The position numbers and the translations under genes were made by a program. Of a stretch of 64,000 nt of DNA, positions 1-64,000 are shown piece after piece (the first letter of the stretch is position 1; each line of letters starts with the position of its first letter). The DNA is from Hyphomicrobiales bacterium (lineage in GTDB: Bacteria; Pseudomonadota; Alphaproteobacteria; Rhizobiales; Beijerinckiaceae): NCBI GenBank assembly GCA_028290285.1, contig JAQGKD010000003.1, forward strand, positions 1 to 64,000, given 5' to 3'. A model generated the notes under the pieces. That model was not told where the DNA came from. It saw only the letters and a program-made list of their open reading frames with translations, and did not search any database.

Positions 1-110
1 GCTTTTGCAAGGTGGTCAGACCCGATCCCATCCCGAACTCGGCCGTCAAACACCTCAGCGCCAATGGTACTATGTCTCAAGACCTGGGAGAGTAGGTCGC
101 CGCCAGGCCT
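1..110 (+). rRNA. rrf: 5S ribosomal RNA, 5' end cut by window edge
   Basis: The stretch matches conserved 5S rRNA blocks: CCCGATCCCATCCCGAACTC near position 22 and GGGAGAGTAGGTCGCCGCCA near position 87. Compared with a usual length of about 115-120 nt, roughly ten 5' bases lie outside the window. It is the last rRNA of an rrn operon, followed by a terminator and an initiator tRNA. The exact 3' end (108-112) is estimated from the expected pairing with the missing 5' end. Confidence 0.95.
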
Positions 111-150
111 GCCAAGAACAGAGAATGTCATCCTCTTCACATGACGACAT

Positions 151-183
151 AAAGGGCGTGCCTCAAAAGCACGCCCTTTCGTC
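151..183 (+). terminator. Intrinsic terminator after 5S rRNA
   Basis: An 11-bp perfect stem (151-161 with 169-179, AAAGGGCGTGC/GCACGCCCTTT) closes a 7-nt loop, and the descending arm ends in TTT. It lies between 5S and the tRNA, so it may only partly stop rrn transcription. Confidence 0.8.
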
Positions 184-222
184 CGTTCAAAGCCAATCGG
201 CCAGAACAGACACACAAGTTGA

Positions 223-299
<77 letters not shown>

Positions 300-306
300 A
301 ATCAAA

Positions 307-340
307 AACAGCCCCAGTCGCGAAAGCGGCTGGGGCTGTT
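307..340 (+). terminator. Hairpin terminator after tRNA-fMet
   Basis: A perfect 11-bp stem (AACAGCCCCAG 307-317 with CTGGGGCTGTT 330-340) lies 8 nt past the tRNA and ends in two T residues. It is the likely end of the rrn transcript. The next stretch to 486 shows no gene. Confidence 0.75.
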
Positions 341-486
341 CGCGTTCAAAGGTCCCGTTGCGCCGCTCCCGACGCATGCCCTGCGGGGGCCGGACAGGCA
401 TAAACCACGCCGATGTTCCCGCCAACGGGTCGGTCCTCCTCGCCAAGGCAAAGGGGACCGACGCGTTCAGAGGCGGAAAGCGATCT

Positions 487-1527
487 TCATTTTGGTTTGT
501 AAGGCCCTAGCACGCTCACCGCCTTCTCGGCGAAGGTCCGGTCCAGAACGGTCTCGGCGGTGATGGGATGCTCGAGGTAGCCCTGGTCGCGGTAGAATTT
601 GAGGTCGTTTTCGAGGCTCGCCATATCAACCTTCCCGTCCGGATCGACGCCGTTGGGGATCATCTGCTTCAGAAGGTCGGCGTCCTTGAGTGTCATGTTG
701 TCCGAGATCAGCTTGATGATCTCTTCGGAGCCGGGCCCGGTGAGATGTCCGGGAGCAATTGCATCATTGTACACGCGAGCTGCCTTGAGATAGGCGATCA
801 TGAACCTCTGCGCGGTGTCGCGGTGCTTGCGAATGAAGTCGCCGCCGTAAAGAAGTACCGCGACTTGCTGGTTGGGATAAAGCGTATCGTCCGAGAAGCG
901 GACCGCGACGCCCGACTTGACCGCCATGGTGGCGGAAGGCTCCGTGGTAATCGCGGCGTCGATCGCCTTGTTGGAAAATGCAGCGACCTGCTGCGGATAG
1001 CCGAGATAGATGTGATCGACGTCCGCGTACGTGAGCCCGCCTTTCTTGAGCGCCTCATTCAGTGTCGATCCCGGCGATCCGCCTTGTCCGGCCTCGCCGA
1101 CCTTGAGGCCCTTCAGGTCCGCGAAGCTCTTCACCTTGCCGGTCTCGACCAGATCCTTGCGGACGAGGAGCGGCATGTAATTTCGCCCTGGCCCCATTGA
1201 GCCTTTGTCGGCGACGATCTTGATGTCAACGCCACGCGCCACGGCATTGAACAGGCCTGCCGAAGCAGCGCCCGCGACGACGTCGAGCTGGCCCGTGCCA
1301 AGCGGCGCGATCATCTTCGGCCCGCTGTCGAAGGAGACCATCTGGAGCTTGATCTTCTGCTCCGCGAAAAATCCTCGGCTCTGCGCGATGTAGAACACCA
1401 CGTCGCTGACGACGCCGTTCACGCCCACGCGTATCTCATCGTCCGCGCGGACGGGAGCCGCGGCGACGAGTGCGGAAAAGGCCAATGCGAAAGGCATGGT
1501 GAATTTCAGAGTGCTGAGCAAGCGCAT
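487..1527 (-). CDS. ABC transporter substrate-binding protein, NMT1/SsuA type
   Basis: Periplasmic binding protein of the NMT1/SsuA-like family (nitrate, sulfonate, taurine, pyrimidine importers), about 346 residues. It has an N-terminal signal peptide with a hydrophobic run and a cleavage site after VRA, then a bilobed domain opening with DDEIRVGVNG and containing the family-like VAAFSNKAIDAAITTEPSA stretch. The start at 1527 is preferred over the ATG two codons upstream because GAGG lies 8 nt before it. It is the last gene of the catabolic block, 81 nt after the UbiD gene. No ATPase or permease of its own is adjacent: it may share a distant importer or act in sensing. Ligand unknown. Confidence 0.85.
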   Translation of the reverse strand: MRLLSTLKFTMPFALAFSALVAAAPVRADDEIRVGVNGVVSDVVFYIAQSRGFFAEQKIKLQMVSFDSGPKMIAPLGTGQLDVVAGAASAGLFNAVARGVDIKIVADKGSMGPGRNYMPLLVRKDLVETGKVKSFADLKGLKVGEAGQGGSPGSTLNEALKKGGLTYADVDHIYLGYPQQVAAFSNKAIDAAITTEPSATMAVKSGVAVRFSDDTLYPNQQVAVLLYGGDFIRKHRDTAQRFMIAYLKAARVYNDAIAPGHLTGPGSEEIIKLISDNMTLKDADLLKQMIPNGVDPDGKVDMASLENDLKFYRDQGYLEHPITAETVLDRTFAEKAVSVLGPYKPK

Positions 1528-1608
1528 GTTCATTTCCTCGCGTTGTGGACAGCTTTGGTTTTTGTTCTAAGCCGTGTCGTTCCGCAGTTTTGTGATGGAG
1601 ATCGTTGC

Positions 1609-3030
1609 TCACGTGCGCCATCGATCCGAGACGATGGTCTTTTCGAGGTCAACGTCGGCCTCCCCGGGCACTCGGATGCGGTGGAATTTCATCTCCGGCG
1701 CATCGAGGGGGCGCGTGGCGTCGAGCCCCATTTTCGCGCTGACACCATCGTTTGTGGAAGGATCGAGTTTGGAGCCGAGTGCGTTGGCGACAACAACCAG
1801 ATCCCTGTCAGCCTGGAAACGCGTCGACACCGCCCATTCCACTTCCGCGGGATTGTAGATATCCACGTCCTCGTCGACGGCGACGACATGCTTGATGTCG
1901 TAATGAGCTGCGAATGCGCCCAGCATTACGTTCTTCGCTTCGCCTTCGAAGCGCTTCTTCATGCGAACGTAGAGGTGGTAGCGGCACACGCCTCCCGGTG
2001 CGAGGTGGACATCCCGCACGCTGGGAAAGCTGCGTTGAAGCGTCTCGAGAATTGTGGCCTCGCGTGGGATGCCACCGAGGACGAGATGTTCGAGTCCGCC
2101 ACCGACAATCGTGTGGAACAGCGGTTTGCTGCGATGTGTCACGGCGTCCACCGCGATCACGTGTCGCTCGCCCCGCTCGCCGTAATATTGCGGGAATTCG
2201 CCGAACGGCCCTTCAAGGGCGCGCTCGCGTGCGAGCAATCGTCCCTCGATGACGATCTCTGCGTGAGCGGGCACGCGGATTTCGCTGGTCAGGCATTTCA
2301 CGACGTCGAGCGGCGCGCCATGCAGGGCACCGGCGATTTCCAGTTCGTCACAATCCATCGGCACAATTGCTTGCGAGGCGAGAAGCGTCAGAGGATCGAC
2401 GCCGATGACGATGGCAACCGGCAGGTCCTGTCCCTCGTCCTCGGCCATCTGCTGATATCCCAGCGTGTGGCGCGGCAGCAGCAGGGCGCCGAGACGGTCG
2501 GGGCCGGAGACCTGCAATCGATGGATGGCCACGTTCTGAATGCCGGTGCGGGGATTGCGGGTGATCATCAGCCCCGCGGTGATGTAAGGCCCGCTGTCGA
2601 ATTCATTATGTGTCGGGGACGGCAGCAGGCTGTTCAGATCGACCTCGCGATGGATGATCGTCTGCACCGGCGCCTCGCCTGTCTCGTGCCAGGGGAGGGG
2701 CGCCCGCACGGCATCCTGAAATCGGGTGAGCAATTCGTCAGGGGTCACGCCCATGGCTTCCGCGATCCAGTTTCGGTTCGAGAGAAGCCCGGAGATGACA
2801 TCGACACCATGCCCGTCCGGCGCTGGAAAATAAGTTGCGCGTTCGCCGTCCAATCGCTTTGCTATGGCCGCGAGCTCAAACTTCAAGCGGACTCCGGGCC
2901 GTGTGACCGCGAGGCGCTGCGTCTCCGCGAGCCGGTCCAGCCAGTCCCGCAATTGCCGGATCGGCTGGTTGCGCAAGGCCCGCGCCGGGGCCGGAATGGC
3001 CGGAATGGAAGAACCGGGAGCGATCATCAT
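1609..3030 (-). CDS. UbiD family decarboxylase
   Basis: UbiD-type (de)carboxylase of 473 residues, a usual length. The family uses prenylated FMN, made by UbiX, to decarboxylate aromatic or alpha,beta-unsaturated acids. Family stretches seen include SGPYITAGLMITRNP and GPFGEFPQYYG in the middle, then VGGGLEHLVLGGIPRE, which should hold active-site glutamates. No ubiX lies in the window, so the cofactor must be supplied from elsewhere. It follows livF by 41 nt on the same strand and so probably belongs to the upstream operon. Two ATGs overlap at the start (3030 and 3027); GAAGAGG lies just upstream. Housekeeping ubiquinone UbiD is an alternative, but the context favours catabolism. Confidence 0.88.
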   Translation of the reverse strand: MMIAPGSSIPAIPAPARALRNQPIRQLRDWLDRLAETQRLAVTRPGVRLKFELAAIAKRLDGERATYFPAPDGHGVDVISGLLSNRNWIAEAMGVTPDELLTRFQDAVRAPLPWHETGEAPVQTIIHREVDLNSLLPSPTHNEFDSGPYITAGLMITRNPRTGIQNVAIHRLQVSGPDRLGALLLPRHTLGYQQMAEDEGQDLPVAIVIGVDPLTLLASQAIVPMDCDELEIAGALHGAPLDVVKCLTSEIRVPAHAEIVIEGRLLARERALEGPFGEFPQYYGERGERHVIAVDAVTHRSKPLFHTIVGGGLEHLVLGGIPREATILETLQRSFPSVRDVHLAPGGVCRYHLYVRMKKRFEGEAKNVMLGAFAAHYDIKHVVAVDEDVDIYNPAEVEWAVSTRFQADRDLVVVANALGSKLDPSTNDGVSAKMGLDATRPLDAPEMKFHRIRVPGEADVDLEKTIVSDRWRT

Positions 3031-3071
3031 CGAGCCTCTTCATGCGGAACAATTGGGACGCCGGTCGCGTG

Positions 3072-3779
3072 TCAGACTGCGAGCGCCGCCAGGAGCTTTT
3101 GCCGGTCGATCTTGTCCTCTGAATCGCCCGACAATACGATCTGCCCGCGTTCGATTACGATGAAGCGGTCGGTGACGGCGAGAGCCTCATGCACGTTCTG
3201 CTCGACCAGCAACACGATGCAGCCGCGCTCACGCAATTCGCGAATGATGGCGAAAATCTCCGCCACGATCATTGGCGCGAGGCCTTCGCTCGGTTCGTCG
3301 ATGAGCACGAGCTTGGGCTCGCCCACGAGCACACGCGCCATGGCGAGCATCTGCTGCTCGCCACCCGACAGCGTGGTGCCCAGTTGCCTGCGACGTTCGC
3401 CGAGACGGGGGAAGCGGTCGTAGATGCCATCGACCGCTGCGCGCTCCGCGCTGGCCGATCTCCCACGCACCTGCAACAAGCCGAGTTCGACATTTTCCTG
3501 CACCGTGAGGCCGGGCAAAATGCGGCGATCTTCCGCGACCAGACCAATGCCCGCGAGGCAGATGCGGTCCGGAGACAGTCCGTTCAGCACACGATCGCCC
3601 AGCTTGATGCTGCCCGAGGAGGCTTTCACCCAACCCGCGATGGTCTTCAGCAGGGTCGTCTTGCCGACTCCGTTCCGCCCGAAGATGCCGATCACTTCGC
3701 CGGGCGCCGCGGTGAGGCCGATGCCCTGGATGATATGGCTTGTGCCGTAATGGCTGTGCAGGTCGTTGATCGTCAGCAT
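3072..3779 (-). CDS. livF: Branched-chain-type ABC transporter ATPase LivF
   Basis: One of the two ATPases of a HAAT (Liv) importer, 235 residues. It has Walker A GRNGVGKTT, signature LSGGEQQMLAMAR and Walker B LVLIDEPSEGLAP. I chose the ATG at 3779 (MLTINDLHSHYG) over a longer reading because it starts exactly where LivF proteins start and lies one base beyond the livG stop, giving tight translational coupling. It acts at the inner membrane with LivGHM. Given the neighbours, an aromatic acid rather than an amino acid is the likely cargo. Confidence 0.93.
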   Translation of the reverse strand: MLTINDLHSHYGTSHIIQGIGLTAAPGEVIGIFGRNGVGKTTLLKTIAGWVKASSGSIKLGDRVLNGLSPDRICLAGIGLVAEDRRILPGLTVQENVELGLLQVRGRSASAERAAVDGIYDRFPRLGERRRQLGTTLSGGEQQMLAMARVLVGEPKLVLIDEPSEGLAPMIVAEIFAIIRELRERGCIVLLVEQNVHEALAVTDRFIVIERGQIVLSGDSEDKIDRQKLLAALAV

Positions 3780-3780
3780 G

Positions 3781-4524
3781 TCAGGCGTGTCCGAAATAGG
3801 CGGCTTGGACGGCGGGGTCGGCGCGCACGGTTTGCGGAGGACCTTCGGCAAGCCTCCGGCCCTGGTGCATGACGATCACGTGGTCGGACAATTCCATTAC
3901 GAGGCCGATGTCGTGTTCGATGAGCAGGACGGTGACGTCTTCGGTAAGGGATCGGACGAGCGCGGCTGTGTCGGCCGTGTCCGCATGGCTCATGCCTTGC
4001 GTCGGTTCGTCCAGCAGAAGGATCTTGGGTTCGGAGGCAAGGCACACCGCGATTTCGAGGCGACGCTGGTCGCCGTGCGAGAGATTGCCGGCGAGTTCAT
4101 CCCGGCGATGGCTGATGTTGAAGCGCTCAAGCATTTCGTTGGTCTTCGCGAGGGCGCGCGTGGAATAGCGCAGGGGGAGGAATGCGCGAGAGACGGGCTC
4201 CAGAACTTGCGCGGCCAGACGCAGGTTTTCAGCCACCGTCAGTTCCGGAAACAGGTTGGTGATCTGGAACGACCGCGAGAGACCCGCCGCTTTGCTGCGC
4301 TCGGGTGCGAGCCCCGTCATGTCGACGCCGTCTATGATCACCTGTCCGGAGTGGGGCGTCAGCGCGCCGCTGATCAGGTTGAACAGCGTCGACTTGCCGG
4401 CGCCGTTGGGACCGATCACTGTTGTGATGCGGTGCTTGCCGACGTCGAAGGTGACGTCGTCGACCGCTCTCAATCCGCCGAATGCGATGCTGAGGCCGCG
4501 TACCTGCATGATGTCGCTGCTCAT
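3781..4524 (-). CDS. livG: Branched-chain-type ABC transporter ATPase LivG
   Basis: Second ATPase of the Liv-type importer, 247 residues. It has Walker A GPNGAGKST, signature NLSHGDQRRLEIA (the LivG form with D-Q) and Walker B ILLLDEPTQGMSH. The C-terminal tail with YFGHA is typical of LivG. Its start overlaps the livM stop by 4 nt (ATGA), and its stop is followed after one base by the livF start. Confidence 0.94.
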   Translation of the reverse strand: MSSDIMQVRGLSIAFGGLRAVDDVTFDVGKHRITTVIGPNGAGKSTLFNLISGALTPHSGQVIIDGVDMTGLAPERSKAAGLSRSFQITNLFPELTVAENLRLAAQVLEPVSRAFLPLRYSTRALAKTNEMLERFNISHRRDELAGNLSHGDQRRLEIAVCLASEPKILLLDEPTQGMSHADTADTAALVRSLTEDVTVLLIEHDIGLVMELSDHVIVMHQGRRLAEGPPQTVRADPAVQAAYFGHA

Positions 4525-5582
4525 GGCTCTTCGCTCCGGGGTGCGAGGTCAGCGAGCGGAGGAGCGGGGGCAATGGGTTTCGAGACCCCATTCCTCGACC
4601 TCGCGCGGCTTTCGAGCGCACGGATGATAGCGGGGCGTATCAGCCCGATCAGGCCCTTGGGTGCGAACATCACGCAGGCCATGAAGAGCAGGCCGATGAC
4701 GATGAGATGATGCTCCGTCCAGCTGCCGACAATCGACTTGACGACCACCAGCAGAACGCTGCCGTAAATCGGCCCGATCAGGGTTCCGACGCCGCCGAGG
4801 ATGACCGAGATCACTGCGTTTCCGGAGGTGGAGAAAAACATCAGCTCCGGCGAGACGAAACCGCGCAGCATCGGATAGAGCGCGCCGGAAAATCCGGCGA
4901 TCAGGGCTGCGAGCACGTAGCACGACATGCGCGCCGTCCAGACGGAATAACCCAGGAAGGGCACCCGCCGTTCATTGGCCTTGATGGCCGTGAGGACGCG
5001 GCCGAAGGGTGTTTCGAGCAGATAGGCTGTGAACGCGTAGAGGGCCATGATGACCGTGAGCACGATCAGGAAGAAGCCTGTCGGGTTCCCGGCCGAGACG
5101 GAGAAGGGTCCGAGCTGGATGTCGATCACGGGTATGCCGATCATGCCGTCGGACGCGCCGAGGCTGCGCGTGTTGTAGACGACCTTCGCGAGCACCTGCG
5201 CCATGCCGAATGTGATCAGCGCAAAATAGACGCCGCGAACACGGTTCGCGATGAGCCCACCGATGATCGAGGCGACGAGTGTCGCGCCGCCGGCCGCGGC
5301 CATGGCGAGCCAGAAGGAGGGCACGCTCATCAGCACCAGCGCGGATGTGTAGGCGCCGATGCCGAAGTACAGGGCCTGGCCGAGCGAGAGCGCTCCAGAA
5401 TAGCCGAGCAGCAGATCGACGGACAGCGCAAGCCCGGCGACGATCAGGGCCTCGGTGGCGAGCCTCACGTAAAAGGTGTCTCCGACGGAAGCTCCGAAAG
5501 CAGCCAGTGCGAGCGCGGCGGCAACGAGGACAGCCGCGAGAATATGGCTCGCGCGCATGGAGAGTGTCAGGCGATCACGCAT
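4521..5582 (-). CDS. livM: Branched-chain-type ABC transporter permease LivM
   Basis: Inner-membrane permease of 353 residues with about ten hydrophobic segments. It carries the LivM motif LGYSGALSLGQALYFGIGAY near residues 60-80 and the permease coupling region with KANERRVPFLGY. The C-terminal tail is longer than usual and basic/proline-rich (about 30 residues after the last membrane segment). It overlaps livH by 8 nt upstream and livG by 4 nt downstream. Confidence 0.94.
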   Translation of the reverse strand: MRDRLTLSMRASHILAAVLVAAALALAAFGASVGDTFYVRLATEALIVAGLALSVDLLLGYSGALSLGQALYFGIGAYTSALVLMSVPSFWLAMAAAGGATLVASIIGGLIANRVRGVYFALITFGMAQVLAKVVYNTRSLGASDGMIGIPVIDIQLGPFSVSAGNPTGFFLIVLTVIMALYAFTAYLLETPFGRVLTAIKANERRVPFLGYSVWTARMSCYVLAALIAGFSGALYPMLRGFVSPELMFFSTSGNAVISVILGGVGTLIGPIYGSVLLVVVKSIVGSWTEHHLIVIGLLFMACVMFAPKGLIGLIRPAIIRALESRARSRNGVSKPIAPAPPLADLAPRSEEP

Positions 5583-6465
5583 GACCGAGCCTCCCGAAAA
5601 TGCCCTGAGGCCTGAAGACGAGGAAGGCGACCATCGTCCCGAAGACGATCGGATCGGTCCACACAGGTGAGATGACGAGGCTCGCGAGCGCCTGAACCTG
5701 CGTCAGAAGAAGCCCGGCGACGACAGCGCCCCAGATGGAGCCCATGCCGCCCACGATCACGACCGTGAAAGCCAGCAGGATGAAGTCGCGGCCCATGGTC
5801 GGAAAGACCGAATAGATCGGTGCAAGCAGCACGCCCGCCAGCCCTGCGAGCGAAATGCCGAAGGCAAATGTGCCGGCATAGACGAGCGACACGGGCACGC
5901 CGAGCGATGCCGCCATGTTGCGATCGAAGGCGGCCGCGCGAACCATCGCGCCGAGTCGCGTGCGATAGACGACATAGGCGACGGCGAGAACGACCACCGC
6001 GCCGAAGGCGATGAGGAACAGGCGATAGTTTGGAAGGATGATGCCAAGGATCTCGGTCGCGCCGGTGATCGGCGTCGGTGGCCGGAAGGTGTTCGGCCCA
6101 AAGCCAGCTTTCAGCAGATCCTCGACGATCAGGCCGAGGCCGAAGGTCACGAGCAGTGTCGTGACATGCCGGTCGCCGCTGTCGAACACTTTGCGGATCA
6201 GGACACGTTCTATGAACATGCCCAGCGGCAACATCAGAATCGGCACGAGCACGAGCAGGAGCCAGAAGTTGATGCCCGCTGCGCCCAGCGCCAGCGCCGC
6301 ATAGGCGCCGATGGCGTAGAATTCGCCGTGGCTCATGTTGATGACATCGAGCAGGCCGAAAATGATCGTCAGACCGAGCGCGACCAGGATCACGGCAACG
6401 CCGAGCGTCAGGCCGTTCAGCACCTGTGGTGCCAGAACGAATTGCAGATAGTCGAGGGCCGTCAT
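5575..6465 (-). CDS. livH: Branched-chain-type ABC transporter permease LivH
   Basis: Permease partner of LivM, 296 residues, with the LivH hallmark GLLDVINMSHGEFYAIGAY near residue 40 and about eight membrane helices. The reading frame runs further upstream, but ATG 6465 (MTALDYLQ) is the true start: GGGGAGAA lies about 8 nt before it and the family begins here. It is separated from livK by 73 nt, a common place for a processing hairpin or internal promoter. Confidence 0.94.
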   Translation of the reverse strand: MTALDYLQFVLAPQVLNGLTLGVAVILVALGLTIIFGLLDVINMSHGEFYAIGAYAALALGAAGINFWLLLVLVPILMLPLGMFIERVLIRKVFDSGDRHVTTLLVTFGLGLIVEDLLKAGFGPNTFRPPTPITGATEILGIILPNYRLFLIAFGAVVVLAVAYVVYRTRLGAMVRAAAFDRNMAASLGVPVSLVYAGTFAFGISLAGLAGVLLAPIYSVFPTMGRDFILLAFTVVIVGGMGSIWGAVVAGLLLTQVQALASLVISPVWTDPIVFGTMVAFLVFRPQGIFGRLGHA

Positions 6466-6538
6466 CCCATTTTCTCCCCGAGGGCGGGCGCCGTCGCCAT
6501 GGGGATCACACCCATGACGACGGTTTGTGTCGCGGGCT

Positions 6539-7720
6539 TCAGAAGCGCGTGCACTGATCGGGCCCGATGGCCTGCTCGGCGGAGACCTGGTCGACAATGT
6601 CGAACTTGCCCTTGGTGACGCGCACGACATACATCGGCTGCATTGCCTGGTGGTCGCCCGCGCGAATGGTCTTCGCACCCTGCGGGGTCTGCCAGGTGAG
6701 GCCGCGCAAGGCTTCACGCACCTTGTCGGTTTCCGTCGATCCTGCTTTCTCGACAGCTGCCTTGTATGCGAAGAGCACGCCGTAGCTGTCGGCACCGTAA
6801 AGATCCGGGTCAGCCTTGTTGGCTGCGCGGAAGGCTTCCACAAACTTCTTGTTCTCGGGCGAGTCGATCTGTGTGGAATAACCGACGCCGGTCGCAAAGC
6901 CCTCTGCCGCTTGCCCCATGGCACTTATGTTCTGCGAGGTGACGGTCCCGGATGCGCCGACGATGGTGAGGTTCGAGAGCAGGCCAAAGTCCTGCAATTG
7001 CGTGAACAGGCGCACAGTGTCGTTGCCCGCGACAGACGTGTAGACGACCTGCGGACGCGCCGCGCGGATCTGCCCGAAATATTGCGTGTAGTCCTTTGAA
7101 TCGAGAGGCGCGAAGACTTCACCCGAAGATTGGGCGCCGCTCTTTTCCGCGCTCGCCTTGAAGGCGGCCACCGTCGAACGCCCCATCTCGTAATCGGGGC
7201 CGAGATAGAAGACCTTCGAATTCGGCTTCGCCTTTGCGAGCCAGGCCGCGAGCGCAACCGATTGCTGTTCGGCGCGCGCGTTTACGCGAAACATGTTGGG
7301 CGAGCATTTGTCTGTCGTGATCGAATCCGCGAAGGAGACGGTCGTGGCTGCGAGTTTGGCGTTGCGTTCCGCGAGTTGCGCGACGGCGAGCGTCGATCCC
7401 GAATTGACGGTGCCTGTGAGGAAGTCGACCTTCTCCACCTGGAAAAGTTTCTCGGCCTTTTGCACGGCGACGGACGGATTGGCTTCTTCGTCCTCGAAGA
7501 TGAGATCGACCTTGCGGCCGGCGATGCCGCCGGCTGCGTTGATGTCGCGCGCGGCGAGTTCCAGTCCCCAGCGGACCTGCTGGCCGATGGGGGCATAGGT
7601 CCCCGAAAGCGGCGTGACGACGCCGATCTTGATCGGTGTTTGCGCGTTCGCGCTGCTGACGAGTGCCGTCGCGCAGAGCAGTCCTGCGGCAATGGAAGCG
7701 GGTGTGCGTTTGCTGGTCAT
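6539..7720 (-). CDS. Branched-chain-type ABC transporter substrate-binding protein LivK-like
   Basis: Periplasmic binding protein of 393 residues, Peripla_BP_6 family. The signal peptide ends at SSANAQ (about residue 27). The mature protein opens with PIKIGVVTPLSGTYAPIG and has the family motif DINAAGGIAGRKVDLIFEDE. Members of this subfamily often carry aromatic or other carboxylates rather than leucine. It sits between the CoA-pathway enzymes and the Liv permeases and is the natural receptor of this importer. Ligand not predictable from sequence. Confidence 0.92.
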   Translation of the reverse strand: MTSKRTPASIAAGLLCATALVSSANAQTPIKIGVVTPLSGTYAPIGQQVRWGLELAARDINAAGGIAGRKVDLIFEDEEANPSVAVQKAEKLFQVEKVDFLTGTVNSGSTLAVAQLAERNAKLAATTVSFADSITTDKCSPNMFRVNARAEQQSVALAAWLAKAKPNSKVFYLGPDYEMGRSTVAAFKASAEKSGAQSSGEVFAPLDSKDYTQYFGQIRAARPQVVYTSVAGNDTVRLFTQLQDFGLLSNLTIVGASGTVTSQNISAMGQAAEGFATGVGYSTQIDSPENKKFVEAFRAANKADPDLYGADSYGVLFAYKAAVEKAGSTETDKVREALRGLTWQTPQGAKTIRAGDHQAMQPMYVVRVTKGKFDIVDQVSAEQAIGPDQCTRF

Positions 7721-7761
7721 GGTCGTTCCTCTCTGTTTTGCTTTTTTGCTTGGTGGTTTGC

Positions 7762-8556
7762 CTAGTTGCCCTTGAATTTCGGGGCGCGCTTTTCATGGAA
7801 GGCTTCGACGCCCTCGCGGAAATCGTCGGACTGGCGAAGGCGGCTGTAGCAATGCCCCTCGAGTTCGATGGCGATGGAGAGCGATGCATCCTCCGTGTCG
7901 TTGAGAAGCTTCTTGGCCGTGCGCTGGGCAATCGGAGAGAAGGCGCGCAGCTCGTCGACGAGACGGTCGGTGGCCGCTTCGAGGTCGGCATCCGCAACGC
8001 ATTCGGTGGCAATCCCCCAATCGTAGGCTTGCGGGCCGGGGATGCGGCGCGAACGCATCACGATGTCCTTGGTGCGGGTGATGCCGACGATCTTCTGCAG
8101 GCGGGCGGAGCCGCCCGAGCCGGGGATCTGGCCGAGCTTCTGTTCCGGCAAGGCGTAGAAGCAGGTTTCGGAGACAATGCGGAAATCGCAGGCGAGCGAG
8201 ATCTCGAAGCCGACGCCGAACGTGTAGCCGCGATTGGCGACGATGACCGGCTTGGAACAGCGCGCAGGCGCGGCGATGTTCCAGGCGAGCTTGGACACAT
8301 GCTCGGGGCTCGCGTCCAAAAAGCCGCGGATATAGCCGCCCGACGAGAAATGCTGGCCGACGGCGCGCAGCACGATGATGCGCACGCTGGCGTCCTCGTC
8401 GAGCGCCTCGAAGACTTTCCGAAGCTGCTCGCGCTGAAGCATGGAGACCGTGTTCATCGGCGCACGGTCAAGGATGATGTCGGCGCGTTCGCGAGCAGCA
8501 TCGATTTCGACACGGAAGCCGTCGAGATTTTCATAGGTAGAATTCGTGGAGGTCAT
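7762..8556 (-). CDS. Enoyl-CoA hydratase/isomerase family protein
   Basis: Crotonase-fold enzyme of 264 residues. The oxyanion-hole region is QHFSSGGYI (68-76). Both catalytic glutamates of true hydratases are in place: E118 in GVGFEISLACD and E138 in LPEQKLGQIPGSGG. It could therefore hydrate a double bond, or hydrolyse a ring beta-keto-CoA as BadI relatives do. The start at 8556 (MTSTNSTYENLDG) is fixed by homology length; AAGG lies upstream. It follows the CoA ligase gene by 37 nt, which suggests it acts on that CoA ester or a product of it. Confidence 0.88.
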   Translation of the reverse strand: MTSTNSTYENLDGFRVEIDAARERADIILDRAPMNTVSMLQREQLRKVFEALDEDASVRIIVLRAVGQHFSSGGYIRGFLDASPEHVSKLAWNIAAPARCSKPVIVANRGYTFGVGFEISLACDFRIVSETCFYALPEQKLGQIPGSGGSARLQKIVGITRTKDIVMRSRRIPGPQAYDWGIATECVADADLEAATDRLVDELRAFSPIAQRTAKKLLNDTEDASLSIAIELEGHCYSRLRQSDDFREGVEAFHEKRAPKFKGN

Positions 8557-8593
8557 GGTCTGGCCTTGTCGTCTCGTGTTGAAGTGAGTCGCA

Positions 8594-10132
8594 TTACGCG
8601 GCGCGGATCGGGTCTTCTTGTTCGTATTCGCCCGCCACGAGCTGCCGGCGCAGCAGCTTGCCAACGGGGGATTTCGGGATGGCCTTGACGAATTCGATGC
8701 GGCGCGGGCGTTTGAAATTCGCCAGTCCGGATGTGCGGCAATGCTGGTCGAGTTCTTCCGCGCTGACATCGTCCGCGCGCTGGACGAAGGCGACCACGAT
8801 CTTGCCCCAACGTTCGTCAGGAATGCCGACCACAGCGACTTCCAGCACGCCCGGATGCAGCGAGAGGCAGCTCTCGATCTCGACCGGCGAGACATTCTCG
8901 CCGCCGGTGATGATCATGTCGTCGACGCGGCCGGTGACGAAGAGGTCGCCGTCAGCATCCATGAAGCCTGTGTCGCCGGTGAAATACCAGCCGTCGCGCA
9001 GGGACTTCGCCGTCGCGTCCGGATGGCGCCAATAGCCCTCGAATGCCTCGTCGCTGGACGCGAGGGCAACGATCTCGCCTTCCTCACCGCTTGCCGCGTC
9101 CTGATGCGGGGTCGCAGCGCCGAGCGGCACGACGCGGATGTATTGGTTGAGCCCGGAGCGCCCGGCGGAGCCGGGCTTTGCCGCTGCATTCTGATCGATG
9201 GTGAAGGTGTATATTTCCGATGAGCCGTAATGATTGACGAACAAATCGGGCTGGAACGCATCGGTCAATTTTGTCAGGAGACCGTCCGTCATCGAAGCGC
9301 CCGCGAAGCCGAGCTTGCGGACGGAGGAGGTGTCGGTTTTCTCGAAGCGGGGGTGATGGACGACGTCGTGATAGAGCGTCGGCACCAGGTAGAGATTGGT
9401 AATCCGCTCCTGTTCGATGATCTCCAGCGCGCGCGCCGGGTCAAAGCGTGGAAGGCAGACGAAGGTGCCGCCGATCATCGACATCGCCAGAAGCGAGCGC
9501 ACGCCCATGGTGTGATAGAGCGGCATCACGCCCAGCGTCCGCTCGCCGCGCGCATACAGGTTCTGGCCGACATGGGCGAGGGCGGACATGCGCTCCGCAC
9601 GATGTCGGCGTGGTACGCCCTTGGGCCTCGCCGTCGTGCCGGAGGTGTAGAGCATCAGCGACCAGGCATCGGCATCCACGCGCGGCCTGGCCGTCGGTGC
9701 AGGGTCGGCGATCAGGGCCGCGAAGGAGACGTCGCCGCCAGCAGCGCTGCCGACCGGGATGCAGCGAATCTTCGAGGCAAGGGTGCTCTGCGCCACTGCT
9801 TCCGCCGCGACGTCCTCGAACGCCAGCGCCTTCGCCTCTGAATTCTCGAGCACGTAGTCGATCTCGTCAGGCTTTGCGCGCCAGTTCACGGGCGTGACGA
9901 TGAGCCCCGCGAACTGGCAGGCCCAATGGAGGGTCGCTGCTTCCCAGCGGTTTTGCAGCATGGTGACGAGATGATCGCCGGGTCTTAGCTCCAGCCGGTC
10001 GAATGCTGCGACGAGCGATGAAATTTTCGCCAGCCATTCGGCGTAGGTGAGCCGGATGCCTTCGTCGACGATGGCGACCGCGTTGGGATCTCGCGCGACG
10101 CTTGCGACGAAGCTCGTTCCCAGGTCAAACAT
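8594..10132 (-). CDS. AMP-binding acyl/aryl-CoA ligase
   Basis: ANL-superfamily ligase of 512 residues that activates a carboxylic acid to its CoA thioester through an acyl-AMP. Motifs in order: A3 phosphate loop YTSGTTARPKG (162-172), A5 NHYGSSE (300-306), A8 hinge GRVDDMIITGGENVSP (401-416), and the catalytic lysine K492 in PKSPVGKLLR. The start overlaps the stop of the upstream molybdenum hydroxylase small subunit by 8 nt, so the two are translationally coupled. The substrate is presumably the acid that the hydroxylase makes or uses. Benzoate or hydroxybenzoate type ligases are possible relatives. Confidence 0.92.
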   Translation of the reverse strand: MFDLGTSFVASVARDPNAVAIVDEGIRLTYAEWLAKISSLVAAFDRLELRPGDHLVTMLQNRWEAATLHWACQFAGLIVTPVNWRAKPDEIDYVLENSEAKALAFEDVAAEAVAQSTLASKIRCIPVGSAAGGDVSFAALIADPAPTARPRVDADAWSLMLYTSGTTARPKGVPRRHRAERMSALAHVGQNLYARGERTLGVMPLYHTMGVRSLLAMSMIGGTFVCLPRFDPARALEIIEQERITNLYLVPTLYHDVVHHPRFEKTDTSSVRKLGFAGASMTDGLLTKLTDAFQPDLFVNHYGSSEIYTFTIDQNAAAKPGSAGRSGLNQYIRVVPLGAATPHQDAASGEEGEIVALASSDEAFEGYWRHPDATAKSLRDGWYFTGDTGFMDADGDLFVTGRVDDMIITGGENVSPVEIESCLSLHPGVLEVAVVGIPDERWGKIVVAFVQRADDVSAEELDQHCRTSGLANFKRPRRIEFVKAIPKSPVGKLLRRQLVAGEYEQEDPIRAA

Positions 10133-10634
10133 GTTCGTTCATCTCCCGCATGATGGAAGCTGCTTCCTTGATGGCGGCGACGATGGGCGTGTAGCCGGTG
10201 CAACGGCAGAGATGCCCGCCGACCACTTCGCGAATTTCACCTTCGGACGGGTTCGGCTGCTCGCGCAAGAAGGCGTCGGCCGACATGAGAATGCCCGCCG
10301 TGCAGAAGCCGCATTGCAGGGCGTGATGCCGGCGGAAGGCTTCCTGTAGCACATTCAGCCGGTCGGGCGCAGGTGCGAGCCCTTCCACCGTGCGCACGTC
10401 ATGCCCCTCAAGCTGGACGGCGAGCGTCAGGCAGGCGCGCGCGGGCGCACCGTCGATCAGGATGGTGCAGGCGCCGCACACGCCGTGCTCGCAGCCCACA
10501 TGCGTGCCGGTCACGCCGAGCGAATGGCGCAGCGCATCGGTCACCAGCAGCCGCGTGTCCGTTTCAACCTGCACGGACGTTCCGTTGAGCAGGAAGCTGA
10601 CGGTGTGGCGCGCATGAGCGCTTAGGAGCGGCAT
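10125..10634 (-). CDS. Molybdenum hydroxylase small subunit, 2x[2Fe-2S]
   Basis: Iron-sulfur subunit (169 residues) of a xanthine-oxidase-family hydroxylase. The N-terminal plant-type ferredoxin domain has C48, C53, C56 and C68. The C-terminal helical domain has C108, C111, C143 and C145 (LQCGFC and HLCRC), next to the molybdopterin cofactor. Electrons pass from Mo through both clusters to the FAD subunit. Its start overlaps the FAD subunit gene by 13 nt and its end overlaps the CoA ligase gene. All eight cysteines are intact. Confidence 0.95.
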
Positions 10635-11449
10635 GACTTGGCCTCCACGATCATCTTGCGTCCAAGGTCACGAACGAGGTCGCGGCGGTAACGCGCGGTG
10701 GCGTGAATGTCCTCGCGTGCGTCGAGCTCCCAGGCAAAGGCGTTCAGGGCGTCGTCGAGCGCGGAGCCTTCGAGCAGCGGCCACGACCGGCGCTCGGGCA
10801 TGTCTGCGACACCGGCCACGGCGAGATGCATTTGCGTCTCATCCACCACCGCCGCGCAGCCGACGATCGCGAAATCGCCCTGGCGGCGTGCGACTTCCTC
10901 GAAGGCGTAGCCGGTTCCCGCGCGTGCCGTGGGGAAGGCGACGGCCTCGATCAGTTCGTCGTCAGCCTTGGCGGTCGTCATCATCCCGGTGAAAAACTCC
11001 GCTGCCTGGACCACGCGGCTGCGCCGCTTGGAGCGAAGGCGAATCTCGCCCTCAAGCGCGATCAGGCAGAGCGGCACTTCTGCGCTCGGGTCGGCATGCG
11101 CGGCCGAACCGCAGATCGTGCCACGTGCGCGGGTCTGGTAATGGCCGAGCCAGGGCAGGGCGGCCGCCAGCAGCGGTTGCTCCGCACGAAGCGCAGGACG
11201 GGCGAGCAGCTGCGCCTGTCGCACACCGGCGGGAACAAGGATCATGTCGCCTTCGCGCTTCACGTCACGCAGGCCGGGCAGCCCCATGATATCGATGAGC
11301 ACGGCGGGTTTGGCGAGCCGCATGTTGAGCATGGGCATCAGCGATTGTCCGCCCGCCATGATGCGGGCCTCTGCGCCGTGTTGAGCGAGCCCTGCGAGGG
11401 CCTCCTCCAGCGTTGCTGCGCGGATATAGTCGAAGGCAGCGGGTTTCAT
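10622..11449 (-). CDS. Molybdenum hydroxylase medium (FAD) subunit
   Basis: FAD-binding subunit of 275 residues with the two family motifs AGGQSLMPML near residue 32 and TICGSAAHADPSAE near residue 110, followed by the CO_deh_flav_C domain. It lacks the roughly 40-residue insert with four extra cysteines that marks 4-hydroxybenzoyl-CoA reductase, so a reductive dearomatising role is unlikely. The start at 11449 overlaps the large-subunit stop as ATGA, a classic coupling signal. A longer frame upstream is only antisense to coding sequence in the large-subunit gene. Confidence 0.93.
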   Translation of the reverse strand: MKPAAFDYIRAATLEEALAGLAQHGAEARIMAGGQSLMPMLNMRLAKPAVLIDIMGLPGLRDVKREGDMILVPAGVRQAQLLARPALRAEQPLLAAALPWLGHYQTRARGTICGSAAHADPSAEVPLCLIALEGEIRLRSKRRSRVVQAAEFFTGMMTTAKADDELIEAVAFPTARAGTGYAFEEVARRQGDFAIVGCAAVVDETQMHLAVAGVADMPERRSWPLLEGSALDDALNAFAWELDAREDIHATARYRRDLVRDLGRKMIVEAKSCRS

Positions 11450-14388
11450 GCGCGCCTCCCGAAGAGCCGTGCGAGCCAGCCGGGACCGCCGGGCGCAGCG
11501 CGTCGTGCGAGTGCCGCGAAGAACTGCCCGATGATGGCGCGTGCGGCACCGTCGAGCAGACGGCCGCCGATGGCTGCGACTTTCCCACCTACAGCTGCCT
11601 CGTAGTTGTAGGAAATAAGCGTTCCACCCTTCTCGTCGGGAGTGAGGGTGACGCGGCCGGAGCCGGCGCCTGTGCCGAGCGCGCCGACGACGGATCCGGT
11701 CAGGACGGTGCTGCGCGGCGGGTCGAGGTCCGACAATTCGATCTCGGCCTTGTAGCGTCCCTTCACGGGGCCGACGCCGAGCGTGACATCCGCCTTGAAA
11801 TGGGTGGGAGACAGCTTCTGTACCCCATGGCAGCCGGGAATGATGGAGGCCAGCACGTCGACGTCGAGCAGGATGTCCCACACGGCCTGTGGCGGCGCTG
11901 CGACGCGTGCCTCGCCGCTTGCGCGTAGCGTCCGGTCACCGGGTCGTGGCTTTGGCGCCTGCGGCGCGGAATTGGCCGGTGGGCCCCGCTCCTCGCCCGC
12001 GAACATCGCCTTGAGCGCCGCTGGTTTCAGCGGCAACGTGATGTCGGAAACGCCGAGGGCGTCCGCGACCGCATTGGCAATGCACACGGGCGTCGACATG
12101 CAATTGCCTTCCCCGACGCCCTTGGCGCCGAGGGGCGTGAAGGGCGAGGGCGTCTCGATATGCATGATCTCGATATCGGGCGTCTCTGTCGCGGTGGGGA
12201 GCAGATAGTCCGCGAATGTGCCGGTCAGGAAATTCCCGTCCTCGGCATAAGCGAGCTCTTCCAGGAGGGTTGCGCCGAGTGCCTGCGCGAAGCCGCCACG
12301 GATCTGTCCCTCCACCATGCCCGGATGGAGAACGCGGCCGCAATCGTGCATCGTGATGTAGCGATCGATCCGCACGTGCCCGCTCATGCGGTCGATCTCG
12401 ATGCCGCACATATCGAAAATGAAGCTGTGGCACAGCGACGAGTTGACTTCGTCGCCGGGCGTGGGGGCGGTCAGTTCGGGCGGGCTCCAGAAGGCGGTCT
12501 CGCGCAGCGTCGGACCCACGCCATCAGGAATGAGGGCGGGAGACCAATGTGCGAGACCTGCGAGGCGCGCGAAGGGCATGCCGCGTTCATCACCCCCGTT
12601 GCCGACCTTGCCGGCCGCGAAGGTGATCTCGCCGGGCGCACCACCCAGTTGCGCGGCCGCGACCTGTGTCAGCCGATCGCGCAGGCGCGTGGCGGCCAGA
12701 TGCGCCGTGCCCGCGACAGCGGCTGCGAAGCGGCTCGAATAATTGCCCGAGGCAATAGACCAGGCATCCTTGCCGGTATCGAGGTCGGTCACGACGCGAA
12801 TGGCATCGGGCGTGAGGCCGAACACGTCGGCGACGACCTGCGCAAGCACCGTGCGGTGGCCCTGGCCCTGCGGGGTCGATGCAACGTGCACGCTCACCGA
12901 TCCGACGGGATCGATCGACACGGTCGCCGTCGCCTGCGCACCGTTCTTCGGGCCCGCCTTGGCGCGTTCCGCCGCAGTGAGAACCGTGGTTATATAGCCC
13001 ATGTTGGAGACGCTGGGCTCGACGATGGCAGCGAAGCCGATGCCATAGAGCTTGCCCGCGCGGCGGGCCTCGTCGCGGCGCCTCAGAAGATCCGCCAGAC
13101 GGCCATCGCCGAGCGCCGTTTCCATTGCTTGCTGGTAATCGCCGGAATCGTAGAGCGAGCCCGACGCGCTGCGATAGGGAAAAGCGTCCTTCCGAATGAG
13201 ATTGCGGCGTATGACGTCGAGCGGATCGAGATCCAGTTCGATTGCGATGCGCTGCATCAATCGCTCGAGCGCAAAATAAACCTGCGGGCCGCCGAAGCCC
13301 CGAACGAGCCCCGTCGGCGCCTTGTTGGTAAGCGCGATGCGATTGCGGATCGCGACATTCCTGACGTCATAGGCGCCGGTCATGTTGCCGTGCATCCGGT
13401 ACAGCGTGGCGGGTTCTGGCGCGCGCGGGTAGGCGCCGCAATCCTCGAGCTGGTCCCAGTCCAGCGCCGTCACGCGGCCGTCCTGCGCGACAGCGGCCTT
13501 CAGCGTTGTGGTGCGATTTGTCGAGGACGTGGCGGCGATCAGATGCTCGAGCCTGTCCTCGATCCACTTGACGGGACGCCCGCTGATGCGTGCTGCAATG
13601 CCCATCAGGATCGCGTAAGGCGCGACGCCCTGCTTGACGCCGAAACTGCCGCCGGAGTCGGGCGGCATGCGCATCCGCAGCCGGTTGCCGGGCACCTTGA
13701 GCGCACGCGCCATCACGGCATGAATACTGAAAGGTCCCTGGAAATTAGCGAGAATGTCATAGGCATCCTCATGCGGATCGTATTCGGCGACCACGCCGAA
13801 GGTTTCCATCGGCGCGCCGGTGTTGCGGGGATAGCGGATCGAGATCTCGACGGTGCGATGAGCCTCCGTGAAGGCGCGCTCCGGGTCGCCGTAACGGAAA
13901 TGGCGGTCGCTGACGAGGTTGGAGCCGATGCCGTCGTGCAGGACTGGAGCGCTCGGCTCGATGCTATCCAGGGGATCGACGACAGGACGCCGTGGGGAAT
14001 AGGCGACCTCGATCAGGTCGAGCGCGTCTTCTGCGAGATAGCGGGTTTGCGCAACGGCAATGGCGACGGGCTCGCCCACGTAGCGGACGCGGTCGACCGC
14101 CATCGGCCAGTTTTCCGCGGAGATCTTGAGGCCCGCCACCATCGGCGTCGTCAGGGCGGCAACGTCCTTGCCTGTGATGATGGCGACGATGCCGGGCAAG
14201 GCAGCTGCCGCTTTGGTCTCGATGCCGAGAACGTCGGCGTGCGCATGTGAAGAACGGAGAATGGCCGCATGAAGCGTGCCCGGGCGAACGCCGAGATCAT
14301 CGACGAAGCGGCCACGTCCGGAGAGCAGCGCGGCATCCTCGACGCGCGGTAACGACTGGCCTGTCCATGCAACGCGTTCGGCTCGCAC
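11446..14388 (-). CDS. Molybdenum hydroxylase large subunit fused to CoxG-like SRPBCC domain
   Basis: Molybdopterin-binding catalytic subunit, about 980 residues. Residues 1-800 follow the CoxL/aldehyde-oxidoreductase fold: LPRVEDAALLSGRGRFVDDL at the N-terminus, GLVRGFGGPQ in mid-domain, and AKGVGEGN holding the catalytic glutamate. The CO-dehydrogenase loop AYxCSFR is absent. After a proline-rich linker the last 164 residues form a CoxG-type domain (ASGEARVAAPPQAVWDIL, then VGPVKGRYKAEIEL). CoxG is normally a separate protein that recruits the enzyme to the membrane. The GTG start at 14388 has GGGAG about 9 nt upstream; an ATG 90 nt earlier has no ribosome site and adds non-family sequence. 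Confidence 0.9.
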   Translation of the reverse strand: MRAERVAWTGQSLPRVEDAALLSGRGRFVDDLGVRPGTLHAAILRSSHAHADVLGIETKAAAALPGIVAIITGKDVAALTTPMVAGLKISAENWPMAVDRVRYVGEPVAIAVAQTRYLAEDALDLIEVAYSPRRPVVDPLDSIEPSAPVLHDGIGSNLVSDRHFRYGDPERAFTEAHRTVEISIRYPRNTGAPMETFGVVAEYDPHEDAYDILANFQGPFSIHAVMARALKVPGNRLRMRMPPDSGGSFGVKQGVAPYAILMGIAARISGRPVKWIEDRLEHLIAATSSTNRTTTLKAAVAQDGRVTALDWDQLEDCGAYPRAPEPATLYRMHGNMTGAYDVRNVAIRNRIALTNKAPTGLVRGFGGPQVYFALERLMQRIAIELDLDPLDVIRRNLIRKDAFPYRSASGSLYDSGDYQQAMETALGDGRLADLLRRRDEARRAGKLYGIGFAAIVEPSVSNMGYITTVLTAAERAKAGPKNGAQATATVSIDPVGSVSVHVASTPQGQGHRTVLAQVVADVFGLTPDAIRVVTDLDTGKDAWSIASGNYSSRFAAAVAGTAHLAATRLRDRLTQVAAAQLGGAPGEITFAAGKVGNGGDERGMPFARLAGLAHWSPALIPDGVGPTLRETAFWSPPELTAPTPGDEVNSSLCHSFIFDMCGIEIDRMSGHVRIDRYITMHDCGRVLHPGMVEGQIRGGFAQALGATLLEELAYAEDGNFLTGTFADYLLPTATETPDIEIMHIETPSPFTPLGAKGVGEGNCMSTPVCIANAVADALGVSDITLPLKPAALKAMFAGEERGPPANSAPQAPKPRPGDRTLRASGEARVAAPPQAVWDILLDVDVLASIIPGCHGVQKLSPTHFKADVTLGVGPVKGRYKAEIELSDLDPPRSTVLTGSVVGALGTGAGSGRVTLTPDEKGGTLISYNYEAAVGGKVAAIGGRLLDGAARAIIGQFFAALARRAAPGGPGWLARLFGRRA

Positions 14389-14520
14389 GTGCGTTTCTCC
14401 CGGTGACGCTCGTTTTCGGCGTCTGACGAGAATGTGCTTCGTGTCTACGGCCAGCGCCAGACCGAGCGGTCTCGCCATTTACCGAAAAGTCTCAAAAAGC
14501 GTGGCTCCCCCGCCTGACGT

Positions 14521-15366
14521 TCAACTGCCCAGTCTGGCCGTCGCCCGGAATTCGCTCGGCGCGACACTGCAATGGTCGCGAAAGAAGCGCGTGAAATGGG
14601 CCTGTGCGGTGAAGCCGAGACGGTCGCCGATCGCGCCGAGCGTCTCGTCGGTCGAAATGAGCGCCCCCACGGCGAGTTCGACCTTCAGGACATTCAGGAA
14701 GACATGCGGGGTGACGCCTGTCGATCCCTCGAAGATTCGGAAGAAATGCGCGCGGGACATGCCGGCTTCGCGTGCCAGATCCTCGATGCTGAGCTTCGCG
14801 GACGGATCGTTTCGCATGAGCGAGATGGCCCGGCGCACCCGCCAATCGACTGCGCTCGTGCGCGAAAGCTCGCGCAGGGACGAGCCCACCGTTCGCCACG
14901 GTGTGAAGCGCTCGATCACCGCGAGCATGAGTTCCGAAAGCAGCCGCTCCTGATGGGTTTTCGCGCCGGGTTCGTGGACCATTTCCGCCGCAAGATCGAG
15001 GACGAGCTTGCGGATGTGCGCTGTCGTCTCCCCGCCGGATTGCTCAAAGAAACCAGGCGCGCCGCTTGCCGACCAGTTGGGACGAAATGCGCGCAGCCAG
15101 TCGGGTTCTATGTAAAGAGCCAGGATCAAGGCGTTCTCGCGCCTGGGATCGTGCACATAGGCATGCGGTTCCCATGCGTTGATGAACACGGCCAGATCAT
15201 TCGTCAAGGACACGACCGTGTCGCTCACGAGGAACTGGGTGTCGTCGCCATCGACCTTCAGGAGCACATGGCAATGTGGATGCGCATGCCGGACGAGGCT
15301 CCGGTCCATGTCCAGCAGGGCCACCCGGCCGAAGGCGCCGTGCGCAATTCGTAATGCGTCAGACAT
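14521..15366 (-). CDS. AraC family transcriptional regulator
   Basis: Regulator of about 281 residues with an N-terminal cupin ligand-binding domain (HAHPHCHVLLKVDG, then AWEPHAYVH) and a C-terminal double helix-turn-helix (SIEDLAREAGMSRAHFFRIF and LGAIGDRLGFTAQAHFTRFF). It is the first gene of the catabolic block and lies 132 nt before the molybdenum hydroxylase large subunit, in the same direction. It is therefore the likely ligand-responsive activator of the operon. The start is uncertain: ATG 15366 and GTG 15399 both lack a strong ribosome site. Confidence 0.88.
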   Translation of the reverse strand: MSDALRIAHGAFGRVALLDMDRSLVRHAHPHCHVLLKVDGDDTQFLVSDTVVSLTNDLAVFINAWEPHAYVHDPRRENALILALYIEPDWLRAFRPNWSASGAPGFFEQSGGETTAHIRKLVLDLAAEMVHEPGAKTHQERLLSELMLAVIERFTPWRTVGSSLRELSRTSAVDWRVRRAISLMRNDPSAKLSIEDLAREAGMSRAHFFRIFEGSTGVTPHVFLNVLKVELAVGALISTDETLGAIGDRLGFTAQAHFTRFFRDHCSVAPSEFRATARLGS

Positions 15367-15426
15367 TGCTGTGCGCGCCTGTAGCCTAGCCGTCCCCACC
15401 CCTGAGGATAGACGTTATTCCAGCAG

Positions 15427-15531
15427 GGAGGGCCGTGGCAACCTGGCAGGTCCGCGACCTTCGGCTGAAACCAGGCAGCACAGCCGCAAGCTTGGCAGTT
15501 CTCCGCTTGCGGGCGCCCGGACCTTCCCTCC
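15427..15531 (-). promoter_or_regulatory. Structured region upstream of the araC gene
   Basis: This gap between ackA and araC holds nested pairing that would fold in a minus-strand leader. An outer 6-bp stem pairs 15427-15432 with 15526-15531. An inner 7-bp stem pairs 15448-15454 with 15518-15524. A perfect 7-bp hairpin with a 15-nt loop lies at 15484-15512. A 5-bp helix (15442-15446 with 15471-15475) would cross the inner stem as a pseudoknot or compete with it. It matches no riboswitch class I can recall. The role as leader RNA is inference. Confidence 0.35.
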
Positions 15532-15585
15532 GACTGCATGATGGAGGGAAATCCCCCTTGTCGTATATGTCCGCTTTGCAGGGTT

Positions 15586-16791
15586 TCACGCCGTAAGCTG
15601 TGTGGCCGCCCCCATGACGCTGCGGATCTGCCGTGCGATCACGACTTCTTCGTTGGTCGGAATGACCCAAGCCGTCACGTCGGAGCGGGTCGAGATCAGC
15701 CGTTCCCCGGCCACGTTGGCGGACTCGTCCAGCGTCAGGCCTGCCCAGGAGAGCGCGGCGATCACTTCGGCGCGTGTCGCGACGTCGTTCTCACCTATGC
15801 CACCTGTAAAGACGAGAGCATCAAGCCCCCCGAGTGCCGCCGTCAGCGAGCCGATTTCGCGTGTGATGCGATAGACGAACAGATCGATCGCGCGCCTCGC
15901 ATCAGCCTTTTCAGCGGCATTGGCTCGCAGGGTCCGCATGTCGTTCGACAGGCCGGACACTCCGAGCAACCCGGATCTGGTGTAGAGAATGTTCTCGGCT
16001 TCCGCGGGCGTGAGCTTCATCTCGCGCAGCATGTAGAAGATCGCGCCGGCATCGATCGACCCGCATCGCGTTCCCATCGGAAGACCATCCAGGGCGGAAA
16101 ACCCCATGGTGGTGGCGATGCTGACGCCCTTGTTTAGAGCGCAGAGGCTGGCGCCGTTTCCCAGATGCGCGACGATCACCCTGCCGCTCGCGAGCCGCGG
16201 ATCGGTGTCCGCGAGGCGCGAGGCGATGTATTCGTAGGAGAGGCCGTGAAATCCATAGCGCCGCACACCCCTGTCGCGCATGTCCTTCGGAATCGCGAAC
16301 ATGGTTGCGACATCGGGCTGTGTTCGATGAAACGCCGTATCGAAGCAGGCGACTTGCGGGATGGAGGGAAGCCGTCGGTGCACGATCCTGATCGGCGCCA
16401 GGTTGTGCGGCTGATGCAATGGCGCGAGCGGGATGAGAGTGTCGAGAGACGACAATACGGATTCATCGACCAGAACCGGCCCGGTAAAGGTTTCGCCGCC
16501 GTGGACGACCCGGTGCCCGACGGCCACGAGCTCGCGCCCATTCCTGTGCGCACGAAGCCATGAGACGAGGTGCATCACCGCGCCCTCCTGCCCCAACTTC
16601 TCATCTGAGGCCCAAGACGTTTCGTCCAGTGTCTTCCCAGCACCGTCCCTGACCAAGAAACGCGCGGCGCTCCCGAGGCCTTCGAAAAGCCCCTTGAAAA
16701 TCACGCACGGATCCATCGCGTTCTGGGCGTCGAAGATCTGGAACTTCAGGCTCGACGACCCTGCATTCAGGACGATGAAGACGGGTGTCAT
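15586..16791 (-). CDS. ackA: Acetate kinase
   Basis: Acetate/propionate kinase of 401 residues, usual length. It interconverts acetyl phosphate and ADP with acetate and ATP in the cytoplasm. Motifs: VLNAGSSSLKFQIF at the N-terminus, HRVVHGGE with the substrate-binding arginine near residue 94, FDTAFHRT, YGFHGLS, HLGNGAS and TGGIGEN. The start ATG 16791 has AAGGTG 6 nt upstream. It lies 3 nt after the phosphotransacylase gene and forms a pta-ack operon with it. Confidence 0.96.
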   Translation of the reverse strand: MTPVFIVLNAGSSSLKFQIFDAQNAMDPCVIFKGLFEGLGSAARFLVRDGAGKTLDETSWASDEKLGQEGAVMHLVSWLRAHRNGRELVAVGHRVVHGGETFTGPVLVDESVLSSLDTLIPLAPLHQPHNLAPIRIVHRRLPSIPQVACFDTAFHRTQPDVATMFAIPKDMRDRGVRRYGFHGLSYEYIASRLADTDPRLASGRVIVAHLGNGASLCALNKGVSIATTMGFSALDGLPMGTRCGSIDAGAIFYMLREMKLTPAEAENILYTRSGLLGVSGLSNDMRTLRANAAEKADARRAIDLFVYRITREIGSLTAALGGLDALVFTGGIGENDVATRAEVIAALSWAGLTLDESANVAGERLISTRSDVTAWVIPTNEEVVIARQIRSVMGAATQLTA

Positions 16792-16794
16792 GGC

Positions 16795-17772
16795 TTACAC
16801 CTTCGGGCTTGCGAGCTGCGTGCGTTGTGCCTCCGCGACGAGGGAGGCGACCGCACAGGAGGCCAGCCGCGTGATGTTCGAGTCGGCCCGGCTTGTGAGG
16901 ATGATGGGCACGCGCGCGCCGAGTACGATCCCGGCGGCATCCGCGTCGGCCAGGAACGTGAGGCTTTTCGCGAGCAGGTTCCCGGCTTCCAGATCGGGAA
17001 CGACCAGAACATTGGCCTGCCCGGCCACGGGCGATTGTATTTTCTTGATGCGCGCAGCGCCGAGGTCGATCGCATTGTCCAACGCGAGCGGACCGTCCAG
17101 GATGCCGCCTGTGATCTGCCCCCGGTCGGCCATCTTGCAGAGCGCCGCGGCCTCGATGGTAGAGGGCACCTTGGGATTGACGATCTCCATCGCGGACAGG
17201 ATCGCGACCCGGACGGGATCGATATGCAGCGCTCGGGCAAGATCGATCGCGTTCTGGACGATGTGGACCTTGTCCTCCAACGTCGGTGCAATGTTGACGG
17301 CCGCGTCAGTTATGATGAGCGGGCCTTCATGACCGGGCACGTCCATAACGAAGCAATGGCTGATTCGGCGAATCGTGCGCAGGCCGCCTTCGCGGCGAAC
17401 GACAGCACTCATGAGTTCGTCGGTGTGCAGGCTTCCCTTCATCAGAGCCTCTGCGCCGCCCGACCGGATGAGATCGACCGCTGCTGCTGCAGCGGCATGG
17501 CTGTGAGGTGCTTCGACGATGCGGAGCGCGGAGGCATCCTTGTTGAGCGCCTTTGCGACTGCTTGGATCTTTTCGGACGGCCCAACGAGGATCGGTTTGA
17601 TGAGGCCAAGCTCCGCGGCCTCGAACACCGCACTCAAGGAAGCCGCGTCGCAGGGATAGGCGACAGCAACTTTCAGCACCGGGAGCGATTTGGCAGCTGC
17701 CAAAAGGCGCTCGTATTTTTCGTGCTTACGTACTGCATGCGTGGCCGTCCGGGGCGAAGCTGCGATTGTCAT
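16795..17772 (-). CDS. pta: Phosphate acetyl/butyryltransferase
   Basis: Phosphotransacylase of about 325 residues, the short PTA/PTB form without regulatory domains. It converts acetyl-CoA and phosphate to acetyl phosphate and CoA, feeding AckA. Family stretches: LIKPILVGPSEKI, GGAEALMKGSLHT, DGPLALDNAI and a C-terminal GIVLGARVPIILTSRADS. The start ATG 17772 is preferred over an upstream GTG at 17784 because GGAG lies 6 nt before it. Some databases call this type 'bifunctional enoyl-CoA hydratase/phosphate acetyltransferase', but no hydratase domain is visible. Confidence 0.93.
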   Translation of the reverse strand: MTIAASPRTATHAVRKHEKYERLLAAAKSLPVLKVAVAYPCDAASLSAVFEAAELGLIKPILVGPSEKIQAVAKALNKDASALRIVEAPHSHAAAAAAVDLIRSGGAEALMKGSLHTDELMSAVVRREGGLRTIRRISHCFVMDVPGHEGPLIITDAAVNIAPTLEDKVHIVQNAIDLARALHIDPVRVAILSAMEIVNPKVPSTIEAAALCKMADRGQITGGILDGPLALDNAIDLGAARIKKIQSPVAGQANVLVVPDLEAGNLLAKSLTFLADADAAGIVLGARVPIILTSRADSNITRLASCAVASLVAEAQRTQLASPKV

Positions 17773-17891
17773 GATCGTCTCCACGAATCGTGATTTTCCA
17801 TGCAGCGGGGCGAGCGCGATGGTTCGCCTGCCGTTTGTGCTCCGCGTTCAAGTCCGGCGGCGTGCGATCGCACGCGAGCAAAATGCGCTGT

Positions 17892-18167
17892 TTACTGGAG
17901 CCTGCGGTTGCGTGGCTTCGTCTCTCGTTCGCCGGTTCCATGCGGGCTCAAGTCGCCTACCGTCTCAACAAGCACTGTAGAGCCGCGCTCGTCCGTCACA
18001 TGGACGTAGGTGTCGAGGATGTGCCGGCTTGGTCCGAACTTTTGCACAAGGCCGGTCGCCAGTTCCCGGCTTGCGTCGAGCACTTCTTGTCTGGTTCCGA
18101 TTGCCAGGCCGTCGCGGTCGGAGATCACGCGCTCGGGTGTGACGATGTGGAAAAAACACGTACTCAT
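17892..18167 (-). CDS. DUF6894 family small protein
   Basis: Protein of 91 residues beginning MSTCFFHIVTPERVISDRDG. This is the pattern of DUF6894, in which an aromatic start xYFFHV is followed by an acidic D-x-x-G and alanine-rich helix (here RQEVLDASRELATGLVQKF). These small cytoplasmic proteins are very common in Hyphomicrobiales and their function is unknown. The C-terminal tail is highly charged and departs from the usual short end. GGGAA lies 6 nt before the ATG. Confidence 0.75.
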   Translation of the reverse strand: MSTCFFHIVTPERVISDRDGLAIGTRQEVLDASRELATGLVQKFGPSRHILDTYVHVTDERGSTVLVETVGDLSPHGTGERETKPRNRRLQ

Positions 18168-18277
18168 GAACTATTCCCGGATGATACGCCCTCGGGCTCG
18201 GATACCTGGACAGTTTGGCGAGCATAGGCCGCAGGCATGCGACATGCACGCTTCCCAGCCGTGAATGGCTGCTCGGT

Positions 18278-18343
18278 ACGGATATGACGGCAAATGCTTG
18301 CATGCGAGCGTCAGCGCTCACGTGCGGGTCGTGTCGTATCCGT
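18278..18343. other. Imperfect nested hairpin in a 358-nt gap
   Basis: The gap 18168-18525 has no convincing gene. Within it an outer 11-bp arm pair with one G-T pair (18278-18288 with 18333-18343) encloses an 11-bp inner hairpin with one wobble and one mismatch (18300-18310 with 18315-18325, loop TCAG). It may be a small RNA, a leader of the DUF6894 gene read in reverse, or a processing site. No T-tract follows on either strand. Confidence 0.35.
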
Positions 18344-18525
18344 CGAGGTGAACATCTGTACGCAAACGAGCAAGGCAACGTAGCTCGGGCTCACAAGCCC
18401 GCTCTGTCATCTCATTGATTTCAATCAAGGGCGCCGGTGACATAGTCCGAGCTCCGGTTTGTCCGTTTGCGCACGGATTGGGGGCGCGTCTTCTTAATAG
18501 AGCAGCCGTCGCCGAAGCATATCGT

Positions 18526-19425
18526 TCAGAAGCGAGCGCTCAATCCCACGACGGGCCCATGTTGCAGCACGTCGAATTGATAGAGCGTCTGGCCGGAGCC
18601 TCTCGCATAATCGACATAAAGTGCGCGGTATCCGATAATGCCCGACCAGGTGACGCTGTTGCGGACGGCAAAGTCGAAACTGTAGCCACCGATCGCCTGC
18701 CATGAGAATTTGCTGGCTGCGCCGAAGCCGCCTATGTCGCCACGAAGAAACAGGTCGTGGCCGGGCGCAGCCGCGTAGCGCAGGCGCATGCCGACCAGCG
18801 GATCGAGCCAGTCGATAGCTCCTGAACGAGAGATGGCCTTCGTGCCGGAGACCACGAGGCCGCCCTGATCGATCGTGCCTGCAAGATCGAGGGACAGGTC
18901 GGCTTTCTGGTACCAGTAGCGACCGCCTGCGAGAACGTCGACGGCCAGTGCACCCGACCGCGCCACTTCGTAGGTGGCGCCGAGTTCAACGATGGCCATC
19001 TGGTAATTTATGCCCAGCGAAGCGCCTACCGTTCCGGCGATGCCGGGAGCGGGAGAGCGGGTCCGCGTGGTCCCGGCGTCTAGGCCCACCTTGGTCCAGA
19101 CCGCGTTTGAGAACAGCGAAAAACGGCCGTTGCGGGCTTCAAAATCGGCCATGAGGCCAACAAGCGTGTCGCTCTTCTGGAGAATGTCGATGAAGGTCGC
19201 GTCGACATTGGCGCTTCGGCCCTTGACGGTCTGCGTGCCCTTCATCGACGGAAACCAGCCATAGGGCGTTATCCGGAACGACCACTCGGAGGCGGGCGTC
19301 ACCTCTGTGAATTGTTGAGGCAAAGGCACGTCGGCTGCGAGGGCAGGGCGCAGGCAGGCCAGGGCAAGTCCTGCCGCGATAACGCAGATTGCAGTGAGCC
19401 GCTTGCCATTTTGTAGTCGGGTCAT
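18526..19425 (-). CDS. Outer-membrane beta-barrel protein
   Basis: Exported protein of 299 residues. The signal peptide ends at PALAAD (about residue 31). The mature part has alternating hydrophobic strands, opens with WSFRITPYGWFPSMKGTQ and ends in a terminal phenylalanine (GLSARF), as expected for outer-membrane assembly by Bam. The WxxxPYxWxPxxxGT start occurs in a family of uncharacterised alphaproteobacterial barrels. It is transcribed away from the octaheme cytochrome gene, 191 nt apart, so the two may share control. Substrate or partner unknown. Confidence 0.8.
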   Translation of the reverse strand: MTRLQNGKRLTAICVIAAGLALACLRPALAADVPLPQQFTEVTPASEWSFRITPYGWFPSMKGTQTVKGRSANVDATFIDILQKSDTLVGLMADFEARNGRFSLFSNAVWTKVGLDAGTTRTRSPAPGIAGTVGASLGINYQMAIVELGATYEVARSGALAVDVLAGGRYWYQKADLSLDLAGTIDQGGLVVSGTKAISRSGAIDWLDPLVGMRLRYAAAPGHDLFLRGDIGGFGAASKFSWQAIGGYSFDFAVRNSVTWSGIIGYRALYVDYARGSGQTLYQFDVLQHGPVVGLSARF

Positions 19426-19616
19426 GCCTCGTCCCCATACGATCGTTCAAGTCGAATAAGTTATTGAAGCAGGCTTCCTTCCGGGACACTATAGGTGCAG
19501 CTGCAAAGGAAGCTTATTGCATCGGCATGTGATTTTTAAGCTACTAGAATTACGTACGTATTCGAACTTATTTGCGTGAAAGTCGTCCGAAGCTGCCGGA
19601 TTTGGGGGAAGTCTGC
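19426..19616. promoter_or_regulatory. Divergent promoter region, barrel protein and octaheme cytochrome
   Basis: This 191-nt region separates two divergent genes and is clearly more AT-rich than its surroundings (notably 19500-19575). It contains the short palindrome ACGTACGT near 19553. It must hold promoters for both directions, but I cannot assign -35/-10 boxes with confidence. Confidence 0.5.
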
Positions 19617-22007
19617 ATGCCCGTGTCGCTAAGCGAGCGAACCGCGTCGGACCCGCAGTCCGGGCTGTCCCGAACGAAGGCTCTTGCGCTGGCGTTGCTG
19701 TGCGCAGGCGGTGTTCTGGCGGCAGGCGTTGTGCACGGGCAAGTCTCGTCTGTCCGCGCCCCAGCGGTCGGCACGCTTACGCGCGACGCTGCGCCCGGCT
19801 ACGCAGGATCTACAGCTTGCGCCGGATGTCATGCCGTGGAGGGTGCGGCGTGGGCCAAGTCCCAGCACGCACGCGCGATGCAGCCGGCGACGACGGGTTC
19901 GGTTCTCGGAAATTTCGGCGAGACCCGCGCCGAGCATTTCGGTTCGCAGGCGCGGTTCTCCAGCAAGGACGGTGCATTCTTTGTCCAGACGGAAGGCAAG
20001 GATGGGAAGTCCGCCGATTTCGCCGTCGACTACACGTTCGGCGTCGAGCCCTTGCAGCAATATCTGACGACGCTTCCGGATGGCCGCATGCAGGTTCTGC
20101 CCTACGCATGGGACACGCGCACGAAAGACGCGGGCGGGCAGCGCTGGATTCATCTTTACCCGGATGAGGCGATCCCTCCGGGCGACGCGCTGCACTGGAC
20201 GGGCGCTCAGCAGAACTGGAACTTTATGTGCGCCGACTGTCACTCGACTGCTGTTCGCAAGGGATATGACGCTGCTGCGAACCGGTTCTCCACGACCTAC
20301 TCGGAGATCAGCGTCGGCTGCGAAAGCTGCCATGGGCCGGGCGCGGGGCATGTGGCATGGGCGAAGGGCGGGCGGAGCGGGGACCTTTCGACAAAGGGGT
20401 TCGCCAGCGTCGCCGCCAAACGTCCCGCGCCGGACTGGACACCTGATCCAGCAACCGGCAGCCCCGCACATGGCGTGTCGCGCCCCGTCGGCGACGAGGT
20501 GGAGACCTGCGGCACCTGCCATTCACGGCGCGGCCAGTTCGCGGAAGGGTGGCAGCCCGGCAAGCCCCTGGCCGACTTCTACAGGCCGTCGTTCCTGACG
20601 CCCGACCTCTTCGAGGCAGACGGGCAGATGCGCGACGAGGTGTTCAACTACGCCTCCTTCCTGCAGAGCAAGATGCACGCGAAGGGCGTCGTGTGCAGCG
20701 ATTGCCACGATCCGCATGGCGGTAAGCTCAAGGCGGATGGAAGCGAGGTCTGCTCGCAATGCCATATGCCGCAGAAATTCGCGGCGGCGGGCCATACTGG
20801 GCACGCGACCGGTGCGGGGCAACCGGACTGCGTCTCCTGTCACATGCCCTCGCGCACCTACATGGTGGTCGATCCCCGTCACGATCATGGTTTCCGCATC
20901 CCGCGACCCGATCTCTCGATGTCGCTGGGCACACCGAATGCGTGCAACGACTGCCATCGCGACAAGCCTGCTGCGTGGGCCGCAGGGGCGGTCGAGCGCT
21001 GGCATGGCCCTGTCCGCAAGGGGGGGCAGACCTACGCCGCAGCGTTCCATGCCGCCGCCAGCGGCCAACCCGAGGCGCGGGCGTTGCTCTTGCAGGTGGC
21101 GAAGGACTCCCAGGCGCCCGCCATTGCGCGCGGGACCGCGCTGCTGATGTTGGAAAACAGGCCGTCTGTCGAGGTCGAGGCCGCCATGGTGCGCGGATTG
21201 TCAGACCCCGATCCGATGGTTCGGGTCGCGGCTCTTGGAGGGCTCCGCACACTGCCGCAAGAACAGCGCTGGCGGCGGGGCAGCGCGGGCCTGGTCGATC
21301 CGGTGCGGGCCGTGCGACTTCAGGCGGCCGTGACACTGGCTGAGGGGCCGCCCGCAACCGCCAGCGATGCCGAGCGGCGGGCATTCGCGGGTGCCGCCGC
21401 CGAATATGTCGCTGCCGAACGCTTCAACGCGGACCGGGCTGAAAGCCGTTCGAATCTCGGCCAATTCTTCGCGCGGCAGGGCCGGATGGCGGAGGCCGAG
21501 CAGGAGTATCTCGCGGCGCTGAACCTGGCCTTCGCGGTGGCGCCGCGCGTCGATCTGGCGGATCTATACCGCACGCTCGGCCGCGAAGCGGAGGCCGAGC
21601 TTCTTCTGCGCCAGACCATTTCGATCGATCCACGCGCAGCAGGGCCCCGTCACGCGCTGGGGCTGGCGCTGATCCGGGCCAAGCGCTACCCGGAGGCACT
21701 CGAGGCACTCAGGCGGGCCTCGGAACTCGAACCTACGCAGCCACGCTACGCCTATGTTTACGCGGTTGCGCTGGAATCGACGGGACGTGCGGCCGAGGCG
21801 GCGGGGATTCTGGAAAAGGCGCTCGAGGCCAGCCCTTCAGACATGCAGGTTCTCGGCAAATTGTTGCAGAGCGCCATGCGTGCCGGCGATATCGGGAGAG
21901 CGCTTCCCCTTGCGGATCGTCTTCGCATGCTGCTCCCCGACGATCCATCCGTCGGGCAACTCGCGGGGCAGTTGAAGGCCGCCGCCGGCAAGCTTGCGCC
22001 GAAATGA
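19617..22007 (+). CDS. Octaheme c-type cytochrome with HEAT-like and TPR repeats
   Basis: Exported multihaem protein of about 796 residues. A membrane-spanning signal lies at 20-40, followed by eight CxxCH haem sites starting at C68, C205, C235, C298, C360, C379, C405 and C443. The rest is an alpha-helical part with HEAT-like pairs (450-600) and TPR units (about 615-780). The sites sit in the first 450 residues, as in nitrite/hydroxylamine-type or electron-relay multihaem proteins. The ATG at 19617 has GGGGGA 8 nt upstream; an upstream TTG in the same frame is rejected. It probably passes electrons in the periplasm, with the TPR part binding a partner. No catalytic assignment is possible. Confidence 0.88.
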   Translation: MPVSLSERTASDPQSGLSRTKALALALLCAGGVLAAGVVHGQVSSVRAPAVGTLTRDAAPGYAGSTACAGCHAVEGAAWAKSQHARAMQPATTGSVLGNFGETRAEHFGSQARFSSKDGAFFVQTEGKDGKSADFAVDYTFGVEPLQQYLTTLPDGRMQVLPYAWDTRTKDAGGQRWIHLYPDEAIPPGDALHWTGAQQNWNFMCADCHSTAVRKGYDAAANRFSTTYSEISVGCESCHGPGAGHVAWAKGGRSGDLSTKGFASVAAKRPAPDWTPDPATGSPAHGVSRPVGDEVETCGTCHSRRGQFAEGWQPGKPLADFYRPSFLTPDLFEADGQMRDEVFNYASFLQSKMHAKGVVCSDCHDPHGGKLKADGSEVCSQCHMPQKFAAAGHTGHATGAGQPDCVSCHMPSRTYMVVDPRHDHGFRIPRPDLSMSLGTPNACNDCHRDKPAAWAAGAVERWHGPVRKGGQTYAAAFHAAASGQPEARALLLQVAKDSQAPAIARGTALLMLENRPSVEVEAAMVRGLSDPDPMVRVAALGGLRTLPQEQRWRRGSAGLVDPVRAVRLQAAVTLAEGPPATASDAERRAFAGAAAEYVAAERFNADRAESRSNLGQFFARQGRMAEAEQEYLAALNLAFAVAPRVDLADLYRTLGREAEAELLLRQTISIDPRAAGPRHALGLALIRAKRYPEALEALRRASELEPTQPRYAYVYAVALESTGRAAEAAGILEKALEASPSDMQVLGKLLQSAMRAGDIGRALPLADRLRMLLPDDPSVGQLAGQLKAAAGKLAPK

Positions 22008-22174
22008 AGCCAATCTTTCCGCTTGGTACGATAATAAGCCGACTTCCGAGATGCCTTACGTTCCGCTTGTGAGAAAGCCCGAAATCTCAATAGTATTTTG
22101 GACTTCTTGCGAAATGCCCCCGTGTGAGCTTTTGCTTTGCGCCGGGTGCGAACCTGCCAGACAGGAGGCTGAAC

Positions 22175-23635
22175 ATGAGGCACACAGCAGGGATACTTGC
22201 AGTCGGAACCCTCATCGCATCCATCAACGCGCAGGGGGCCGTCGCGCAAGGCGCGGCTCCGAAGCTCACGGAGGAGCAGGCTCACTCGATCGGCGTGGAT
22301 GCCTATGTCTATCTGTATCCGCTCGTCACGATGGACCTGACGCGCAAGCAGCTGACGAATACGGACAAGGTTCCTGGCAGGGGACCCATGAATGTCTTTC
22401 ACAATGTCCCGGCCTATCCTCCGGCGAGCGACACGTCCGTGGTTCGGACGAATTACGACACGCTCTATTCGATCGCGTATTTGGACTTGCTGAAGGAGCC
22501 GGTCGTCGTCTCGGTCCCCGATACCGCGGGGCGCTATTATCTTCTGCCGATGCTCGACATGTGGACCGATGTGTTCGCATCTCCCGGCTGGCGTACGACC
22601 GGAACACAGGCCGGAAACTTCCTCGTGACGCCGCCCGGCTGGAGACCGGATCTGCGCGAACGCGTCAGTGACGAATTCAGGCTGCCGAAGGACGTCCAGC
22701 GCATCGATGCGCCGACGCCTTATGTCTGGATCATCGGGCGCACCAAGACCGACGGTCCCGCTGACTACGAGGCGGTGCGTAAAATCCAGGCGGGCTTCGA
22801 GATCACTCCGCTTTCCGAATGGGGACAGACGCGCAAGCCTGTCGAACTCAAAGTGGACCCTTCAGTCGACATGAAGACCTCGCCTCGCGAGCAGGTCGAT
22901 ACCATGCCGGTCGGACGGTTTTTCGCCTATGCGGCGGAGCTGATGGGGCAGCAGCCGCCGCATCTCACCGACCAGCCGATCCTTGCACAGATGCAAAAGC
23001 TAGGCATCGCGCCGGGCAAGCCCTTCGACATCGCGAAGGTCGATCCGATCATCGCGCGGGCGCTCGATACGGTTCCTGAAGATGCGCAGAAGCTGATGGA
23101 CTGGAAGCTTCCGACGATCGCGCGCGTCGTCAACGGCTGGTCGATGAATACCGATACGATGGGCGTCTACGGCAATTACTATCTCAAGCGGGCCATCGTC
23201 TCGCGCCTGGGCTTGGGCGCGAACCTGCCGGAAGATGCGATCTACCCGTTGAATCTTGCTGACGAGTCCGGCAAGCCGCTGGATGGTGCGAATAAATACA
23301 CGATCCGCTTCGAAAAAGGCGCCATGCCGCCTGTGAACGCCTTCTGGTCCATCACCATGTACGATCCGGCGGGGAACGCTTATCCCAACAGCCTCGAGCG
23401 GCAAGCGGTCAGCTCATGGATGCCGTTCAAGTACAACGCCGACGGATCGCTGGACCTATATTTCCAGAACGAGAGCCCCGGCAAGACCAAGGAGGCGAAT
23501 TGGCTGCCCTCGCCCAAGGGAGGATTCAACCTCACCATGCGCATGTACAGCCCGAAGGATGAGGTATTGAACGGCCGGTGGAACCCGCCGCCGGTCGTCA
23601 GGGCGCAGGACGCGAGCGCAATGAGCGCGCAGTAA
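22175..23635 (+). CDS. DUF1254/DUF1214 domain protein, exported
   Basis: Protein of 486 residues with a signal peptide (cut after VAQG, about residue 26). An N-terminal DUF1254 domain contains AYVYLYPLVTMDLTRKQ and NYDTLYSIAYLDL. A C-terminal DUF1214 domain contains PPVNAFWSITMYD and YFQNESPGKTKEANWLPSP. Such two-domain proteins are frequent in proteobacteria and of unknown function. GGAGG stands 7 nt before the ATG at 22175. It follows the octaheme cytochrome by 167 nt and meets the next gene tail to tail with a 3-nt gap. Confidence 0.9.
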   Translation: MRHTAGILAVGTLIASINAQGAVAQGAAPKLTEEQAHSIGVDAYVYLYPLVTMDLTRKQLTNTDKVPGRGPMNVFHNVPAYPPASDTSVVRTNYDTLYSIAYLDLLKEPVVVSVPDTAGRYYLLPMLDMWTDVFASPGWRTTGTQAGNFLVTPPGWRPDLRERVSDEFRLPKDVQRIDAPTPYVWIIGRTKTDGPADYEAVRKIQAGFEITPLSEWGQTRKPVELKVDPSVDMKTSPREQVDTMPVGRFFAYAAELMGQQPPHLTDQPILAQMQKLGIAPGKPFDIAKVDPIIARALDTVPEDAQKLMDWKLPTIARVVNGWSMNTDTMGVYGNYYLKRAIVSRLGLGANLPEDAIYPLNLADESGKPLDGANKYTIRFEKGAMPPVNAFWSITMYDPAGNAYPNSLERQAVSSWMPFKYNADGSLDLYFQNESPGKTKEANWLPSPKGGFNLTMRMYSPKDEVLNGRWNPPPVVRAQDASAMSAQ

Positions 23636-23638
23636 CGG

Positions 23639-25300
23639 TCAATCGCGCGGAAGGAAGCTGTGCGGATCGGCCACGGCCCAGGCCCGCGCATAGGGCGTCT
23701 CCTCGGGGTGGGTGAGGAGCGCGCCGGCTTCGAGGACGGGATAGATGTCCGCGAAGCTGGCGATCTCGCGTTGCGACACGCGGCGCTGGATGTGGCGTCT
23801 GGTGAATTGCGCGGGGTGGGTCAGGCCTGCGGCGGCGGTGAGTTCCGCCAGGGATTCAAGCGTCGCCTTGTGGTAGTGCGCCACTCTCTCCGCCTTGTCG
23901 TGCACAACAAGTCCTCGCTGACGTGCGGGATCCTGCGTCGCGACGCCGGTGGGGCATCGGTCGGTATGGCAGGACTGCGACTGGATGCAGCCGAGTGCGA
24001 ACATGAAGCCGCGCGCTGAATTGCACCAGTCGGCTCCCAGTGTGATCGCGCGCACCATGTCGAAGGCCGTTGCGATCTTCCCGCTGGCGCCGAGCTTGAC
24101 GCGGTGGCGGGCGTCGATCCCGATCAGGGCGTTGTTCACGAAGGTGAGCCCTTCGCGCAGCGGCTTGCCGAGGTGGTCGATGAACTCCATGGGCGCGGCG
24201 CCCGTGCCGCCTTCCTTGCCATCCACGACGATGAAGTCGGGATAGATTCCGGTCTCCCGCATCGCCTTGCAGATGGCGAGGAATTCCCATTCATGCCCGA
24301 CGCAGAGCTTGAATCCCGTCGGCTTGCCACCCGACAGGTTCCGCAACGTCGCGACGAACTTCAGTAAGCCGACGGGTGTCGAAAAGGCGGAATGCCCGGC
24401 GGGCGAAACACAATCCACGCCCATGGGCACGCCACGCGTCGCGGCGATCTCCGCGCTGACTTTCGAGGCCGGCAGCACGCCGCCGTGGCCGGGCTTGGCG
24501 CCCTGGCTCAGTTTGACCTCAATCATCTTGATCTGCTCGTTGACGGCGGCCCCGGCAAAGCGTTCGGCCGAGAATGTCCCGTCGGCATTGCGCGCGCCGA
24601 AATAGCCGGAGCCGAGTTCCCAGATGATGTCGCCGCCGAATTCCGCGTGGTGCGAACTGAAGCCGCCCTCGCCGGTGTCATGCGCGAAACCGCCGATGCG
24701 CGCGCCCTTGTTCAACGCGCGGATCGCATTGGCGCTGAGCGCGCCGAAACTCATGGCCGAGATGCTGAAGAGCGACATCGCATAGGCCTGGCAGCCATCG
24801 AAGCCACCGACCTGCGTGCGCACATCAGCGACGGGAACCGCCGCCGGCATCATGGAATGCGTGATCCATTCGAACCCCTCGGCATAGACGTCGTAGCTCG
24901 TCCCGAAGGGCCTTTTGTCCAGGGCGCTCTTGGGGCGCTGGTAGACGATGGCGCGCTTGTCGCGGCTGAAGGGCGTGCCGCTCTTGTCGTCCTCGAAGAA
25001 ATACTGGCGGATCGCCGGCCGGATGTCCTCGAACATGAAACGCAGATGCGCGGCGATCGGGTAATTGCGCAGGATCGAATGCGTGGTCTGCAGCATGTCG
25101 TTCACGCCGACGACAACGAGCGCGAGGGACAGGAGGAAGCACGCGACCAGCAGCGGATGAGCGCCCTGCACCAGCAGGAGCGCGAGGCCGCAGGTGAGTG
25201 CCACGGCGGCAGAGGCCGTCAGCGGCAGGAAACGGGGCGTGCGAATAAATTCGATGGCCCGCCGGAGCGCCGCCCCGGCCGTGCTTTGCACCACGTTCAT
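23639..25300 (-). CDS. Membrane-anchored FMN-binding glutamate synthase family protein
   Basis: GltB-like protein of about 553 residues holding only the FMN/Fe-S synthase domain, without the glutamine amidotransferase part. Two membrane helices (about 23-75) precede the barrel, which contains SFGALSANAIRALNKGA, KPGHGGVLPASKV and DGKEGGTGAAP. The three [3Fe-4S] cysteines are present in CIQSQSCHTDRC. It probably oxidises or reduces an amino-acid-like or quinone-linked substrate at the membrane; glutamate synthesis is unlikely for this stand-alone form. ATG 25300 is preferred over 25306 because GGAG is 7 nt upstream of it. Confidence 0.87.
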   Translation of the reverse strand: MNVVQSTAGAALRRAIEFIRTPRFLPLTASAAVALTCGLALLLVQGAHPLLVACFLLSLALVVVGVNDMLQTTHSILRNYPIAAHLRFMFEDIRPAIRQYFFEDDKSGTPFSRDKRAIVYQRPKSALDKRPFGTSYDVYAEGFEWITHSMMPAAVPVADVRTQVGGFDGCQAYAMSLFSISAMSFGALSANAIRALNKGARIGGFAHDTGEGGFSSHHAEFGGDIIWELGSGYFGARNADGTFSAERFAGAAVNEQIKMIEVKLSQGAKPGHGGVLPASKVSAEIAATRGVPMGVDCVSPAGHSAFSTPVGLLKFVATLRNLSGGKPTGFKLCVGHEWEFLAICKAMRETGIYPDFIVVDGKEGGTGAAPMEFIDHLGKPLREGLTFVNNALIGIDARHRVKLGASGKIATAFDMVRAITLGADWCNSARGFMFALGCIQSQSCHTDRCPTGVATQDPARQRGLVVHDKAERVAHYHKATLESLAELTAAAGLTHPAQFTRRHIQRRVSQREIASFADIYPVLEAGALLTHPEETPYARAWAVADPHSFLPRD

Positions 25301-25471
25301 GTCCATGCTCCGACGGGTTGTGACGGGAGCAGGTCTGGGCCGCAGCGCTCCTCCAAGCTTGACAATATGGCGGAGTTTGACGGGCCATGCCAGAGGTCGG
25401 GCGCTGCGCGGAGCTCTGGCAAATGCCATCGAAAGCTTCGTGCAAGCCTCACCGCCGTCACGCGCGCATCG

Positions 25472-26284
25472 TCAATGCGTCAGGCTCATGAACACCTGGT
25501 AGAATCCGATCAGCAACTCGAACAGGATCAGCCCGACGATGGTCAGTTCCAGCCGTGTCGAGCGGTTTGTGTCCAGGATATCTGTCATGGCGCGGGCGGT
25601 TTCGACGATCACATCGAGCTTTCGCTGCAAGGCCTGATCGCGTTCCTTCAACTCGTATTCGTCTTCGAGGCGCGCATAGAGCCGGTCGAGATCGGGCCTA
25701 TCCCAAAGGACATCCGGCTTTTCGTTAATGGCCACGCGGCCGGAGACGCGATGCTGCACCAGGAGGGCCTTGCCGATGAGCTGGAGCATGCTGCGGCGGG
25801 GAAAGCCGATCACGCCCTTTTCGGCGAGCAGGACCGCGAAGGGTTCGATCGTATCGAACACGGCATTGACCTCGCGTTCGTCGCGGGCGAGCGCGACGGT
25901 CTTGGCGAGCACGTCGGCGACCACAAGGAAGCGCTCGTTCGAGAGGTCGATGAGCTGGATGGGGCCGCCGGGCGGGATCTTGTCCTCGACCCGGCTGCCG
26001 CTTTCGACAATTGCGGTCTCGTCATCCACCTGCGCGCGCTTGCCGGCAACCCTGCCGTCGAGCCGCATCAGGAAATGCTCTTCCTCGACGGGCGAGAGGC
26101 CGGCCAGCACGGCTACACCGAAGCGATAGAGCGCGACCTTGCCCGAGGCGACGTGGAAGGTCAGCGGGTTTGCATTGATCATGTCGGGCCGCTCGAGCCC
26201 GGCGGTTTCGATGCGATGCCCCAGCAGCAGGGCTCGTACCGTATTGCGCACAGGGGCGACGACAGACGGGATGTTCTCAGTCAC
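25472..26284 (-). CDS. RMD1/YagE (DUF155) family membrane protein
   Basis: Protein of about 270 residues. The N-terminal part (VRALLLGHRIETAGLE, then VALYRFGVAVLAGLS) and the conserved DRPDLDRLYARLEDEYELKERD near the end match the DUF155 family, related to yeast Rmd1 and Mrx10. A single C-terminal membrane helix (LELTIVGLILFELLIGFYQV) anchors it in a tail-in fashion. The molecular function is not known in bacteria. The GTG start at 26284 fits family length; a longer GTG frame from 26368 adds unrelated basic sequence. Confidence 0.8.
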   Translation of the reverse strand: MTENIPSVVAPVRNTVRALLLGHRIETAGLERPDMINANPLTFHVASGKVALYRFGVAVLAGLSPVEEEHFLMRLDGRVAGKRAQVDDETAIVESGSRVEDKIPPGGPIQLIDLSNERFLVVADVLAKTVALARDEREVNAVFDTIEPFAVLLAEKGVIGFPRRSMLQLIGKALLVQHRVSGRVAINEKPDVLWDRPDLDRLYARLEDEYELKERDQALQRKLDVIVETARAMTDILDTNRSTRLELTIVGLILFELLIGFYQVFMSLTH

Positions 26285-26497
26285 GGTTTGATCTCGTCCT
26301 GGCAGGCCGATGGCGATCGACGGCTGCCGATCCGCGCGGGAAGTCGCGCGAGCGCCTGCCTGCTTCACGCCACAGGCATAGTCATGAACGATGACAGCCG
26401 CAACACGGCCACCTTAGGCGGCCCCATGACCCGAGCCTTGAGCCAGATCATGGGCCTATCCATCCAACTCCCCCAATGTGACGGCATGGAGGACATC

Positions 26498-26884
26498 ATG
26501 ACGACCGAGCCGACGCGAGACTACGAAGCAGATATTCGCAATTGCGTGAGGACGTTCTACGACAAGGCGGCGGCTGACGACCTGATCGGGCCGATTTTCA
26601 AGGGCGTGATCAAGGACTGGGATGCCCATCTGGCGACCATGGACGACTTCTGGTCCAACGCGCTGATCGGCACAGATCGTTACACGGCCGCGCCGTTTCC
26701 GCCCCACCTCAAGCTGCAGATGACCCAGGCGCATTTCGACCGCTGGCGAGACCTGTGGGTTCCCGCCGTGGAGGCGACGCTGCCAGAGCCGTTGCGCACC
26801 AAGGCTCTCTCCATCGGCGAGCACATGGCGCATTGCTGGGGCCGTGCGTATACGTCGATGAAGGCGAAAATGGTTGAGGCGTGA
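26498..26884 (+). CDS. Group III truncated haemoglobin
   Basis: Truncated globin of 128 residues. Pattern seen: VRTFYDKAAADDLIGPIF at helix A-B, DWDAHLATMDDFWSNALIG, and MTQAHFDRWRDLW, where H79 is the expected proximal haem ligand. Group III truncated globins bind O2 or NO and are linked to NO/peroxide protection or oxygen handling under low oxygen. GGAGG lies 5 nt before ATG 26498. It is a single-gene unit, followed by a strong hairpin at 26946. Confidence 0.9.
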   Translation: MTTEPTRDYEADIRNCVRTFYDKAAADDLIGPIFKGVIKDWDAHLATMDDFWSNALIGTDRYTAAPFPPHLKLQMTQAHFDRWRDLWVPAVEATLPEPLRTKALSIGEHMAHCWGRAYTSMKAKMVEA

Positions 26885-26945
26885 GGTTTCGGCGGCGACC
26901 GGTGAGCGTCTCGTCGCATTCCTTTCCGATCGCAAACCGTGCAGT

Positions 26946-26972
26946 GTCTCCCCCCATTTTCAGGGGGGAGAC
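26946..26972. terminator. Perfect C/G-run hairpin downstream of the globin gene
   Basis: A 10-bp perfect stem (GTCTCCCCCC 26946-26955 with GGGGGGAGAC 26963-26972) closes the loop ATTTTCA. It has no T-tract, so it may be a dispersed repeat or RNA-stability element instead of a terminator. Two similar elements occur at 31226 and 62680. Confidence 0.5.
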
Positions 26973-27127
26973 CATTGCGGGAACACCCGTATGATCGAGA
27001 CCGTTCTAATACGAATCGGATTTTTCCATTGCTCGATCGTTTTTTCAAAACTTGTCGCGCGGCGTTTGTCCGTACCCTTGGCTCAAAGGTTTCCCTGCAC
27101 GACCAGGAGCCGCCCGGGGAAGCCGAC

Positions 27128-28060
27128 GTGGCTCGGGGCAAGCCGTTGCTCGCCACATCGCGCCGCTCGGCGATCCTGATACTGGGAATGCATCGCAGCG
27201 GAACGTCGGTCATGACTCGCATGGTCGGGCTGATGGGCGCGGCCTTGCCCAAGGACCCGCTTCCACCCAGTTCCGATAATGAGGAAGGCTTCTGGGAGTC
27301 CGCGACGTTGGTGGGTATCCACGACCAGCTTCTGGAGGCTGTCGACAGTGTATGGTTCGATCCGCTGCCACTCTCGTTGCGGTCGATCCCCCCCGATCTG
27401 CTTAGCGATTGGAAGGAGCGCATTTCCAGCGCGCTCGTGCAGGTTTACGGCCAGGCTGACTGTTTCGTTGTAAAGGATCCCCGCCTGTGCAGGCTGGTTC
27501 CCCTCTACCGTGAAATCCTGACGTCCATGGACATCGATGTCCGGGTCGTTTTGGTTAGCCGCCCGCCGTCTGAGGTCGCAGCGTCCCTGCTTAGCAGGGA
27601 TCAGATCTCAGCGAATCTCGCAGGCGTTCTCTGGGCCCGCCATATGCGCGACGCCGAGAGGGAAACCCGGAATCTGCCGCGCGTGATGGTGACCTATTCG
27701 GAGTTGATGCGGGATTGGCGCCCGGCGGCGGCAAGACTGTGTCTGGCCTGTCCCGGCCTGTCCGCCGCAGACGAGTCGGGTATCGACGCGGCCTTCCGCC
27801 CCGATCTCCGGCATCATCGCAGGGGCGTCCCGCCCGGCAGCGACGCCGATTTGTTCGCCCATCTCGATAGGCTCGAAAAAGCTCTCGGCCTTTTGCGCCA
27901 ACGCAACGGTGCACAGGAATGGCGTGAGATCGATGCAATCGGATCGCAGATCGATGGATGGACCTCTACCCATGCCGATGCGCTTGCCGACGAGTATTTT
28001 TGCCGCAGGAAGCTGCCAGCGCCAATGGACTGGGGCCGGGACGAATTGCTCGCGTCATGA
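27128..28060 (+). CDS. Sulfotransferase family protein
   Basis: Protein of about 310 residues with the sulfotransferase PAPS-binding loop AILILGMHRSGTSVMTRM near residues 15-33 and a second PAPS-contact stretch VVLVSRPPSEVAASL. Such enzymes move sulfate from PAPS to sugars, lipids or proteins; some relatives are glycan-modifying. I chose the GTG at 27128, with GGGGA 7 nt upstream, because it starts shortly before the P-loop as in relatives. The frame itself extends back to 26939. The acceptor is unknown and no polysaccharide cluster is nearby. Confidence 0.75.
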   Translation: MARGKPLLATSRRSAILILGMHRSGTSVMTRMVGLMGAALPKDPLPPSSDNEEGFWESATLVGIHDQLLEAVDSVWFDPLPLSLRSIPPDLLSDWKERISSALVQVYGQADCFVVKDPRLCRLVPLYREILTSMDIDVRVVLVSRPPSEVAASLLSRDQISANLAGVLWARHMRDAERETRNLPRVMVTYSELMRDWRPAAARLCLACPGLSAADESGIDAAFRPDLRHHRRGVPPGSDADLFAHLDRLEKALGLLRQRNGAQEWREIDAIGSQIDGWTSTHADALADEYFCRRKLPAPMDWGRDELLAS

Positions 28061-28078
28061 CACAGACCCGGCATGAAA

Positions 28079-28106
28079 ACGCCCCGCCCTTGAGGGCGGA
28101 GGCGTC
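28079..28106. terminator. Hairpin between convergent genes
   Basis: A GC-rich imperfect stem (CGCCCCGCCC with GGGCGGAGGCG, one bulge, loop TTGA) lies between the sulfotransferase and aldolase stops. It could stop transcription from both sides, but no T-tract follows. Confidence 0.4.
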
Positions 28107-28129
28107 TGAACCAGGCTTGAAGAGCGCGA

Positions 28130-28984
28130 TCAGCGGCCGACGAGCTTGCGCGTGTTGTCCAGCGTCGAATAGCTGCGCGGCGCAGCGCACATCAGGTAGC
28201 GATAGCCTTCGCTCAGCACGCGCTCGGCGTTGGCCCCCGAGACATGCGGGTGGCCGACGATGACATTGTGCTTCTTGCAGGTGGCGACGACCTGCGCCAT
28301 CGCGTCGAGCACGACCTTGTGCTCCGTCTGGCGGGGGTAGCCCAGTTCCTGGCTGAGATCGCCTTCGCCGATGAGGATGACGCCGATGCCGGGGACGTTC
28401 TTCAACATGTCGTCGAGGTTCTCGATGCCGGCCGTATCCTCGATCTGGATGACGACGAGGACTTCACCCTTGGGCGCGAGCGGCCAGACGTCCGCGACGT
28501 TGTAATATTCCTGCTGGCTCAGGCCCCAGTAGCGGCAGGCCTGCATGGGGCCGTCGCCACGGATGCCGGCGGGCTCATAGAGCGGCTTGTCCTTGAGGCG
28601 GGGATAGCGGCAGGCGGAGACCGCGTTATAGGCTTCTTCCACCGTGCTGATGTGGGGCCAGACGATACCGTAGCAGCCCAGATCCAGCGCCTGCTTGGCG
28701 AGAAACTGGTTCTTCTCGATGCCGTTGGCGGGGATGCGTGCGGTGGGCGTCACCATCGGTGCGACGCCGTTCTTGGCGATCTGGCCCCGGTTCAGCATGT
28801 ATTGCAGGGAATGACGCAGGGCGGTGATGTCCCAGGCCTGATGCTCCCCCTCGAAGACGACGCCGTCATAGTTCGACTGCGCCAGCTGCACGGCCGTGTC
28901 GATCTCCATGGGCACGAAGGTCGAAAAAGAATGCTGGCCGGATTCGAGTGCGCGAATGATGCCGTTCAGGCGGGGCTGGGACAT
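28130..28984 (-). CDS. HpcH/HpaI family class II aldolase/lyase
   Basis: Metal-dependent aldolase-fold enzyme of 284 residues. The general-base histidine H48 lies in FEGEHQAW. The metal ligands are E182 in VIQIEDTAG and D209 in GEGDLSQELG. The family cleaves 4-hydroxy-2-oxo acids to pyruvate or oxaloacetate plus an aldehyde or keto acid. It follows the LigJ-type hydratase on the same strand, so it may cleave that enzyme's hydroxy-keto-acid product. GGAGG is 6 nt before ATG 28984. The exact substrate is not predictable, as this subfamily differs from HpaI by its longer mid-region. Confidence 0.87.
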   Translation of the reverse strand: MSQPRLNGIIRALESGQHSFSTFVPMEIDTAVQLAQSNYDGVVFEGEHQAWDITALRHSLQYMLNRGQIAKNGVAPMVTPTARIPANGIEKNQFLAKQALDLGCYGIVWPHISTVEEAYNAVSACRYPRLKDKPLYEPAGIRGDGPMQACRYWGLSQQEYYNVADVWPLAPKGEVLVVIQIEDTAGIENLDDMLKNVPGIGVILIGEGDLSQELGYPRQTEHKVVLDAMAQVVATCKKHNVIVGHPHVSGANAERVLSEGYRYLMCAAPRSYSTLDNTRKLVGR

Positions 28985-29029
28985 GCTGGTCCTCCAGATG
29001 GATCGGGCGGGAAGGGCGGGAACGAGGGA

Positions 29030-29059
29030 GGGCGGTTCCGTTGAGGAAACCGCCCTTTT
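29030..29059. terminator. Hairpin between ligJ-like and aldolase genes
   Basis: A 10-bp stem with one bulge (29030-29039 with 29045-29055) is followed on the plus strand by TTTT. Read on the minus strand it lies between two co-directional genes and could lower expression of the aldolase or protect the upstream mRNA. Confidence 0.45.
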
Positions 29060-29069
29060 CACGGGTGGA

Positions 29070-30110
29070 TCAGGCAGTCTTGCCGGGGAAGCCGCGCTTC
29101 TTCAGCAGGGCGTCGAGGCGCGGATAGACTGTGCGCGCATTACCCTCGAAGATCTTGTAGCGGCTCTCTTCGCTCAGGCCGGTGACCTGGTCGACGTAGC
29201 GGCGCGTGTCATCGAAGTAATGGCCGGTCTCGGGATCGATGCCCTGCACCGCGCCAATCATCTCGGAGGCGAAGAGGATGTTGTCGATCGGCACCACGCG
29301 GGTCAGCAGCTCGATGCCCGGCAGATGATAGACGCAGGTGTCGAAATAAACGTTCTTCATCAGATATTCGACGAGCGGCGGCTTTTTCATCATCATGCTG
29401 AGGCCACGGTAGCGGCCCCAATGATAGGGAACAGCGCCGCCGCCGTGCGGGATGACGAATTTCAGCGTCGGGAAATCCTTGAACAGATTGCCCTGAATCA
29501 GCTGCATGAACACCGTCGTGTCGGCATTGATGTAATGCGCGCCGGTGGCGTGGAAGTTCGGGTTGCAGGAGCCGGTGACGTGGATCATCGCGGGGATGTC
29601 CAGTTCCACCAGCTTCTCGTAGATCGGGTACCAGTAGCGGTCCGTCATCGGCGGATCGGTCCAGTAGCCGCCCGACGGATCGGGGTTCAGGTTCACGCCG
29701 ACGAAGCCGAGCTCATTGACCATGCGCTCCAGCTCGGGAAGGCAATTCTTCGGCGAGACTCCGGGCGATTGCGGCAGCTGGCCCACGCCGATGAAATTGT
29801 CGGGCAGCAGGGTGCAGATGCGATGAATGAGATCGTTGTTCAGCGTCGTCCATTCGCGGCTGATGTGCTCGGGGCCGACGTGGTGGCCCATGCCCGAGGC
29901 GCGCGGGGAGAAGATGGTGAGGTCGCTCCCGCGATCCTTCTGGAAGGCGAGCTGACGCTGCACGCTGGCGATGAGCTGCTCGTCGGTGATGCCGAGATCG
30001 GTCGTCGTGGGCTTGCGGGTCGCATCGACGAGGCCGGCGAGCTGCTTGTCGCGGAAGGCGAAGAGAGCCGGCGGCTCGGTCGTGTAATGGCCGTGGATGT
30101 CGATGATCAT
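29070..30110 (-). CDS. ligJ: 4-oxalomesaconate hydratase-like amidohydrolase
   Basis: Amidohydrolase-2 family enzyme of 346 residues, closely patterned on LigJ of the protocatechuate 4,5-cleavage pathway. LigJ adds water to 4-oxalomesaconate to give 4-carboxy-4-hydroxy-2-oxoadipate. Predicted zinc site: H6 and H8 in IDIHGHYT, H177 in MIHVTGSC and E283 in ASEMIGA; H222 lies in the IPHGGGAVPYHWGR stretch. RGSDLTIFSPRAS and NLNPDPSGGYW are further shared blocks. ATG 30110 is the family start, with GAGGG upstream. No ligA/ligB dioxygenase or ligI/ligK gene is in the window, so the partners must lie elsewhere or the substrate differs. Confidence 0.88.
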   Translation of the reverse strand: MIIDIHGHYTTEPPALFAFRDKQLAGLVDATRKPTTTDLGITDEQLIASVQRQLAFQKDRGSDLTIFSPRASGMGHHVGPEHISREWTTLNNDLIHRICTLLPDNFIGVGQLPQSPGVSPKNCLPELERMVNELGFVGVNLNPDPSGGYWTDPPMTDRYWYPIYEKLVELDIPAMIHVTGSCNPNFHATGAHYINADTTVFMQLIQGNLFKDFPTLKFVIPHGGGAVPYHWGRYRGLSMMMKKPPLVEYLMKNVYFDTCVYHLPGIELLTRVVPIDNILFASEMIGAVQGIDPETGHYFDDTRRYVDQVTGLSEESRYKIFEGNARTVYPRLDALLKKRGFPGKTA

Positions 30111-30358
30111 GTGTGACAGCCCTCTCCTTGCAAACCCGATCGGCGCTGGCGCCCTCGGGTCCTTGTTTCGCGGGGCGCTCATGCGCTGCCGCCTCAGCCG
30201 TTTTGCCGACTTTCGATCTGTCTAGTCAGGCCCGGCGGGGTTGGCAAGCGCGTGCGGGCCAGAGCCGCCCGGAGGGTTTGCCCGCATTGACAAATTTCGG
30301 CTCCGCCCTGAAATGTCGGGCCTCGCTCCGGCCTCCCGTTCTCACGAAAGCCCTGCTC

Positions 30359-31207
30359 ATGCCGACAGAAATCATCGATGGAATTTCCACCCGTTACGAG
30401 TTGATGGGCTCGGGGCCGCCGCTGCTGATGTTCTCGCCGGGCGGGTTCGACGCGACCATCGAGAAATGGTCGGGGCTCGGCATCTACGCCAAGACCAAGC
30501 CGCTCGACCATCTGACCAGGCACTATACCTGCATTACCTTCGACCGCCGTGAATGCGGCCAGTCGGGCGGCCGGGTCGAGCGCGTCACCTGGGCCGATTT
30601 CGTGCGGCAGGGGCGGCTCCTGCTCGATCACCTGGGCATCGACAAGGCCCATATCATGGGCGGCTGCATGGGTTGCTGCCCGGTCATGGCCTTTGGCGTC
30701 GCGCACCCGGAGCGGGTGCTGTCCATGGTGCTCTACTGGCCGGTGGGCGGCGTGAAATACCGCATCAGCGGCCACCAGCGTTTCGCCGAACATCTGGCCT
30801 ATGTGCACCAGAGCGGGTTGCAGGCGGTGGTCGATCTCGTCCAGCGTGACGGAAAGGCCTTCGGCGCGGACCCGCGCGGCGGCCCCTGGGCCTCGGTCAT
30901 CAAGGCCGATGCCGGTTTCGCGCAGACCTATGCGCAGATGGATGTCGAGAAATACAAGCTGACGCTGGTCGGCATGGTGCGCGGCCTGATGGACCGCGAC
31001 ACCGCGCCGGGCGCCGAGCCCGAGGACCTGCTGCGCTGCGACCTCCCCGCGATCATCGTACCGGGCGCCGACGCCTCGCACGCGACCTCGGCGGCGCGCT
31101 ATCTGCAGGAGTGCCTGCCAAAGTCGAAATACTGGGACATGCCGGTGGCCGGGCAGACCGAAGAGGCGACGGCGAAGCAGCTGCTGGAGTTCTTGGCCAG
31201 CGTTTGA
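30359..31207 (+). CDS. Alpha/beta hydrolase with cysteine at the nucleophile elbow
   Basis: Alpha/beta-hydrolase fold protein of 282 residues. The oxyanion stretch is LLMFSPGGF, and DRRECGQSGG follows strand 4. The nucleophile elbow reads GGCMGCC (101-107), so C103 replaces the usual serine, as in dienelactone hydrolases. A distal D and H (GADASHAT) could complete the triad. It is transcribed divergently from the LigJ gene and may open a lactone or hydrolyse a ring-fission product. The ribosome site before ATG 30359 is weak. Confidence 0.82.
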   Translation: MPTEIIDGISTRYELMGSGPPLLMFSPGGFDATIEKWSGLGIYAKTKPLDHLTRHYTCITFDRRECGQSGGRVERVTWADFVRQGRLLLDHLGIDKAHIMGGCMGCCPVMAFGVAHPERVLSMVLYWPVGGVKYRISGHQRFAEHLAYVHQSGLQAVVDLVQRDGKAFGADPRGGPWASVIKADAGFAQTYAQMDVEKYKLTLVGMVRGLMDRDTAPGAEPEDLLRCDLPAIIVPGADASHATSAARYLQECLPKSKYWDMPVAGQTEEATAKQLLEFLASV

Positions 31208-31225
31208 CGGGCTGAACGTACAAGT

Positions 31226-31250
31226 CCCCCTCCCGCTTGTGGGGAGGGGG
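31226..31250. repeat. C/G-run intergenic palindrome
   Basis: A 9-bp perfect stem (CCCCCTCCC 31226-31234 with GGGAGGGGG 31242-31250) lies between two convergent genes. It resembles the elements at 26946 and 62680 and may be a dispersed REP-like or terminator element. Confidence 0.55.
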
Positions 31251-31260
31251 CAGGTCGTTC

Positions 31261-32208
31261 TCACCCCACCAGATCGCGCGTCCCCTCGGCAAAGATCTCT
31301 TCCGCGGTGAAGCGCCGGTCGATGATCTTCTGCTCGGTCGCGTATTGGATGATCGCTTCGATCATGGCGCGGTTGGGCTCGATGCCGTAGGGCATCGGAT
31401 CCTTGCCGGTGATCTCCATGATCTTCTGGGCGGTCTGGTCCATCTTGCTCGGCTCGCTGATCTCGCCCTTCCGAAGCTTTTCGACATAGAGCTGCTTGGC
31501 CTTGGCAAAGGTCTCAAAAATGTCCTTCGCCAGACCCGGATGCTGCGCCAGCAATTCGTCGCGCACCACCAGCGTGTGGTTGATGGGATAATGGCCGCGC
31601 GTGCGCAGGGCCTCGAAGCCGACTTTTGCGGCGTCGGGGATCAGCGTCTTGATGTCGGGATTGTCGATCACGAGGCCGCTGGCGGCGGCGAGTTCGCCCG
31701 ACAGCAGCATCTCCTCGATCGTCTTGCCCTTCTCGATCGGAACGACATTGCCCGGCGCTCTATATTCGGCGACGTGCTCGTCGCCCGAGAGCACCCAGGT
31801 GATCTTGGAGAGATCGACTCCATATTCGTGTTGCAAAATGGAGCGCGCCCAGACGCCCGCCGTCACCGTATAGCCCCGGTTGACGCCGACTTTCTTGCCT
31901 TCCAGCTGCTTGGGATCGGTGATCCCAAGCTTCGTGTTGGTGACGATGGCGCCGTGGTGGAAGGCGCGCATCAGGAAGACCGGGATGGCGGTGATCTTCT
32001 TGCCGTTCGCCTTGGCGCAGAGGTAGGTCGTGATCGCCATTTCGGAAATGTCGAACTCGGAGCCGCGCACCATGCGGCGGAAGGCCTGGATGATCTGGGG
32101 CACCTCTTCGAAGTCGAAGTCGAAGGTCTGCGGACGGATCGTGCCGTCTTTCAGGGCCTGCGTGTGGCCGAGGGTCTGGATGGCGGTTTTCAGTTTCAGG
32201 TCGGACAT
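31261..32208 (-). CDS. 4,5-dihydroxyphthalate decarboxylase-like protein (paralogue A)
   Basis: Protein of 315 residues in the periplasmic-binding-protein-like family that contains 4,5-dihydroxyphthalate decarboxylase (Pht5). The family start LKTAIQTLGHTQALKDGTI, and FRRMVRGSEFDISEMAITTY, are clear. There is no signal peptide, which argues for a cytoplasmic enzyme rather than a transport receptor. The start ATG 32208 (MSDLKLK) has GAGAG 7 nt upstream. It lies 40 nt after paralogue B on the same strand. Reaction on dihydroxyphthalate or a related ortho-diacid is a guess from the family name and the neighbours. Confidence 0.78.
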   Translation of the reverse strand: MSDLKLKTAIQTLGHTQALKDGTIRPQTFDFDFEEVPQIIQAFRRMVRGSEFDISEMAITTYLCAKANGKKITAIPVFLMRAFHHGAIVTNTKLGITDPKQLEGKKVGVNRGYTVTAGVWARSILQHEYGVDLSKITWVLSGDEHVAEYRAPGNVVPIEKGKTIEEMLLSGELAAASGLVIDNPDIKTLIPDAAKVGFEALRTRGHYPINHTLVVRDELLAQHPGLAKDIFETFAKAKQLYVEKLRKGEISEPSKMDQTAQKIMEITGKDPMPYGIEPNRAMIEAIIQYATEQKIIDRRFTAEEIFAEGTRDLVG

Positions 32209-32248
32209 CGGGCGTCTCTCCAATTGGATTTTTCTTGATGGCTAGAGA

Positions 32249-33235
32249 TCAGACCTTCAGCGGGTCGATCCAGGCGTCTTCCAGCGCCACGCGCTTGGGG
32301 ATGAGTCCCTGCTTCCAGGCGGTGTCCTCGAGCTTCAGGATGGTCGGCAGGTTTGCCTCCATGCCGTAGGGGAGGGGGTCGGGGCCGACGATCTGCGAGA
32401 TCTTCCTGTACTTCTTCTCGTTCGGGCCATCGATCTCGCCGCTCGCCATGCGGGCGAGCCAATCCTGCTTGGCGGTCTCGAAGGCGTCGTGCAGAGAGCG
32501 GGCGACCCAGGGGTGCTCGGCGAGAACCGCGTCCTTCACGACGATGGTCGCGTGCATCGGATAGATGCCGGTGCGCTTGTACCATTCGGCCTCGCGCTCA
32601 TGGGCGTCGGGGAAGAGATCGGGCCACATGCTCGTGTCCTCGGTCTTCCAGCCGCCGGCGGGATCGCCCGAGCGGCCGATGCCGGCATTTGCGGCGAAGC
32701 CGGCGGCGAGTTCCCCCGCCTTCATCATGGCGAAGAGCGAGCTGCCCTTGGGCGCGTGCTCGACATTGGACGGGAGTTTCAGCTGCTGCACATGCTCCTC
32801 GTCGTCCACCACCCAAGTGACCTTGGACGTGTCCATGCCGAATTCGTCGATGAAAATGCCGCGCGTCCAGACGCCCGTCGTCACCGAATAGGCGCGCACG
32901 CCGACCTTCTTACCTTCGAGGTCTTTCGGGTGCTTGATGCCGAGTTCCGGGCGCACCAGCAGGCCGCCGTGGTGGAAGTGGCGCGTCACGAAGATCGGCA
33001 GGGCGACGAAGGGGGCGCCATAGGCGCGGGCGATCATGTAGGTCGTCGGTGCGATCTCGCAGACGTCGAACTCGACCTGCCGGACCATGCGCCGGTAGGC
33101 GGCGATCTGCGGCACGACGGTGATGAACTCCGGCTCGACGCCCTCGATTGGAATAGAGCCGTTCCGTATGGCGGCGGTGTGGGGATATTCGGCGATGGCG
33201 ATTTCGAGCGGAATTTTCTTGGCCAAGTTTTTCAC
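32249..33235 (-). CDS. 4,5-dihydroxyphthalate decarboxylase-like protein (paralogue B)
   Basis: Protein of 328 residues, same family as the following gene. The shared pattern includes YRRMVRQVEFDVCEIAPTTY, LEGKKVGVRAYSVTTGVW and PYGMEANLPTI. It also lacks a signal peptide. It starts with GTG at 33235 without a clear ribosome site and carries an insertion around 185-210 (RSGDPAGGWKTEDTSMWPDL) absent from paralogue A. Tandem divergence suggests two substrates or a heteromeric enzyme. A cytoplasmic binding role cannot be excluded. Confidence 0.78.
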   Translation of the reverse strand: MKNLAKKIPLEIAIAEYPHTAAIRNGSIPIEGVEPEFITVVPQIAAYRRMVRQVEFDVCEIAPTTYMIARAYGAPFVALPIFVTRHFHHGGLLVRPELGIKHPKDLEGKKVGVRAYSVTTGVWTRGIFIDEFGMDTSKVTWVVDDEEHVQQLKLPSNVEHAPKGSSLFAMMKAGELAAGFAANAGIGRSGDPAGGWKTEDTSMWPDLFPDAHEREAEWYKRTGIYPMHATIVVKDAVLAEHPWVARSLHDAFETAKQDWLARMASGEIDGPNEKKYRKISQIVGPDPLPYGMEANLPTILKLEDTAWKQGLIPKRVALEDAWIDPLKV

Positions 33236-33248
33236 CGTTCAGTTTGCG

Positions 33249-33602
33249 TCAGCAGCAGTCGCAGCCCATCCCCTCAGGAACGATCAGCGCATTTTTCATC
33301 CATGACGGCGGCAGATCGTCCTCCACGACCTGCTCCACCGGCTTGAAGAACTTGTAATGACGCCGCTGGCCATCCTCTGTCCAGAAGGCGAGGACGGTTT
33401 CGAGCGGCGGGCAGCCCGGCAGGGCGCATTCGAGTTCGGTCACCATGACGGTGTCGTCCTCGGTCAGGCGAAAGCGCGCGCGTGCCCAGCCCTTCACGCG
33501 GGCCAGAGCCTCGCGGTGGGCGGCGCTCTTCTTCTGCGTCCCGAGACGCAGGGCTACGCCTTGCGTACGGTCCACGCGTTCGGGCTTCAGGTCGATGTTC
33601 AT
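33249..33602 (-). CDS. Small protein of unknown function ending in Cys-Asp-Cys-Cys
   Basis: Protein of 117 residues starting MNIDLKPERVDRTQGVALR. It is soluble, with basic first half and an ordered second half (TVMVTELECALPGCPPLETV, then HYKFFKPVEQVVEDDLPPSW). Five cysteines are notable: two in ECALPGC and three in the final GCDCC. The C-terminal trio could bind a metal or cluster. It lies 13 nt before the paralogue B gene on the same strand and is probably its first co-transcribed partner. I do not recognise the family. Confidence 0.7.
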   Translation of the reverse strand: MNIDLKPERVDRTQGVALRLGTQKKSAAHREALARVKGWARARFRLTEDDTVMVTELECALPGCPPLETVLAFWTEDGQRRHYKFFKPVEQVVEDDLPPSWMKNALIVPEGMGCDCC

Positions 33603-33738
33603 TCTCCCAAGATCTAGCCGTCCGCCCCGCTCAGGTCCAGAGGACAGGCAAACCACCGGCCCTGCGGACAAAACGCGCTTGACCCGCCACGAGCCCGCAA
33701 GATACGAAGTGGCCCTCTACAACGAAAGGGGAAACGTC

Positions 33739-34854
33739 ATGGTGGAAAAAGTTCTTGCTTCGGTGAAAACGGGCGCGAACAAGCTCGAGATCCGCGAGTT
33801 CCCCATGCCGGAGATCCCGATCGACGGCGCGCTCATGAAGATGGAAGTCGCCGGCATCTGCGGCACCGACGTCAAGATGTTCAAGGACCCGCTCAAGGGC
33901 GGCCCCGTCATCATGGGCCACGAGAACATCGGTTATATTGCCAAGGCAGGCCGCGAGTTCACGAACCGCAAGGGCTTCAAAGAAGGCGATCTCGTCTTCG
34001 TCGAGCACTATGTCTCCTGCGGCAAGTGCGAATGGTGCCATCTCGGCCAGTATCGCCATTGCGAGGCTACCGACTGGCGCTACAATCCCAACGGCATCCG
34101 CTACGGCTACACGACCTGCGACAACCCTCCGCACCTCTGGGGCGGCTTTGCGCAGTATGTCTACCTGCCGTGGAACTCGGTCGTTCATAAGGTCCCCGCC
34201 GGCGTCTCGCCGGAACTCGCGGGCCTCGTCACGCCGATGGCCAATGGCATTGAATGGGCGCTTTTCGACTGCAACGTCGGCTATAACTCGACCGTCCTGA
34301 TCCAAGGTCCGGGGCAGCAGGGCCTCTCGCAGACCATCGCCTGCAAGCAGGCAGGTGCATCGCTCATCATCGTCACCGGCACCACCAAGGACAAGGCGCG
34401 CATGGACTGCGCCCTGAAGCTCGGCGCCGACTATGTGATCGACGTCCAGACGGAAAATCCGCTGGAGCGCATCATGGAGATCACTGGTGGCAAGGGCGTC
34501 GACGTGGCGCTCGATTGCACGGCCGGCGCAGGCACGGCGCCGATCCTTCTCGGCATCGAAGCCCTGAAGCGCAAGGGCGGCACCATGATCATCCAGGGCG
34601 AGATGGCCGAATTCCCGAACTTCCCGGTCGGCAAGATGACCGTGAAATACATCACGCTGAAGAGCGCGCGCGGCCACAGCTACAAGGCTTGCGAGCTGGC
34701 TCTGGAGCAGTTGGCTTCCAAGCGCTTCCCGATCGACATGATGACGACGCATCGCTTCGGCCTGAAGGATGCGGAATATGCGATCAAGTCCGTCGGCGGC
34801 ATGGGCGCGAAGGATGTGATCCACGTCTCGCTGATGCCCTGGATGGATCTCTGA
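33739..34854 (+). CDS. Zinc-dependent alcohol dehydrogenase (MDR family)
   Basis: Medium-chain dehydrogenase of 371 residues. Catalytic zinc ligands are C41 in AGICGTD and H61-E62 in MGHENIG. The structural zinc site has C94, C97, C100 and C108. The Rossmann loop is GPGQQG (190-195), so the enzyme uses NAD(P). A sorbitol/threonine-dehydrogenase-like sub-type fits the GHENIG form. AGGGGA is 8 nt before ATG 33739. It is divergent from the decarboxylase-like operon and ends in a strong terminator, so it is a single-gene unit. Confidence 0.92.
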   Translation: MVEKVLASVKTGANKLEIREFPMPEIPIDGALMKMEVAGICGTDVKMFKDPLKGGPVIMGHENIGYIAKAGREFTNRKGFKEGDLVFVEHYVSCGKCEWCHLGQYRHCEATDWRYNPNGIRYGYTTCDNPPHLWGGFAQYVYLPWNSVVHKVPAGVSPELAGLVTPMANGIEWALFDCNVGYNSTVLIQGPGQQGLSQTIACKQAGASLIIVTGTTKDKARMDCALKLGADYVIDVQTENPLERIMEITGGKGVDVALDCTAGAGTAPILLGIEALKRKGGTMIIQGEMAEFPNFPVGKMTVKYITLKSARGHSYKACELALEQLASKRFPIDMMTTHRFGLKDAEYAIKSVGGMGAKDVIHVSLMPWMDL

Positions 34855-34874
34855 TCCTTCCACAATCTCACAGG

Positions 34875-34908
34875 AAAAAGGGCGCCTCGCGAGAGGCGCC
34901 CTTTTTTG
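34875..34908. terminator. Strong bidirectional intrinsic terminator
   Basis: A 10-bp perfect stem (34879-34888 with 34893-34902, loop GCGA) is flanked by five A residues on the left and six T residues on the right. It can end both the alcohol dehydrogenase transcript and the opposing efflux operon. Confidence 0.92.
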
Positions 34909-34914
34909 TTGGCC

Positions 34915-37900
34915 TCAGGCGGCGCGCCGCTCAGGCAGCGCCTTGGCTCCAGCCGGGGCCGCCGCCTCCCTGTCGCGGCCGCGCAGGCGGGCGACGCCGC
35001 GCGAGACCAGGCGGGAGAACCTCTCCATGTAAAGATAGAGCACCGGCGTCACGAAGAGCGTGAGCGTCTGCGAGACGATGAGGCCGCCGACCACGACGAC
35101 GCCGAGCGGCTGGCGCAGTTCGGCGCTGGCCCCCTGTCCGATGGCGATGGGCAGCGTGCCCATGATCGCGGCCAGGGTGGTCATCATGATCGGCCTGAAC
35201 CGCAGCAGGCAGGCGTGATAGATCGCGTCCCGTGGCTCCTGTCCCTCGCGTTGCAGATCCAGCGCGACGTCGATCATCATGATCGCGTTTTTCTTGACGA
35301 TGCCGATCAGCATCAGCAAGCCGATCATCGCGATCACGCTGAGGTCGATCCCGAATAGCGCCAGCGTCCCGAGCGCCCCCATGGCGGCCGAGGGCAGGCC
35401 GGTGAGGATCGTCAGAGGATGCACGAAGCTTTCGTAGAGAATGCCGAGCACGATGTAGATCGTGACGATGGCGGCTGTGAGCAGAATCGTCTGGTTGGCC
35501 AGAGAATCCTGGAAGGTCTTGGCCGTTCCCGTGAAGGTGGTCGAGACGGAACTCGGCACGTTCAGCTGGTTCTTGATCTCGTCGATGCGCTGCGTCGCCT
35601 GCCCCAGAGAAACGCCCTCAGGCAGGTTGAAGGAGACGGTGACGGCGGTCAGCTGTCCCAGCTGGTTGACGCTGAGCGGGCCGGTCGTGCGGTCCACATG
35701 CGCCACTGCGCTGAGCGGCACCAGCTTGCCGTTGGCCGCGCGGATGCGGATGAGATCGAGTTGCGAGGGCGACCAGTTGATGTCCGGGTTGAATTCGAGC
35801 AGCACGGAATAGCTGTCGCCCGTCGTGTAGATGGTCGAGACCTGCCGCGTGCCGAAGCCGGAATAGAGGGTCGAGCGGATCGTGTCCGCGCCGATGCCCA
35901 GCGCGCTGGCCTTGTCCATGTCGACGTTCAGTGTGGCTTGCAGCGCATTGTTCTGCAGATCGCTCGCGACGTCGGCGAAGTTGGGATCGGCGCTCATGGC
36001 GGCAGCTAGCTTCTGCGACCAGGGATAGAGCTGGTCCTGGTGCACCGATTGCATCACGAACTGGTACTGGCTCTTGGACGCGCGCCCGCCAATCCGCAGG
36101 TTCTGCACGGGCACCATATACGCCGAAATACCAGGCACCTTCGCCAGATCGCGCCGCAACGAGGACATGACCGTGTCCAGCTTCGGGCGATCCTTCTGGG
36201 GGTTCAGCTCGACAAAGAGCCTGCCTGTGTTCATCGACGACGACCCGCCTGAGCTGCCGGCCGTAGAGGCGACATGCGCCACATAGGGCGACTTCTGGAA
36301 CACGTCCGAAACCTGCTGTTGCAGCTTGGTCATGGCATCGAAGGAAATGTCCTGGCGTGCTTCGGTGGAGACGCTGATCTGGCCGATGTCCTCCTGCGGG
36401 AAGAATCCCTTGGGCACTATCATGAACAGCCAGACGGTCATGCCCAGCGTGGCGAAGAAAAGCACGAGCATCGCCGGCTGGTAGCGCAGCGCCACCTTCA
36501 ACGCGCGGTCGTAGCCGTTGAGAACGCGATCGAAGCCACGTTCCAGAAAGCCTTTCTTTTCAGGCTCGGCATGCGCCTTCGGGACGCTGAGCAGCAGCGA
36601 ACAGAGCATGGGGGTCAGTGTCAGCGACACGAAGGCGGAGGCGGCGATGGCGGTCGTCACCACGACGGCGAACTCGTTGAAGAGACGCCCGATGACACCG
36701 CCCATCAGCAGGACCGGGATGAAGACCGCGACGAGCGACACGGTGATGGACACGATGGTGAAGCCGATCTCGCGGCTGCCCTTGAGGGCGGCCTCGAACG
36801 CGTTCATCCCATCCTCCTCCATGTGGCGGTAGATGTTCTCAAGCATGACGATGGCATCGTCCACCACGAGTCCGACCGAGAGCGTCAGCGCCAGCAGCGA
36901 GATGTTGTCGATGGAGAAGCCGAACATGTACATCGCGCCGAGCGTGGCGACGATGGAGATCGGCACTGCGAGGCTCGGGATGATTGTCGCGGACACGCGG
37001 CGCAGGAAGAGGAAGATCACCATGATAACCAGCGCGATGGTCAGGCCGAGCGTGAATTGCACATCCTCCACGGCCGAGCGGATCGATGTCGAGCGGTCGT
37101 TGAATGCGGAAATCGTCGCCGAGGGCGGCAATTGTTCCTTGAAGTTCGGCAGCATTTTCATCACGCGATCCACGACTTCTACCGTGTTCGCATCGGGCTG
37201 GCGCTGCACCGCGAGAACGATGGCGCGCGTACCGTCGTTCCAGCTGGCGCTCTGGAAATTCTCGACGGAGTCGAGGACGGTCGCGACTTCGCCCAGGCGC
37301 ACCGAACGATTGTTGCGCGTCGAGACGATCACATTGCGAAATTGTTCCGCATTGGCCAGCTGCGTACTGGCCACGATTGTGAGCTGCTGCTGCTTGTTCT
37401 GCAGGGTCCCGACGGGCGTGTTGGCATTGGCGGCGGTGATGGCCGCCTGCACCTCATTGATGCCGATGCCGCGCGAGGCCAGCGCGTTGGGGTCGATCTG
37501 GATGCGCACCGCATATTTCTGGCTGCCGTAGATCGAAACCTGCGCCACCCCCGCGACCGTGGAGAGGGCGGGGGAGATCACCTGCTGGGCGAATGCGTCG
37601 AGCTGCGACAAGGGTGCCGTATCGCTGCGGAGAGACAGCAGCAGGATCGGCGCGTCGGCGGGATTGACCTTGCGATAGCTGGGCGAGGTCGTCATCTCGG
37701 CGGGCAATTGCTTCTGCGTGCGCGCGATGGCCGATTGCACGTCGGCGGCGGCCGCGTCGATGTTGCGGCCCAGCACGAATTCAATCGCGATCGACGTATT
37801 GCCCAGCGTCGAGGACGAGGAAATCGTGTCGATGCCGGCGATGGTCGAGAATTGCTTGATGAGCGGCGTAGCCACCGACGTGGACATCGTGTCGGGGGAC

Positions 37901-38061
37901 GCACCGGGCAATTGCGCGGAGACGTTGATGACGGGAAATTCGGTGTTGGGCAAAGCCGCCACTGGCAGGAACGAATAGGAGAAAGCGCCACCGACGATCA
38001 GCGCGGCGGACATCAATGTGGTTGCGACGGGATGGCGAATGCAGAAGTCGGAGATGTTCAT
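34915..38061 (-). CDS. RND multidrug efflux permease, MdtB/MdtC type
   Basis: Inner-membrane proton/drug antiporter of 1048 residues with twelve membrane helices and two large periplasmic loops. The N-terminus (IRHPVATTLMSAALIVGG, then FLPVAALPNTEFPVI) is of the MdtB/MdtC/MuxB kind. The proton-relay aspartates lie in GLVVDDAIVMLENIYR. It takes compounds from the periplasm or membrane and passes them to an outer-membrane channel, none of which is in the window. It is the last gene of the marR-adaptor-RND operon, 2 nt after the adaptor. Confidence 0.95.
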   Translation of the reverse strand: MNISDFCIRHPVATTLMSAALIVGGAFSYSFLPVAALPNTEFPVINVSAQLPGASPDTMSTSVATPLIKQFSTIAGIDTISSSSTLGNTSIAIEFVLGRNIDAAAADVQSAIARTQKQLPAEMTTSPSYRKVNPADAPILLLSLRSDTAPLSQLDAFAQQVISPALSTVAGVAQVSIYGSQKYAVRIQIDPNALASRGIGINEVQAAITAANANTPVGTLQNKQQQLTIVASTQLANAEQFRNVIVSTRNNRSVRLGEVATVLDSVENFQSASWNDGTRAIVLAVQRQPDANTVEVVDRVMKMLPNFKEQLPPSATISAFNDRSTSIRSAVEDVQFTLGLTIALVIMVIFLFLRRVSATIIPSLAVPISIVATLGAMYMFGFSIDNISLLALTLSVGLVVDDAIVMLENIYRHMEEDGMNAFEAALKGSREIGFTIVSITVSLVAVFIPVLLMGGVIGRLFNEFAVVVTTAIAASAFVSLTLTPMLCSLLLSVPKAHAEPEKKGFLERGFDRVLNGYDRALKVALRYQPAMLVLFFATLGMTVWLFMIVPKGFFPQEDIGQISVSTEARQDISFDAMTKLQQQVSDVFQKSPYVAHVASTAGSSGGSSSMNTGRLFVELNPQKDRPKLDTVMSSLRRDLAKVPGISAYMVPVQNLRIGGRASKSQYQFVMQSVHQDQLYPWSQKLAAAMSADPNFADVASDLQNNALQATLNVDMDKASALGIGADTIRSTLYSGFGTRQVSTIYTTGDSYSVLLEFNPDINWSPSQLDLIRIRAANGKLVPLSAVAHVDRTTGPLSVNQLGQLTAVTVSFNLPEGVSLGQATQRIDEIKNQLNVPSSVSTTFTGTAKTFQDSLANQTILLTAAIVTIYIVLGILYESFVHPLTILTGLPSAAMGALGTLALFGIDLSVIAMIGLLMLIGIVKKNAIMMIDVALDLQREGQEPRDAIYHACLLRFRPIMMTTLAAIMGTLPIAIGQGASAELRQPLGVVVVGGLIVSQTLTLFVTPVLYLYMERFSRLVSRGVARLRGRDREAAAPAGAKALPERRAA

Positions 38062-38063
38062 GT

Positions 38064-39278
38064 CTACTCCTTGCTCGACTGCGCGGCTTGGCTCGGCTGC
38101 GCGGCCTGGCTCGCCTGCGCGGCCTGGCTGACCTTGGTGCCCGCTTCCGACGTGACGATCTTTGCGCCGTCGCGGAGACGCAGCTGCCCGTCGATCACGA
38201 CCTGGTCGCCAGCCGCGAGACCCTCGAGAATTTCCATGTTTCCACCCTCGGATGCGCCGATCTTCACGTTGCGCAATTCGGCAGTCTTGTCCGCCTTGGC
38301 AACGAAGACATAGGGGCCCTTCTGGCCCTGCTGGATCGCGATGGCCGGCGCGACCAGGGCGTTTTCGTGCACAGCGGTATCAAGTTCGACGTCGAGATAT
38401 TTGCCGGGCCAGAGCCTGAAGCCGGGATTGTCGAAGAGCGCCTTCGCCGTGATCGTTCCGGTGGATTGATCGACCGACGAATCGATGAACACGAGCTTGC
38501 CTGTCGCGATCACCTGCCCTGCGTCCAGTGCGCGCACAGGCACGCTGTCGGGGCGGGCCAGGGCTTTCTGCAGATCGATGAGTTCGCGCTCGGGCAGCGT
38601 GAAGGTCACCCGGATAGGGTCCATGCTCGTGATCGTCACGAGGCCGGCGCCGGTGTCGCTGGTCGAAACCAGATTGCCGGGCGTGATCGGAACCGCGCCC
38701 GCGCGACCGGTGATGGGCGCGTAGATCTTGGTGTAGGACAGGCGCACGCGATCGGAGTCCAAAGTCGCCTTGTCTCCCAGAACGGTGGCGGCTGCGGATC
38801 GCGCATCGGCTGTCGCCTGATCGAATTGCTGCTGGGTGCCCGCGTTCTTCTCCAGCAGTTGCTGGTAGCGTCTCAGATCGTTTTCAGCGCGCGTCTGCAG
38901 GGCCTGGTCGCGCGCGAGCTGTGCTTCGTCCTTGGCGACCTGCGCCGCCAGTTCGCGGTCGTCCAGGGTGAAGAGAAGGTCACCCTTCTTCACCATCTGG
39001 CCTTCCTTGAAGTGTTGAGTGAGCATCTGGCTGACGACGCGCGATTTCACGACGACGGTCTGCTCGGGCTCGACCCAGCCGAAGGATCTCTGGCGGATGG
39101 GCAGGTTCATCTGCGTGACATTCGACGTGACGACGCCGATCGCGGCATCGCCCCCGCCGCGCCGTCCCTGCGCCTGCTGCCGGGCAGCGCCCGTCTTGGA
39201 GCCGCCCAGATAGCCGTAATGCCAGGCTCCGGCGGCAACAGCGACGCACAGCAGAAGTAGCACGAGAAACTTGCGCAT
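38064..39278 (-). CDS. RND efflux periplasmic adaptor subunit
   Basis: Membrane-fusion protein of 404 residues (HlyD/AcrA family). An N-terminal membrane anchor (3-20) is followed by a barrel-sandwich half (VEPEQTVVVKSRVVSQ), a coiled-coil hairpin (about 100-175, with RYQQLLEKNAGTQQQFDQA) and a beta-barrel part with AVPITPGNLVS. It bridges the inner-membrane pump to an outer channel. The tail contains a short repeat (SQAAQASQAAQPSQAAQSSKE-like, three units, 38078-38133), likely disordered. It begins 4 nt after the marR gene. Confidence 0.94.
   Translation of the reverse strand: MRKFLVLLLLCVAVAAGAWHYGYLGGSKTGAARQQAQGRRGGGDAAIGVVTSNVTQMNLPIRQRSFGWVEPEQTVVVKSRVVSQMLTQHFKEGQMVKKGDLLFTLDDRELAAQVAKDEAQLARDQALQTRAENDLRRYQQLLEKNAGTQQQFDQATADARSAAATVLGDKATLDSDRVRLSYTKIYAPITGRAGAVPITPGNLVSTSDTGAGLVTITSMDPIRVTFTLPERELIDLQKALARPDSVPVRALDAGQVIATGKLVFIDSSVDQSTGTITAKALFDNPGFRLWPGKYLDVELDTAVHENALVAPAIAIQQGQKGPYVFVAKADKTAELRNVKIGASEGGNMEILEGLAAGDQVVIDGQLRLRDGAKIVTSEAGTKVSQAAQASQAAQPSQAAQSSKE
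38078..38133 (-). repeat. Three 15-18 nt tandem repeats in adaptor C-terminus
   Basis: The DNA repeats CTGCGCGGC(T/C)TGGCTC about three times, coding SQAAQ units at the adaptor C-terminus. Slippage here could vary tail length between strains. Confidence 0.6.
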
Positions 39279-39282
39279 GAAT

Positions 39283-39798
39283 TCAGGACCCTTGGTGAAT
39301 GTGCGTGCGAGGTTCGAGCGGACGTGACGTCGTCTCGGACTCTGTCGTGATGTCGCGTTGGCCGTGCGCGGTCAGGTGCTTGATGCGCTCCTTCATGCCC
39401 AGCAGCATGTCGTGGACGTTCTGCATGTCGTGCGCCGAATAGCCTTCGAGCACGTCGCCGCGAATGGAATCGCCGAGAGGATCGAGATCCTCGACGACCT
39501 GACGTCCCGCCGGAGTGAGGTACAGACGCTTCACGCGCCGGTCCTGCGCATCCGTGCGGCGTTGCAGGTAGCCCTGCTCCACGAGGCGGTCGAGCAGGCG
39601 CACGAGGGAGATCGGCTGGAGTTCGAGTTGGCCGGCAAGGTCCACCTGCGTGAGCCCCTCCTGCCTGCGCAAGCGTCCGAGCACCGCCCATTGCGCGCGC
39701 GTGGTGTTGTATTCCTTGGCTCGGTGATCGACATAGGTCTGCAGCAGACGCGATGTCTCGATCAGCTGGAAAATGAGTTCACGCCGCAGTTCTCGCAT
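39283..39798 (-). CDS. MarR family transcriptional regulator
   Basis: Winged-helix regulator of 171 residues. The helix-turn-helix lies in LTQVDLAGQLELQPISLVRLLDRL and the wing in RRTDAQDRRVKRLYLT. The family usually represses its own operon and releases DNA on binding a small aromatic or lipophilic molecule. The start at 39798 (MRELRREL) has GGGGGA 8 nt upstream; a longer frame up to 39852 would run through the operator candidate. It is the first gene of the efflux operon. Confidence 0.92.
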   Translation of the reverse strand: MRELRRELIFQLIETSRLLQTYVDHRAKEYNTTRAQWAVLGRLRRQEGLTQVDLAGQLELQPISLVRLLDRLVEQGYLQRRTDAQDRRVKRLYLTPAGRQVVEDLDPLGDSIRGDVLEGYSAHDMQNVHDMLLGMKERIKHLTAHGQRDITTESETTSRPLEPRTHIHQGS

Positions 39799-39838
39799 TA
39801 GTTTTCCCCCGCTGGGAAAGATATAGTGCGCAGGCTTA

Positions 39839-39856
39839 TCATGTGTAGGCACATGA
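39839..39856. promoter_or_regulatory. Candidate MarR operator
   Basis: A perfect 7-bp inverted repeat TCATGTG-TAGG-CACATGA lies 41 nt before the marR start and 57 nt before the divergent antiporter start. Size and place fit a MarR dimer site that could control both directions. Function is inferred from position only. Confidence 0.55.
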
Positions 39857-39912
39857 AATGAACATGCCGTGATCGCAGCTCAGCTCAAGCCAGGAAGCGG
39901 AACCGCTGCAGA

Positions 39913-41184
39913 ATGCGCGCGTTTGCAGCGATGAATTCGTACACCATCGTCCTGACGAGCTTCGGCTTCATCGTCCTGCTCACCGCCTGGTTGCCCATGG
40001 TGTTCAAGGCACTGCCCTTGAGCCTTCCGATATTTTGCGTCGCGCTGGGGGCCATTGTCTTTCTCGTGCCAGGCATCCCCGGCTTGCCCCCGCAGCCGCA
40101 GAATTTCCTGACTGCGACGGAGCGCCTCACCGAGCTCGTGGTTCTCGTCGCCCTGACAGGTGCCGGTCTCAAGCTCGACCGGAAGCTCGATTGGAAGAAG
40201 TCGAAGGCAACGTGGCGGCTGCTTGGCGTTTCGATGCTGCTGACGATCGCAGGGATTGCTGTCCTTGCCCACGTCCTGCTCGGTCTTGGCTGGGCGACCA
40301 GCCTGCTGCTCGGCGCGGCGCTCGCTCCGACCGATCCCGTGCTTGCCAGCGACGTGCAGGTCGGCCCACCACAGCAGGGGGGCGAGGACGAGGTGCGCTT
40401 CACGTTGACCTCCGAGGCCAGCCTCAACGACGCGCTCGCTTTTCCCTTCGTCAGCCTCGCAATCCTCATGGCTGCGACCTCCAGTACCGACGGCGAATGG
40501 CTTGTGCGCTGGTTCCTCGTCGACGTGGTCTGGACGCTCGCCGCAGGCATTTGCATCGGCTGGCTCGTCGGCCGCTTCCTCGCTTATCTCACCTTCCGGC
40601 TGCCGAACCGGACAAGGCTTTCGCGCACCGGCGATGGTTTTGTGTCGCTGGGGATGACCTTCATTGCGTTCGGGCTGACGCAAATGGTCGAGGGCTCCGG
40701 CTTCCTGGCCGTTTTTGTCGCCGCGCTCGCGTTCCGCTCTGTAGAACGGGGGCACAGCTATCACGAGAAACTGCACGATTTCAGCGAGCAGTCCGAGCGC
40801 CTGCTGACGATGGTGCTGCTCGTCCTCTTCGGCGGTGCGCTCACGGGCGGCGGGCTCTTGTCGGCGGTGTCCTGGCCCGTCGTCATTCTCGCCGTTCTGG
40901 CGGTTTTCGTCGTGCGGCCGCTCAGCGGGTGGATCGGCCTTGCCGGATTGCCGATGGCGCCCGGGGAGAAAGCCGTCATCGGCTTCTTCGGCATACGTGG
41001 AATCGGTACGCTCTACTATCTCGCATACGCGCTGGGGCGGGCCCGATTCGAGGCCCCCGATGTGTTGTGGAGCACGATCGGCCTCATCATCGTCCTTTCG
41101 GTCGTGCTGCATGGCGCGACCATCACGCCGGTCATGAGCCTGCTCGACCGGCGGCGCGACAAGCTGAGCCGTCGGGGCGCCTAA
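39913..41184 (+). CDS. Cation:proton antiporter, CPA1/NhaP type
   Basis: Inner-membrane antiporter of 423 residues with about twelve helices. The core motif ALAPTDPVLASDV and the SLNDALAFP motif (with the ion-binding N-D pair) identify the CPA1 family. It exchanges Na+ or K+ for protons. It is divergent from the marR efflux operon and shares a 115-nt intergenic region with the putative operator. ATG 39913 or ATG 39931 may be the start. Confidence 0.9.
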   Translation: MRAFAAMNSYTIVLTSFGFIVLLTAWLPMVFKALPLSLPIFCVALGAIVFLVPGIPGLPPQPQNFLTATERLTELVVLVALTGAGLKLDRKLDWKKSKATWRLLGVSMLLTIAGIAVLAHVLLGLGWATSLLLGAALAPTDPVLASDVQVGPPQQGGEDEVRFTLTSEASLNDALAFPFVSLAILMAATSSTDGEWLVRWFLVDVVWTLAAGICIGWLVGRFLAYLTFRLPNRTRLSRTGDGFVSLGMTFIAFGLTQMVEGSGFLAVFVAALAFRSVERGHSYHEKLHDFSEQSERLLTMVLLVLFGGALTGGGLLSAVSWPVVILAVLAVFVVRPLSGWIGLAGLPMAPGEKAVIGFFGIRGIGTLYYLAYALGRARFEAPDVLWSTIGLIIVLSVVLHGATITPVMSLLDRRRDKLSRRGA

Positions 41185-41198
41185 AGAATGCGCCCGTA

Positions 41199-41215
41199 TT
41201 TTAGCTCAGCTAAAA
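41199..41215. promoter_or_regulatory. AT-rich perfect palindrome
   Basis: TTTTAGCT-C-AGCTAAAA is a perfect 8-bp inverted repeat with one central base, 15 nt past the antiporter stop. Its symmetry suits a protein dimer, but it lies between convergent genes, so it may instead end transcription. Confidence 0.45.
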
Positions 41216-41309
41216 ATATATGTAAGGTCCCGTATTGTACCGCTTACGCCTAATTTGGGTTCCTGGCACCCATGGGAGTCCGGGGGTGATTCTAACGGAA
41301 AGCAGGTAG

Positions 41310-41636
41310 CTAATCCTCGATCGTGAGCAAGGTACGGACGATATCGACAATCTGACGTTTCTGCCCAGGCGTTGCCTGCGACCATAACCCCCAGAAGCTT
41401 TCCGTTTCGGCAGGTTCCCGGATCAGGAGATCGTGGGGCTCGCAAGTGAAAACCCCCGCCAGCGCTTCCAGCATAGGTTGCGTGTAGCTGATCTCGCCAC
41501 GCTCAAGCTGGGAGAGCGAACCAGCGGTCACACCGACCCGCTCGGCGACCGTCTCAAGGGTCATGCCGCGATGTTTGCGCCATGCGCGAATCCGGGTCGC
41601 CCGCGTTGTCGCAGGGTTTACTCTAACCTTTGCCAT
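41310..41636 (-). CDS. XRE-type helix-turn-helix regulator
   Basis: Small DNA-binding protein of about 108 residues. The helix-turn-helix is MTLETVAERVGVTAGSLSQLERG, followed by YTQPMLEALAGVF and a conserved end with FWGLWSQATPGQKRQIVDIVRTLL. This type is common in alphaproteobacteria as a phage-repressor-like regulator of unknown target. ATG 41636 is chosen, but a TTG at 41654 is possible. The neighbouring palindrome at 41199 could be its operator. Confidence 0.85.
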   Translation of the reverse strand: MAKVRVNPATTRATRIRAWRKHRGMTLETVAERVGVTAGSLSQLERGEISYTQPMLEALAGVFTCEPHDLLIREPAETESFWGLWSQATPGQKRQIVDIVRTLLTIED

Positions 41637-41716
41637 ACCCCTTTGATATTCCAAGATTTCCGGTTTGTCCCGGCAGTAGAGCTAAAAAGTGCACCGCAAT
41701 ATTACTAAAGCTGTGC

Positions 41717-41813
41717 TATAAAATTGCATCCGTTGGAGGGAGCGCGACGTCGCGGGTGATCTACAGGCTTCCGAAGCCGCTGCTGATCGTCCTGACGGTC
41801 AGCCGGGCTTTTT
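41717..41813 (+). ncRNA. Candidate small RNA with attenuator-like terminator
   Basis: A plus-strand -10-like box TATAAAAT (41717-41724) is followed by a 12-nt palindrome CGCGACGTCGCG (41743-41754) and two exclusive hairpins. AAGCC at 41774-41778 can pair with GGCTT at 41766-41770 or with GGCTT at 41806-41810. The latter forms a stem with nine further pairs (41782-41790 with 41795-41803) that ends in a T-tract (41809-41813). No plus-strand gene follows, so a free small RNA is likelier than an attenuator. No -35 box is obvious. Confidence 0.4.
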
Positions 41814-41931
41814 CTCTCGAGCGTCCGGAGCGGGCTGTCATTCAGCTCAGGCGGCGTATGGGGCGTCTGCTTTCTCAGAAAGCGTCGCGCGGCCGAGCGG
41901 CGTCAGAGAAGCTGACGCCTGCCACACGGCT

Positions 41932-42339
41932 TCAGTGCATCGCGCGCTCGGCCTCGATCAACAGGTCGAGGGGGTACCAGGGCTGACGCAGTCGTGCGGC
42001 ACCGACAGGCAATTCCGTGTCGCGCATGCAGGCGGGATCGAAGGAGACGAGCACTCTGATCCAGGGCCAGTCACGCGAGATCTGGTGTGCGAGTTCCTGC
42101 GCTTCCTCACCGCTCGCCGCCTCGGCGAAAACGAGGCGCAACTTCTGAGCGTGGCGTGCGAGCAAGGCTGTCGCCTGGAGGAAGTCCACGGCTTCGATCA
42201 CGTGGTAGCCGCTTTCCTCGATCAGCGTCGAGGCGATATGGCGGGTGATTTCTCGCTCCCCGATGACAAGGGCTCGCGCTGTTCTACGGGATTGTTGGCC
42301 CACGGCTTCCTCCTGTGGCGACGGCGCGTCTGAGACCAT
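41932..42339 (-). CDS. Degenerate receiver-domain protein
   Basis: Protein of about 135 residues that folds like a CheY-type receiver (ARALVIGEREITRHIASTLIEESGYHVIEAVD) but lacks key residues. The acidic pair is replaced by E28 and E30, and E73 stands where the phosphorylated aspartate should be (LVFAEAASG). It cannot be phosphorylated in the normal way. The start ATG 42339 lies 14 nt after a normal receiver gene. It has no output domain, so it may act by protein contact. Confidence 0.75.
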   Translation of the reverse strand: MVSDAPSPQEEAVGQQSRRTARALVIGEREITRHIASTLIEESGYHVIEAVDFLQATALLARHAQKLRLVFAEAASGEEAQELAHQISRDWPWIRVLVSFDPACMRDTELPVGAARLRQPWYPLDLLIEAERAMH

Positions 42340-42353
42340 TGTGCCGGGCGCTC

Positions 42354-42965
42354 CTAGTTTCGGGGAGCCGGGTCGGTGTCGGGCTTCGAGCCGTGGCTCT
42401 CGCCTTCTTCCGAGGCGGTGGCTGGCTGCCCGGCGGGCTTCGGAGCTTCGCCGAGAAATGCTTCCAGCTGGTCCGACATCGGTTCCGGCGATGGTTCGTT
42501 GTAAAGCGAGCGCAGGGTCTCTCCCACGAGTTGCGAATTGGCCGTCACCGCCATTCGGCGCTGGATCGCTTCCCACCGGCTTTCCGGGGAGGAGGGCGGG
42601 GGCAGGCTCTCGCCGCCAGCCACGGCGACGATGGCGCTCAGCATGGCCTCCATCCTGCCCTTCGCAATAACGGGAAAATTGCCCTGTCGGCCGGAAATTT
42701 CGAGAAGATCCCCGTAGCCGGTGAGAATGGCGATGGGAAGCTGCGGATGAGAGTCCCGGGCGCGTTCGGCCACCTCGATTCCCATCATGCCGGGCATCGC
42801 GTAGTCGACGAGGAAGACGTCGAATGGCTCCCCCTGCAGGGCTTCCAGAGCCTCAGGCCCGCTCCTCACGGAACGAACGTGATGACCTGCTTCCTCGATT
42901 TCTTCGGCAATGACACCGCGGACCAGCGGGTCGTCGTCGGCCAGCAAGATCATGAGAGAAGTCAT
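42354..42965 (-). CDS. Response-regulator receiver protein without DNA-binding domain
   Basis: Protein of 203 residues with a complete receiver domain (1-120): acidic pocket D10-D12 (LADDDP), phosphorylated D54 (VDYAMPG), T82 (LTG) and K102 (IAKGRM). The last 80 residues are proline/serine-rich with one helix (SRWEAIQRRMAVTANSQLVGETL) and no known output domain. AAGG stands 8 nt before ATG 42965. It heads a two-gene operon with the degenerate receiver; no histidine kinase is next to it. Confidence 0.87.
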   Translation of the reverse strand: MTSLMILLADDDPLVRGVIAEEIEEAGHHVRSVRSGPEALEALQGEPFDVFLVDYAMPGMMGIEVAERARDSHPQLPIAILTGYGDLLEISGRQGNFPVIAKGRMEAMLSAIVAVAGGESLPPPSSPESRWEAIQRRMAVTANSQLVGETLRSLYNEPSPEPMSDQLEAFLGEAPKPAGQPATASEEGESHGSKPDTDPAPRN

Positions 42966-43127
42966 GCGTGACGCCTTCGGCATTTGAGGCGGTTTTCGGG
43001 AGTCGGGCTGGGTAACTGCGGATACTCCGTTATCCCCCTTGTCAACACACATTTAGTCGCACGGTTCCGTACGTGATGTGCGTTGCAGCACGTCGCGCGT
43101 CCCGTTAGCCCCGCTACGGCCACTCAC

Positions 43128-43505
43128 TCACTGGTATTGGCGCGGGTACGGGGTGCGGACACGTTGCTGATGCCGAGTGCGGTATTGCGGCTTAGGATTG
43201 CCCAGGGCGTTGGGGCCGAGGGAGCGTTCGTACGGCGTGGGCACCAGATGCTGGTGGCGGCTGACACGCGGCGACGGGTTGAGGCCGCTGCGACTCCCGA
43301 GCGCATTGGGGCCGAGCGAGCCCTCATAGGGCGAGGGCACCAGATGCTGATGGCGGCTGACGCGCGGGGACGGGTCTATGCCTACGTCGCTGCCCGACTG
43401 GGCCGGAAGGGGTATGGGAACGATGCCCTGGCCAGCCGCTGGCAGCGCGATCGATAGTCCGGCCATTATCGTGAAAGCGAAGAGTTTTGCGGGGAGCGCG
43501 TCCAT
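43128..43505 (-). CDS. Secreted repeat protein of unknown function
   Basis: Protein of 125 residues. A signal peptide (1-26, cut after PAAGQ) is followed by two near-identical 26-residue units PSPRVSRHQHLVPxPYExSL plus GPNALG (45-70 and 77-102) and a partial third unit (111-124). It is rich in Pro, His, Arg and Tyr, likely unfolded or cell-wall bound. I do not recognise the family. No cysteine is present. It is a single gene between the receiver operon and putA. Confidence 0.72.
   Translation of the reverse strand: MDALPAKLFAFTIMAGLSIALPAAGQGIVPIPLPAQSGSDVGIDPSPRVSRHQHLVPSPYEGSLGPNALGSRSGLNPSPRVSRHQHLVPTPYERSLGPNALGNPKPQYRTRHQQRVRTPYPRQYQ
43201..43380 (-). repeat. Direct tandem repeat, 96-nt period, inside the secreted protein gene
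   Basis: Two copies of an about 80-nt block (TTGGGGCCGAG at 43210 and 43306) have a 96-nt period, in frame (32 codons). The repeat is coding, not CRISPR, and may change copy number by slippage or recombination. Confidence 0.8.
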
Positions 43506-43582
43506 GTGTCGTCACTTTCAGATTGCAGGCGTTGCCGCTGAAAAACCACGGGCTACGCAAGCAGTTCCCTGAGCCGGGACCA

Positions 43583-46500
43583 TCAGTCGTCGCTGCCGAG
43601 CAGCGCAGGATCGCCGCCGAGCGCCGCGATGTTCTGGCAGATCGACTGCTCAACGCAGAAGCGTGCCAGATAATGCGGGCCGCCGGCCTTCGGCCCCGTG
43701 CCCGACAAGCCTCGGCCGCCGAAGGGCTGCGAGCCCACGACAGCCCCGATCATGTTGCGGTTCACGTAGACGTTGCCGGCTGGCAGCTTGCGCAGCATGG
43801 CGCGGGCCGTGGCGTCGATCCGAGACTGCACGCCGAAGGTCAGGCCGTAGCCGGTCGCGGCAATCGTCTCGAGCATCTTGTCGAGGTCGTCGCGGGCATA
43901 GCGCGTGACATGCAGCACCGGGCCGAAGATCTCGCGGCGCAAGGCGGTGGGATCGGTGAGTTCGATCACGTGCGGGGCGACATAGTGTCCCTTCGCGGGG
44001 GCCGTCCCGGCATAGATGACGCGGCGCGATTGTTGCGCCTCGGCGAGATAGCCCTCGAGCGCTTCGCGCGCGGGCGCATCGATGACCGGACCGATGCGCG
44101 TGGCGGGATCGCGGGGGTCGCCGATCTCCAGGGTCGCAAGTGCGCCGGTGATCATCTCCAGCATGGCGTCGGCGACATCGTCCTGGATGTAGAGATGCCG
44201 CAGTGCGGAACAGCGCTGGCCGGCCGATCGGAAGGCGGAGGCGAGCACGTCGTCGGTGACCTGTTCGGGCAGGGCGGTCGAGTCCACGATCATCGCATTG
44301 ATGCCGCCGGTCTCGGCGATGAGCGGCACGATTTCCCCGTCGCGGGCCGCGAGCGCTCGGTTGATGAGGCGCGCCACTTCGGTCGATCCGGTAAAAACCA
44401 CGCCGCTCGTAGCGGAATGTGCAACGAGGCGTGCGCCGACCGCGCCGTCTCCGGGTACCAGATGGAGCGCGTCCTTCGGAATGCCGGCGTCATGCAGCAG
44501 GCGAACGGCTTCCGCCGCGATCAGGGGTGTCTGCTCGGCGGGCTTGGCCACGACGCTGTTGCCGGCCATCAGCGCCGCCGTGACCTGGCCGAGAAAGATT
44601 GCGAGCGGAAAATTCCACGGGGAGATGGCGACGAAGACACCGCGCCCGAGAAGGCGCAATTCATTGGTCTCTCCGACCGGACCCGGCATGGCCTGCGGGA
44701 TAAGGAGGCGCTGACCTTCGGCTGCGTAATAGCGGCAATAATCGACGGCTTCCCGCCATTCCGAGACGGCGTCGTCGAGCGTCTTGCCGCCCTCGAGTTG
44801 CAACAGGGCGATCAGCCGCGCGCGCCTGTCTTCCAGCAGTTCTGCGGCCCGAAGCAGGGCGGCGGCTCGCGCAGCCGTCCGCGTCCGGCACCAGGCGTGA
44901 AAGCCGCGTGCGGCTGCAGCCATCGCTTCGTCCGCCTGCGCGTCGTCGGCTTCGACGACCTGCCCTGTCGCCGTGGCCGCGTCGATGGGGCTGACCAGCG
45001 TGCGTTTCACGCCCGCCCGCAGGCGTCCGTCAATCAGCGGCGCGGCATAGGCCTGGCCCGTGCTCTCGCGCAGGTGGCGCTGCAACTGCCGCAAGCTGGC
45101 GCGGTCGCCGAATTCGAAGCCAGCCGAGTTCTGCCGCTGAGGCCCGAAGATATCGCGCGGCAGGGCGATATGCATTGCACGCGCGCCTGCTGCCTCGACG
45201 CGTTCGGAGGGTTGGAGCACCAGCGTTTCAACTGGCACGGCGGGATCCGAGGCGCGGGCCAGAAAGGATGTGCTGGCGCCGTTCTCGATCAGCCGACGCA
45301 CGAGATAGGCGAGCAGATCGCGCGTCGGCCCCACCGGCGCATAGACGCGGCAGGAGACCTCCGGGTGCAGCCGCGCGAGTTCGGCATAGATCGCCTCGCC
45401 CATGCCGTAGAGGCGCTGGAACTCGTAAGGGCCGCCGTCTCCGGCCATGTCGCGCAGAGTGGCGATGGTGAGGGCGTTATGGGTGGCGAATTGCGGGACA
45501 ATGCGCGGACGGCAATCGAGCAGGCGCTTGGCGCAGGCGAGATAGTTGAGGTCCGTCATAGCTTTGCGCGTGAAGACCGGAAAGTCCGGAAGGCCGCGCT
45601 CCTGCGCCCGCTTGATCTCGGTGTCCCAGTAAGCGCCCTTGACGAGGCGGATGGTGATCCGCCGATCCAGATGTTCGGCGAGCGCGACCATGTGGTCGAT
45701 CACGCCCATGGCACGCTTTTGGTAGGCCTGAACCGCGACACCGAACCCCGACCAGCCCTTCAACGCGGGATCGGCGAGAACCGGGCCGATGACATCGAGC
45801 GAGAGGTCGAGACGATCGGCCTCTTCCGCGTCGATGGTGAAGAGAAGGTCCGCCTCTCGCGCCGCGCGGGCGAGGTCGCGCACCACGGGCACGAGTTCCT
45901 CGACCACGCGCCGGCGCGCAAGCGCCTCATAGCGGGGATGAAGGGCGGACAGCTTCACCGAAATGCCGGGCGTGGCGTGTCCGGTCTGGCCGCGCGCCTC
46001 GCCGGCTCCAATCACCTGGATCGCGTGGGCGTAGGCCGCTGCGTAGCGCGTCGCGTCGGCCTTCGTGCGCGCGCCTTCGCCCAGCATGTCGAACGAGAAC
46101 AGGTCGCGCGGATCTGTTTGCGCGGCGGCTCTCGCCCAGGCGTTTTCGATCGTCGTGCCGAAGACGAAGTGATCGCTCATCACGCGGATGGCCTGGCGCA
46201 TGGCAGTGCGCAGCGCCGGGCGGCCGATGCGCCGCGCCGCCTGCACGAGAATGCCCGCGGGCGTGTCGGAGACCTGAAAGAGGCTCGAGGCGGCTCCCAG
46301 CGCCCAGACGGAGGCATGCGCCAGGAACCCGCCCGTGCGGGGAACGTGATCGACGAAATCGGGCTGGCCCAGCCGATCCTCGATCAGCTCATCCATCGTG
46401 GCCTTGTCAGGGATGCGCAGCAGCGCTTCGGCGAGCACCATGAGGGCGAGCCCCTCACGGGTCGTCAGCGCATATTCACGCAGCATCTGCTCGACGCTGC

Positions 46501-46672
46501 CAAGTCGCGTGGGCGTGTGGCGCAGGGCTTCGATCAAGCCCGTGGCCTCGACCTCGATCGCCTCGCGCCGGTCGGCCTTGATCCTGACCTCGTTGAGAAG
46601 ACGGCGTGCGAGCTTTTCGTCGGGCGCGGAATAGGGCGCCTCGAAGACCGGCAGGTCGGGCTGTGACGTCAC
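43583..46672 (-). CDS. putA: Bifunctional proline dehydrogenase / pyrroline-5-carboxylate dehydrogenase
   Basis: PutA of 1029 residues, the short form without the N-terminal ribbon-helix-helix. The FAD-linked proline dehydrogenase barrel (to about residue 470) includes GISVKLSALHPRYEA and RLVKGAYWDTEIKRAQ. The aldehyde dehydrogenase domain (about 530-980) includes ISPWNFPLAIFLGQV, FTGSTEVA and the catalytic cysteine in AGQRCSALRH. It turns proline to glutamate through a channelled intermediate at the membrane. No proline transporter is adjacent. A missing DNA-binding part means regulation must be by another factor. Confidence 0.97.
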   Translation of the reverse strand: MTSQPDLPVFEAPYSAPDEKLARRLLNEVRIKADRREAIEVEATGLIEALRHTPTRLGSVEQMLREYALTTREGLALMVLAEALLRIPDKATMDELIEDRLGQPDFVDHVPRTGGFLAHASVWALGAASSLFQVSDTPAGILVQAARRIGRPALRTAMRQAIRVMSDHFVFGTTIENAWARAAAQTDPRDLFSFDMLGEGARTKADATRYAAAYAHAIQVIGAGEARGQTGHATPGISVKLSALHPRYEALARRRVVEELVPVVRDLARAAREADLLFTIDAEEADRLDLSLDVIGPVLADPALKGWSGFGVAVQAYQKRAMGVIDHMVALAEHLDRRITIRLVKGAYWDTEIKRAQERGLPDFPVFTRKAMTDLNYLACAKRLLDCRPRIVPQFATHNALTIATLRDMAGDGGPYEFQRLYGMGEAIYAELARLHPEVSCRVYAPVGPTRDLLAYLVRRLIENGASTSFLARASDPAVPVETLVLQPSERVEAAGARAMHIALPRDIFGPQRQNSAGFEFGDRASLRQLQRHLRESTGQAYAAPLIDGRLRAGVKRTLVSPIDAATATGQVVEADDAQADEAMAAAARGFHAWCRTRTAARAAALLRAAELLEDRRARLIALLQLEGGKTLDDAVSEWREAVDYCRYYAAEGQRLLIPQAMPGPVGETNELRLLGRGVFVAISPWNFPLAIFLGQVTAALMAGNSVVAKPAEQTPLIAAEAVRLLHDAGIPKDALHLVPGDGAVGARLVAHSATSGVVFTGSTEVARLINRALAARDGEIVPLIAETGGINAMIVDSTALPEQVTDDVLASAFRSAGQRCSALRHLYIQDDVADAMLEMITGALATLEIGDPRDPATRIGPVIDAPAREALEGYLAEAQQSRRVIYAGTAPAKGHYVAPHVIELTDPTALRREIFGPVLHVTRYARDDLDKMLETIAATGYGLTFGVQSRIDATARAMLRKLPAGNVYVNRNMIGAVVGSQPFGGRGLSGTGPKAGGPHYLARFCVEQSICQNIAALGGDPALLGSDD

Positions 46673-46750
46673 GCGCGGTTAGCCTCCGAAATTCGCAAGG
46701 CCGTACCATACCAGAAACGGGGGCTCACGCGCCTGGCTGTCCGCACCTGT

Positions 46751-47512
46751 TCACGGCGCTGCGGATTGCAGGGCTGCGAGGGCAGGCTGCGCTTCCGAAA
46801 TGCCGCCCTTGAGCGCCTGTGCATAAAGCGAGCGCGCGAGATCGGCATCAGGGCGTATGCCGATGACCTTCGCCTGCCGGAGGATGACGGGATCGTAGCT
46901 CTGCGCGAGCACGAAGGCCGCCTTCGGATTGTTCTCCCGCACGAGACGGTTGAGAACGGCACGGGCAGCGCCGATGTCGCCCTGCCTCAGGAGGCCCTCG
47001 ACGCGACCCATCAGGGCGCCCTGCTCGTCAACCGACATGGGAAGCGGATGAATGGCTGGCGTATCGGCGCGCGCCACAACGGTTTGGCTCGGGTCGCTCG
47101 GAGGTATGGCTGCCAGCGCGATGCCGGCACTCGGAAGGGCCGGGGGCGGAAGATCGGCGACGCGTGCGTCGGAGGACAGCGGCTTGGCGGCGGCGGTTTT
47201 CTCGGGCGCGGGTGCCGAAGACTGCGGCAGCGTCGTGAACTGCAGGGCCATGGCATCGGAGAGGCGCTTTTCGGCATTGGCGCGCGCGGCTTCTGTCTGC
47301 GCGAGATCACGCGGGGGCGCCGGGTTCTCCGCGCGTGTCTGCTGGCTGTCGTTGCCGTGTCCACCAAATGGCGCGTCACCGCGCTCGTATTGCACATATC
47401 CGACGCCGCCGACGAGGATCAGCGCCGAAAGGCCGATAATCGAGGCCGAAAGAAACCGCCCGCCGTTGCTGCGACTTCTCAATTGCTGACCGTCCCGCGC
47501 GCTGCGGTTCAT
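46751..47512 (-). CDS. Membrane-anchored protein with Sel1/TPR-like C-terminus
   Basis: Protein of 253 residues with one N-terminal membrane helix (FLSASIIGLSALILVGGVGYV, about 22-42), a long proline/alanine-rich linker with low complexity (60-155) and a C-terminal helical repeat (GALMGRVEGLLRQGDIGAARAVL, then ARSLYAQALKGG). It is probably periplasmic with a role in envelope assembly or protein contact. It does not match a named family. Confidence 0.7.
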   Translation of the reverse strand: MNRSARDGQQLRSRSNGGRFLSASIIGLSALILVGGVGYVQYERGDAPFGGHGNDSQQTRAENPAPPRDLAQTEAARANAEKRLSDAMALQFTTLPQSSAPAPEKTAAAKPLSSDARVADLPPPALPSAGIALAAIPPSDPSQTVVARADTPAIHPLPMSVDEQGALMGRVEGLLRQGDIGAARAVLNRLVRENNPKAAFVLAQSYDPVILRQAKVIGIRPDADLARSLYAQALKGGISEAQPALAALQSAAP

Positions 47513-47732
47513 GCGCTGATCCCCCACTCCGTTTACTCTCAGGCCCGAGGAGAGGCGCAAGCAATCGCGCGCTGCCAACTCATGGCAGAGCGTGCGCCGG
47601 AAGCGTCGGGAGAGCTGGCGGGATTGTCGCCTATCACTCACGCAAACGCTTAGCAATGCTAACGAAAATTCCCTAGCCCAGTCCTGCTATGATCACGTTT
47701 GAATATGGCGTAATTGGGATCGTTCCACAACG

Positions 47733-48851
47733 TCACCGAGCGTTCTGGCGAGCGCGCCAGGCCATGAAATCCTTGAACAGCTTCTCACGCTCGGTGGGTG
47801 AAATGGGCTTGGCGCCTTGCGCCGTCGCCAGGAACGTGTCGAAGGATTTCTGGTCGGAGGCCTCGCCCTCGGGCGTGAGATTCTTCAGTGCGGCGACAGC
47901 CAGCGGCGAGCGGTTCCAGCCGGGAACATCGGCGGCGAGATTCACCTCACGCCATTTCGGATGGAACGGCGACTGCTGGAAGCGATCCCACTTCGAGAAC
48001 AGCGCGTCGGTGAACTTCTGCAGGCGCGCATAGCGCTCGCTGTTCTTGGGCCAGTTGAACACGGCCAGCACCGTGGGAACAGCCACTGTGTCGACCGACT
48101 GGCCCTTCGGCACGAGCGTGGGATAGTCCTCGCTGGTCAGTTCGCCGAAGGCATAGATGTCGTCGAACATCTTGTTTCCGCTGATCGGGACGAAATGCAG
48201 GCCGGACTCGGCGGGAATTTTTGTGAAGTAATCCACAGGTTTGCCGACGACCCGCACGATGGCGCTGATCTGTCCCTTGCGAAGCTGCTCCAGGCCCGCC
48301 GAATGATCGATCAGCATTTGCTCGATCGGAATGTTCAGGCGCTGGAAAATGATCGGGCCTGTGAGGGCCGCCGAATTACCGGGAGGGCCGAAGCTCACTT
48401 TCTTGCCGCGCAGGTCTTCCATTGTCTTGACGTCTGGACCGGCGAGAATGTGCACCTCGGTCGTGTAGAGCCGCATGAGATAGCTGATGCGATTCTGCAG
48501 GTTCGAGACCTTCAGCTGCGTCTTGTAATATTCGAGCACGTCGGACTGCGTGAAGGCGACATCGACGCCGCGCAGATAGAGCAGATCCTCCACGTTCGAC
48601 GCCGCGCCATAGGCGAGGAACGGCAACACGCGGAGATTGTCACCGTCGTCGAGAACCTTGGCGATCTCGGCGGCGAAGCGCGGGTACAGCCCCTCCAGCT
48701 GGCCGGAGGCGACGCCGACCGTCCATGCATTCTTGCGATTCCGGATCGCGTTTTCGCCGTCGGCGGCGGAGGCCGGCTTTGTGGGTTGGGCCATCGCAGG
48801 CGCCGCGAAAGGCACGATCAGGAGCGCGCAGAGCGCCAGAATACGCAGCAT
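47733..48851 (-). CDS. TAXI family TRAP transporter solute-binding protein
   Basis: Periplasmic receptor of about 372 residues. The signal peptide is cut after PAMA, about residue 21. The TAXI domain includes WTVGVASGQLEGLYPRFAAEI and VSFGPPGNSAALTGPIIFQ. TAXI receptors serve TRAP transporters with fused DctQM membrane proteins; none is in the window. GGAG stands 8 nt before ATG 48851. It faces away from a DctP receptor gene, so the two are divergent. Ligand unknown. Confidence 0.88.
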   Translation of the reverse strand: MLRILALCALLIVPFAAPAMAQPTKPASAADGENAIRNRKNAWTVGVASGQLEGLYPRFAAEIAKVLDDGDNLRVLPFLAYGAASNVEDLLYLRGVDVAFTQSDVLEYYKTQLKVSNLQNRISYLMRLYTTEVHILAGPDVKTMEDLRGKKVSFGPPGNSAALTGPIIFQRLNIPIEQMLIDHSAGLEQLRKGQISAIVRVVGKPVDYFTKIPAESGLHFVPISGNKMFDDIYAFGELTSEDYPTLVPKGQSVDTVAVPTVLAVFNWPKNSERYARLQKFTDALFSKWDRFQQSPFHPKWREVNLAADVPGWNRSPLAVAALKNLTPEGEASDQKSFDTFLATAQGAKPISPTEREKLFKDFMAWRARQNAR

Positions 48852-49051
48852 GGGTCGAACTCCGCGGGGCAGCCGAAATTTGAGGAGTGTCGCAGGGGCG
48901 ACGGATCGCACGTGCTCTACATACCCCCGAATTTACCCCCAATTCGTCAAAATGGAGGCGACAAAGCGACCTAATATTAGTGGAGGTGCCTGCAAAGACG
49001 ACATAATTCGGAGTCATTCCGTCTCACGAACCCCTCGCAGGAGCACCTCTG

Positions 49052-50071
49052 ATGATTAACCTTCCGTCGCGCCGCACCTTCATCGCACAGGTGGGGCTCG
49101 GCTCTACCTTCTTGATATCAGGGGCGCATGCCGCTGAGCCGCAGTGGAAGGCCAGGCAATATACCAACCAGCCGGCCGCAAGCCCGCTGTTCAAGGCGCT
49201 GACGGACATTTGGACAGCAGTGCGCGAGCAGACCAACGGCCGCCTCGACGTTACTGTTTATCCACAGAATAATGGGCTCGCCGGCTCAGATCCCGCTGCG
49301 CTCAAACTCCTGCAAAATGGGGAGCTGGAATTCTACACTTTGATGGGTGGTATCCTCTCGCAGGCTGTCCCTGTCATGGACATCCAGGGGCTGCCGTTCG
49401 CGTTCAAGACGGTTCAGCAGGTCTACAAGACCGATGCTGGCGCGCTCGGCCGGTATCTCGACAAGGAATGCGAGGCCAAGGGCATTCATCGCATCCGGCA
49501 TGGCATGCTCGAAAACGGCTTCCGGCAGATCAACATGCGCGACAAGGCGATCCGCACCGTCGACGATCTCGCAGGTGCCAAGATCCGCGTGCCGGATGGC
49601 AATATGTTTCGCGATTTCTTCAAGACGGTCGGGGCTGAGCCCGTGACGCTCAACATCAACAAGCTCTACGACGCCCTGAAGGACGGAACCGTGGACGGGC
49701 AGGAGAACCCGCTCGTCATCGCCGAGACCAACAAGCTCTACGAAGTGACGAAGAACGTTTCGATGACGAACCACATGTGGTCCGGCTTCAACCTGCTCGC
49801 AAATGCCGGTTTCTGGTCGAAGCTGCCCCGTGACGTTCGGCAGATCGTCGAGCGCAACGTGGCCAAGAACGTCGATCTGCAACGTTCGGCGACAGACACC
49901 CTGAACGCCAGGCTCGAAACCACCCTGAAGGATCGCGGGATGGCGATCAACGTCGCCGACGAAGCGAGCTTCCGTGCGAAGCTGAAAGGTGATTTCTACC
50001 CGCGCTGGAAAAAGCAGATCGGCTCAAAGGCATGGACGCTCCTTGAAGAGGCGGTCGGCAAGCTGGGGTAA
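49052..50071 (+). CDS. TRAP transporter solute-binding protein, DctP type
   Basis: Periplasmic receptor of 339 residues. The N-terminus reads SRRTFIAQVGLGSTF, a Tat-like signal. The family motif around R167 (RQINMRDKAIRTVDDLAGAKIRVP) and the YDALKDGTVDGQENP stretch are typical of DctP. It binds a carboxylate for a TRAP importer that is not encoded nearby. GGAG lies 9 nt before ATG 49052. It is divergent from the TAXI gene (200-nt shared upstream region) and is followed by a 12-bp inverted repeat. Confidence 0.9.
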   Translation: MINLPSRRTFIAQVGLGSTFLISGAHAAEPQWKARQYTNQPAASPLFKALTDIWTAVREQTNGRLDVTVYPQNNGLAGSDPAALKLLQNGELEFYTLMGGILSQAVPVMDIQGLPFAFKTVQQVYKTDAGALGRYLDKECEAKGIHRIRHGMLENGFRQINMRDKAIRTVDDLAGAKIRVPDGNMFRDFFKTVGAEPVTLNINKLYDALKDGTVDGQENPLVIAETNKLYEVTKNVSMTNHMWSGFNLLANAGFWSKLPRDVRQIVERNVAKNVDLQRSATDTLNARLETTLKDRGMAINVADEASFRAKLKGDFYPRWKKQIGSKAWTLLEEAVGKLG

Positions 50072-50101
50072 ATGTGGCTGCACTCTCCAGCAGTCGAATG
50101 A

Positions 50102-50153
50102 CGCAGGCTTCCCGTCCGGTTCTCAGCGAGGGGGTCGGTCTGGGAAGCCTGCG
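50102..50153. terminator. 12-bp inverted repeat after dctP-like gene
   Basis: A perfect 12-bp arm pair (50102-50113 with 50142-50153) with a 28-nt GC-rich spacer starts 30 nt past the receptor stop. It can fold as a hairpin but has no T-tract. The rest of the gap to 50412 (341 nt in all) shows no gene; I see no cobalamin-box element despite the NiCoT gene downstream. Confidence 0.45.
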
Positions 50154-50412
50154 CGTCGCTGGGTTCGGATTGCTCCGGGGCCCCTCGGTCGGCGCAAAGC
50201 GCCACGACGACCGCGCTACGCGCCTGTAACTTCATCGATGTTCCCGCCAGTCTGGCTTTTCGAACAGGTCCTGGGATTGCGCGGTGAGGGCACTCGCCAA
50301 AGCCCCCTGAACGCCCCGGCACGCGCTTGCGCCTGCTTGGATCGGTGTGTATGAAGAATGTACCAGAAGATGTGATCCGCGATCAGCGGACCGGCGTGGA
50401 GGGTTTGCGGGC

Positions 50413-51474
50413 ATGTTGAGCCAAGGGATTTTCGACGATCGTTCGCGCGCCCTGCCTCTGAAGACCAAGGCCCTTCTTGCCGGTCTCGTGCTCGCCAACA
50501 TCGCCGCCTGGGCTTGGGCCTATGCTCTCTTCTCGAACTCTCCGTCCCTCCTCGGCATCGCCTTGCTGGCCTGGGTTTTCGGGCTCCGGCATGCTGTCGA
50601 TGCGGATCATATCGCTGCCATCGATAATGTCGTGCGCAAGCTGATGCAGGACGGCAAGCGTCCTCTTTCGGTGGGCTTCTTCTTTTCGCTGGGACATTCG
50701 ACCGTCGTCATTGCCGCGACGATCGTCATCGCTGTTGCAGCGAACGTGATGCAGGGCGATCTCGAAAGCTTCAAGAGTATCGGTGGCGCGATCGGGACCT
50801 CGGTTTCGGCAGGCTTCCTGCTGGTGATCGCACTCGCCAATGTCATCATCCTGAAGGGCGTGTGGAAAAGCTTCAAGCATGTGTCGCGCGGCGGCGTGCT
50901 TCAGCCAGAAAACATGGACATGCTTCTGGCGGGCGGCGGATTGCTGGCCCGTATCTTCCGGCCGATCATCGGTGCGGTGAAGCGCAGCTGGCACATGTAT
51001 CCGCTGGGATTTCTCTTCGGTCTCGGCTTCGACACCGCCAGCGAAATCGGCCTGCTCGGCATTTCCGCGACGCAATCGGCGCAGGGCATGTCGCCCTGGA
51101 TGGTGATGGTGTTCCCCGCTCTGTTCACTGCGGCCATGGCGCTGGTCGATACGATCGACAGCGTCCTGATGGTCGGCGCCTACGGCTGGGCCTTCGTGCA
51201 TCCGATCCGCAAGCTCTGGTACAACCTGACCATCACGGCCGCGTCCGTAGTGGTGGCCGTGCTCATCGGCGGCGTCGAGGCGCTGGCGCTGATCGCCCAG
51301 AAATTCGACCTGAACGGGAGTTTCTGGGGCACGATCTCCGCGTTCAACGAAGACCTGGCGCAATTCGGCTTCGTGGTGGTGGGCGTGTTCGTGCTCGCCT
51401 GGGCCGTGTCGGTGCTGATCTATCGCTGGAAGGGCTACGACGAGATGGCCATGCCCGCCAATGCGGCCGAGTAG
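50413..51474 (+). CDS. NiCoT family nickel/cobalt transporter
   Basis: Inner-membrane permease of 353 residues with eight helices. The NiCoT signature HAVDADHIAAIDN (HxxxxDH) lies near residue 62, followed by LGHSTVV and GLGFDTASEI further on. It imports Ni2+ or Co2+. GGAGGG stands about 10 nt before ATG 50413. No urease, hydrogenase or cobalamin gene is beside it, so the metal user is elsewhere. Confidence 0.92.
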   Translation: MLSQGIFDDRSRALPLKTKALLAGLVLANIAAWAWAYALFSNSPSLLGIALLAWVFGLRHAVDADHIAAIDNVVRKLMQDGKRPLSVGFFFSLGHSTVVIAATIVIAVAANVMQGDLESFKSIGGAIGTSVSAGFLLVIALANVIILKGVWKSFKHVSRGGVLQPENMDMLLAGGGLLARIFRPIIGAVKRSWHMYPLGFLFGLGFDTASEIGLLGISATQSAQGMSPWMVMVFPALFTAAMALVDTIDSVLMVGAYGWAFVHPIRKLWYNLTITAASVVVAVLIGGVEALALIAQKFDLNGSFWGTISAFNEDLAQFGFVVVGVFVLAWAVSVLIYRWKGYDEMAMPANAAE

Positions 51475-51564
51475 GCCGCTCTTTTTCGCCGCGCATGGAC
51501 GGCGCTGACCTTTCCCTCACTCGAGGCATAGGCCGCGCCGTCCCCAATCTGTCCGGATTCAGTA

Positions 51565-51972
51565 TCAGTTTTGCGCGCGGTCGGCGCCTTCCAACGCGGC
51601 GTCGCGCTGGAGCTGGGCGACACGCTCGATATGGACCTGTGCGACTCCGGCATTGCGGAAGCCCAGCACGTCGGCGGCACCCGCCGAAAGATCCAGGATA
51701 CGTCCACGCACGAAGGGGCCACGGTCATTGACGGTGACGGTCACGGTGCGGTGGTTGACGAGGTTGGTGACCCTCAGCTTCGTGCCGAAGGGCAGCGAGC
51801 GGTGGGCGGCGGTCAGGCCCCTGGGCAGGAAGCGGGCACCGCTCGCGGTGCGTACGCCATGCGAATAGAAGGATGCTTTGCCGGTCCAGCCTTCGGCTTG
51901 GGCGGCACCGCCTGTGGTGGCGGTTGCGGTGAATGCGATCGAGATCAACGTCGCGCAGAGGAAAGGCTTCAA
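51565..51972 (-). CDS. RlpA-like double-psi beta-barrel lipoprotein/septal protein
   Basis: Exported protein of about 135 residues. A signal peptide is followed by an RlpA double-psi barrel: EGWTGKASFYSHGVRTASGA, AAHRSLPFGTKLRVTNLVN and VNDRGPFVRGRILDLSAGAA with the catalytic D. RlpA proteins cut denuded glycan strands at the septum. The C-terminal SPOR domain is missing. I prefer the TTG start at 51972 because GGAG is 5 nt upstream; a GTG at 51990 has no ribosome site. It is convergent with the NiCoT gene. Confidence 0.85.
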   Translation of the reverse strand: MKPFLCATLISIAFTATATTGGAAQAEGWTGKASFYSHGVRTASGARFLPRGLTAAHRSLPFGTKLRVTNLVNHRTVTVTVNDRGPFVRGRILDLSAGAADVLGFRNAGVAQVHIERVAQLQRDAALEGADRAQN

Positions 51973-52145
51973 TGGAACTCCGGGTCTCACTCAGGCATTC
52001 AGATGCCTGCGAGGGAGTTCCTGATGGTGCGATGCGGTACAAAAGTGGCGAGACCTTGCCGCCGCGATGACGTTTGCTCTCGTGGCTTTGTGGCCACAGG
52101 CCCTCGGACGGCCTGCGGGTCGACGTTAAACCTGTTTTAAATCAA

Positions 52146-52979
52146 TCACATAGGGCGAAGGGAAAGCGACTTGCCTTCCTTGGCGTCGCGCACCCAGAGG
52201 CCGTCTGCATTTCGCTCGAAATGAGCAATGTGTCCTTTGCGGGCGGTTAGGGCGAGGCGGCCGTGCTCGATCTGCCATCCCACGGGATCGAAGATCACGA
52301 GGCCCTGGTCGCGGCAGGCCGGGGCCAGCTGCGCCTTGTTGGTGCCCTTGGGCCCACGCGTCTTGTCATCGAGCGTCAGCATGCAGCCGGTGTCTTTGGC
52401 CTCGCGCAGCGGGGCGTAGCGCCCGGCGACGACAGTGCGGCCGGACGTGGCGGGCGCCTCCCGGTTGGCGACGGCCTTTGCCGCCTCGCGCCTCGTCTGG
52501 AAGCCGGTCCCGAGCGGGGCCTGCTCGGTAAAGCCGGAGGCCTGCGCGACCTGTTGTCCAGCGTCGCGACGCGCTGCGTCCTGTGCGTTGATGAGCTGGT
52601 AGATCTCGCCTTCTGGACCCGTGGCCCGGAGATCGTCGGCATTCGCCGCTTGCTTGAACTCGAGAACCAGCGTGCCATCCGCCTCGTCCAGGCGGAGAGT
52701 GCGGTCCGCGCCGAGGCTCCAGCGACCGACGTCAGCCAGAATGGGCAACGCCCGCTTGCATCCCGCAGGCATGGCGAGTGGCAAATTGTCCTTCGCGTTT
52801 TCAGCTGCCCGGAGCAAGAAGCGGCATTTCCGGTTGGTGTCGTTCAGCGACATGTCCCACTGGCCCGCAGCCGTGGCTGGCGCGCTGAGATCAACGGCGG
52901 CTCCTGCGTCCGCGCCCATCAGCATGGTCGCGCCGACGAAAGCACCGATGGCCCGGCGGCGGGAACAGGAGGTTCTCAT
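52146..52979 (-). CDS. AprI/Inh-type metalloprotease-inhibitor protein, two tandem domains
   Basis: Exported protein of 277 residues. Signal peptide to about 28. Two Inh-like domains follow. The first is AGQWDMSLNDTNRKCRFLLR with a cysteine pair (KCRF and GCKRALP). The second is weaker, VVAGRYAPLREAKDTGCMLTL with CRDQGLVIF. Inh inhibits secreted metalloproteases (serralysins); none is in the window. The doubled domain is unusual, as most members hold one. Confidence 0.78.
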   Translation of the reverse strand: MRTSCSRRRAIGAFVGATMLMGADAGAAVDLSAPATAAGQWDMSLNDTNRKCRFLLRAAENAKDNLPLAMPAGCKRALPILADVGRWSLGADRTLRLDEADGTLVLEFKQAANADDLRATGPEGEIYQLINAQDAARRDAGQQVAQASGFTEQAPLGTGFQTRREAAKAVANREAPATSGRTVVAGRYAPLREAKDTGCMLTLDDKTRGPKGTNKAQLAPACRDQGLVIFDPVGWQIEHGRLALTARKGHIAHFERNADGLWVRDAKEGKSLSLRPM

Positions 52980-53067
52980 ATCGGCGTCTCCACGACGTTT
53001 TTAGTGCAATTACGAAACACGGAACAGCCGCACCGCGATTCATGGAATCGCATCTACATTCCGGTTA

Positions 53068-54054
53068 TCACCGCGGCCCGATACGGGCAAGCCTCGACTC
53101 CGGGACAGGTGTGAGGGGCGGCTTCCCGCTGGCCCAGGCCTCGATATTGTCGACCAGCAGGCGCGCCATGGCGCGCCGGGTCTCGTGTGTCGCCGAACCT
53201 ATATGCGGGAACAGAACCACATGATCGAGCGCGATCAGTTCCGCGGGCACATGGGGCTCGTGCGTGAACACATCGAGCCCGGCGGAGGCGATCACTCCGG
53301 TTTGCAGCGCCTCGACGAGGGCGTCCTGATCGACGAGCGACCCGCGCGCGATGTTGATCAGGATGCCTTGTGGCCCAAGCGCGTCCAGCACGGCCCGGTC
53401 GACGAGGTTGCGGGTCTGCGGACCGCCGGGCGCGGCGACGAGAAGGATGTCGCAGGCAGCCGCCAGTTCGAGCGGTGTCGCGTAATAGGGGAATGTCACG
53501 TCGTCCTGCTTGTGGCGGCCGCAATAGGCGATGGCGACACCGAAGGCTTGCGCGCGCCTGGCGATTGCCTTGCCGATGCGCCCGAGGCCGAGAATGCCCA
53601 GCGTCCTGCCGCGCAGGGTGGCACTGAGAGGAAAGGGCGCCTTTTCCCAGCGTCCCTCGCGCAGCCAGCGTTCGGCGGCGGGAAACTGGCGCACGCTGTT
53701 GAGCAGAAGGCCCATGGCCGTGTCGGCGGTCTCCTCGGTCAACACGTCGGGCGTGTTGGTGACGAGGATGCCGCGTTCGGCGGCCCAGGCCGCATCGATC
53801 GTGTCGTAGCCGACGCCGAGATTGAAGACGATTTCGAGCGCTGGAAATTGCGCCATGAACGGGCCGTCGATCCGCAGCGCGCGGCCGTCGGACAGGATGC
53901 CTGCGCCGGTGACGATGCCGCGTATGCGGGGCGCGATGGAGGCGAGGAAGGCTGCCTCGTCGGCGGCCTCCCACAAGCGGTGGAGCTTGAAGGACGCAGC
54001 GAGCGTTTCGCAGACTTGATCCGACAGGCGGACGGGCATCAGCAATTCAATCAT
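53068..54054 (-). CDS. 2-hydroxyacid dehydrogenase (glyoxylate/hydroxypyruvate reductase type)
   Basis: D-isomer-specific dehydrogenase of 328 residues. The NAD(P) loop is GILGLGRIGKAIA. Catalytic residues: R in NIARGSLVD, E in SAGLDVFTHEP and H in LFPHIGSATH. GGGAGA is 8 nt upstream of ATG 54054. It likely reduces glyoxylate, hydroxypyruvate or a similar 2-oxo acid. It is followed tightly by no other gene but is preceded by a TctC-type receptor (28 nt), so the receptor may deliver its substrate. Confidence 0.9.
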   Translation of the reverse strand: MIELLMPVRLSDQVCETLAASFKLHRLWEAADEAAFLASIAPRIRGIVTGAGILSDGRALRIDGPFMAQFPALEIVFNLGVGYDTIDAAWAAERGILVTNTPDVLTEETADTAMGLLLNSVRQFPAAERWLREGRWEKAPFPLSATLRGRTLGILGLGRIGKAIARRAQAFGVAIAYCGRHKQDDVTFPYYATPLELAAACDILLVAAPGGPQTRNLVDRAVLDALGPQGILINIARGSLVDQDALVEALQTGVIASAGLDVFTHEPHVPAELIALDHVVLFPHIGSATHETRRAMARLLVDNIEAWASGKPPLTPVPESRLARIGPR

Positions 54055-54082
54055 GCGCTGGGTCTCCCGCCGATGTACGGCG

Positions 54083-55111
54083 TCAGTTCTTCTGGATGCC
54101 GGCCTTTTCGATAACCGCTGCCCATTTCTTGATATCGTCTTCAAGACGGGCTTTCAATTCGGCCGGGGTCGTCGCCTTGGCTTCGATGCCGAGTTCGAGC
54201 AGCTTGCGCTTGATCTCCGGTTCGGCCAGCACCTCGACCAGCGCCTTCTGGATCTTGGCGACGATCTCGGGCGAGGTTCCGGCAGGCGCGAACAGCGCAT
54301 TCCACGAGGTGACATCGTAGCCCGGGACACCGGCTTCCTGCACGGTGGGGATGTTGGGCGTCACGGTCGAGCGCACGGGGCCGGAGGCTGCGAGCGCGAG
54401 GATCTGGTTATCGTCCAGCATGCCCTTCAGCGAGGCATAGGAATCGATCATCATGTCCATGTCGCCGCGCGTAAGGGAGAGCAGCAGGTCGGGCGTGTTG
54501 CGATAAGGCACGATGCGGAAATCGATACCTGCCGCAGACTTGAACAGTTCCGCCGAGAGGTTCTGCGTGCTGCCCGCGACCACGGTGCCGACGTTCAGCT
54601 TGCCGGGATTGGCCTTGGCGTAATCGACGAAATCCTTGAGCGTCTTGTAGTTCGACTTGGCGTTGGTCGCCAGGATGAAGTCGAAGAAGCCCAGCGTGGA
54701 AATGGGCGTGAAATCCTTCAGCGGATCGAAGCGCAGGTCCTTGAACATGTTCACGCTCACGGCGGTGCCGTTCGAGAACAATGCGAGCGTGTGGCCGTCA
54801 GTTCCGCCCGACAGCACGGTGCGCGCGGCATTGATGCCGCCGGGGCCGGCCTGGTTCTCGATCACGAAACGTTGGCCGAGCTTGTCGCCGAGGCGTTCCG
54901 TGACGATGCGCGCGGTGATGTCGGCCACGCCGCCCGCGCCGAAGGGCACGATCACGCGCACGGGCTTGGTCGGGTAGGCGATCTCCGCGAAAGCGGGCGT
55001 GGAAAGGCCGAGCCCGGCCGCGACTGGCGCCAGCGCCAGCGCCCGGCAGAGCGCGCGGCGGGAGAGAGCGTTGCCGATAAGCGTCGGCTTCAGATCCTTG
55101 GTCTCAGACAT
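54083..55111 (-). CDS. Tripartite tricarboxylate transporter receptor (Bug/TctC family)
   Basis: Periplasmic receptor of 342 residues. The signal is cut after PAFA (about residue 42). The Bug-family start YPTKPVRVIVPFGAGGVADI and the block ENQAGPGGINAARTVL are present. CAGGAG is 7 nt before ATG 55111. No TctA/TctB membrane proteins are near, as is usual for Bug proteins. Ligands are organic acids, so pairing with the downstream 2-hydroxyacid dehydrogenase is plausible. Confidence 0.92.
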   Translation of the reverse strand: MSETKDLKPTLIGNALSRRALCRALALAPVAAGLGLSTPAFAEIAYPTKPVRVIVPFGAGGVADITARIVTERLGDKLGQRFVIENQAGPGGINAARTVLSGGTDGHTLALFSNGTAVSVNMFKDLRFDPLKDFTPISTLGFFDFILATNAKSNYKTLKDFVDYAKANPGKLNVGTVVAGSTQNLSAELFKSAAGIDFRIVPYRNTPDLLLSLTRGDMDMMIDSYASLKGMLDDNQILALAASGPVRSTVTPNIPTVQEAGVPGYDVTSWNALFAPAGTSPEIVAKIQKALVEVLAEPEIKRKLLELGIEAKATTPAELKARLEDDIKKWAAVIEKAGIQKN

Positions 55112-55267
55112 TCGCGTGCTCCTGCCGCAACGCGTGCGGTTGCGTTTCCTCCGGGGGGCGGGCTCGTCTTTAGCGAGACCGCGTCTCGCGGGCGAGGCTA
55201 CAGCGCTGAGCGCGCAGTTCAAATGTTTTGATTTCAGAGATCGGTGCATTCGAGCGACGGGCAGGTT

Positions 55268-56050
55268 TCAGACGCCCCGTTCCCGGCTGCTGTCGTGCCA
55301 GCGGTGCAGGAGCAGCCGCGAGAGCGCTTCGAGCAGGAGGTAGATGCCGATGCCCGCGATCGAGATCAGGAAGAGGGCGGCGAACATGCGCGGGATGTTC
55401 AGACGGTACCCGGCCTCGACGATCCGATAGGCCAGTCCGGCGCCGCGCCCCGCCGTGCCCGCCGCGATTTCGGCTGCGATGGCGCCGATCAGCGCGAGCC
55501 CGCCCGCGATACGCAGTCCGCCCAGGAAGCAGGGCAGCGCCGCAGGCAGCCGCAGCAGGCGCATCTGCTGCCAGCGCGTGGCGCGGTAGAGATCGAAGAG
55601 ATCGCGCAGGTTGTGATCGGCCGAGGCGAGCCCCAAGGCCGTATTGGCGAGGATGGGGAAGAAGGCCACCAGGAACGCGCAGACCAGCACGGCCGTGGCG
55701 GGTTCCAGGTAGACCAGCAGCAGAGGCGCGATGGCGATGATCGGGGTCACCTGCAGGACGACCGCGAAGGGAAAGAACGAGCGTTCGAGCCAGCGCCATT
55801 GAGCAAAGAGAATGGCCAGCGCCACGCCGATCCCGACCGCCAGCGCCAGAGCGAAGGCCGTGATGCGCAAGGTGACCCAGAGCGAGCCCGACAGCGTGCC
55901 CCAATCTTCAACGAGGGTGCTGGCGATGAGGCTCGGGGCGGGCAGGATGTAGGGCGGGATCTGCGCCCAGTGCACGACGATTTCCCAAGCCGCGAGGACC
56001 GCCGCGCAGATGAGGACGGGGAGGGCGCGTTCGGCGAAGCGGCCGCTCAT
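55268..56050 (-). CDS. ABC transporter permease, SsuC/TauC type
   Basis: Inner-membrane permease of 260 residues with six helices and the coupling-loop motif LFDLYRATRWQQMRLLRLP. Start ATG 56050 overlaps the ATPase stop as ATGA. It belongs to an SBP-ATPase-permease operon on the minus strand. It may import a pyrimidine, riboflavin-like or sulfonate compound, judged from the family only. Confidence 0.9.
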   Translation of the reverse strand: MSGRFAERALPVLICAAVLAAWEIVVHWAQIPPYILPAPSLIASTLVEDWGTLSGSLWVTLRITAFALALAVGIGVALAILFAQWRWLERSFFPFAVVLQVTPIIAIAPLLLVYLEPATAVLVCAFLVAFFPILANTALGLASADHNLRDLFDLYRATRWQQMRLLRLPAALPCFLGGLRIAGGLALIGAIAAEIAAGTAGRGAGLAYRIVEAGYRLNIPRMFAALFLISIAGIGIYLLLEALSRLLLHRWHDSSRERGV

Positions 56051-56817
56051 GCGGGCTCGCCCCCTGCCATCACCCGCTCGAGCGCCTGCGACGCCGCGCG
56101 GCATTTCTCGACATAATAGGGGCTGACGCGGAAGTCCTCGTCGCGGGGGCCGTCGTGCGCGACCTCGATCTCAGCCGCGATGCTGCCGGGGCGTTGCGTG
56201 AAGACGGCGATGCGGCTCGACAGATAGACGCTCTCGTAGACGGAATGGGTGACGAAGACGATGGTCGTGCCGAGTTCGCCCTGCAGGCGGAGAAGATCGC
56301 GATTGAGCTTCAGCCGCGTGATCTCGTCGAGCGCTGCAAAGGGCTCGTCCATCAGCAGGAGGGCAGGGCGCAGCACGAGGGCGCGGGCGATGGAGACGCG
56401 CATCTTCATGCCGCCCGACAGTTCGCGCGGGTAGGCCTGTTCGAAATCTTTCAGGCCGACCAGCTCCAGAGCTTCGCGCACGCGCGCAGCCGCATCGCTC
56501 CGGCTCGTGCCGCGCAGCCGCAGCGGCAGCCAGACATTGTCGGAGATGCTGGCCCAGGGCATCAGCGTCGCGTCCTGGAACACGAAGCCGATCTCGGGTC
56601 TCTTGCCGTCGCGCCATGCGATCTCGCCATGATCCTGCTGCGACAGGCCGGCGATCAGACGCAGCGCCGTGGACTTGCCGCATCCCGACGGGCCGAGCAG
56701 CGACAGGAACTCGCCCTCGCGCACATCGAGGTCGAGGCCAGCAAGGGCAGTGACCCCATTGGGAAACGACTTGGCCAGTGCGCGCAGCGAGACCAGAGCG
56801 GGTTTGAGATCGCTCAC
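56047..56817 (-). CDS. ABC transporter ATPase, SsuB/TauB type
   Basis: ATPase of 256 residues. Walker A GPSGCGKST, Q-loop FVFQDATLMPW, signature ELSGGMKMRVSIAR and Walker B LLLMDEPFAAL. It starts with GTG, whose GTGA overlaps the stop of the upstream binding-protein gene. It overlaps the permease gene by 4 nt. Confidence 0.93.
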   Translation of the reverse strand: MSDLKPALVSLRALAKSFPNGVTALAGLDLDVREGEFLSLLGPSGCGKSTALRLIAGLSQQDHGEIAWRDGKRPEIGFVFQDATLMPWASISDNVWLPLRLRGTSRSDAAARVREALELVGLKDFEQAYPRELSGGMKMRVSIARALVLRPALLLMDEPFAALDEITRLKLNRDLLRLQGELGTTIVFVTHSVYESVYLSSRIAVFTQRPGSIAAEIEVAHDGPRDEDFRVSPYYVEKCRAASQALERVMAGGEPA

Positions 56818-57815
56818 TTCGCCCCGCTGCTTTCGAGGCCGACGCCCTTGTTTACGAACTGCAACGTGTAGGCGCGGCGATAGTCGATCGAGGGCTTGAG
56901 CACGCCCGCCTTCACCATCTTGTCGAAGAAGCTCTTTTGCCGCTCGTCCGTCATCGCGCCGATGCCGAGCTTTCTGGAATCGCCTGAATCGACGATGCCA
57001 TATTCCTTCATGCGGGCCAATGAATAGGCCAGCTGCGCGTTGGTGATGTCGGGATTGTCGCGCCTGATGGCGGCATTCGCGGCGGCCGGGTCGCCGGTCA
57101 TGTAACTGCCCCAGCCGATCATGGACGCATCGACGAAACGCTGCACGAGATCGGGCTTCTTATCCACGAGTTCGCGCCGGGTCTCGATGGTGGTCGAATA
57201 GGTGTCGAAGCCCTGATCGGCGAGCAGGAACACATTGGGCCTGAAGCCCGCCTGCGCTTCGACCGCGAAGGGCTCGGAGGTGAGATAGCCTTGCTGGGCG
57301 GATGCCTTGTTGGCGATGAAGGGAGCGGGGTTGAACGTGTAGGGGCGCACGTCCTCTTCGCGGAAGCCGTATTCGACGCGCAGCCATTGGAAAGCCGTGG
57401 CGAGAAGGTCCTTGCCGACATAGATCGGCGCGCCGACGAGCGAGCGGAACGTGTCGTGTCCCTGTCCCGGATGCGACATGAAGATCTGCGGGTCCTTCTG
57501 GAAGGCGGCCGCGACGACCAGCGTCGGGATGTTCTGTTGGACGGCGGAGAAGGCCTGCACCATGTTGCCGCCCATGTAGAAATCGATGCGGCCGGTGGGC
57601 AGGAGCAGCCGGTTGTTCACCTGCGGTCCCCCTTGCACAATCTCGACGTCGAGCCCGTATTTCGCGTAGGTGCCATCGACCAGCGCCTGATAGAAGCCGC
57701 CGTGTTCGGCCTGCGCCAGCCAGTTCGTGCCGAACCGGACCTTGTCGGCGGCATTGGCCGGAAGACAGAGTGCAAGCGACAGGATCGTCGCGGCCAGCGC
57801 GCTCAAGCGTTTCAT
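56814..57815 (-). CDS. ABC transporter substrate-binding protein, NMT1-like
   Basis: Periplasmic receptor of 333 residues. Signal peptide to about 22 (ANAAD). The mature start VRFGTNWLAQAEHGGFYQALVDGTYAKYGLDVEIV is typical of the NMT1/ThiY-like receptors for pyrimidine or flavin-like molecules. GGAGGGG is 5 nt before ATG 57815. It is the first gene of the importer operon and is divergent from a creatininase-family gene, 178 nt apart. Confidence 0.91.
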   Translation of the reverse strand: MKRLSALAATILSLALCLPANAADKVRFGTNWLAQAEHGGFYQALVDGTYAKYGLDVEIVQGGPQVNNRLLLPTGRIDFYMGGNMVQAFSAVQQNIPTLVVAAAFQKDPQIFMSHPGQGHDTFRSLVGAPIYVGKDLLATAFQWLRVEYGFREEDVRPYTFNPAPFIANKASAQQGYLTSEPFAVEAQAGFRPNVFLLADQGFDTYSTTIETRRELVDKKPDLVQRFVDASMIGWGSYMTGDPAAANAAIRRDNPDITNAQLAYSLARMKEYGIVDSGDSRKLGIGAMTDERQKSFFDKMVKAGVLKPSIDYRRAYTLQFVNKGVGLESSGAK

Positions 57816-57993
57816 TCGAGCCCCCTCCTTGCGCTGCAGCGCCACCACTGAACTGGTGCGTCCTGTGGCAAAGTCCATGCCTTTGTGGCCCCGCTCGGGC
57901 GTCTGGCGCAAGAGGGGCGTTGAAGCCGCGTGCTTTGCCTTCTAGCCTTGCGCACACAGCCCGCCCATCCGGCGGCAGGTATTCGGGGGCGGC

Positions 57994-58800
57994 ATGGCGC
58001 AGACGCATCAATGGACCGAACTGACCTGGGCCGATTTTCACAGCCGCGACATGGAGCGCACCATCGCCGTGCTGCCGGTCGCCGCCGTCGAGCAGCACGG
58101 GCCGCATCTGCCCGTCGGCGTCGACACATTCATCATGCAGGGCTATCTCGCCCGCGCCGTCGCGCGCTTGCCGCCGGACTCCCCCGTGCTGTTCCTGCCC
58201 GTGCAGGCGGTGGGCAAGTCGGACGAGCATATTGCCTTTCCCGGCACACTGACCCTGAGCGCCGAGACGGCAGCGCGGTCCTGGATCGAGATCGGCGAGA
58301 GCGTGGCGCGCACCGGTTGCCGCAAGATCGTGATCTTGAACTCGCATGGCGGCAATGTCGCCATCATGGATCAGGTTGCGCGCGAATTGCGCCGGCGGTG
58401 CGGAATGCTGGCGGTCGTCTGCTCCTGGTCGCGGTTCGGCTACCCGGACGGGCTGTTCTCGGCCCATGAGCGCACGCACGGAATTCACGGCGGGGACATC
58501 GAGACATCGCTCATGCGCGCGTTCCGCCCCGATACCGTGCGCGAGGACGAGCTGGCGGATTTTCCGCCGGCCAGCATCGAGATGGAATCGGATTTCACCT
58601 GGCTGCGCGCACACCATCCGATCGGGTTCGGCTGGCTGTCGCAAGACCTGTCGGTGAGCGGCGCGATGGGCAATGCGCTGGATGCGAGCGCCGAAAAGGG
58701 ACGAGCCTGCGCGGATTACGGCGCCACGGCCTTCCTCGAATTGCTGCAGGACGTGGAGGCCTTCGATCTCGACCGTCTGGTTGAAGGCCCCTTGGATTAG
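57994..58800 (+). CDS. Creatininase family amidohydrolase
   Basis: Enzyme of 268 residues with the creatininase metal motifs VAAVEQHGPHLPVGVD (E, H and D ligands) and ILNSHGGN. Family members cleave cyclic or linear amides, such as creatinine, or formamidopyrimidine nucleotides (ArfB). It is divergent from the NMT1-like importer, so a purine- or pyrimidine-derived amide is plausible. It overlaps the next gene on the opposite strand by 4 nt. Confidence 0.88.
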   Translation: MAQTHQWTELTWADFHSRDMERTIAVLPVAAVEQHGPHLPVGVDTFIMQGYLARAVARLPPDSPVLFLPVQAVGKSDEHIAFPGTLTLSAETAARSWIEIGESVARTGCRKIVILNSHGGNVAIMDQVARELRRRCGMLAVVCSWSRFGYPDGLFSAHERTHGIHGGDIETSLMRAFRPDTVREDELADFPPASIEMESDFTWLRAHHPIGFGWLSQDLSVSGAMGNALDASAEKGRACADYGATAFLELLQDVEAFDLDRLVEGPLD

Positions 58801-59246
58801 TCCTGCGCGAGAGTTTTCTCGAAACGCAGGGCGGTTGCGCCGTCTTCGTAATAATCGGGCTCCGAGCCCCTGCGCTCATAGCCGGCCTTTTCGTAGAGCG
58901 CGATGGCGCGCGGATTGTCGGCGCGCACCTCAAGCAGCAGGCTCTCGCAGGCGCGGCGGCGCGTTTCCGCTTCGCAGGCCTGCAACAAGGCCCTGCCGAG
59001 GCCACGTCCCGCGCGTTCTCGATCGACGGCGATCGAATAGAGCCGACCTTTCAGCGAACCGCGCCGGAAGCCGATCAGCGCATAGCCGGTGACGGCGCGG
59101 CTCTCATGGGCCACCAGCATGCTGACGGAGCCTGCGCCGATGTAGCGTCGCAGGCTGCGGCGGGAGAGCCGGTCGCTCTCGAATACGGTATTCTCGATGG
59201 CCTCTATGGCGTCGAGATCCTCGGGGCGGGCCTTGCGAACCTGCAC
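58797..59246 (-). CDS. GNAT N-acetyltransferase, RimI-like
   Basis: Acetyltransferase of 149 residues. The acetyl-CoA loop is DRERAGRGLGRALLQACE, and LEVRADNPRAIALYEKAGY follows, as in RimI (ribosomal protein S18 acetylation). It starts with GTG at 59246, one base after the glucan protein D stop, so the two are coupled. A substrate other than S18 is possible. Confidence 0.82.
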   Translation of the reverse strand: MQVRKARPEDLDAIEAIENTVFESDRLSRRSLRRYIGAGSVSMLVAHESRAVTGYALIGFRRGSLKGRLYSIAVDRERAGRGLGRALLQACEAETRRRACESLLLEVRADNPRAIALYEKAGYERRGSEPDYYEDGATALRFEKTLAQD

Positions 59247-59247
59247 G

Positions 59248-60807
59248 TCAGTCGGCCCGCCACGGGTAGGTCCAGGTTTCGGTCAGCGTGCGCGTGCCCG
59301 AGCGCAGGAAGGCGCGCAGGTCTGTCGACTGGCCCGGTTCGAGCGCGATGTCGAGCGCTGCGCGGAAGCCTCCCGTCTGCGGATTGGGCACGAGGAAGGA
59401 CCGCGTGATCTTGCCGTTCGTCGTCGTCGGCACGAGCTCGACGAGGTTGGGCTCGGCCTGGAAGTAGCGCAATTCGCCAGCCGCGAAATCCACGATGAAG
59501 CGGCGCGAGCCTGCCATGACAGGCTCCTGCGAACCGAGCGCGCGGGCCTGCGTCTGGTAGGTGTTGATGACGCGCGCATTGGGGGAGAGGCGGCGCAGAT
59601 CCAGGCTTGAGACGATGCGATAGCTGAGCGAGACCGGCTTGCCGGGCTCGACCGGGGCATTGGGCACCCAGGACGCGACGATATTGTCGTTGCTCTCGTC
59701 CGACGTCGGCAGTTCGACGAGTTCGATGCGGCCCTCGCCCCAGCCTTCGCGCGGTTCCACCCAATAGCTCGGGCGCTGCTCGTAGTTCAGGTCGAGATCC
59801 TGGTAATGCTCGAAGGCGCGGTCGCGCTGGACGAGGCCGAAGCCGCGGATGTCCTTGTCCATGAAGGCCGAGATTTCCGGCTTTGTGGGATTGCGCAGCG
59901 GGCGCCAGATCCATTCGCCGGTGCCCGAATGGATCAGCAGCCCATCCGAATCATGCAATTCGGGCCGGTAGTCGCCGGTGAAGCGGCGGTCGTTCTCGCC
60001 GACGAAGAACATCGAGGTGAGCGGGGATATGCCGAGCTTGGGGATGGCGCGTCGCGGATACAGAACGACGCTCACGTCCAGCACGCTGTCCACGCCGGGC
60101 GCGAGCTCGAATCGATAGGCGCCGGTGAGCGATTCTCCGTCCAGAAGCGCATAGATGACGCAGCGGTCTGCATTCTGGTCGGGAGTTTCGACCCAGACTT
60201 CGTGGAAATGGGGAAATTCCTCGGGCTCGCCGCCTGCGTTGACGGCCACGCCGCGCGCGGAAATGCCATAGCGCTGGCCGCGCCCCAAGAAGCGGAAGTA
60301 GCTCGCGCCAAGAAAGGCGATGACCTCGTCGTAAACCTTGGGGTCGTTGAGCGGGTAATGCAGGCGGAACCCCGCGAAGCCCAGATTGACCGGCAGAGGC
60401 TTCTCGAACTTCGTCCGGCCGTAGTCGAAGAGGCTCGCCGAATAGGGAATGGGCGTCGCAATGCCGTCGCGGATGATGTTGACCGTCACGGGGCGGCGAT
60501 AGAGATGGCCGAGGTGGAAGGTCTGGAGCCGGAACGGGCCGTTGTTCGCGCCGAGGAAAAACTTGTCCTGTTTGAAGCGGATATCGCGCCAGGCGTCGAA
60601 TTCGAGCTTCTGCAAGGCTTCCGGCAGAGCCGGTGCGGATTGGTAGGGAGCTGCGGCCAGTTCACGGGCGCGGCGCTGCACCTCGTCGAAGCCGAAGCGG
60701 GAGGTCGGCCCGGATGTGGGCTGGGCCCGGCCCGGCCCAGTGCCGGCTAGTCCGGCTCCCGCGACTGCGAGGAGGGTGGCGACGGCGCGGCGAGTCAAAT
60801 CCGGCAT
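59248..60807 (-). CDS. opgD: Glucan biosynthesis protein D
   Basis: Periplasmic protein of 519 residues of the MdoG/OpgD family, which shapes the glucan backbone of osmoregulated periplasmic glucans. The signal has the twin-arginine motif LTRRAVATLL, so it is exported folded by Tat. The fold is seen in FGFDEVQRRARELAA, the NNGPFRLQTFHLGHLY block and YPLNDPKVYDEVIAFLGASYF. The start ATG 60807 is the family start; the frame extends further up without family match. No opgH lies adjacent. Confidence 0.93.
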   Translation of the reverse strand: MPDLTRRAVATLLAVAGAGLAGTGPGRAQPTSGPTSRFGFDEVQRRARELAAAPYQSAPALPEALQKLEFDAWRDIRFKQDKFFLGANNGPFRLQTFHLGHLYRRPVTVNIIRDGIATPIPYSASLFDYGRTKFEKPLPVNLGFAGFRLHYPLNDPKVYDEVIAFLGASYFRFLGRGQRYGISARGVAVNAGGEPEEFPHFHEVWVETPDQNADRCVIYALLDGESLTGAYRFELAPGVDSVLDVSVVLYPRRAIPKLGISPLTSMFFVGENDRRFTGDYRPELHDSDGLLIHSGTGEWIWRPLRNPTKPEISAFMDKDIRGFGLVQRDRAFEHYQDLDLNYEQRPSYWVEPREGWGEGRIELVELPTSDESNDNIVASWVPNAPVEPGKPVSLSYRIVSSLDLRRLSPNARVINTYQTQARALGSQEPVMAGSRRFIVDFAAGELRYFQAEPNLVELVPTTTNGKITRSFLVPNPQTGGFRAALDIALEPGQSTDLRAFLRSGTRTLTETWTYPWRAD

Positions 60808-61500
60808 GGTGATTCGAACCTGGGGCTTTCGGGAGTCGTGGCGCACCGTTCGACCGGCGTCCTGCGGGCATTTTTTTTCGAGGTAATACCCTTTTAGCGT
60901 GGCTGCAAGCGGCCGCCTGTCGAGGGTGTGGAGGGATTTTGCGTCACGGAGCGTTATTTTTTCACTCAGACAGGGTGATCGCGGCAAAATAAAGCTTGCG
61001 AAGCCGGCGAGAATGCATATTTTCCGCCTTGCCCAATTTCGCACGTGCCTGTGGTCGTGTGTCGGTTGGCGGAGATCCGGACAAGAGGCCGGTCACCCGT
61101 CAGAAAAAACCGGCAGCCGGAGCGAACCGGCGAACCCCGCCAAACGGGGGACGCGACTTAAAGCAACGACGGACCGGGCTTTTTCGTCTCTGTCGGCCCC
61201 TCCAAAGGTCGGCGTACCGAAGAGGCTTGTCTCTCTTGCCGGGCGTGCGGACAGGGTTTCCCCCTATCCAATCGATGGCCACGAACAACCCCCATGGCGG
61301 TTCGCCTGCGGGGACGGTCGTGTCCAACGGCGCAGCACCCGAACGTCGCTGAGCGGCCGACATCGTCGGACGCAAGGACGGCGCTCACGGTCGGCTGTTC
61401 GTCTAGCGTTCGCGCCTCCACAGCGGCGAGCGACGGCGTTCATCCGACCCCCATCTGGTTGGATTTGCATGGCTGAGGCCATGTGCTGGGGGATGCCGCG
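60808..61500. other. 693-nt intergenic region, opgD and ornithine decarboxylase leaders
   Basis: This divergent gap carries no convincing long gene. It contains the leader of the ornithine decarboxylase gene, a T-rich run CTTTTTCGTC near 61179, several GC-rich inverted repeats, and a 25-codon frame at 61275-61352 (ATG to TGA) without a ribosome site. A polyamine-responsive leader is possible but not shown. Confidence 0.5.
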
Positions 61501-62643
61501 ATGACCGATCGCATTCAGGAATTTCTGCGCCGACGCCGTGACGAAGGCCGTGACACCGGGCCCTGCCTGGTGGTGGACCTCGACGTCGTCCGCGACAACT
61601 ACACCTCGTTCGCCAAGGCTTTGCCGGACACGCGCGTTTTCTACGCCGTGAAGGCGAACCCGCAACCGGAGGTGCTCGACCTGCTGGCGCGCCTGGGCTC
61701 CTGCTTCGATACGGCCTCGGTGGTCGAAATCGAGCAGGTGCTGGCGACCGGCTGCTCGCCGGACCGCCTGAGCTTCGGCAACACGATCAAGAAGGAGCGT
61801 GACATCGCCCGCGCCTATGCGCTCGGCGTGCGCCTCTTCGCGGTCGATTGCGAAGCCGAGGTCGAGAAGATCGCCCGCGCCGCTCCCGGCTCGAAGGTGT
61901 TCTGCCGCATCCTTTGCGACGGCGAGGGCGCCGAATGGCCCCTGTCGCGCAAGTTCGGCTGCGTGCCCGAGATGGCCACGAGCGTGCTCGAGCACGCCCA
62001 TCGCCTCGGCCTGTCGGCCCATGGCGTGTCCTTCCACGTGGGTTCGCAGCAGCGCAACCCGCGCATGTGGGACGCTGCCCTGCGCGCCTCGGCGACGATC
62101 TTCCGGGATCTGGCGGAGCGCGGCATTCACCTCCAGATGGTCAACCTCGGCGGCGGTTTCCCGACGAAGTACCTGAAGGACGTGCCGGCCGTGAAGGCTT
62201 ACGGGCAGGCGATCTTCCGCTCGCTGCGCAAGCACTTCGGCAACCGCATCCCGGAGACGATCATCGAGCCGGGCCGCGGCATGGTGGGCAACGCCGGCGT
62301 CATCGAGGCCGAGGTCATCCTCGTCTCGAAGAAGGCTGCGGACGACAAGGTGAAGTGGGTTTACCTCGACATCGGCAAGTTCAACGGACTGGCCGAGACC
62401 ATGGACGAGATGATCCGCTACCCGATCCGCACCGACGTCGACGGCGACGAACGCGAGCCGTGCGTGATCGCAGGCCCCACCTGCGATTCGGTGGACGTGC
62501 TGTACGAGAAGGAGCCGTACTGGCTTCCCGTGAGCCTGGAGGTCGGCGCCAAGGTGCTGATCGACGGGACGGGCGCCTACACGACCACCTACTCGTGCGT
62601 CGGCTTCAACGGCTTCCCGCCGCTTGAGACGCACGTGATCTGA
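61501..62643 (+). CDS. Ornithine decarboxylase (group IV, alanine-racemase fold)
   Basis: PLP-dependent decarboxylase of 380 residues that makes putrescine from ornithine (lysine also possible). The PLP lysine lies in YAVKANPQPEVL. The other catalytic blocks are FGNTIKKERDIARA, HVGSQQRNP and the substrate cysteine region GPTCDSVDVLYEK. It is close to the short ODC of alphaproteobacteria. GGGG lies about 9 nt before ATG 61501. Its neighbours, a GNAT protein and homospermidine synthase, define a polyamine locus. Confidence 0.93.
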   Translation: MTDRIQEFLRRRRDEGRDTGPCLVVDLDVVRDNYTSFAKALPDTRVFYAVKANPQPEVLDLLARLGSCFDTASVVEIEQVLATGCSPDRLSFGNTIKKERDIARAYALGVRLFAVDCEAEVEKIARAAPGSKVFCRILCDGEGAEWPLSRKFGCVPEMATSVLEHAHRLGLSAHGVSFHVGSQQRNPRMWDAALRASATIFRDLAERGIHLQMVNLGGGFPTKYLKDVPAVKAYGQAIFRSLRKHFGNRIPETIIEPGRGMVGNAGVIEAEVILVSKKAADDKVKWVYLDIGKFNGLAETMDEMIRYPIRTDVDGDEREPCVIAGPTCDSVDVLYEKEPYWLPVSLEVGAKVLIDGTGAYTTTYSCVGFNGFPPLETHVI

Positions 62644-62679
62644 GGCGGCGAGCCGTATCGCATCGCCTCCGCGTTCCCT

Positions 62680-62697
62680 CTCCCCGTACGCGGGGAG
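62680..62697. repeat. C/G-run palindrome after ornithine decarboxylase
   Basis: A 7-bp perfect stem CTCCCCG-TACG-CGGGGAG follows the decarboxylase gene by 36 nt. It resembles the elements at 26946 and 31226. It may be an RNA end or dispersed repeat. Confidence 0.5.
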
Positions 62698-62791
62698 CGG
62701 GACAGCCGACAATCGCCAGTCCCGAACGCCCCAGTCCCGAACGGCCCCTTGTGGGTGCGAGGGTCGCCTGACTGCCTCGATGGAGGGTCGG

Positions 62792-63418
62792 ATGACCTCG
62801 ATGAACCTTGCGCGCGAAAGCGCAGCGCCCGCCTTCGCACGCCTGCGGCCTTCGGCCGACGCGGGCGCGAGCCCGTTCGTCCGCGAGGAGACCGCGGGCG
62901 ACGTCGCGGCGCGCGAGCGCCTGCTCGACGACGCCTTTGGCGAGGCCCGCTTCGCCAAGACCAGCGAGCGGCTGCGCGCCGGCCGCACGCCTGCGCGCGG
63001 GCTGGCGCTGAGCGCCGTCGACGACGGCGAGCTGGTCGGCACCGTGCGGCTGTGGAACGTGAACGCCGGCGGCCGCCCCGCCTTGCTGCTGGGTCCCCTC
63101 GCGGTGGCCGATTCGCACCGGTCGCTGGGCGTCGGCGGCGCGCTGATGCGCGCGGCCATCGCGCGCGCGAAGGCGCTGGGCCATGGGGCGATCCTGCTGG
63201 TGGGCGACGCGCCCTATTACCGGCGGTTCGGTTTCGAGCCTGGCTTCACGCAGGCCCTCGACCTGCCGGGACCCGTGGAGCGCGCGCGCTTCCTGGGGCT
63301 CGAATTGCGCGAGGGCGCGCTGGCGGGCGCCTCCGGCATGGTGGCCGCCACGGGTCCGCGCGCCTCGCGGGCCCTGCGCCGCCGCGCGCCCGCGCCGGCC
63401 TTCCAGATGGCCGCATAG
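62792..63418 (+). CDS. GNAT N-acetyltransferase
   Basis: Acetyltransferase of 208 residues. The acetyl-CoA loop is DSHRSLGVGGALMRAAIARA, and VGDAPYYRRFGFEPGF is the family's conserved end of the fold. The start ATG 62792 has GGAGGG 4-5 nt upstream; another ATG lies at 62780. It stands between ornithine decarboxylase and homospermidine synthase, so acetylation of a polyamine or of a biosynthetic enzyme is a reasonable guess. The last 40 residues are arginine/alanine-rich. Confidence 0.88.
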   Translation: MTSMNLARESAAPAFARLRPSADAGASPFVREETAGDVAARERLLDDAFGEARFAKTSERLRAGRTPARGLALSAVDDGELVGTVRLWNVNAGGRPALLLGPLAVADSHRSLGVGGALMRAAIARAKALGHGAILLVGDAPYYRRFGFEPGFTQALDLPGPVERARFLGLELREGALAGASGMVAATGPRASRALRRRAPAPAFQMAA

Positions 63419-63526
63419 CGGCTGCGTTCAACGTTGACCCTGCGGGTCCGGTCTGGTTCATGGCGGCGACATCTCGCCGGTCCATACGCCGGGGCGGACC
63501 CGCTGTTTTCATATCAGGAGACGAAC

Positions 63527-64000
63527 ATGACTGACTGGCCCGTGCATGGCCGCATCGACGGCCCGATCGTGATGATCGGCTTCGGCTCCATCGGCAAGGG
63601 AACCCTGCCGCTGATCGAACGCCATTTCACGTACGACAAGTCGCGGATGGTCATCATCGACCCGAACGATTCCGACCGCGCGTTGGCCGAAAAGCACGGC
63701 GTGCGCTTCATCCATTCGCCCGTCACGCGGGAGAACTACCGCGACCTGCTGACCCCGCTGCTCACCGCCGGGGGCGGCCAGGGCTTCTGCGTCAACGTCT
63801 CGGTCGACACGTCCTCGGTGGACATCATGGAATTGTGCCGGGAGATCGGCGCGCTTTACATCGACACCGTGACTGAGCCGTGGGCGGGCTTCTATTTCGA
63901 CGCCTCGCTGGGCGCCGCCGAGCGGTCCAACTACGCGCTGCGCGAATCGCTGCTCGCCGCGCGCCGCGCCAATCCGGGCGGCGTCACCGCCGTGTCCACC
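63527..64000 (+). CDS. hss: Homospermidine synthase, 3' end outside window
   Basis: First 158 codons of homospermidine synthase, which joins two putrescines with NAD+ to homospermidine, the main long polyamine in Rhizobiales. The start has GGAG 7 nt upstream. Typical stretches: PIVMIGFGSIGKGTLPLIER (NAD-binding loop), GQGFCVNVSVDTSSVDI and YIDTVTEPWAGFYFD. The gene runs off the window at base 64000, and the rest (about 320 residues) is not seen. Confidence 0.95.
   Translation, partial: MTDWPVHGRIDGPIVMIGFGSIGKGTLPLIERHFTYDKSRMVIIDPNDSDRALAEKHGVRFIHSPVTRENYRDLLTPLLTAGGGQGFCVNVSVDTSSVDIMELCREIGALYIDTVTEPWAGFYFDASLGAAERSNYALRESLLAARRANPGGVTAVST

Follow-up and report, generated by a model that had tools for sequence, protein, structure and literature searches.

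An hmf-type operon, very probably for furan acids, with a Liv-type ABC importer in a Hyphomicrobiales bacterium

Which compound is taken up and degraded by a gene run that combines a molybdenum (Mo) hydroxylase, a CoA ligase, a UbiD decarboxylase and an importer of its own? Such a run lies at positions 487-15366 of the window, i.e. the whole stretch of 64,000 nucleotides from contig JAQGKD010000003.1 (Hyphomicrobiales bacterium, Beijerinckiaceae) analysed here. A first-pass annotation had read it as one block that degrades an imported aromatic or heteroaromatic acid, with Mo hydroxylase, CoA ligase, UbiD and its own importer, which our analysis supports for a heteroaromatic acid. The accompanying statement that no described pathway possesses this set was wrong: the set is that of the hmf pathway for 2-furoate and 2,5-furandicarboxylate (FDCA), namely HmfABC, HmfD, HmfE and HmfF, and the hmf genes of Cupriavidus basilensis HMF14 were reportedly the subject of work by Koopman in 2010. 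The block is very probably an hmf-type operon for these furan acids; the pathway itself being already known, it is the import parts that remain of interest.

Gene content and layout

The run comprises 13 genes, all on the minus strand and with the families that had been named for them, as seen from open reading frames and Pfam matches (Table 1). They are transcribed in the order AraC, Mo large, FAD and 2Fe-2S subunits, ligase, crotonase, Liv receptor, LivH, LivM, LivG, LivF, UbiD and NMT1 receptor. Overlaps, claimed for most junctions, are found at 5 of 12, yet no gap exceeds 75 bp. Position 487 is the natural end of the run, since the contig starts within a 5S rRNA gene, which is followed by a tRNA-Met(cat) gene. 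A horizontal island was rejected on composition, the GC content of the cluster (0.639) giving no signal against that of the rest of the window (0.641).

Table 1. Features of the gene run and of the adjoining contig end (gene 5' ends are chosen start codons)
Feature	Coordinates	Strand	Basis
AraC-family regulator, operon's own	14521..15366	-	Pfam HTH_18/HTH_AraC
HmfA-type Mo large subunit (putative furoyl-CoA dehydrogenase), fused C-terminal CoxG domain	11446..14478	-	Pfam MoCoBD_1/2, Ald_Xan_dh_C, COXG
HmfB-type FAD subunit	10622..11449	-	Pfam FAD_binding_5, CO_deh_flav_C
HmfC-type 2Fe-2S subunit	10125..10634	-	Pfam Fer2, Fer2_2
HmfD-type acyl-CoA ligase (putative furoyl-CoA synthetase)	8594..10132	-	Pfam AMP-binding
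HmfE-type crotonase-fold enzyme (proposed 2-oxoglutaroyl-CoA hydrolase)	7762..8556	-	Pfam ECH_1
Liv-type receptor, proposed furan-acid receptor	6539..7720	-	Pfam Peripla_BP_6
LivH permease	5575..6465	-	Pfam BPD_transp_2
LivM permease	4521..5582	-	Pfam BPD_transp_2
LivG ATPase	3781..4524	-	Pfam ABC_tran, BCA_ABC_TP_C
LivF ATPase	3072..3779	-	Pfam ABC_tran
HmfF-type UbiD decarboxylase (putatively FDCA to 2-furoate)	1609..3030	-	best solved match 6h6v
NMT1-type receptor, proposed FDCA receptor, without adjoining ATPase/permease	487..1533	-	Pfam NMT1_2, NMT1
tRNA-Met (cat), facing operon end	223..299	+	ARAGORN and Rfam
5S rRNA, cut by contig end	1..108	+	Rfam RF00001

The genes of HmfABC, HmfD and HmfE type stand together, in hmf order. 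The Mo/ligase/crotonase (HmfA-E) block is whole in 76 of 85 named relatives, so that this grouping exceeds chance, and its order is kept in the loci listed. The HmfA-type subunit is 54-79% identical to those of 79 named loci and falls inside their clade in a FastTree tree, while the ligase and the HmfE-type enzyme share 58-80% and 64-90% identity, respectively, with their counterparts in named hmf blocks. The nearest solved chains to the ligase are those of 4-chlorobenzoate CoA ligase. Matches to the AraC regulator (41-82% identity) adjoin the block in many relatives. Likeness to HmfA alone is no proof of a CoA-ester substrate, because a Mo subunit encoded on contig C111 (57% identical) belongs to the same clade and has no ligase or crotonase match adjoining it. 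NCBIfam models gave general UbiD and Mo-hydroxylase names only, and our use of the names HmfA-E is based on gene order and the accompanying putative HmfF. The large subunit further carries a CoxG domain (about residues 855-994; Pfam COXG), which the earlier description had left out.

Identity of the UbiD enzyme

Compared with solved structures, the UbiD protein of the window matches HmfF best (6h6v; 453 bits, E 1e-134), the next different enzyme being AnInD (207 bits), and it retains R152, E254, E259, H296 and R304 (6h6v numbering). The HmfF residue matching H296 is presented as key to furan specificity in the available text of PMC7976604. This histidine is found in the window UbiD and in all 28 hmf-linked UbiDs, and is absent from AnInD and from each of the 8 distinct own-genome paralogues checked; R304 is common to 6 of these 8. 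Judging from sequence, the window operon therefore appears to link an FDCA-type UbiD (HmfF) to HmfA-E.

Alternative substrates

The logic of Mo hydroxylase, ligase and crotonase would fit any CoA ester of this kind, and the ring atom is not fixed by sequence alone; the same chemistry could act, in a pathway parallel to the hmf one, on a different five-ring heteroaromatic acid, for instance pyrrole-2-carboxylate or thiophene-2-carboxylate. We nevertheless consider this improbable: the window UbiD is of HmfF type with H296 (as counterevidence, a single residue), whereas the solved pyrrole-2-carboxylate enzyme PA0254 (4ip2) reaches only 78 bits against it and possesses an Asn at the matching place, according to the available text of PMC7976604. 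In addition, one relative carries UbiX, GMC and MFS genes together with the block, which matches hmf clusters described earlier. A route through 4-hydroxybenzoyl-CoA reductase (phenylphosphate carboxylase, CoA ligase and the Mo enzyme Hcr) also unites a UbiD-type enzyme, a ligase and an enzyme of the Mo-hydroxylase family, but it is highly improbable here, as the NCBIfam equivalog models for Hcr score far below their cut-offs (alpha 369 against 995, beta 65 against 405, gamma 157 against 258 bits), and phenylphosphate carboxylase beta reaches 109 of 469 bits. A CO dehydrogenase (CODH) operon with ligase, UbiD and transport genes as unrelated neighbours, suggested by the CoxL-like subunit bearing a CoxG domain and by one relative publicly annotated as carbon monoxide dehydrogenase, has an equally slight probability, given that the CO_dehy_Mo_lg equivalog scores 436 of 991 bits, that the window motif, TGLVRGFGGPQ, differs from AYxCSFR, the motif of form I CODH, and that ligase and crotonase accompany the Mo subunit in 76 of 85 named loci. 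On these equivalog scores, the CODH and Hcr readings were rejected.

Proposed furan-acid pathway

By analogy with described hmf systems, from which we infer each reaction, 2-furoate and FDCA would be imported by the Liv-type ABC importer, with the second, NMT1-type receptor perhaps aiding furan-acid import together with a distant transporter. HmfF, a prFMN UbiD enzyme, would convert FDCA into 2-furoate, HmfD would form 2-furoyl-CoA from the latter, and HmfABC would hydroxylate the ring of 2-furoyl-CoA with oxygen from water, the fused CoxG domain possibly handing electrons from HmfABC to the quinone pool. The lactone might then open spontaneously or through some hydrolase, and HmfE would free 2-oxoglutarate from its CoA ester. 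The first-pass annotation had placed hydroxylation before thioester formation and decarboxylation, which is not the order of the described pathway: there UbiD acts first, followed by the ligase, and the hydroxylase acts on the CoA ester. The AraC regulator is a candidate sensor of a furan acid; furfural use by P. pseudoalcaligenes R1D is lost upon AraC inactivation, according to the available text of PMC6678421.

The block is not complete, contrary to its earlier description: the sole UbiX match of the genome (62% identical) is located outside it, on contig C112, and there is no lactone hydrolase gene among the 13. Two XdhC_C genes lie elsewhere in the genome. HMF/furfural-oxidising upper-pathway genes are needed for HMF, and not for furoate or FDCA; the best GMC match in the genome is 39% identical over about half of the protein, and no ALDH was retrieved at 1e-80 in a genome search run without a positive control.

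Candidate importers of furan acids

The type of importer varies among the 85 named relatives (Liv 21, BenE 35, MFS 9, TTT-like 4). The Liv receptor of the window is 72-91% identical to those of the 21 Liv-type loci, 16 of which have no UbiD of HmfF type in the stretch covered. The importer misses the NCBIfam cut-offs for branched-chain amino acid importers (LivG 222 of 362, LivF 189 of 441, receptor 104 of 477 bits), and urea-importer models outscore the amino-acid ones for receptor, LivG and LivF, yet are also below their cut-offs. Among the papers listed in the literature searches, none dealt with a Liv-type importer belonging to an hmf cluster; Donoso 2021, an hmf-cluster paper cited by PMC12064950, may mention one. 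Specific FDCA transporters are scantly described, as far as the available text of PMC12064950 goes, and two ABC receptors with a genetic tie to the hmf pathway offer direct candidates for the uptake of furan acids, useful for work on FDCA plastics.

The NMT1-type receptor is hmf-linked as well, being 58-65% identical to a receptor whose gene, in 5 Xanthobacter loci, is flanked by those of UbiD and an ABC ATPase; a permease gene was found near this receptor and ATPase in L057, the one locus checked. In the window, the receptor gene is solitary, adjoining the tRNA and 5S rRNA genes, and a matching ATPase-permease pair is encoded on another contig. The reading that the contig end truncates a second ABC system was rejected, because the tRNA and 5S rRNA genes fill the 486 bases past the receptor gene. 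Its structural model (mean pLDDT 85.9) resembles folds of the SsuA/TauA/Thi5 kind, and the fold comparison of this model indicated no ligand. It is possible, though on balance doubtful, that this protein acts as FDCA receptor within a hub-and-spoke scheme of import in which, across the genus, one separate ATPase-permease core would serve many solitary NMT1 receptors, each encoded beside the catabolic genes for its ligand. If true, this scheme would provide both a route of FDCA uptake and a rule by which substrates could be read for many orphan receptors. A similar arrangement, one ABC core with several receptors, is that of DppBCDF with DppA1-5 in P. aeruginosa (available text of PMC4206461 and PMC12728205); there, five receptors serve peptides, whereas NMT1 receptors here number up to 20 per genome and their sharing of a core is hypothetical.

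Comparison with known hmf systems

Like the window, C. basilensis HMF14 combines a Mo hydroxylase (hmfABC), a CoA ligase (hmfD), hmfE and a UbiD (hmfF, with hmfG), as outlined in the available parts of PMC6678421 and PMC12064950. There, as in several relatives, UbiX lies in the cluster and the carrier described is HmfT1, whereas the window block possesses an ABC importer and neither UbiX nor an HMF oxidase. In P. umsongensis GO16, hmfA to hmfF and araC form one cluster (Table 2 of PMC12064950), which, unlike the window, also includes the carriers HmfI and HmfT, the upper-pathway genes psfA and psfG, and UbiX (psfC), insofar as the available text describes it. P. pseudoalcaligenes CECT 5344 shares hmfABCDE and an AraC regulator with the window, but has a BenE carrier and PsfD, against a Liv importer and UbiD in the window, and the available text of PMC6678421 describes no UbiD as part of its cluster; the gene content of the P. 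mendocina locus L105 (HmfABCDE-BenE-XdhC-AraC) equals that given there for P. pseudoalcaligenes. The P. aromaticivorans plasmid carries LysR-UbiD-UbiX-HmfABCDE-GMC-MFS.

In Xanthobacter, four loci (L053, L056, L057 and L061) and, in part, a fifth (L060) read UbiX-UbiD-NMT1 receptor-ATPase-AraC-HmfABCDE; the receptor directly follows UbiD, as in the window, but is followed by an ATPase gene that the window lacks, and these loci have an MFS carrier and no Liv set. The order of the window from AraC to LivF (AraC-HmfABCDE-Liv) recurs on plasmids of Bosea vestrisii and Dinoroseobacter shibae, with identities of 79% and 60% for AraC and of 91% and 73% for the Liv receptor, respectively, the Bosea run containing one extra PaaI-type gene. 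On both plasmids UbiD and UbiX are nearby but separate, whereas in the window UbiD and the NMT1 receptor lie directly past LivF.

Organisation of the operon

According to gene calls and Pfam families, the operon is filled by 13 genes. From the promoter end, these encode an AraC regulator, a Mo large subunit to which a CoxG domain is fused, FAD and 2Fe-2S subunits, an AMP-forming CoA ligase, a crotonase-fold enzyme, a five-gene Liv-type importer, a UbiD decarboxylase and an NMT1-type receptor. Five of the 12 junctions overlap and the largest gap is 75 bp. The contig begins partway through a 5S rRNA gene, with tRNA-Met(cat) next, so that the gene run stops at position 487, where it abuts the terminal part of an rRNA operon. 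Judging by its nearest relatives, the host would be an alphaproteobacterium, probably of the Hyphomicrobiales. The genome itself (~5 Mb, 145 contigs) is 93.85% complete with 7.08% contamination, and any link across contigs, for example from C47 to C138, could therefore join different organisms.

Coordinates of the features discussed (C, contig; L, compared locus)
Feature	Location	Positions	Remarks
Operon	window	487-15366	minus strand
NMT1-type receptor	window	487-1533	after UbiD
Acetokinase-family and phosphate acetyl/butyryl transferase genes	window	15586-17784	upstream of operon
Further NMT1-type ABC system (permease, ATPase, receptor)	window	55268-57911	different branch; ATPase 44-45% to Xanthobacter ATPase
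HmfA relative	own genome, C111 (L032:14418-16901)	36412-38817	57-58% identical
Mo subunit similar to that of C111	L031	10923-13289	
hmf-like cluster	alphaproteobacterial MAG, L109	8625-14669	ligase within ~10 bases downstream of Mo subunit; no FAD or Fe-S subunit match in the cluster
Mo subunit, two overlapping annotated genes	Bosea vestrisii plasmid, L035	18061-20986	hence possibly frameshifted
Tandem array of five matches to the same NMT1 receptor family	genome G011, C632	7003-12224	

The decarboxylase and the predicted pathway

Among solved structures, the window UbiD scored highest against 6h6v (453 bits), which we take to come from Pelotomaculum; the next different enzyme, the indole-3-carboxylate decarboxylase AnInD (7p9q), reached 207 bits. 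PMC8988006 identifies 6h6v as HmfF, the UbiD enzyme of the furoate/2,5-furandicarboxylate (FDCA) pathway, hmf. Residues R152, E254, E259, H296 and R304 (6h6v numbering) are present in the window enzyme and in all 28 UbiDs sharing a locus with an hmf block (27 from named records plus that of L029). The own genome has 14 more UbiD places; among eight distinct ones compared, R152, E254 and E259 occur in all eight, R304 in six and H296 in none. On our reading of the alignment, H296 would correspond to the residue numbered H297 in PMC7976604, described there as key to furan specificity. The genome's 15 UbiD-family places stand against a single UbiX match, located on another contig than the operon.

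The operon most likely serves a route from FDCA through 2-furoate and its CoA ester to 2-oxoglutarate. HmfF would decarboxylate FDCA to 2-furoate, HmfD would activate the latter, HmfABC would hydroxylate it at the CoA-ester stage and, after ring opening, HmfE would release 2-oxoglutarate. These reactions follow described systems as presented in PMC6678421 and PMC12064950; the lactone-opening gene has no assignment in the former and a putative one in the latter. Almost every relative whose sequence covers that end of the Mo subunit has the CoxG domain too; it is absent from L031, L032 and L109. According to PMC13240472, CoxG passes electrons on to quinone in CO dehydrogenase, so the fused domain is plausibly a built-in quinone link.

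The hmf block and its importers in relatives

Scanning named genomes with the window Mo subunit, we retained 80 of the 89 confirmed places, the top-ranked ones, representing 79 loci; 246 plasmid records also matched, 25 of which were listed, and six, examined with their annotation, brought the set to 85 named loci. The first-pass annotation had proposed looking for the same block in other genomes, and it does recur: the Mo subunit, CoxG domain, FAD and Fe-S subunits, ligase and crotonase are all present in 76 of the 85. In the topology of a midpoint-rooted FastTree phylogeny of 106 sequences, the window Mo subunit groups with Liv-type loci of Bosea and Xanthobacter tagetidis, and 15 further Mo hydroxylases encoded by genomes of its genus and order fall elsewhere. 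The hmf clade does, however, include the C111 paralogue (57%) from the own genome and its counterpart in genome G028. No ligase or crotonase match adjoins the C111 subunit; that contig carries three UbiD genes, a metallo-beta-lactamase-fold protein, an amidohydrolase, an alpha/beta hydrolase, and HpaB-type and TRAP genes, possibly another heteroaromatic pathway. The genome holds at least 13 Mo-hydroxylase large-subunit matches (13 of 13 scored candidates).

Importers were scored within 6.5 kb after HmfE, TTT-type receptors anywhere in the locus. A full Liv set was found in 21 of the 85 loci, BenE in 35, MFS in nine, a TTT-type receptor in four and none of these in seven; seven others lacked HmfE in the stretch covered and two were too short. 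Loci having been picked by likeness to the window, these shares are not population estimates. Identity between the relatives' Liv receptors and that of the window is 72-91%. Solved receptors are only remotely similar, the closest being 8tg1 at 158 bits, with urea-type chains next. The Bosea group, Azospirillum and Dinoroseobacter, which are separate from one another on the tree, all have Liv-type loci, and this recurrence beside the hmf block connects the Liv importer, whose ligand is putative, with the pathway. It also speaks against an unrelated amino-acid importer, the case that the earlier annotation had named as refuting its proposal. We found no report of a Liv-type importer in an hmf cluster in the literature searched, the coverage of which was incomplete, and do not claim that the arrangement is unreported.

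The NMT1 receptor and a separate transporter core

In five Xanthobacter loci (L053, L056, L057, L060 and L061), UbiD, an NMT1 receptor sharing 58-65% identity with that of the window, and an ABC ATPase precede AraC-HmfABCDE in that order. L057 was examined with Pfam, and there the ATPase is succeeded by a BPD_transp_1 permease. Neither gene follows the window receptor. A single close ATPase (70%) and a single close permease (61%) occur in the own genome, adjacent to each other on C138 and next to what are presumably hslO and argF, as we named the ORFs; no receptor of this family was found on C138. Nine more NMT1 receptors (39-48% identical to the window's) lie on other contigs, none with a core-type close ATPase or permease within the 12-18 kb around it, and two with weak ATPase matches (L142, 31%; L141, 22%). 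A tenth (C24, 33%) is adjoined by an ATPase and a permease. One of the nine, in L138, directly adjoins another UbiD and a FAD-binding monooxygenase-type gene; no such catabolic link appeared for the other eight. The other neighbours that could be assigned were one aldolase-type, one luciferase-like, one acyltransferase and one TctC protein; four of the ten proteins matched no family at 1e-8.

That one core (ATPase plus permease) is shared by several receptors, and that FDCA is the window receptor's ligand, is jointly a tentative proposal, which we consider somewhat improbable. The genus was surveyed in 25 genomes, the own one and 24 others: at E <= 1e-70 the receptor family occurs in 21, with one to at least 20 matches each, and the core ATPase (E <= 1e-85) in 20, once in 19 and twice in one; with at most 51 and 61 candidates scored per genome, the larger counts may be lower bounds. 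The core ATPase match in G004 is just 56% identical. The core is present in 18 of the 21 genomes with receptors and in two of the four without. Three genomes (G010, G014 and G018) have three, five and six receptors and no core at this cut-off, which either counts against sharing or reflects incomplete assemblies. Two genomes are well assembled (2 and 9 contigs); in these, all five receptors lack core-type genes within ~6 kb and the cores lack a receptor within the same distance; in G006 a receptor adjoins the core. At the same cut-offs, 16 genomes from the order's other families yielded neither the receptor nor the core ATPase.

Comparison with described systems

A single core serving several receptors has a known case in DppA1-5. 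Paraburkholderia aromaticivorans carries on a plasmid LysR-UbiD-UbiX-HmfABCDE-GMC-MFS, a described layout, and the HmfABCDE-BenE-XdhC-AraC gene content of Pseudomonas mendocina (L105) matches that of P. pseudoalcaligenes as given in PMC6678421. The pathway is already known, and the window operon adds one more member, with an importer arrangement of its own.
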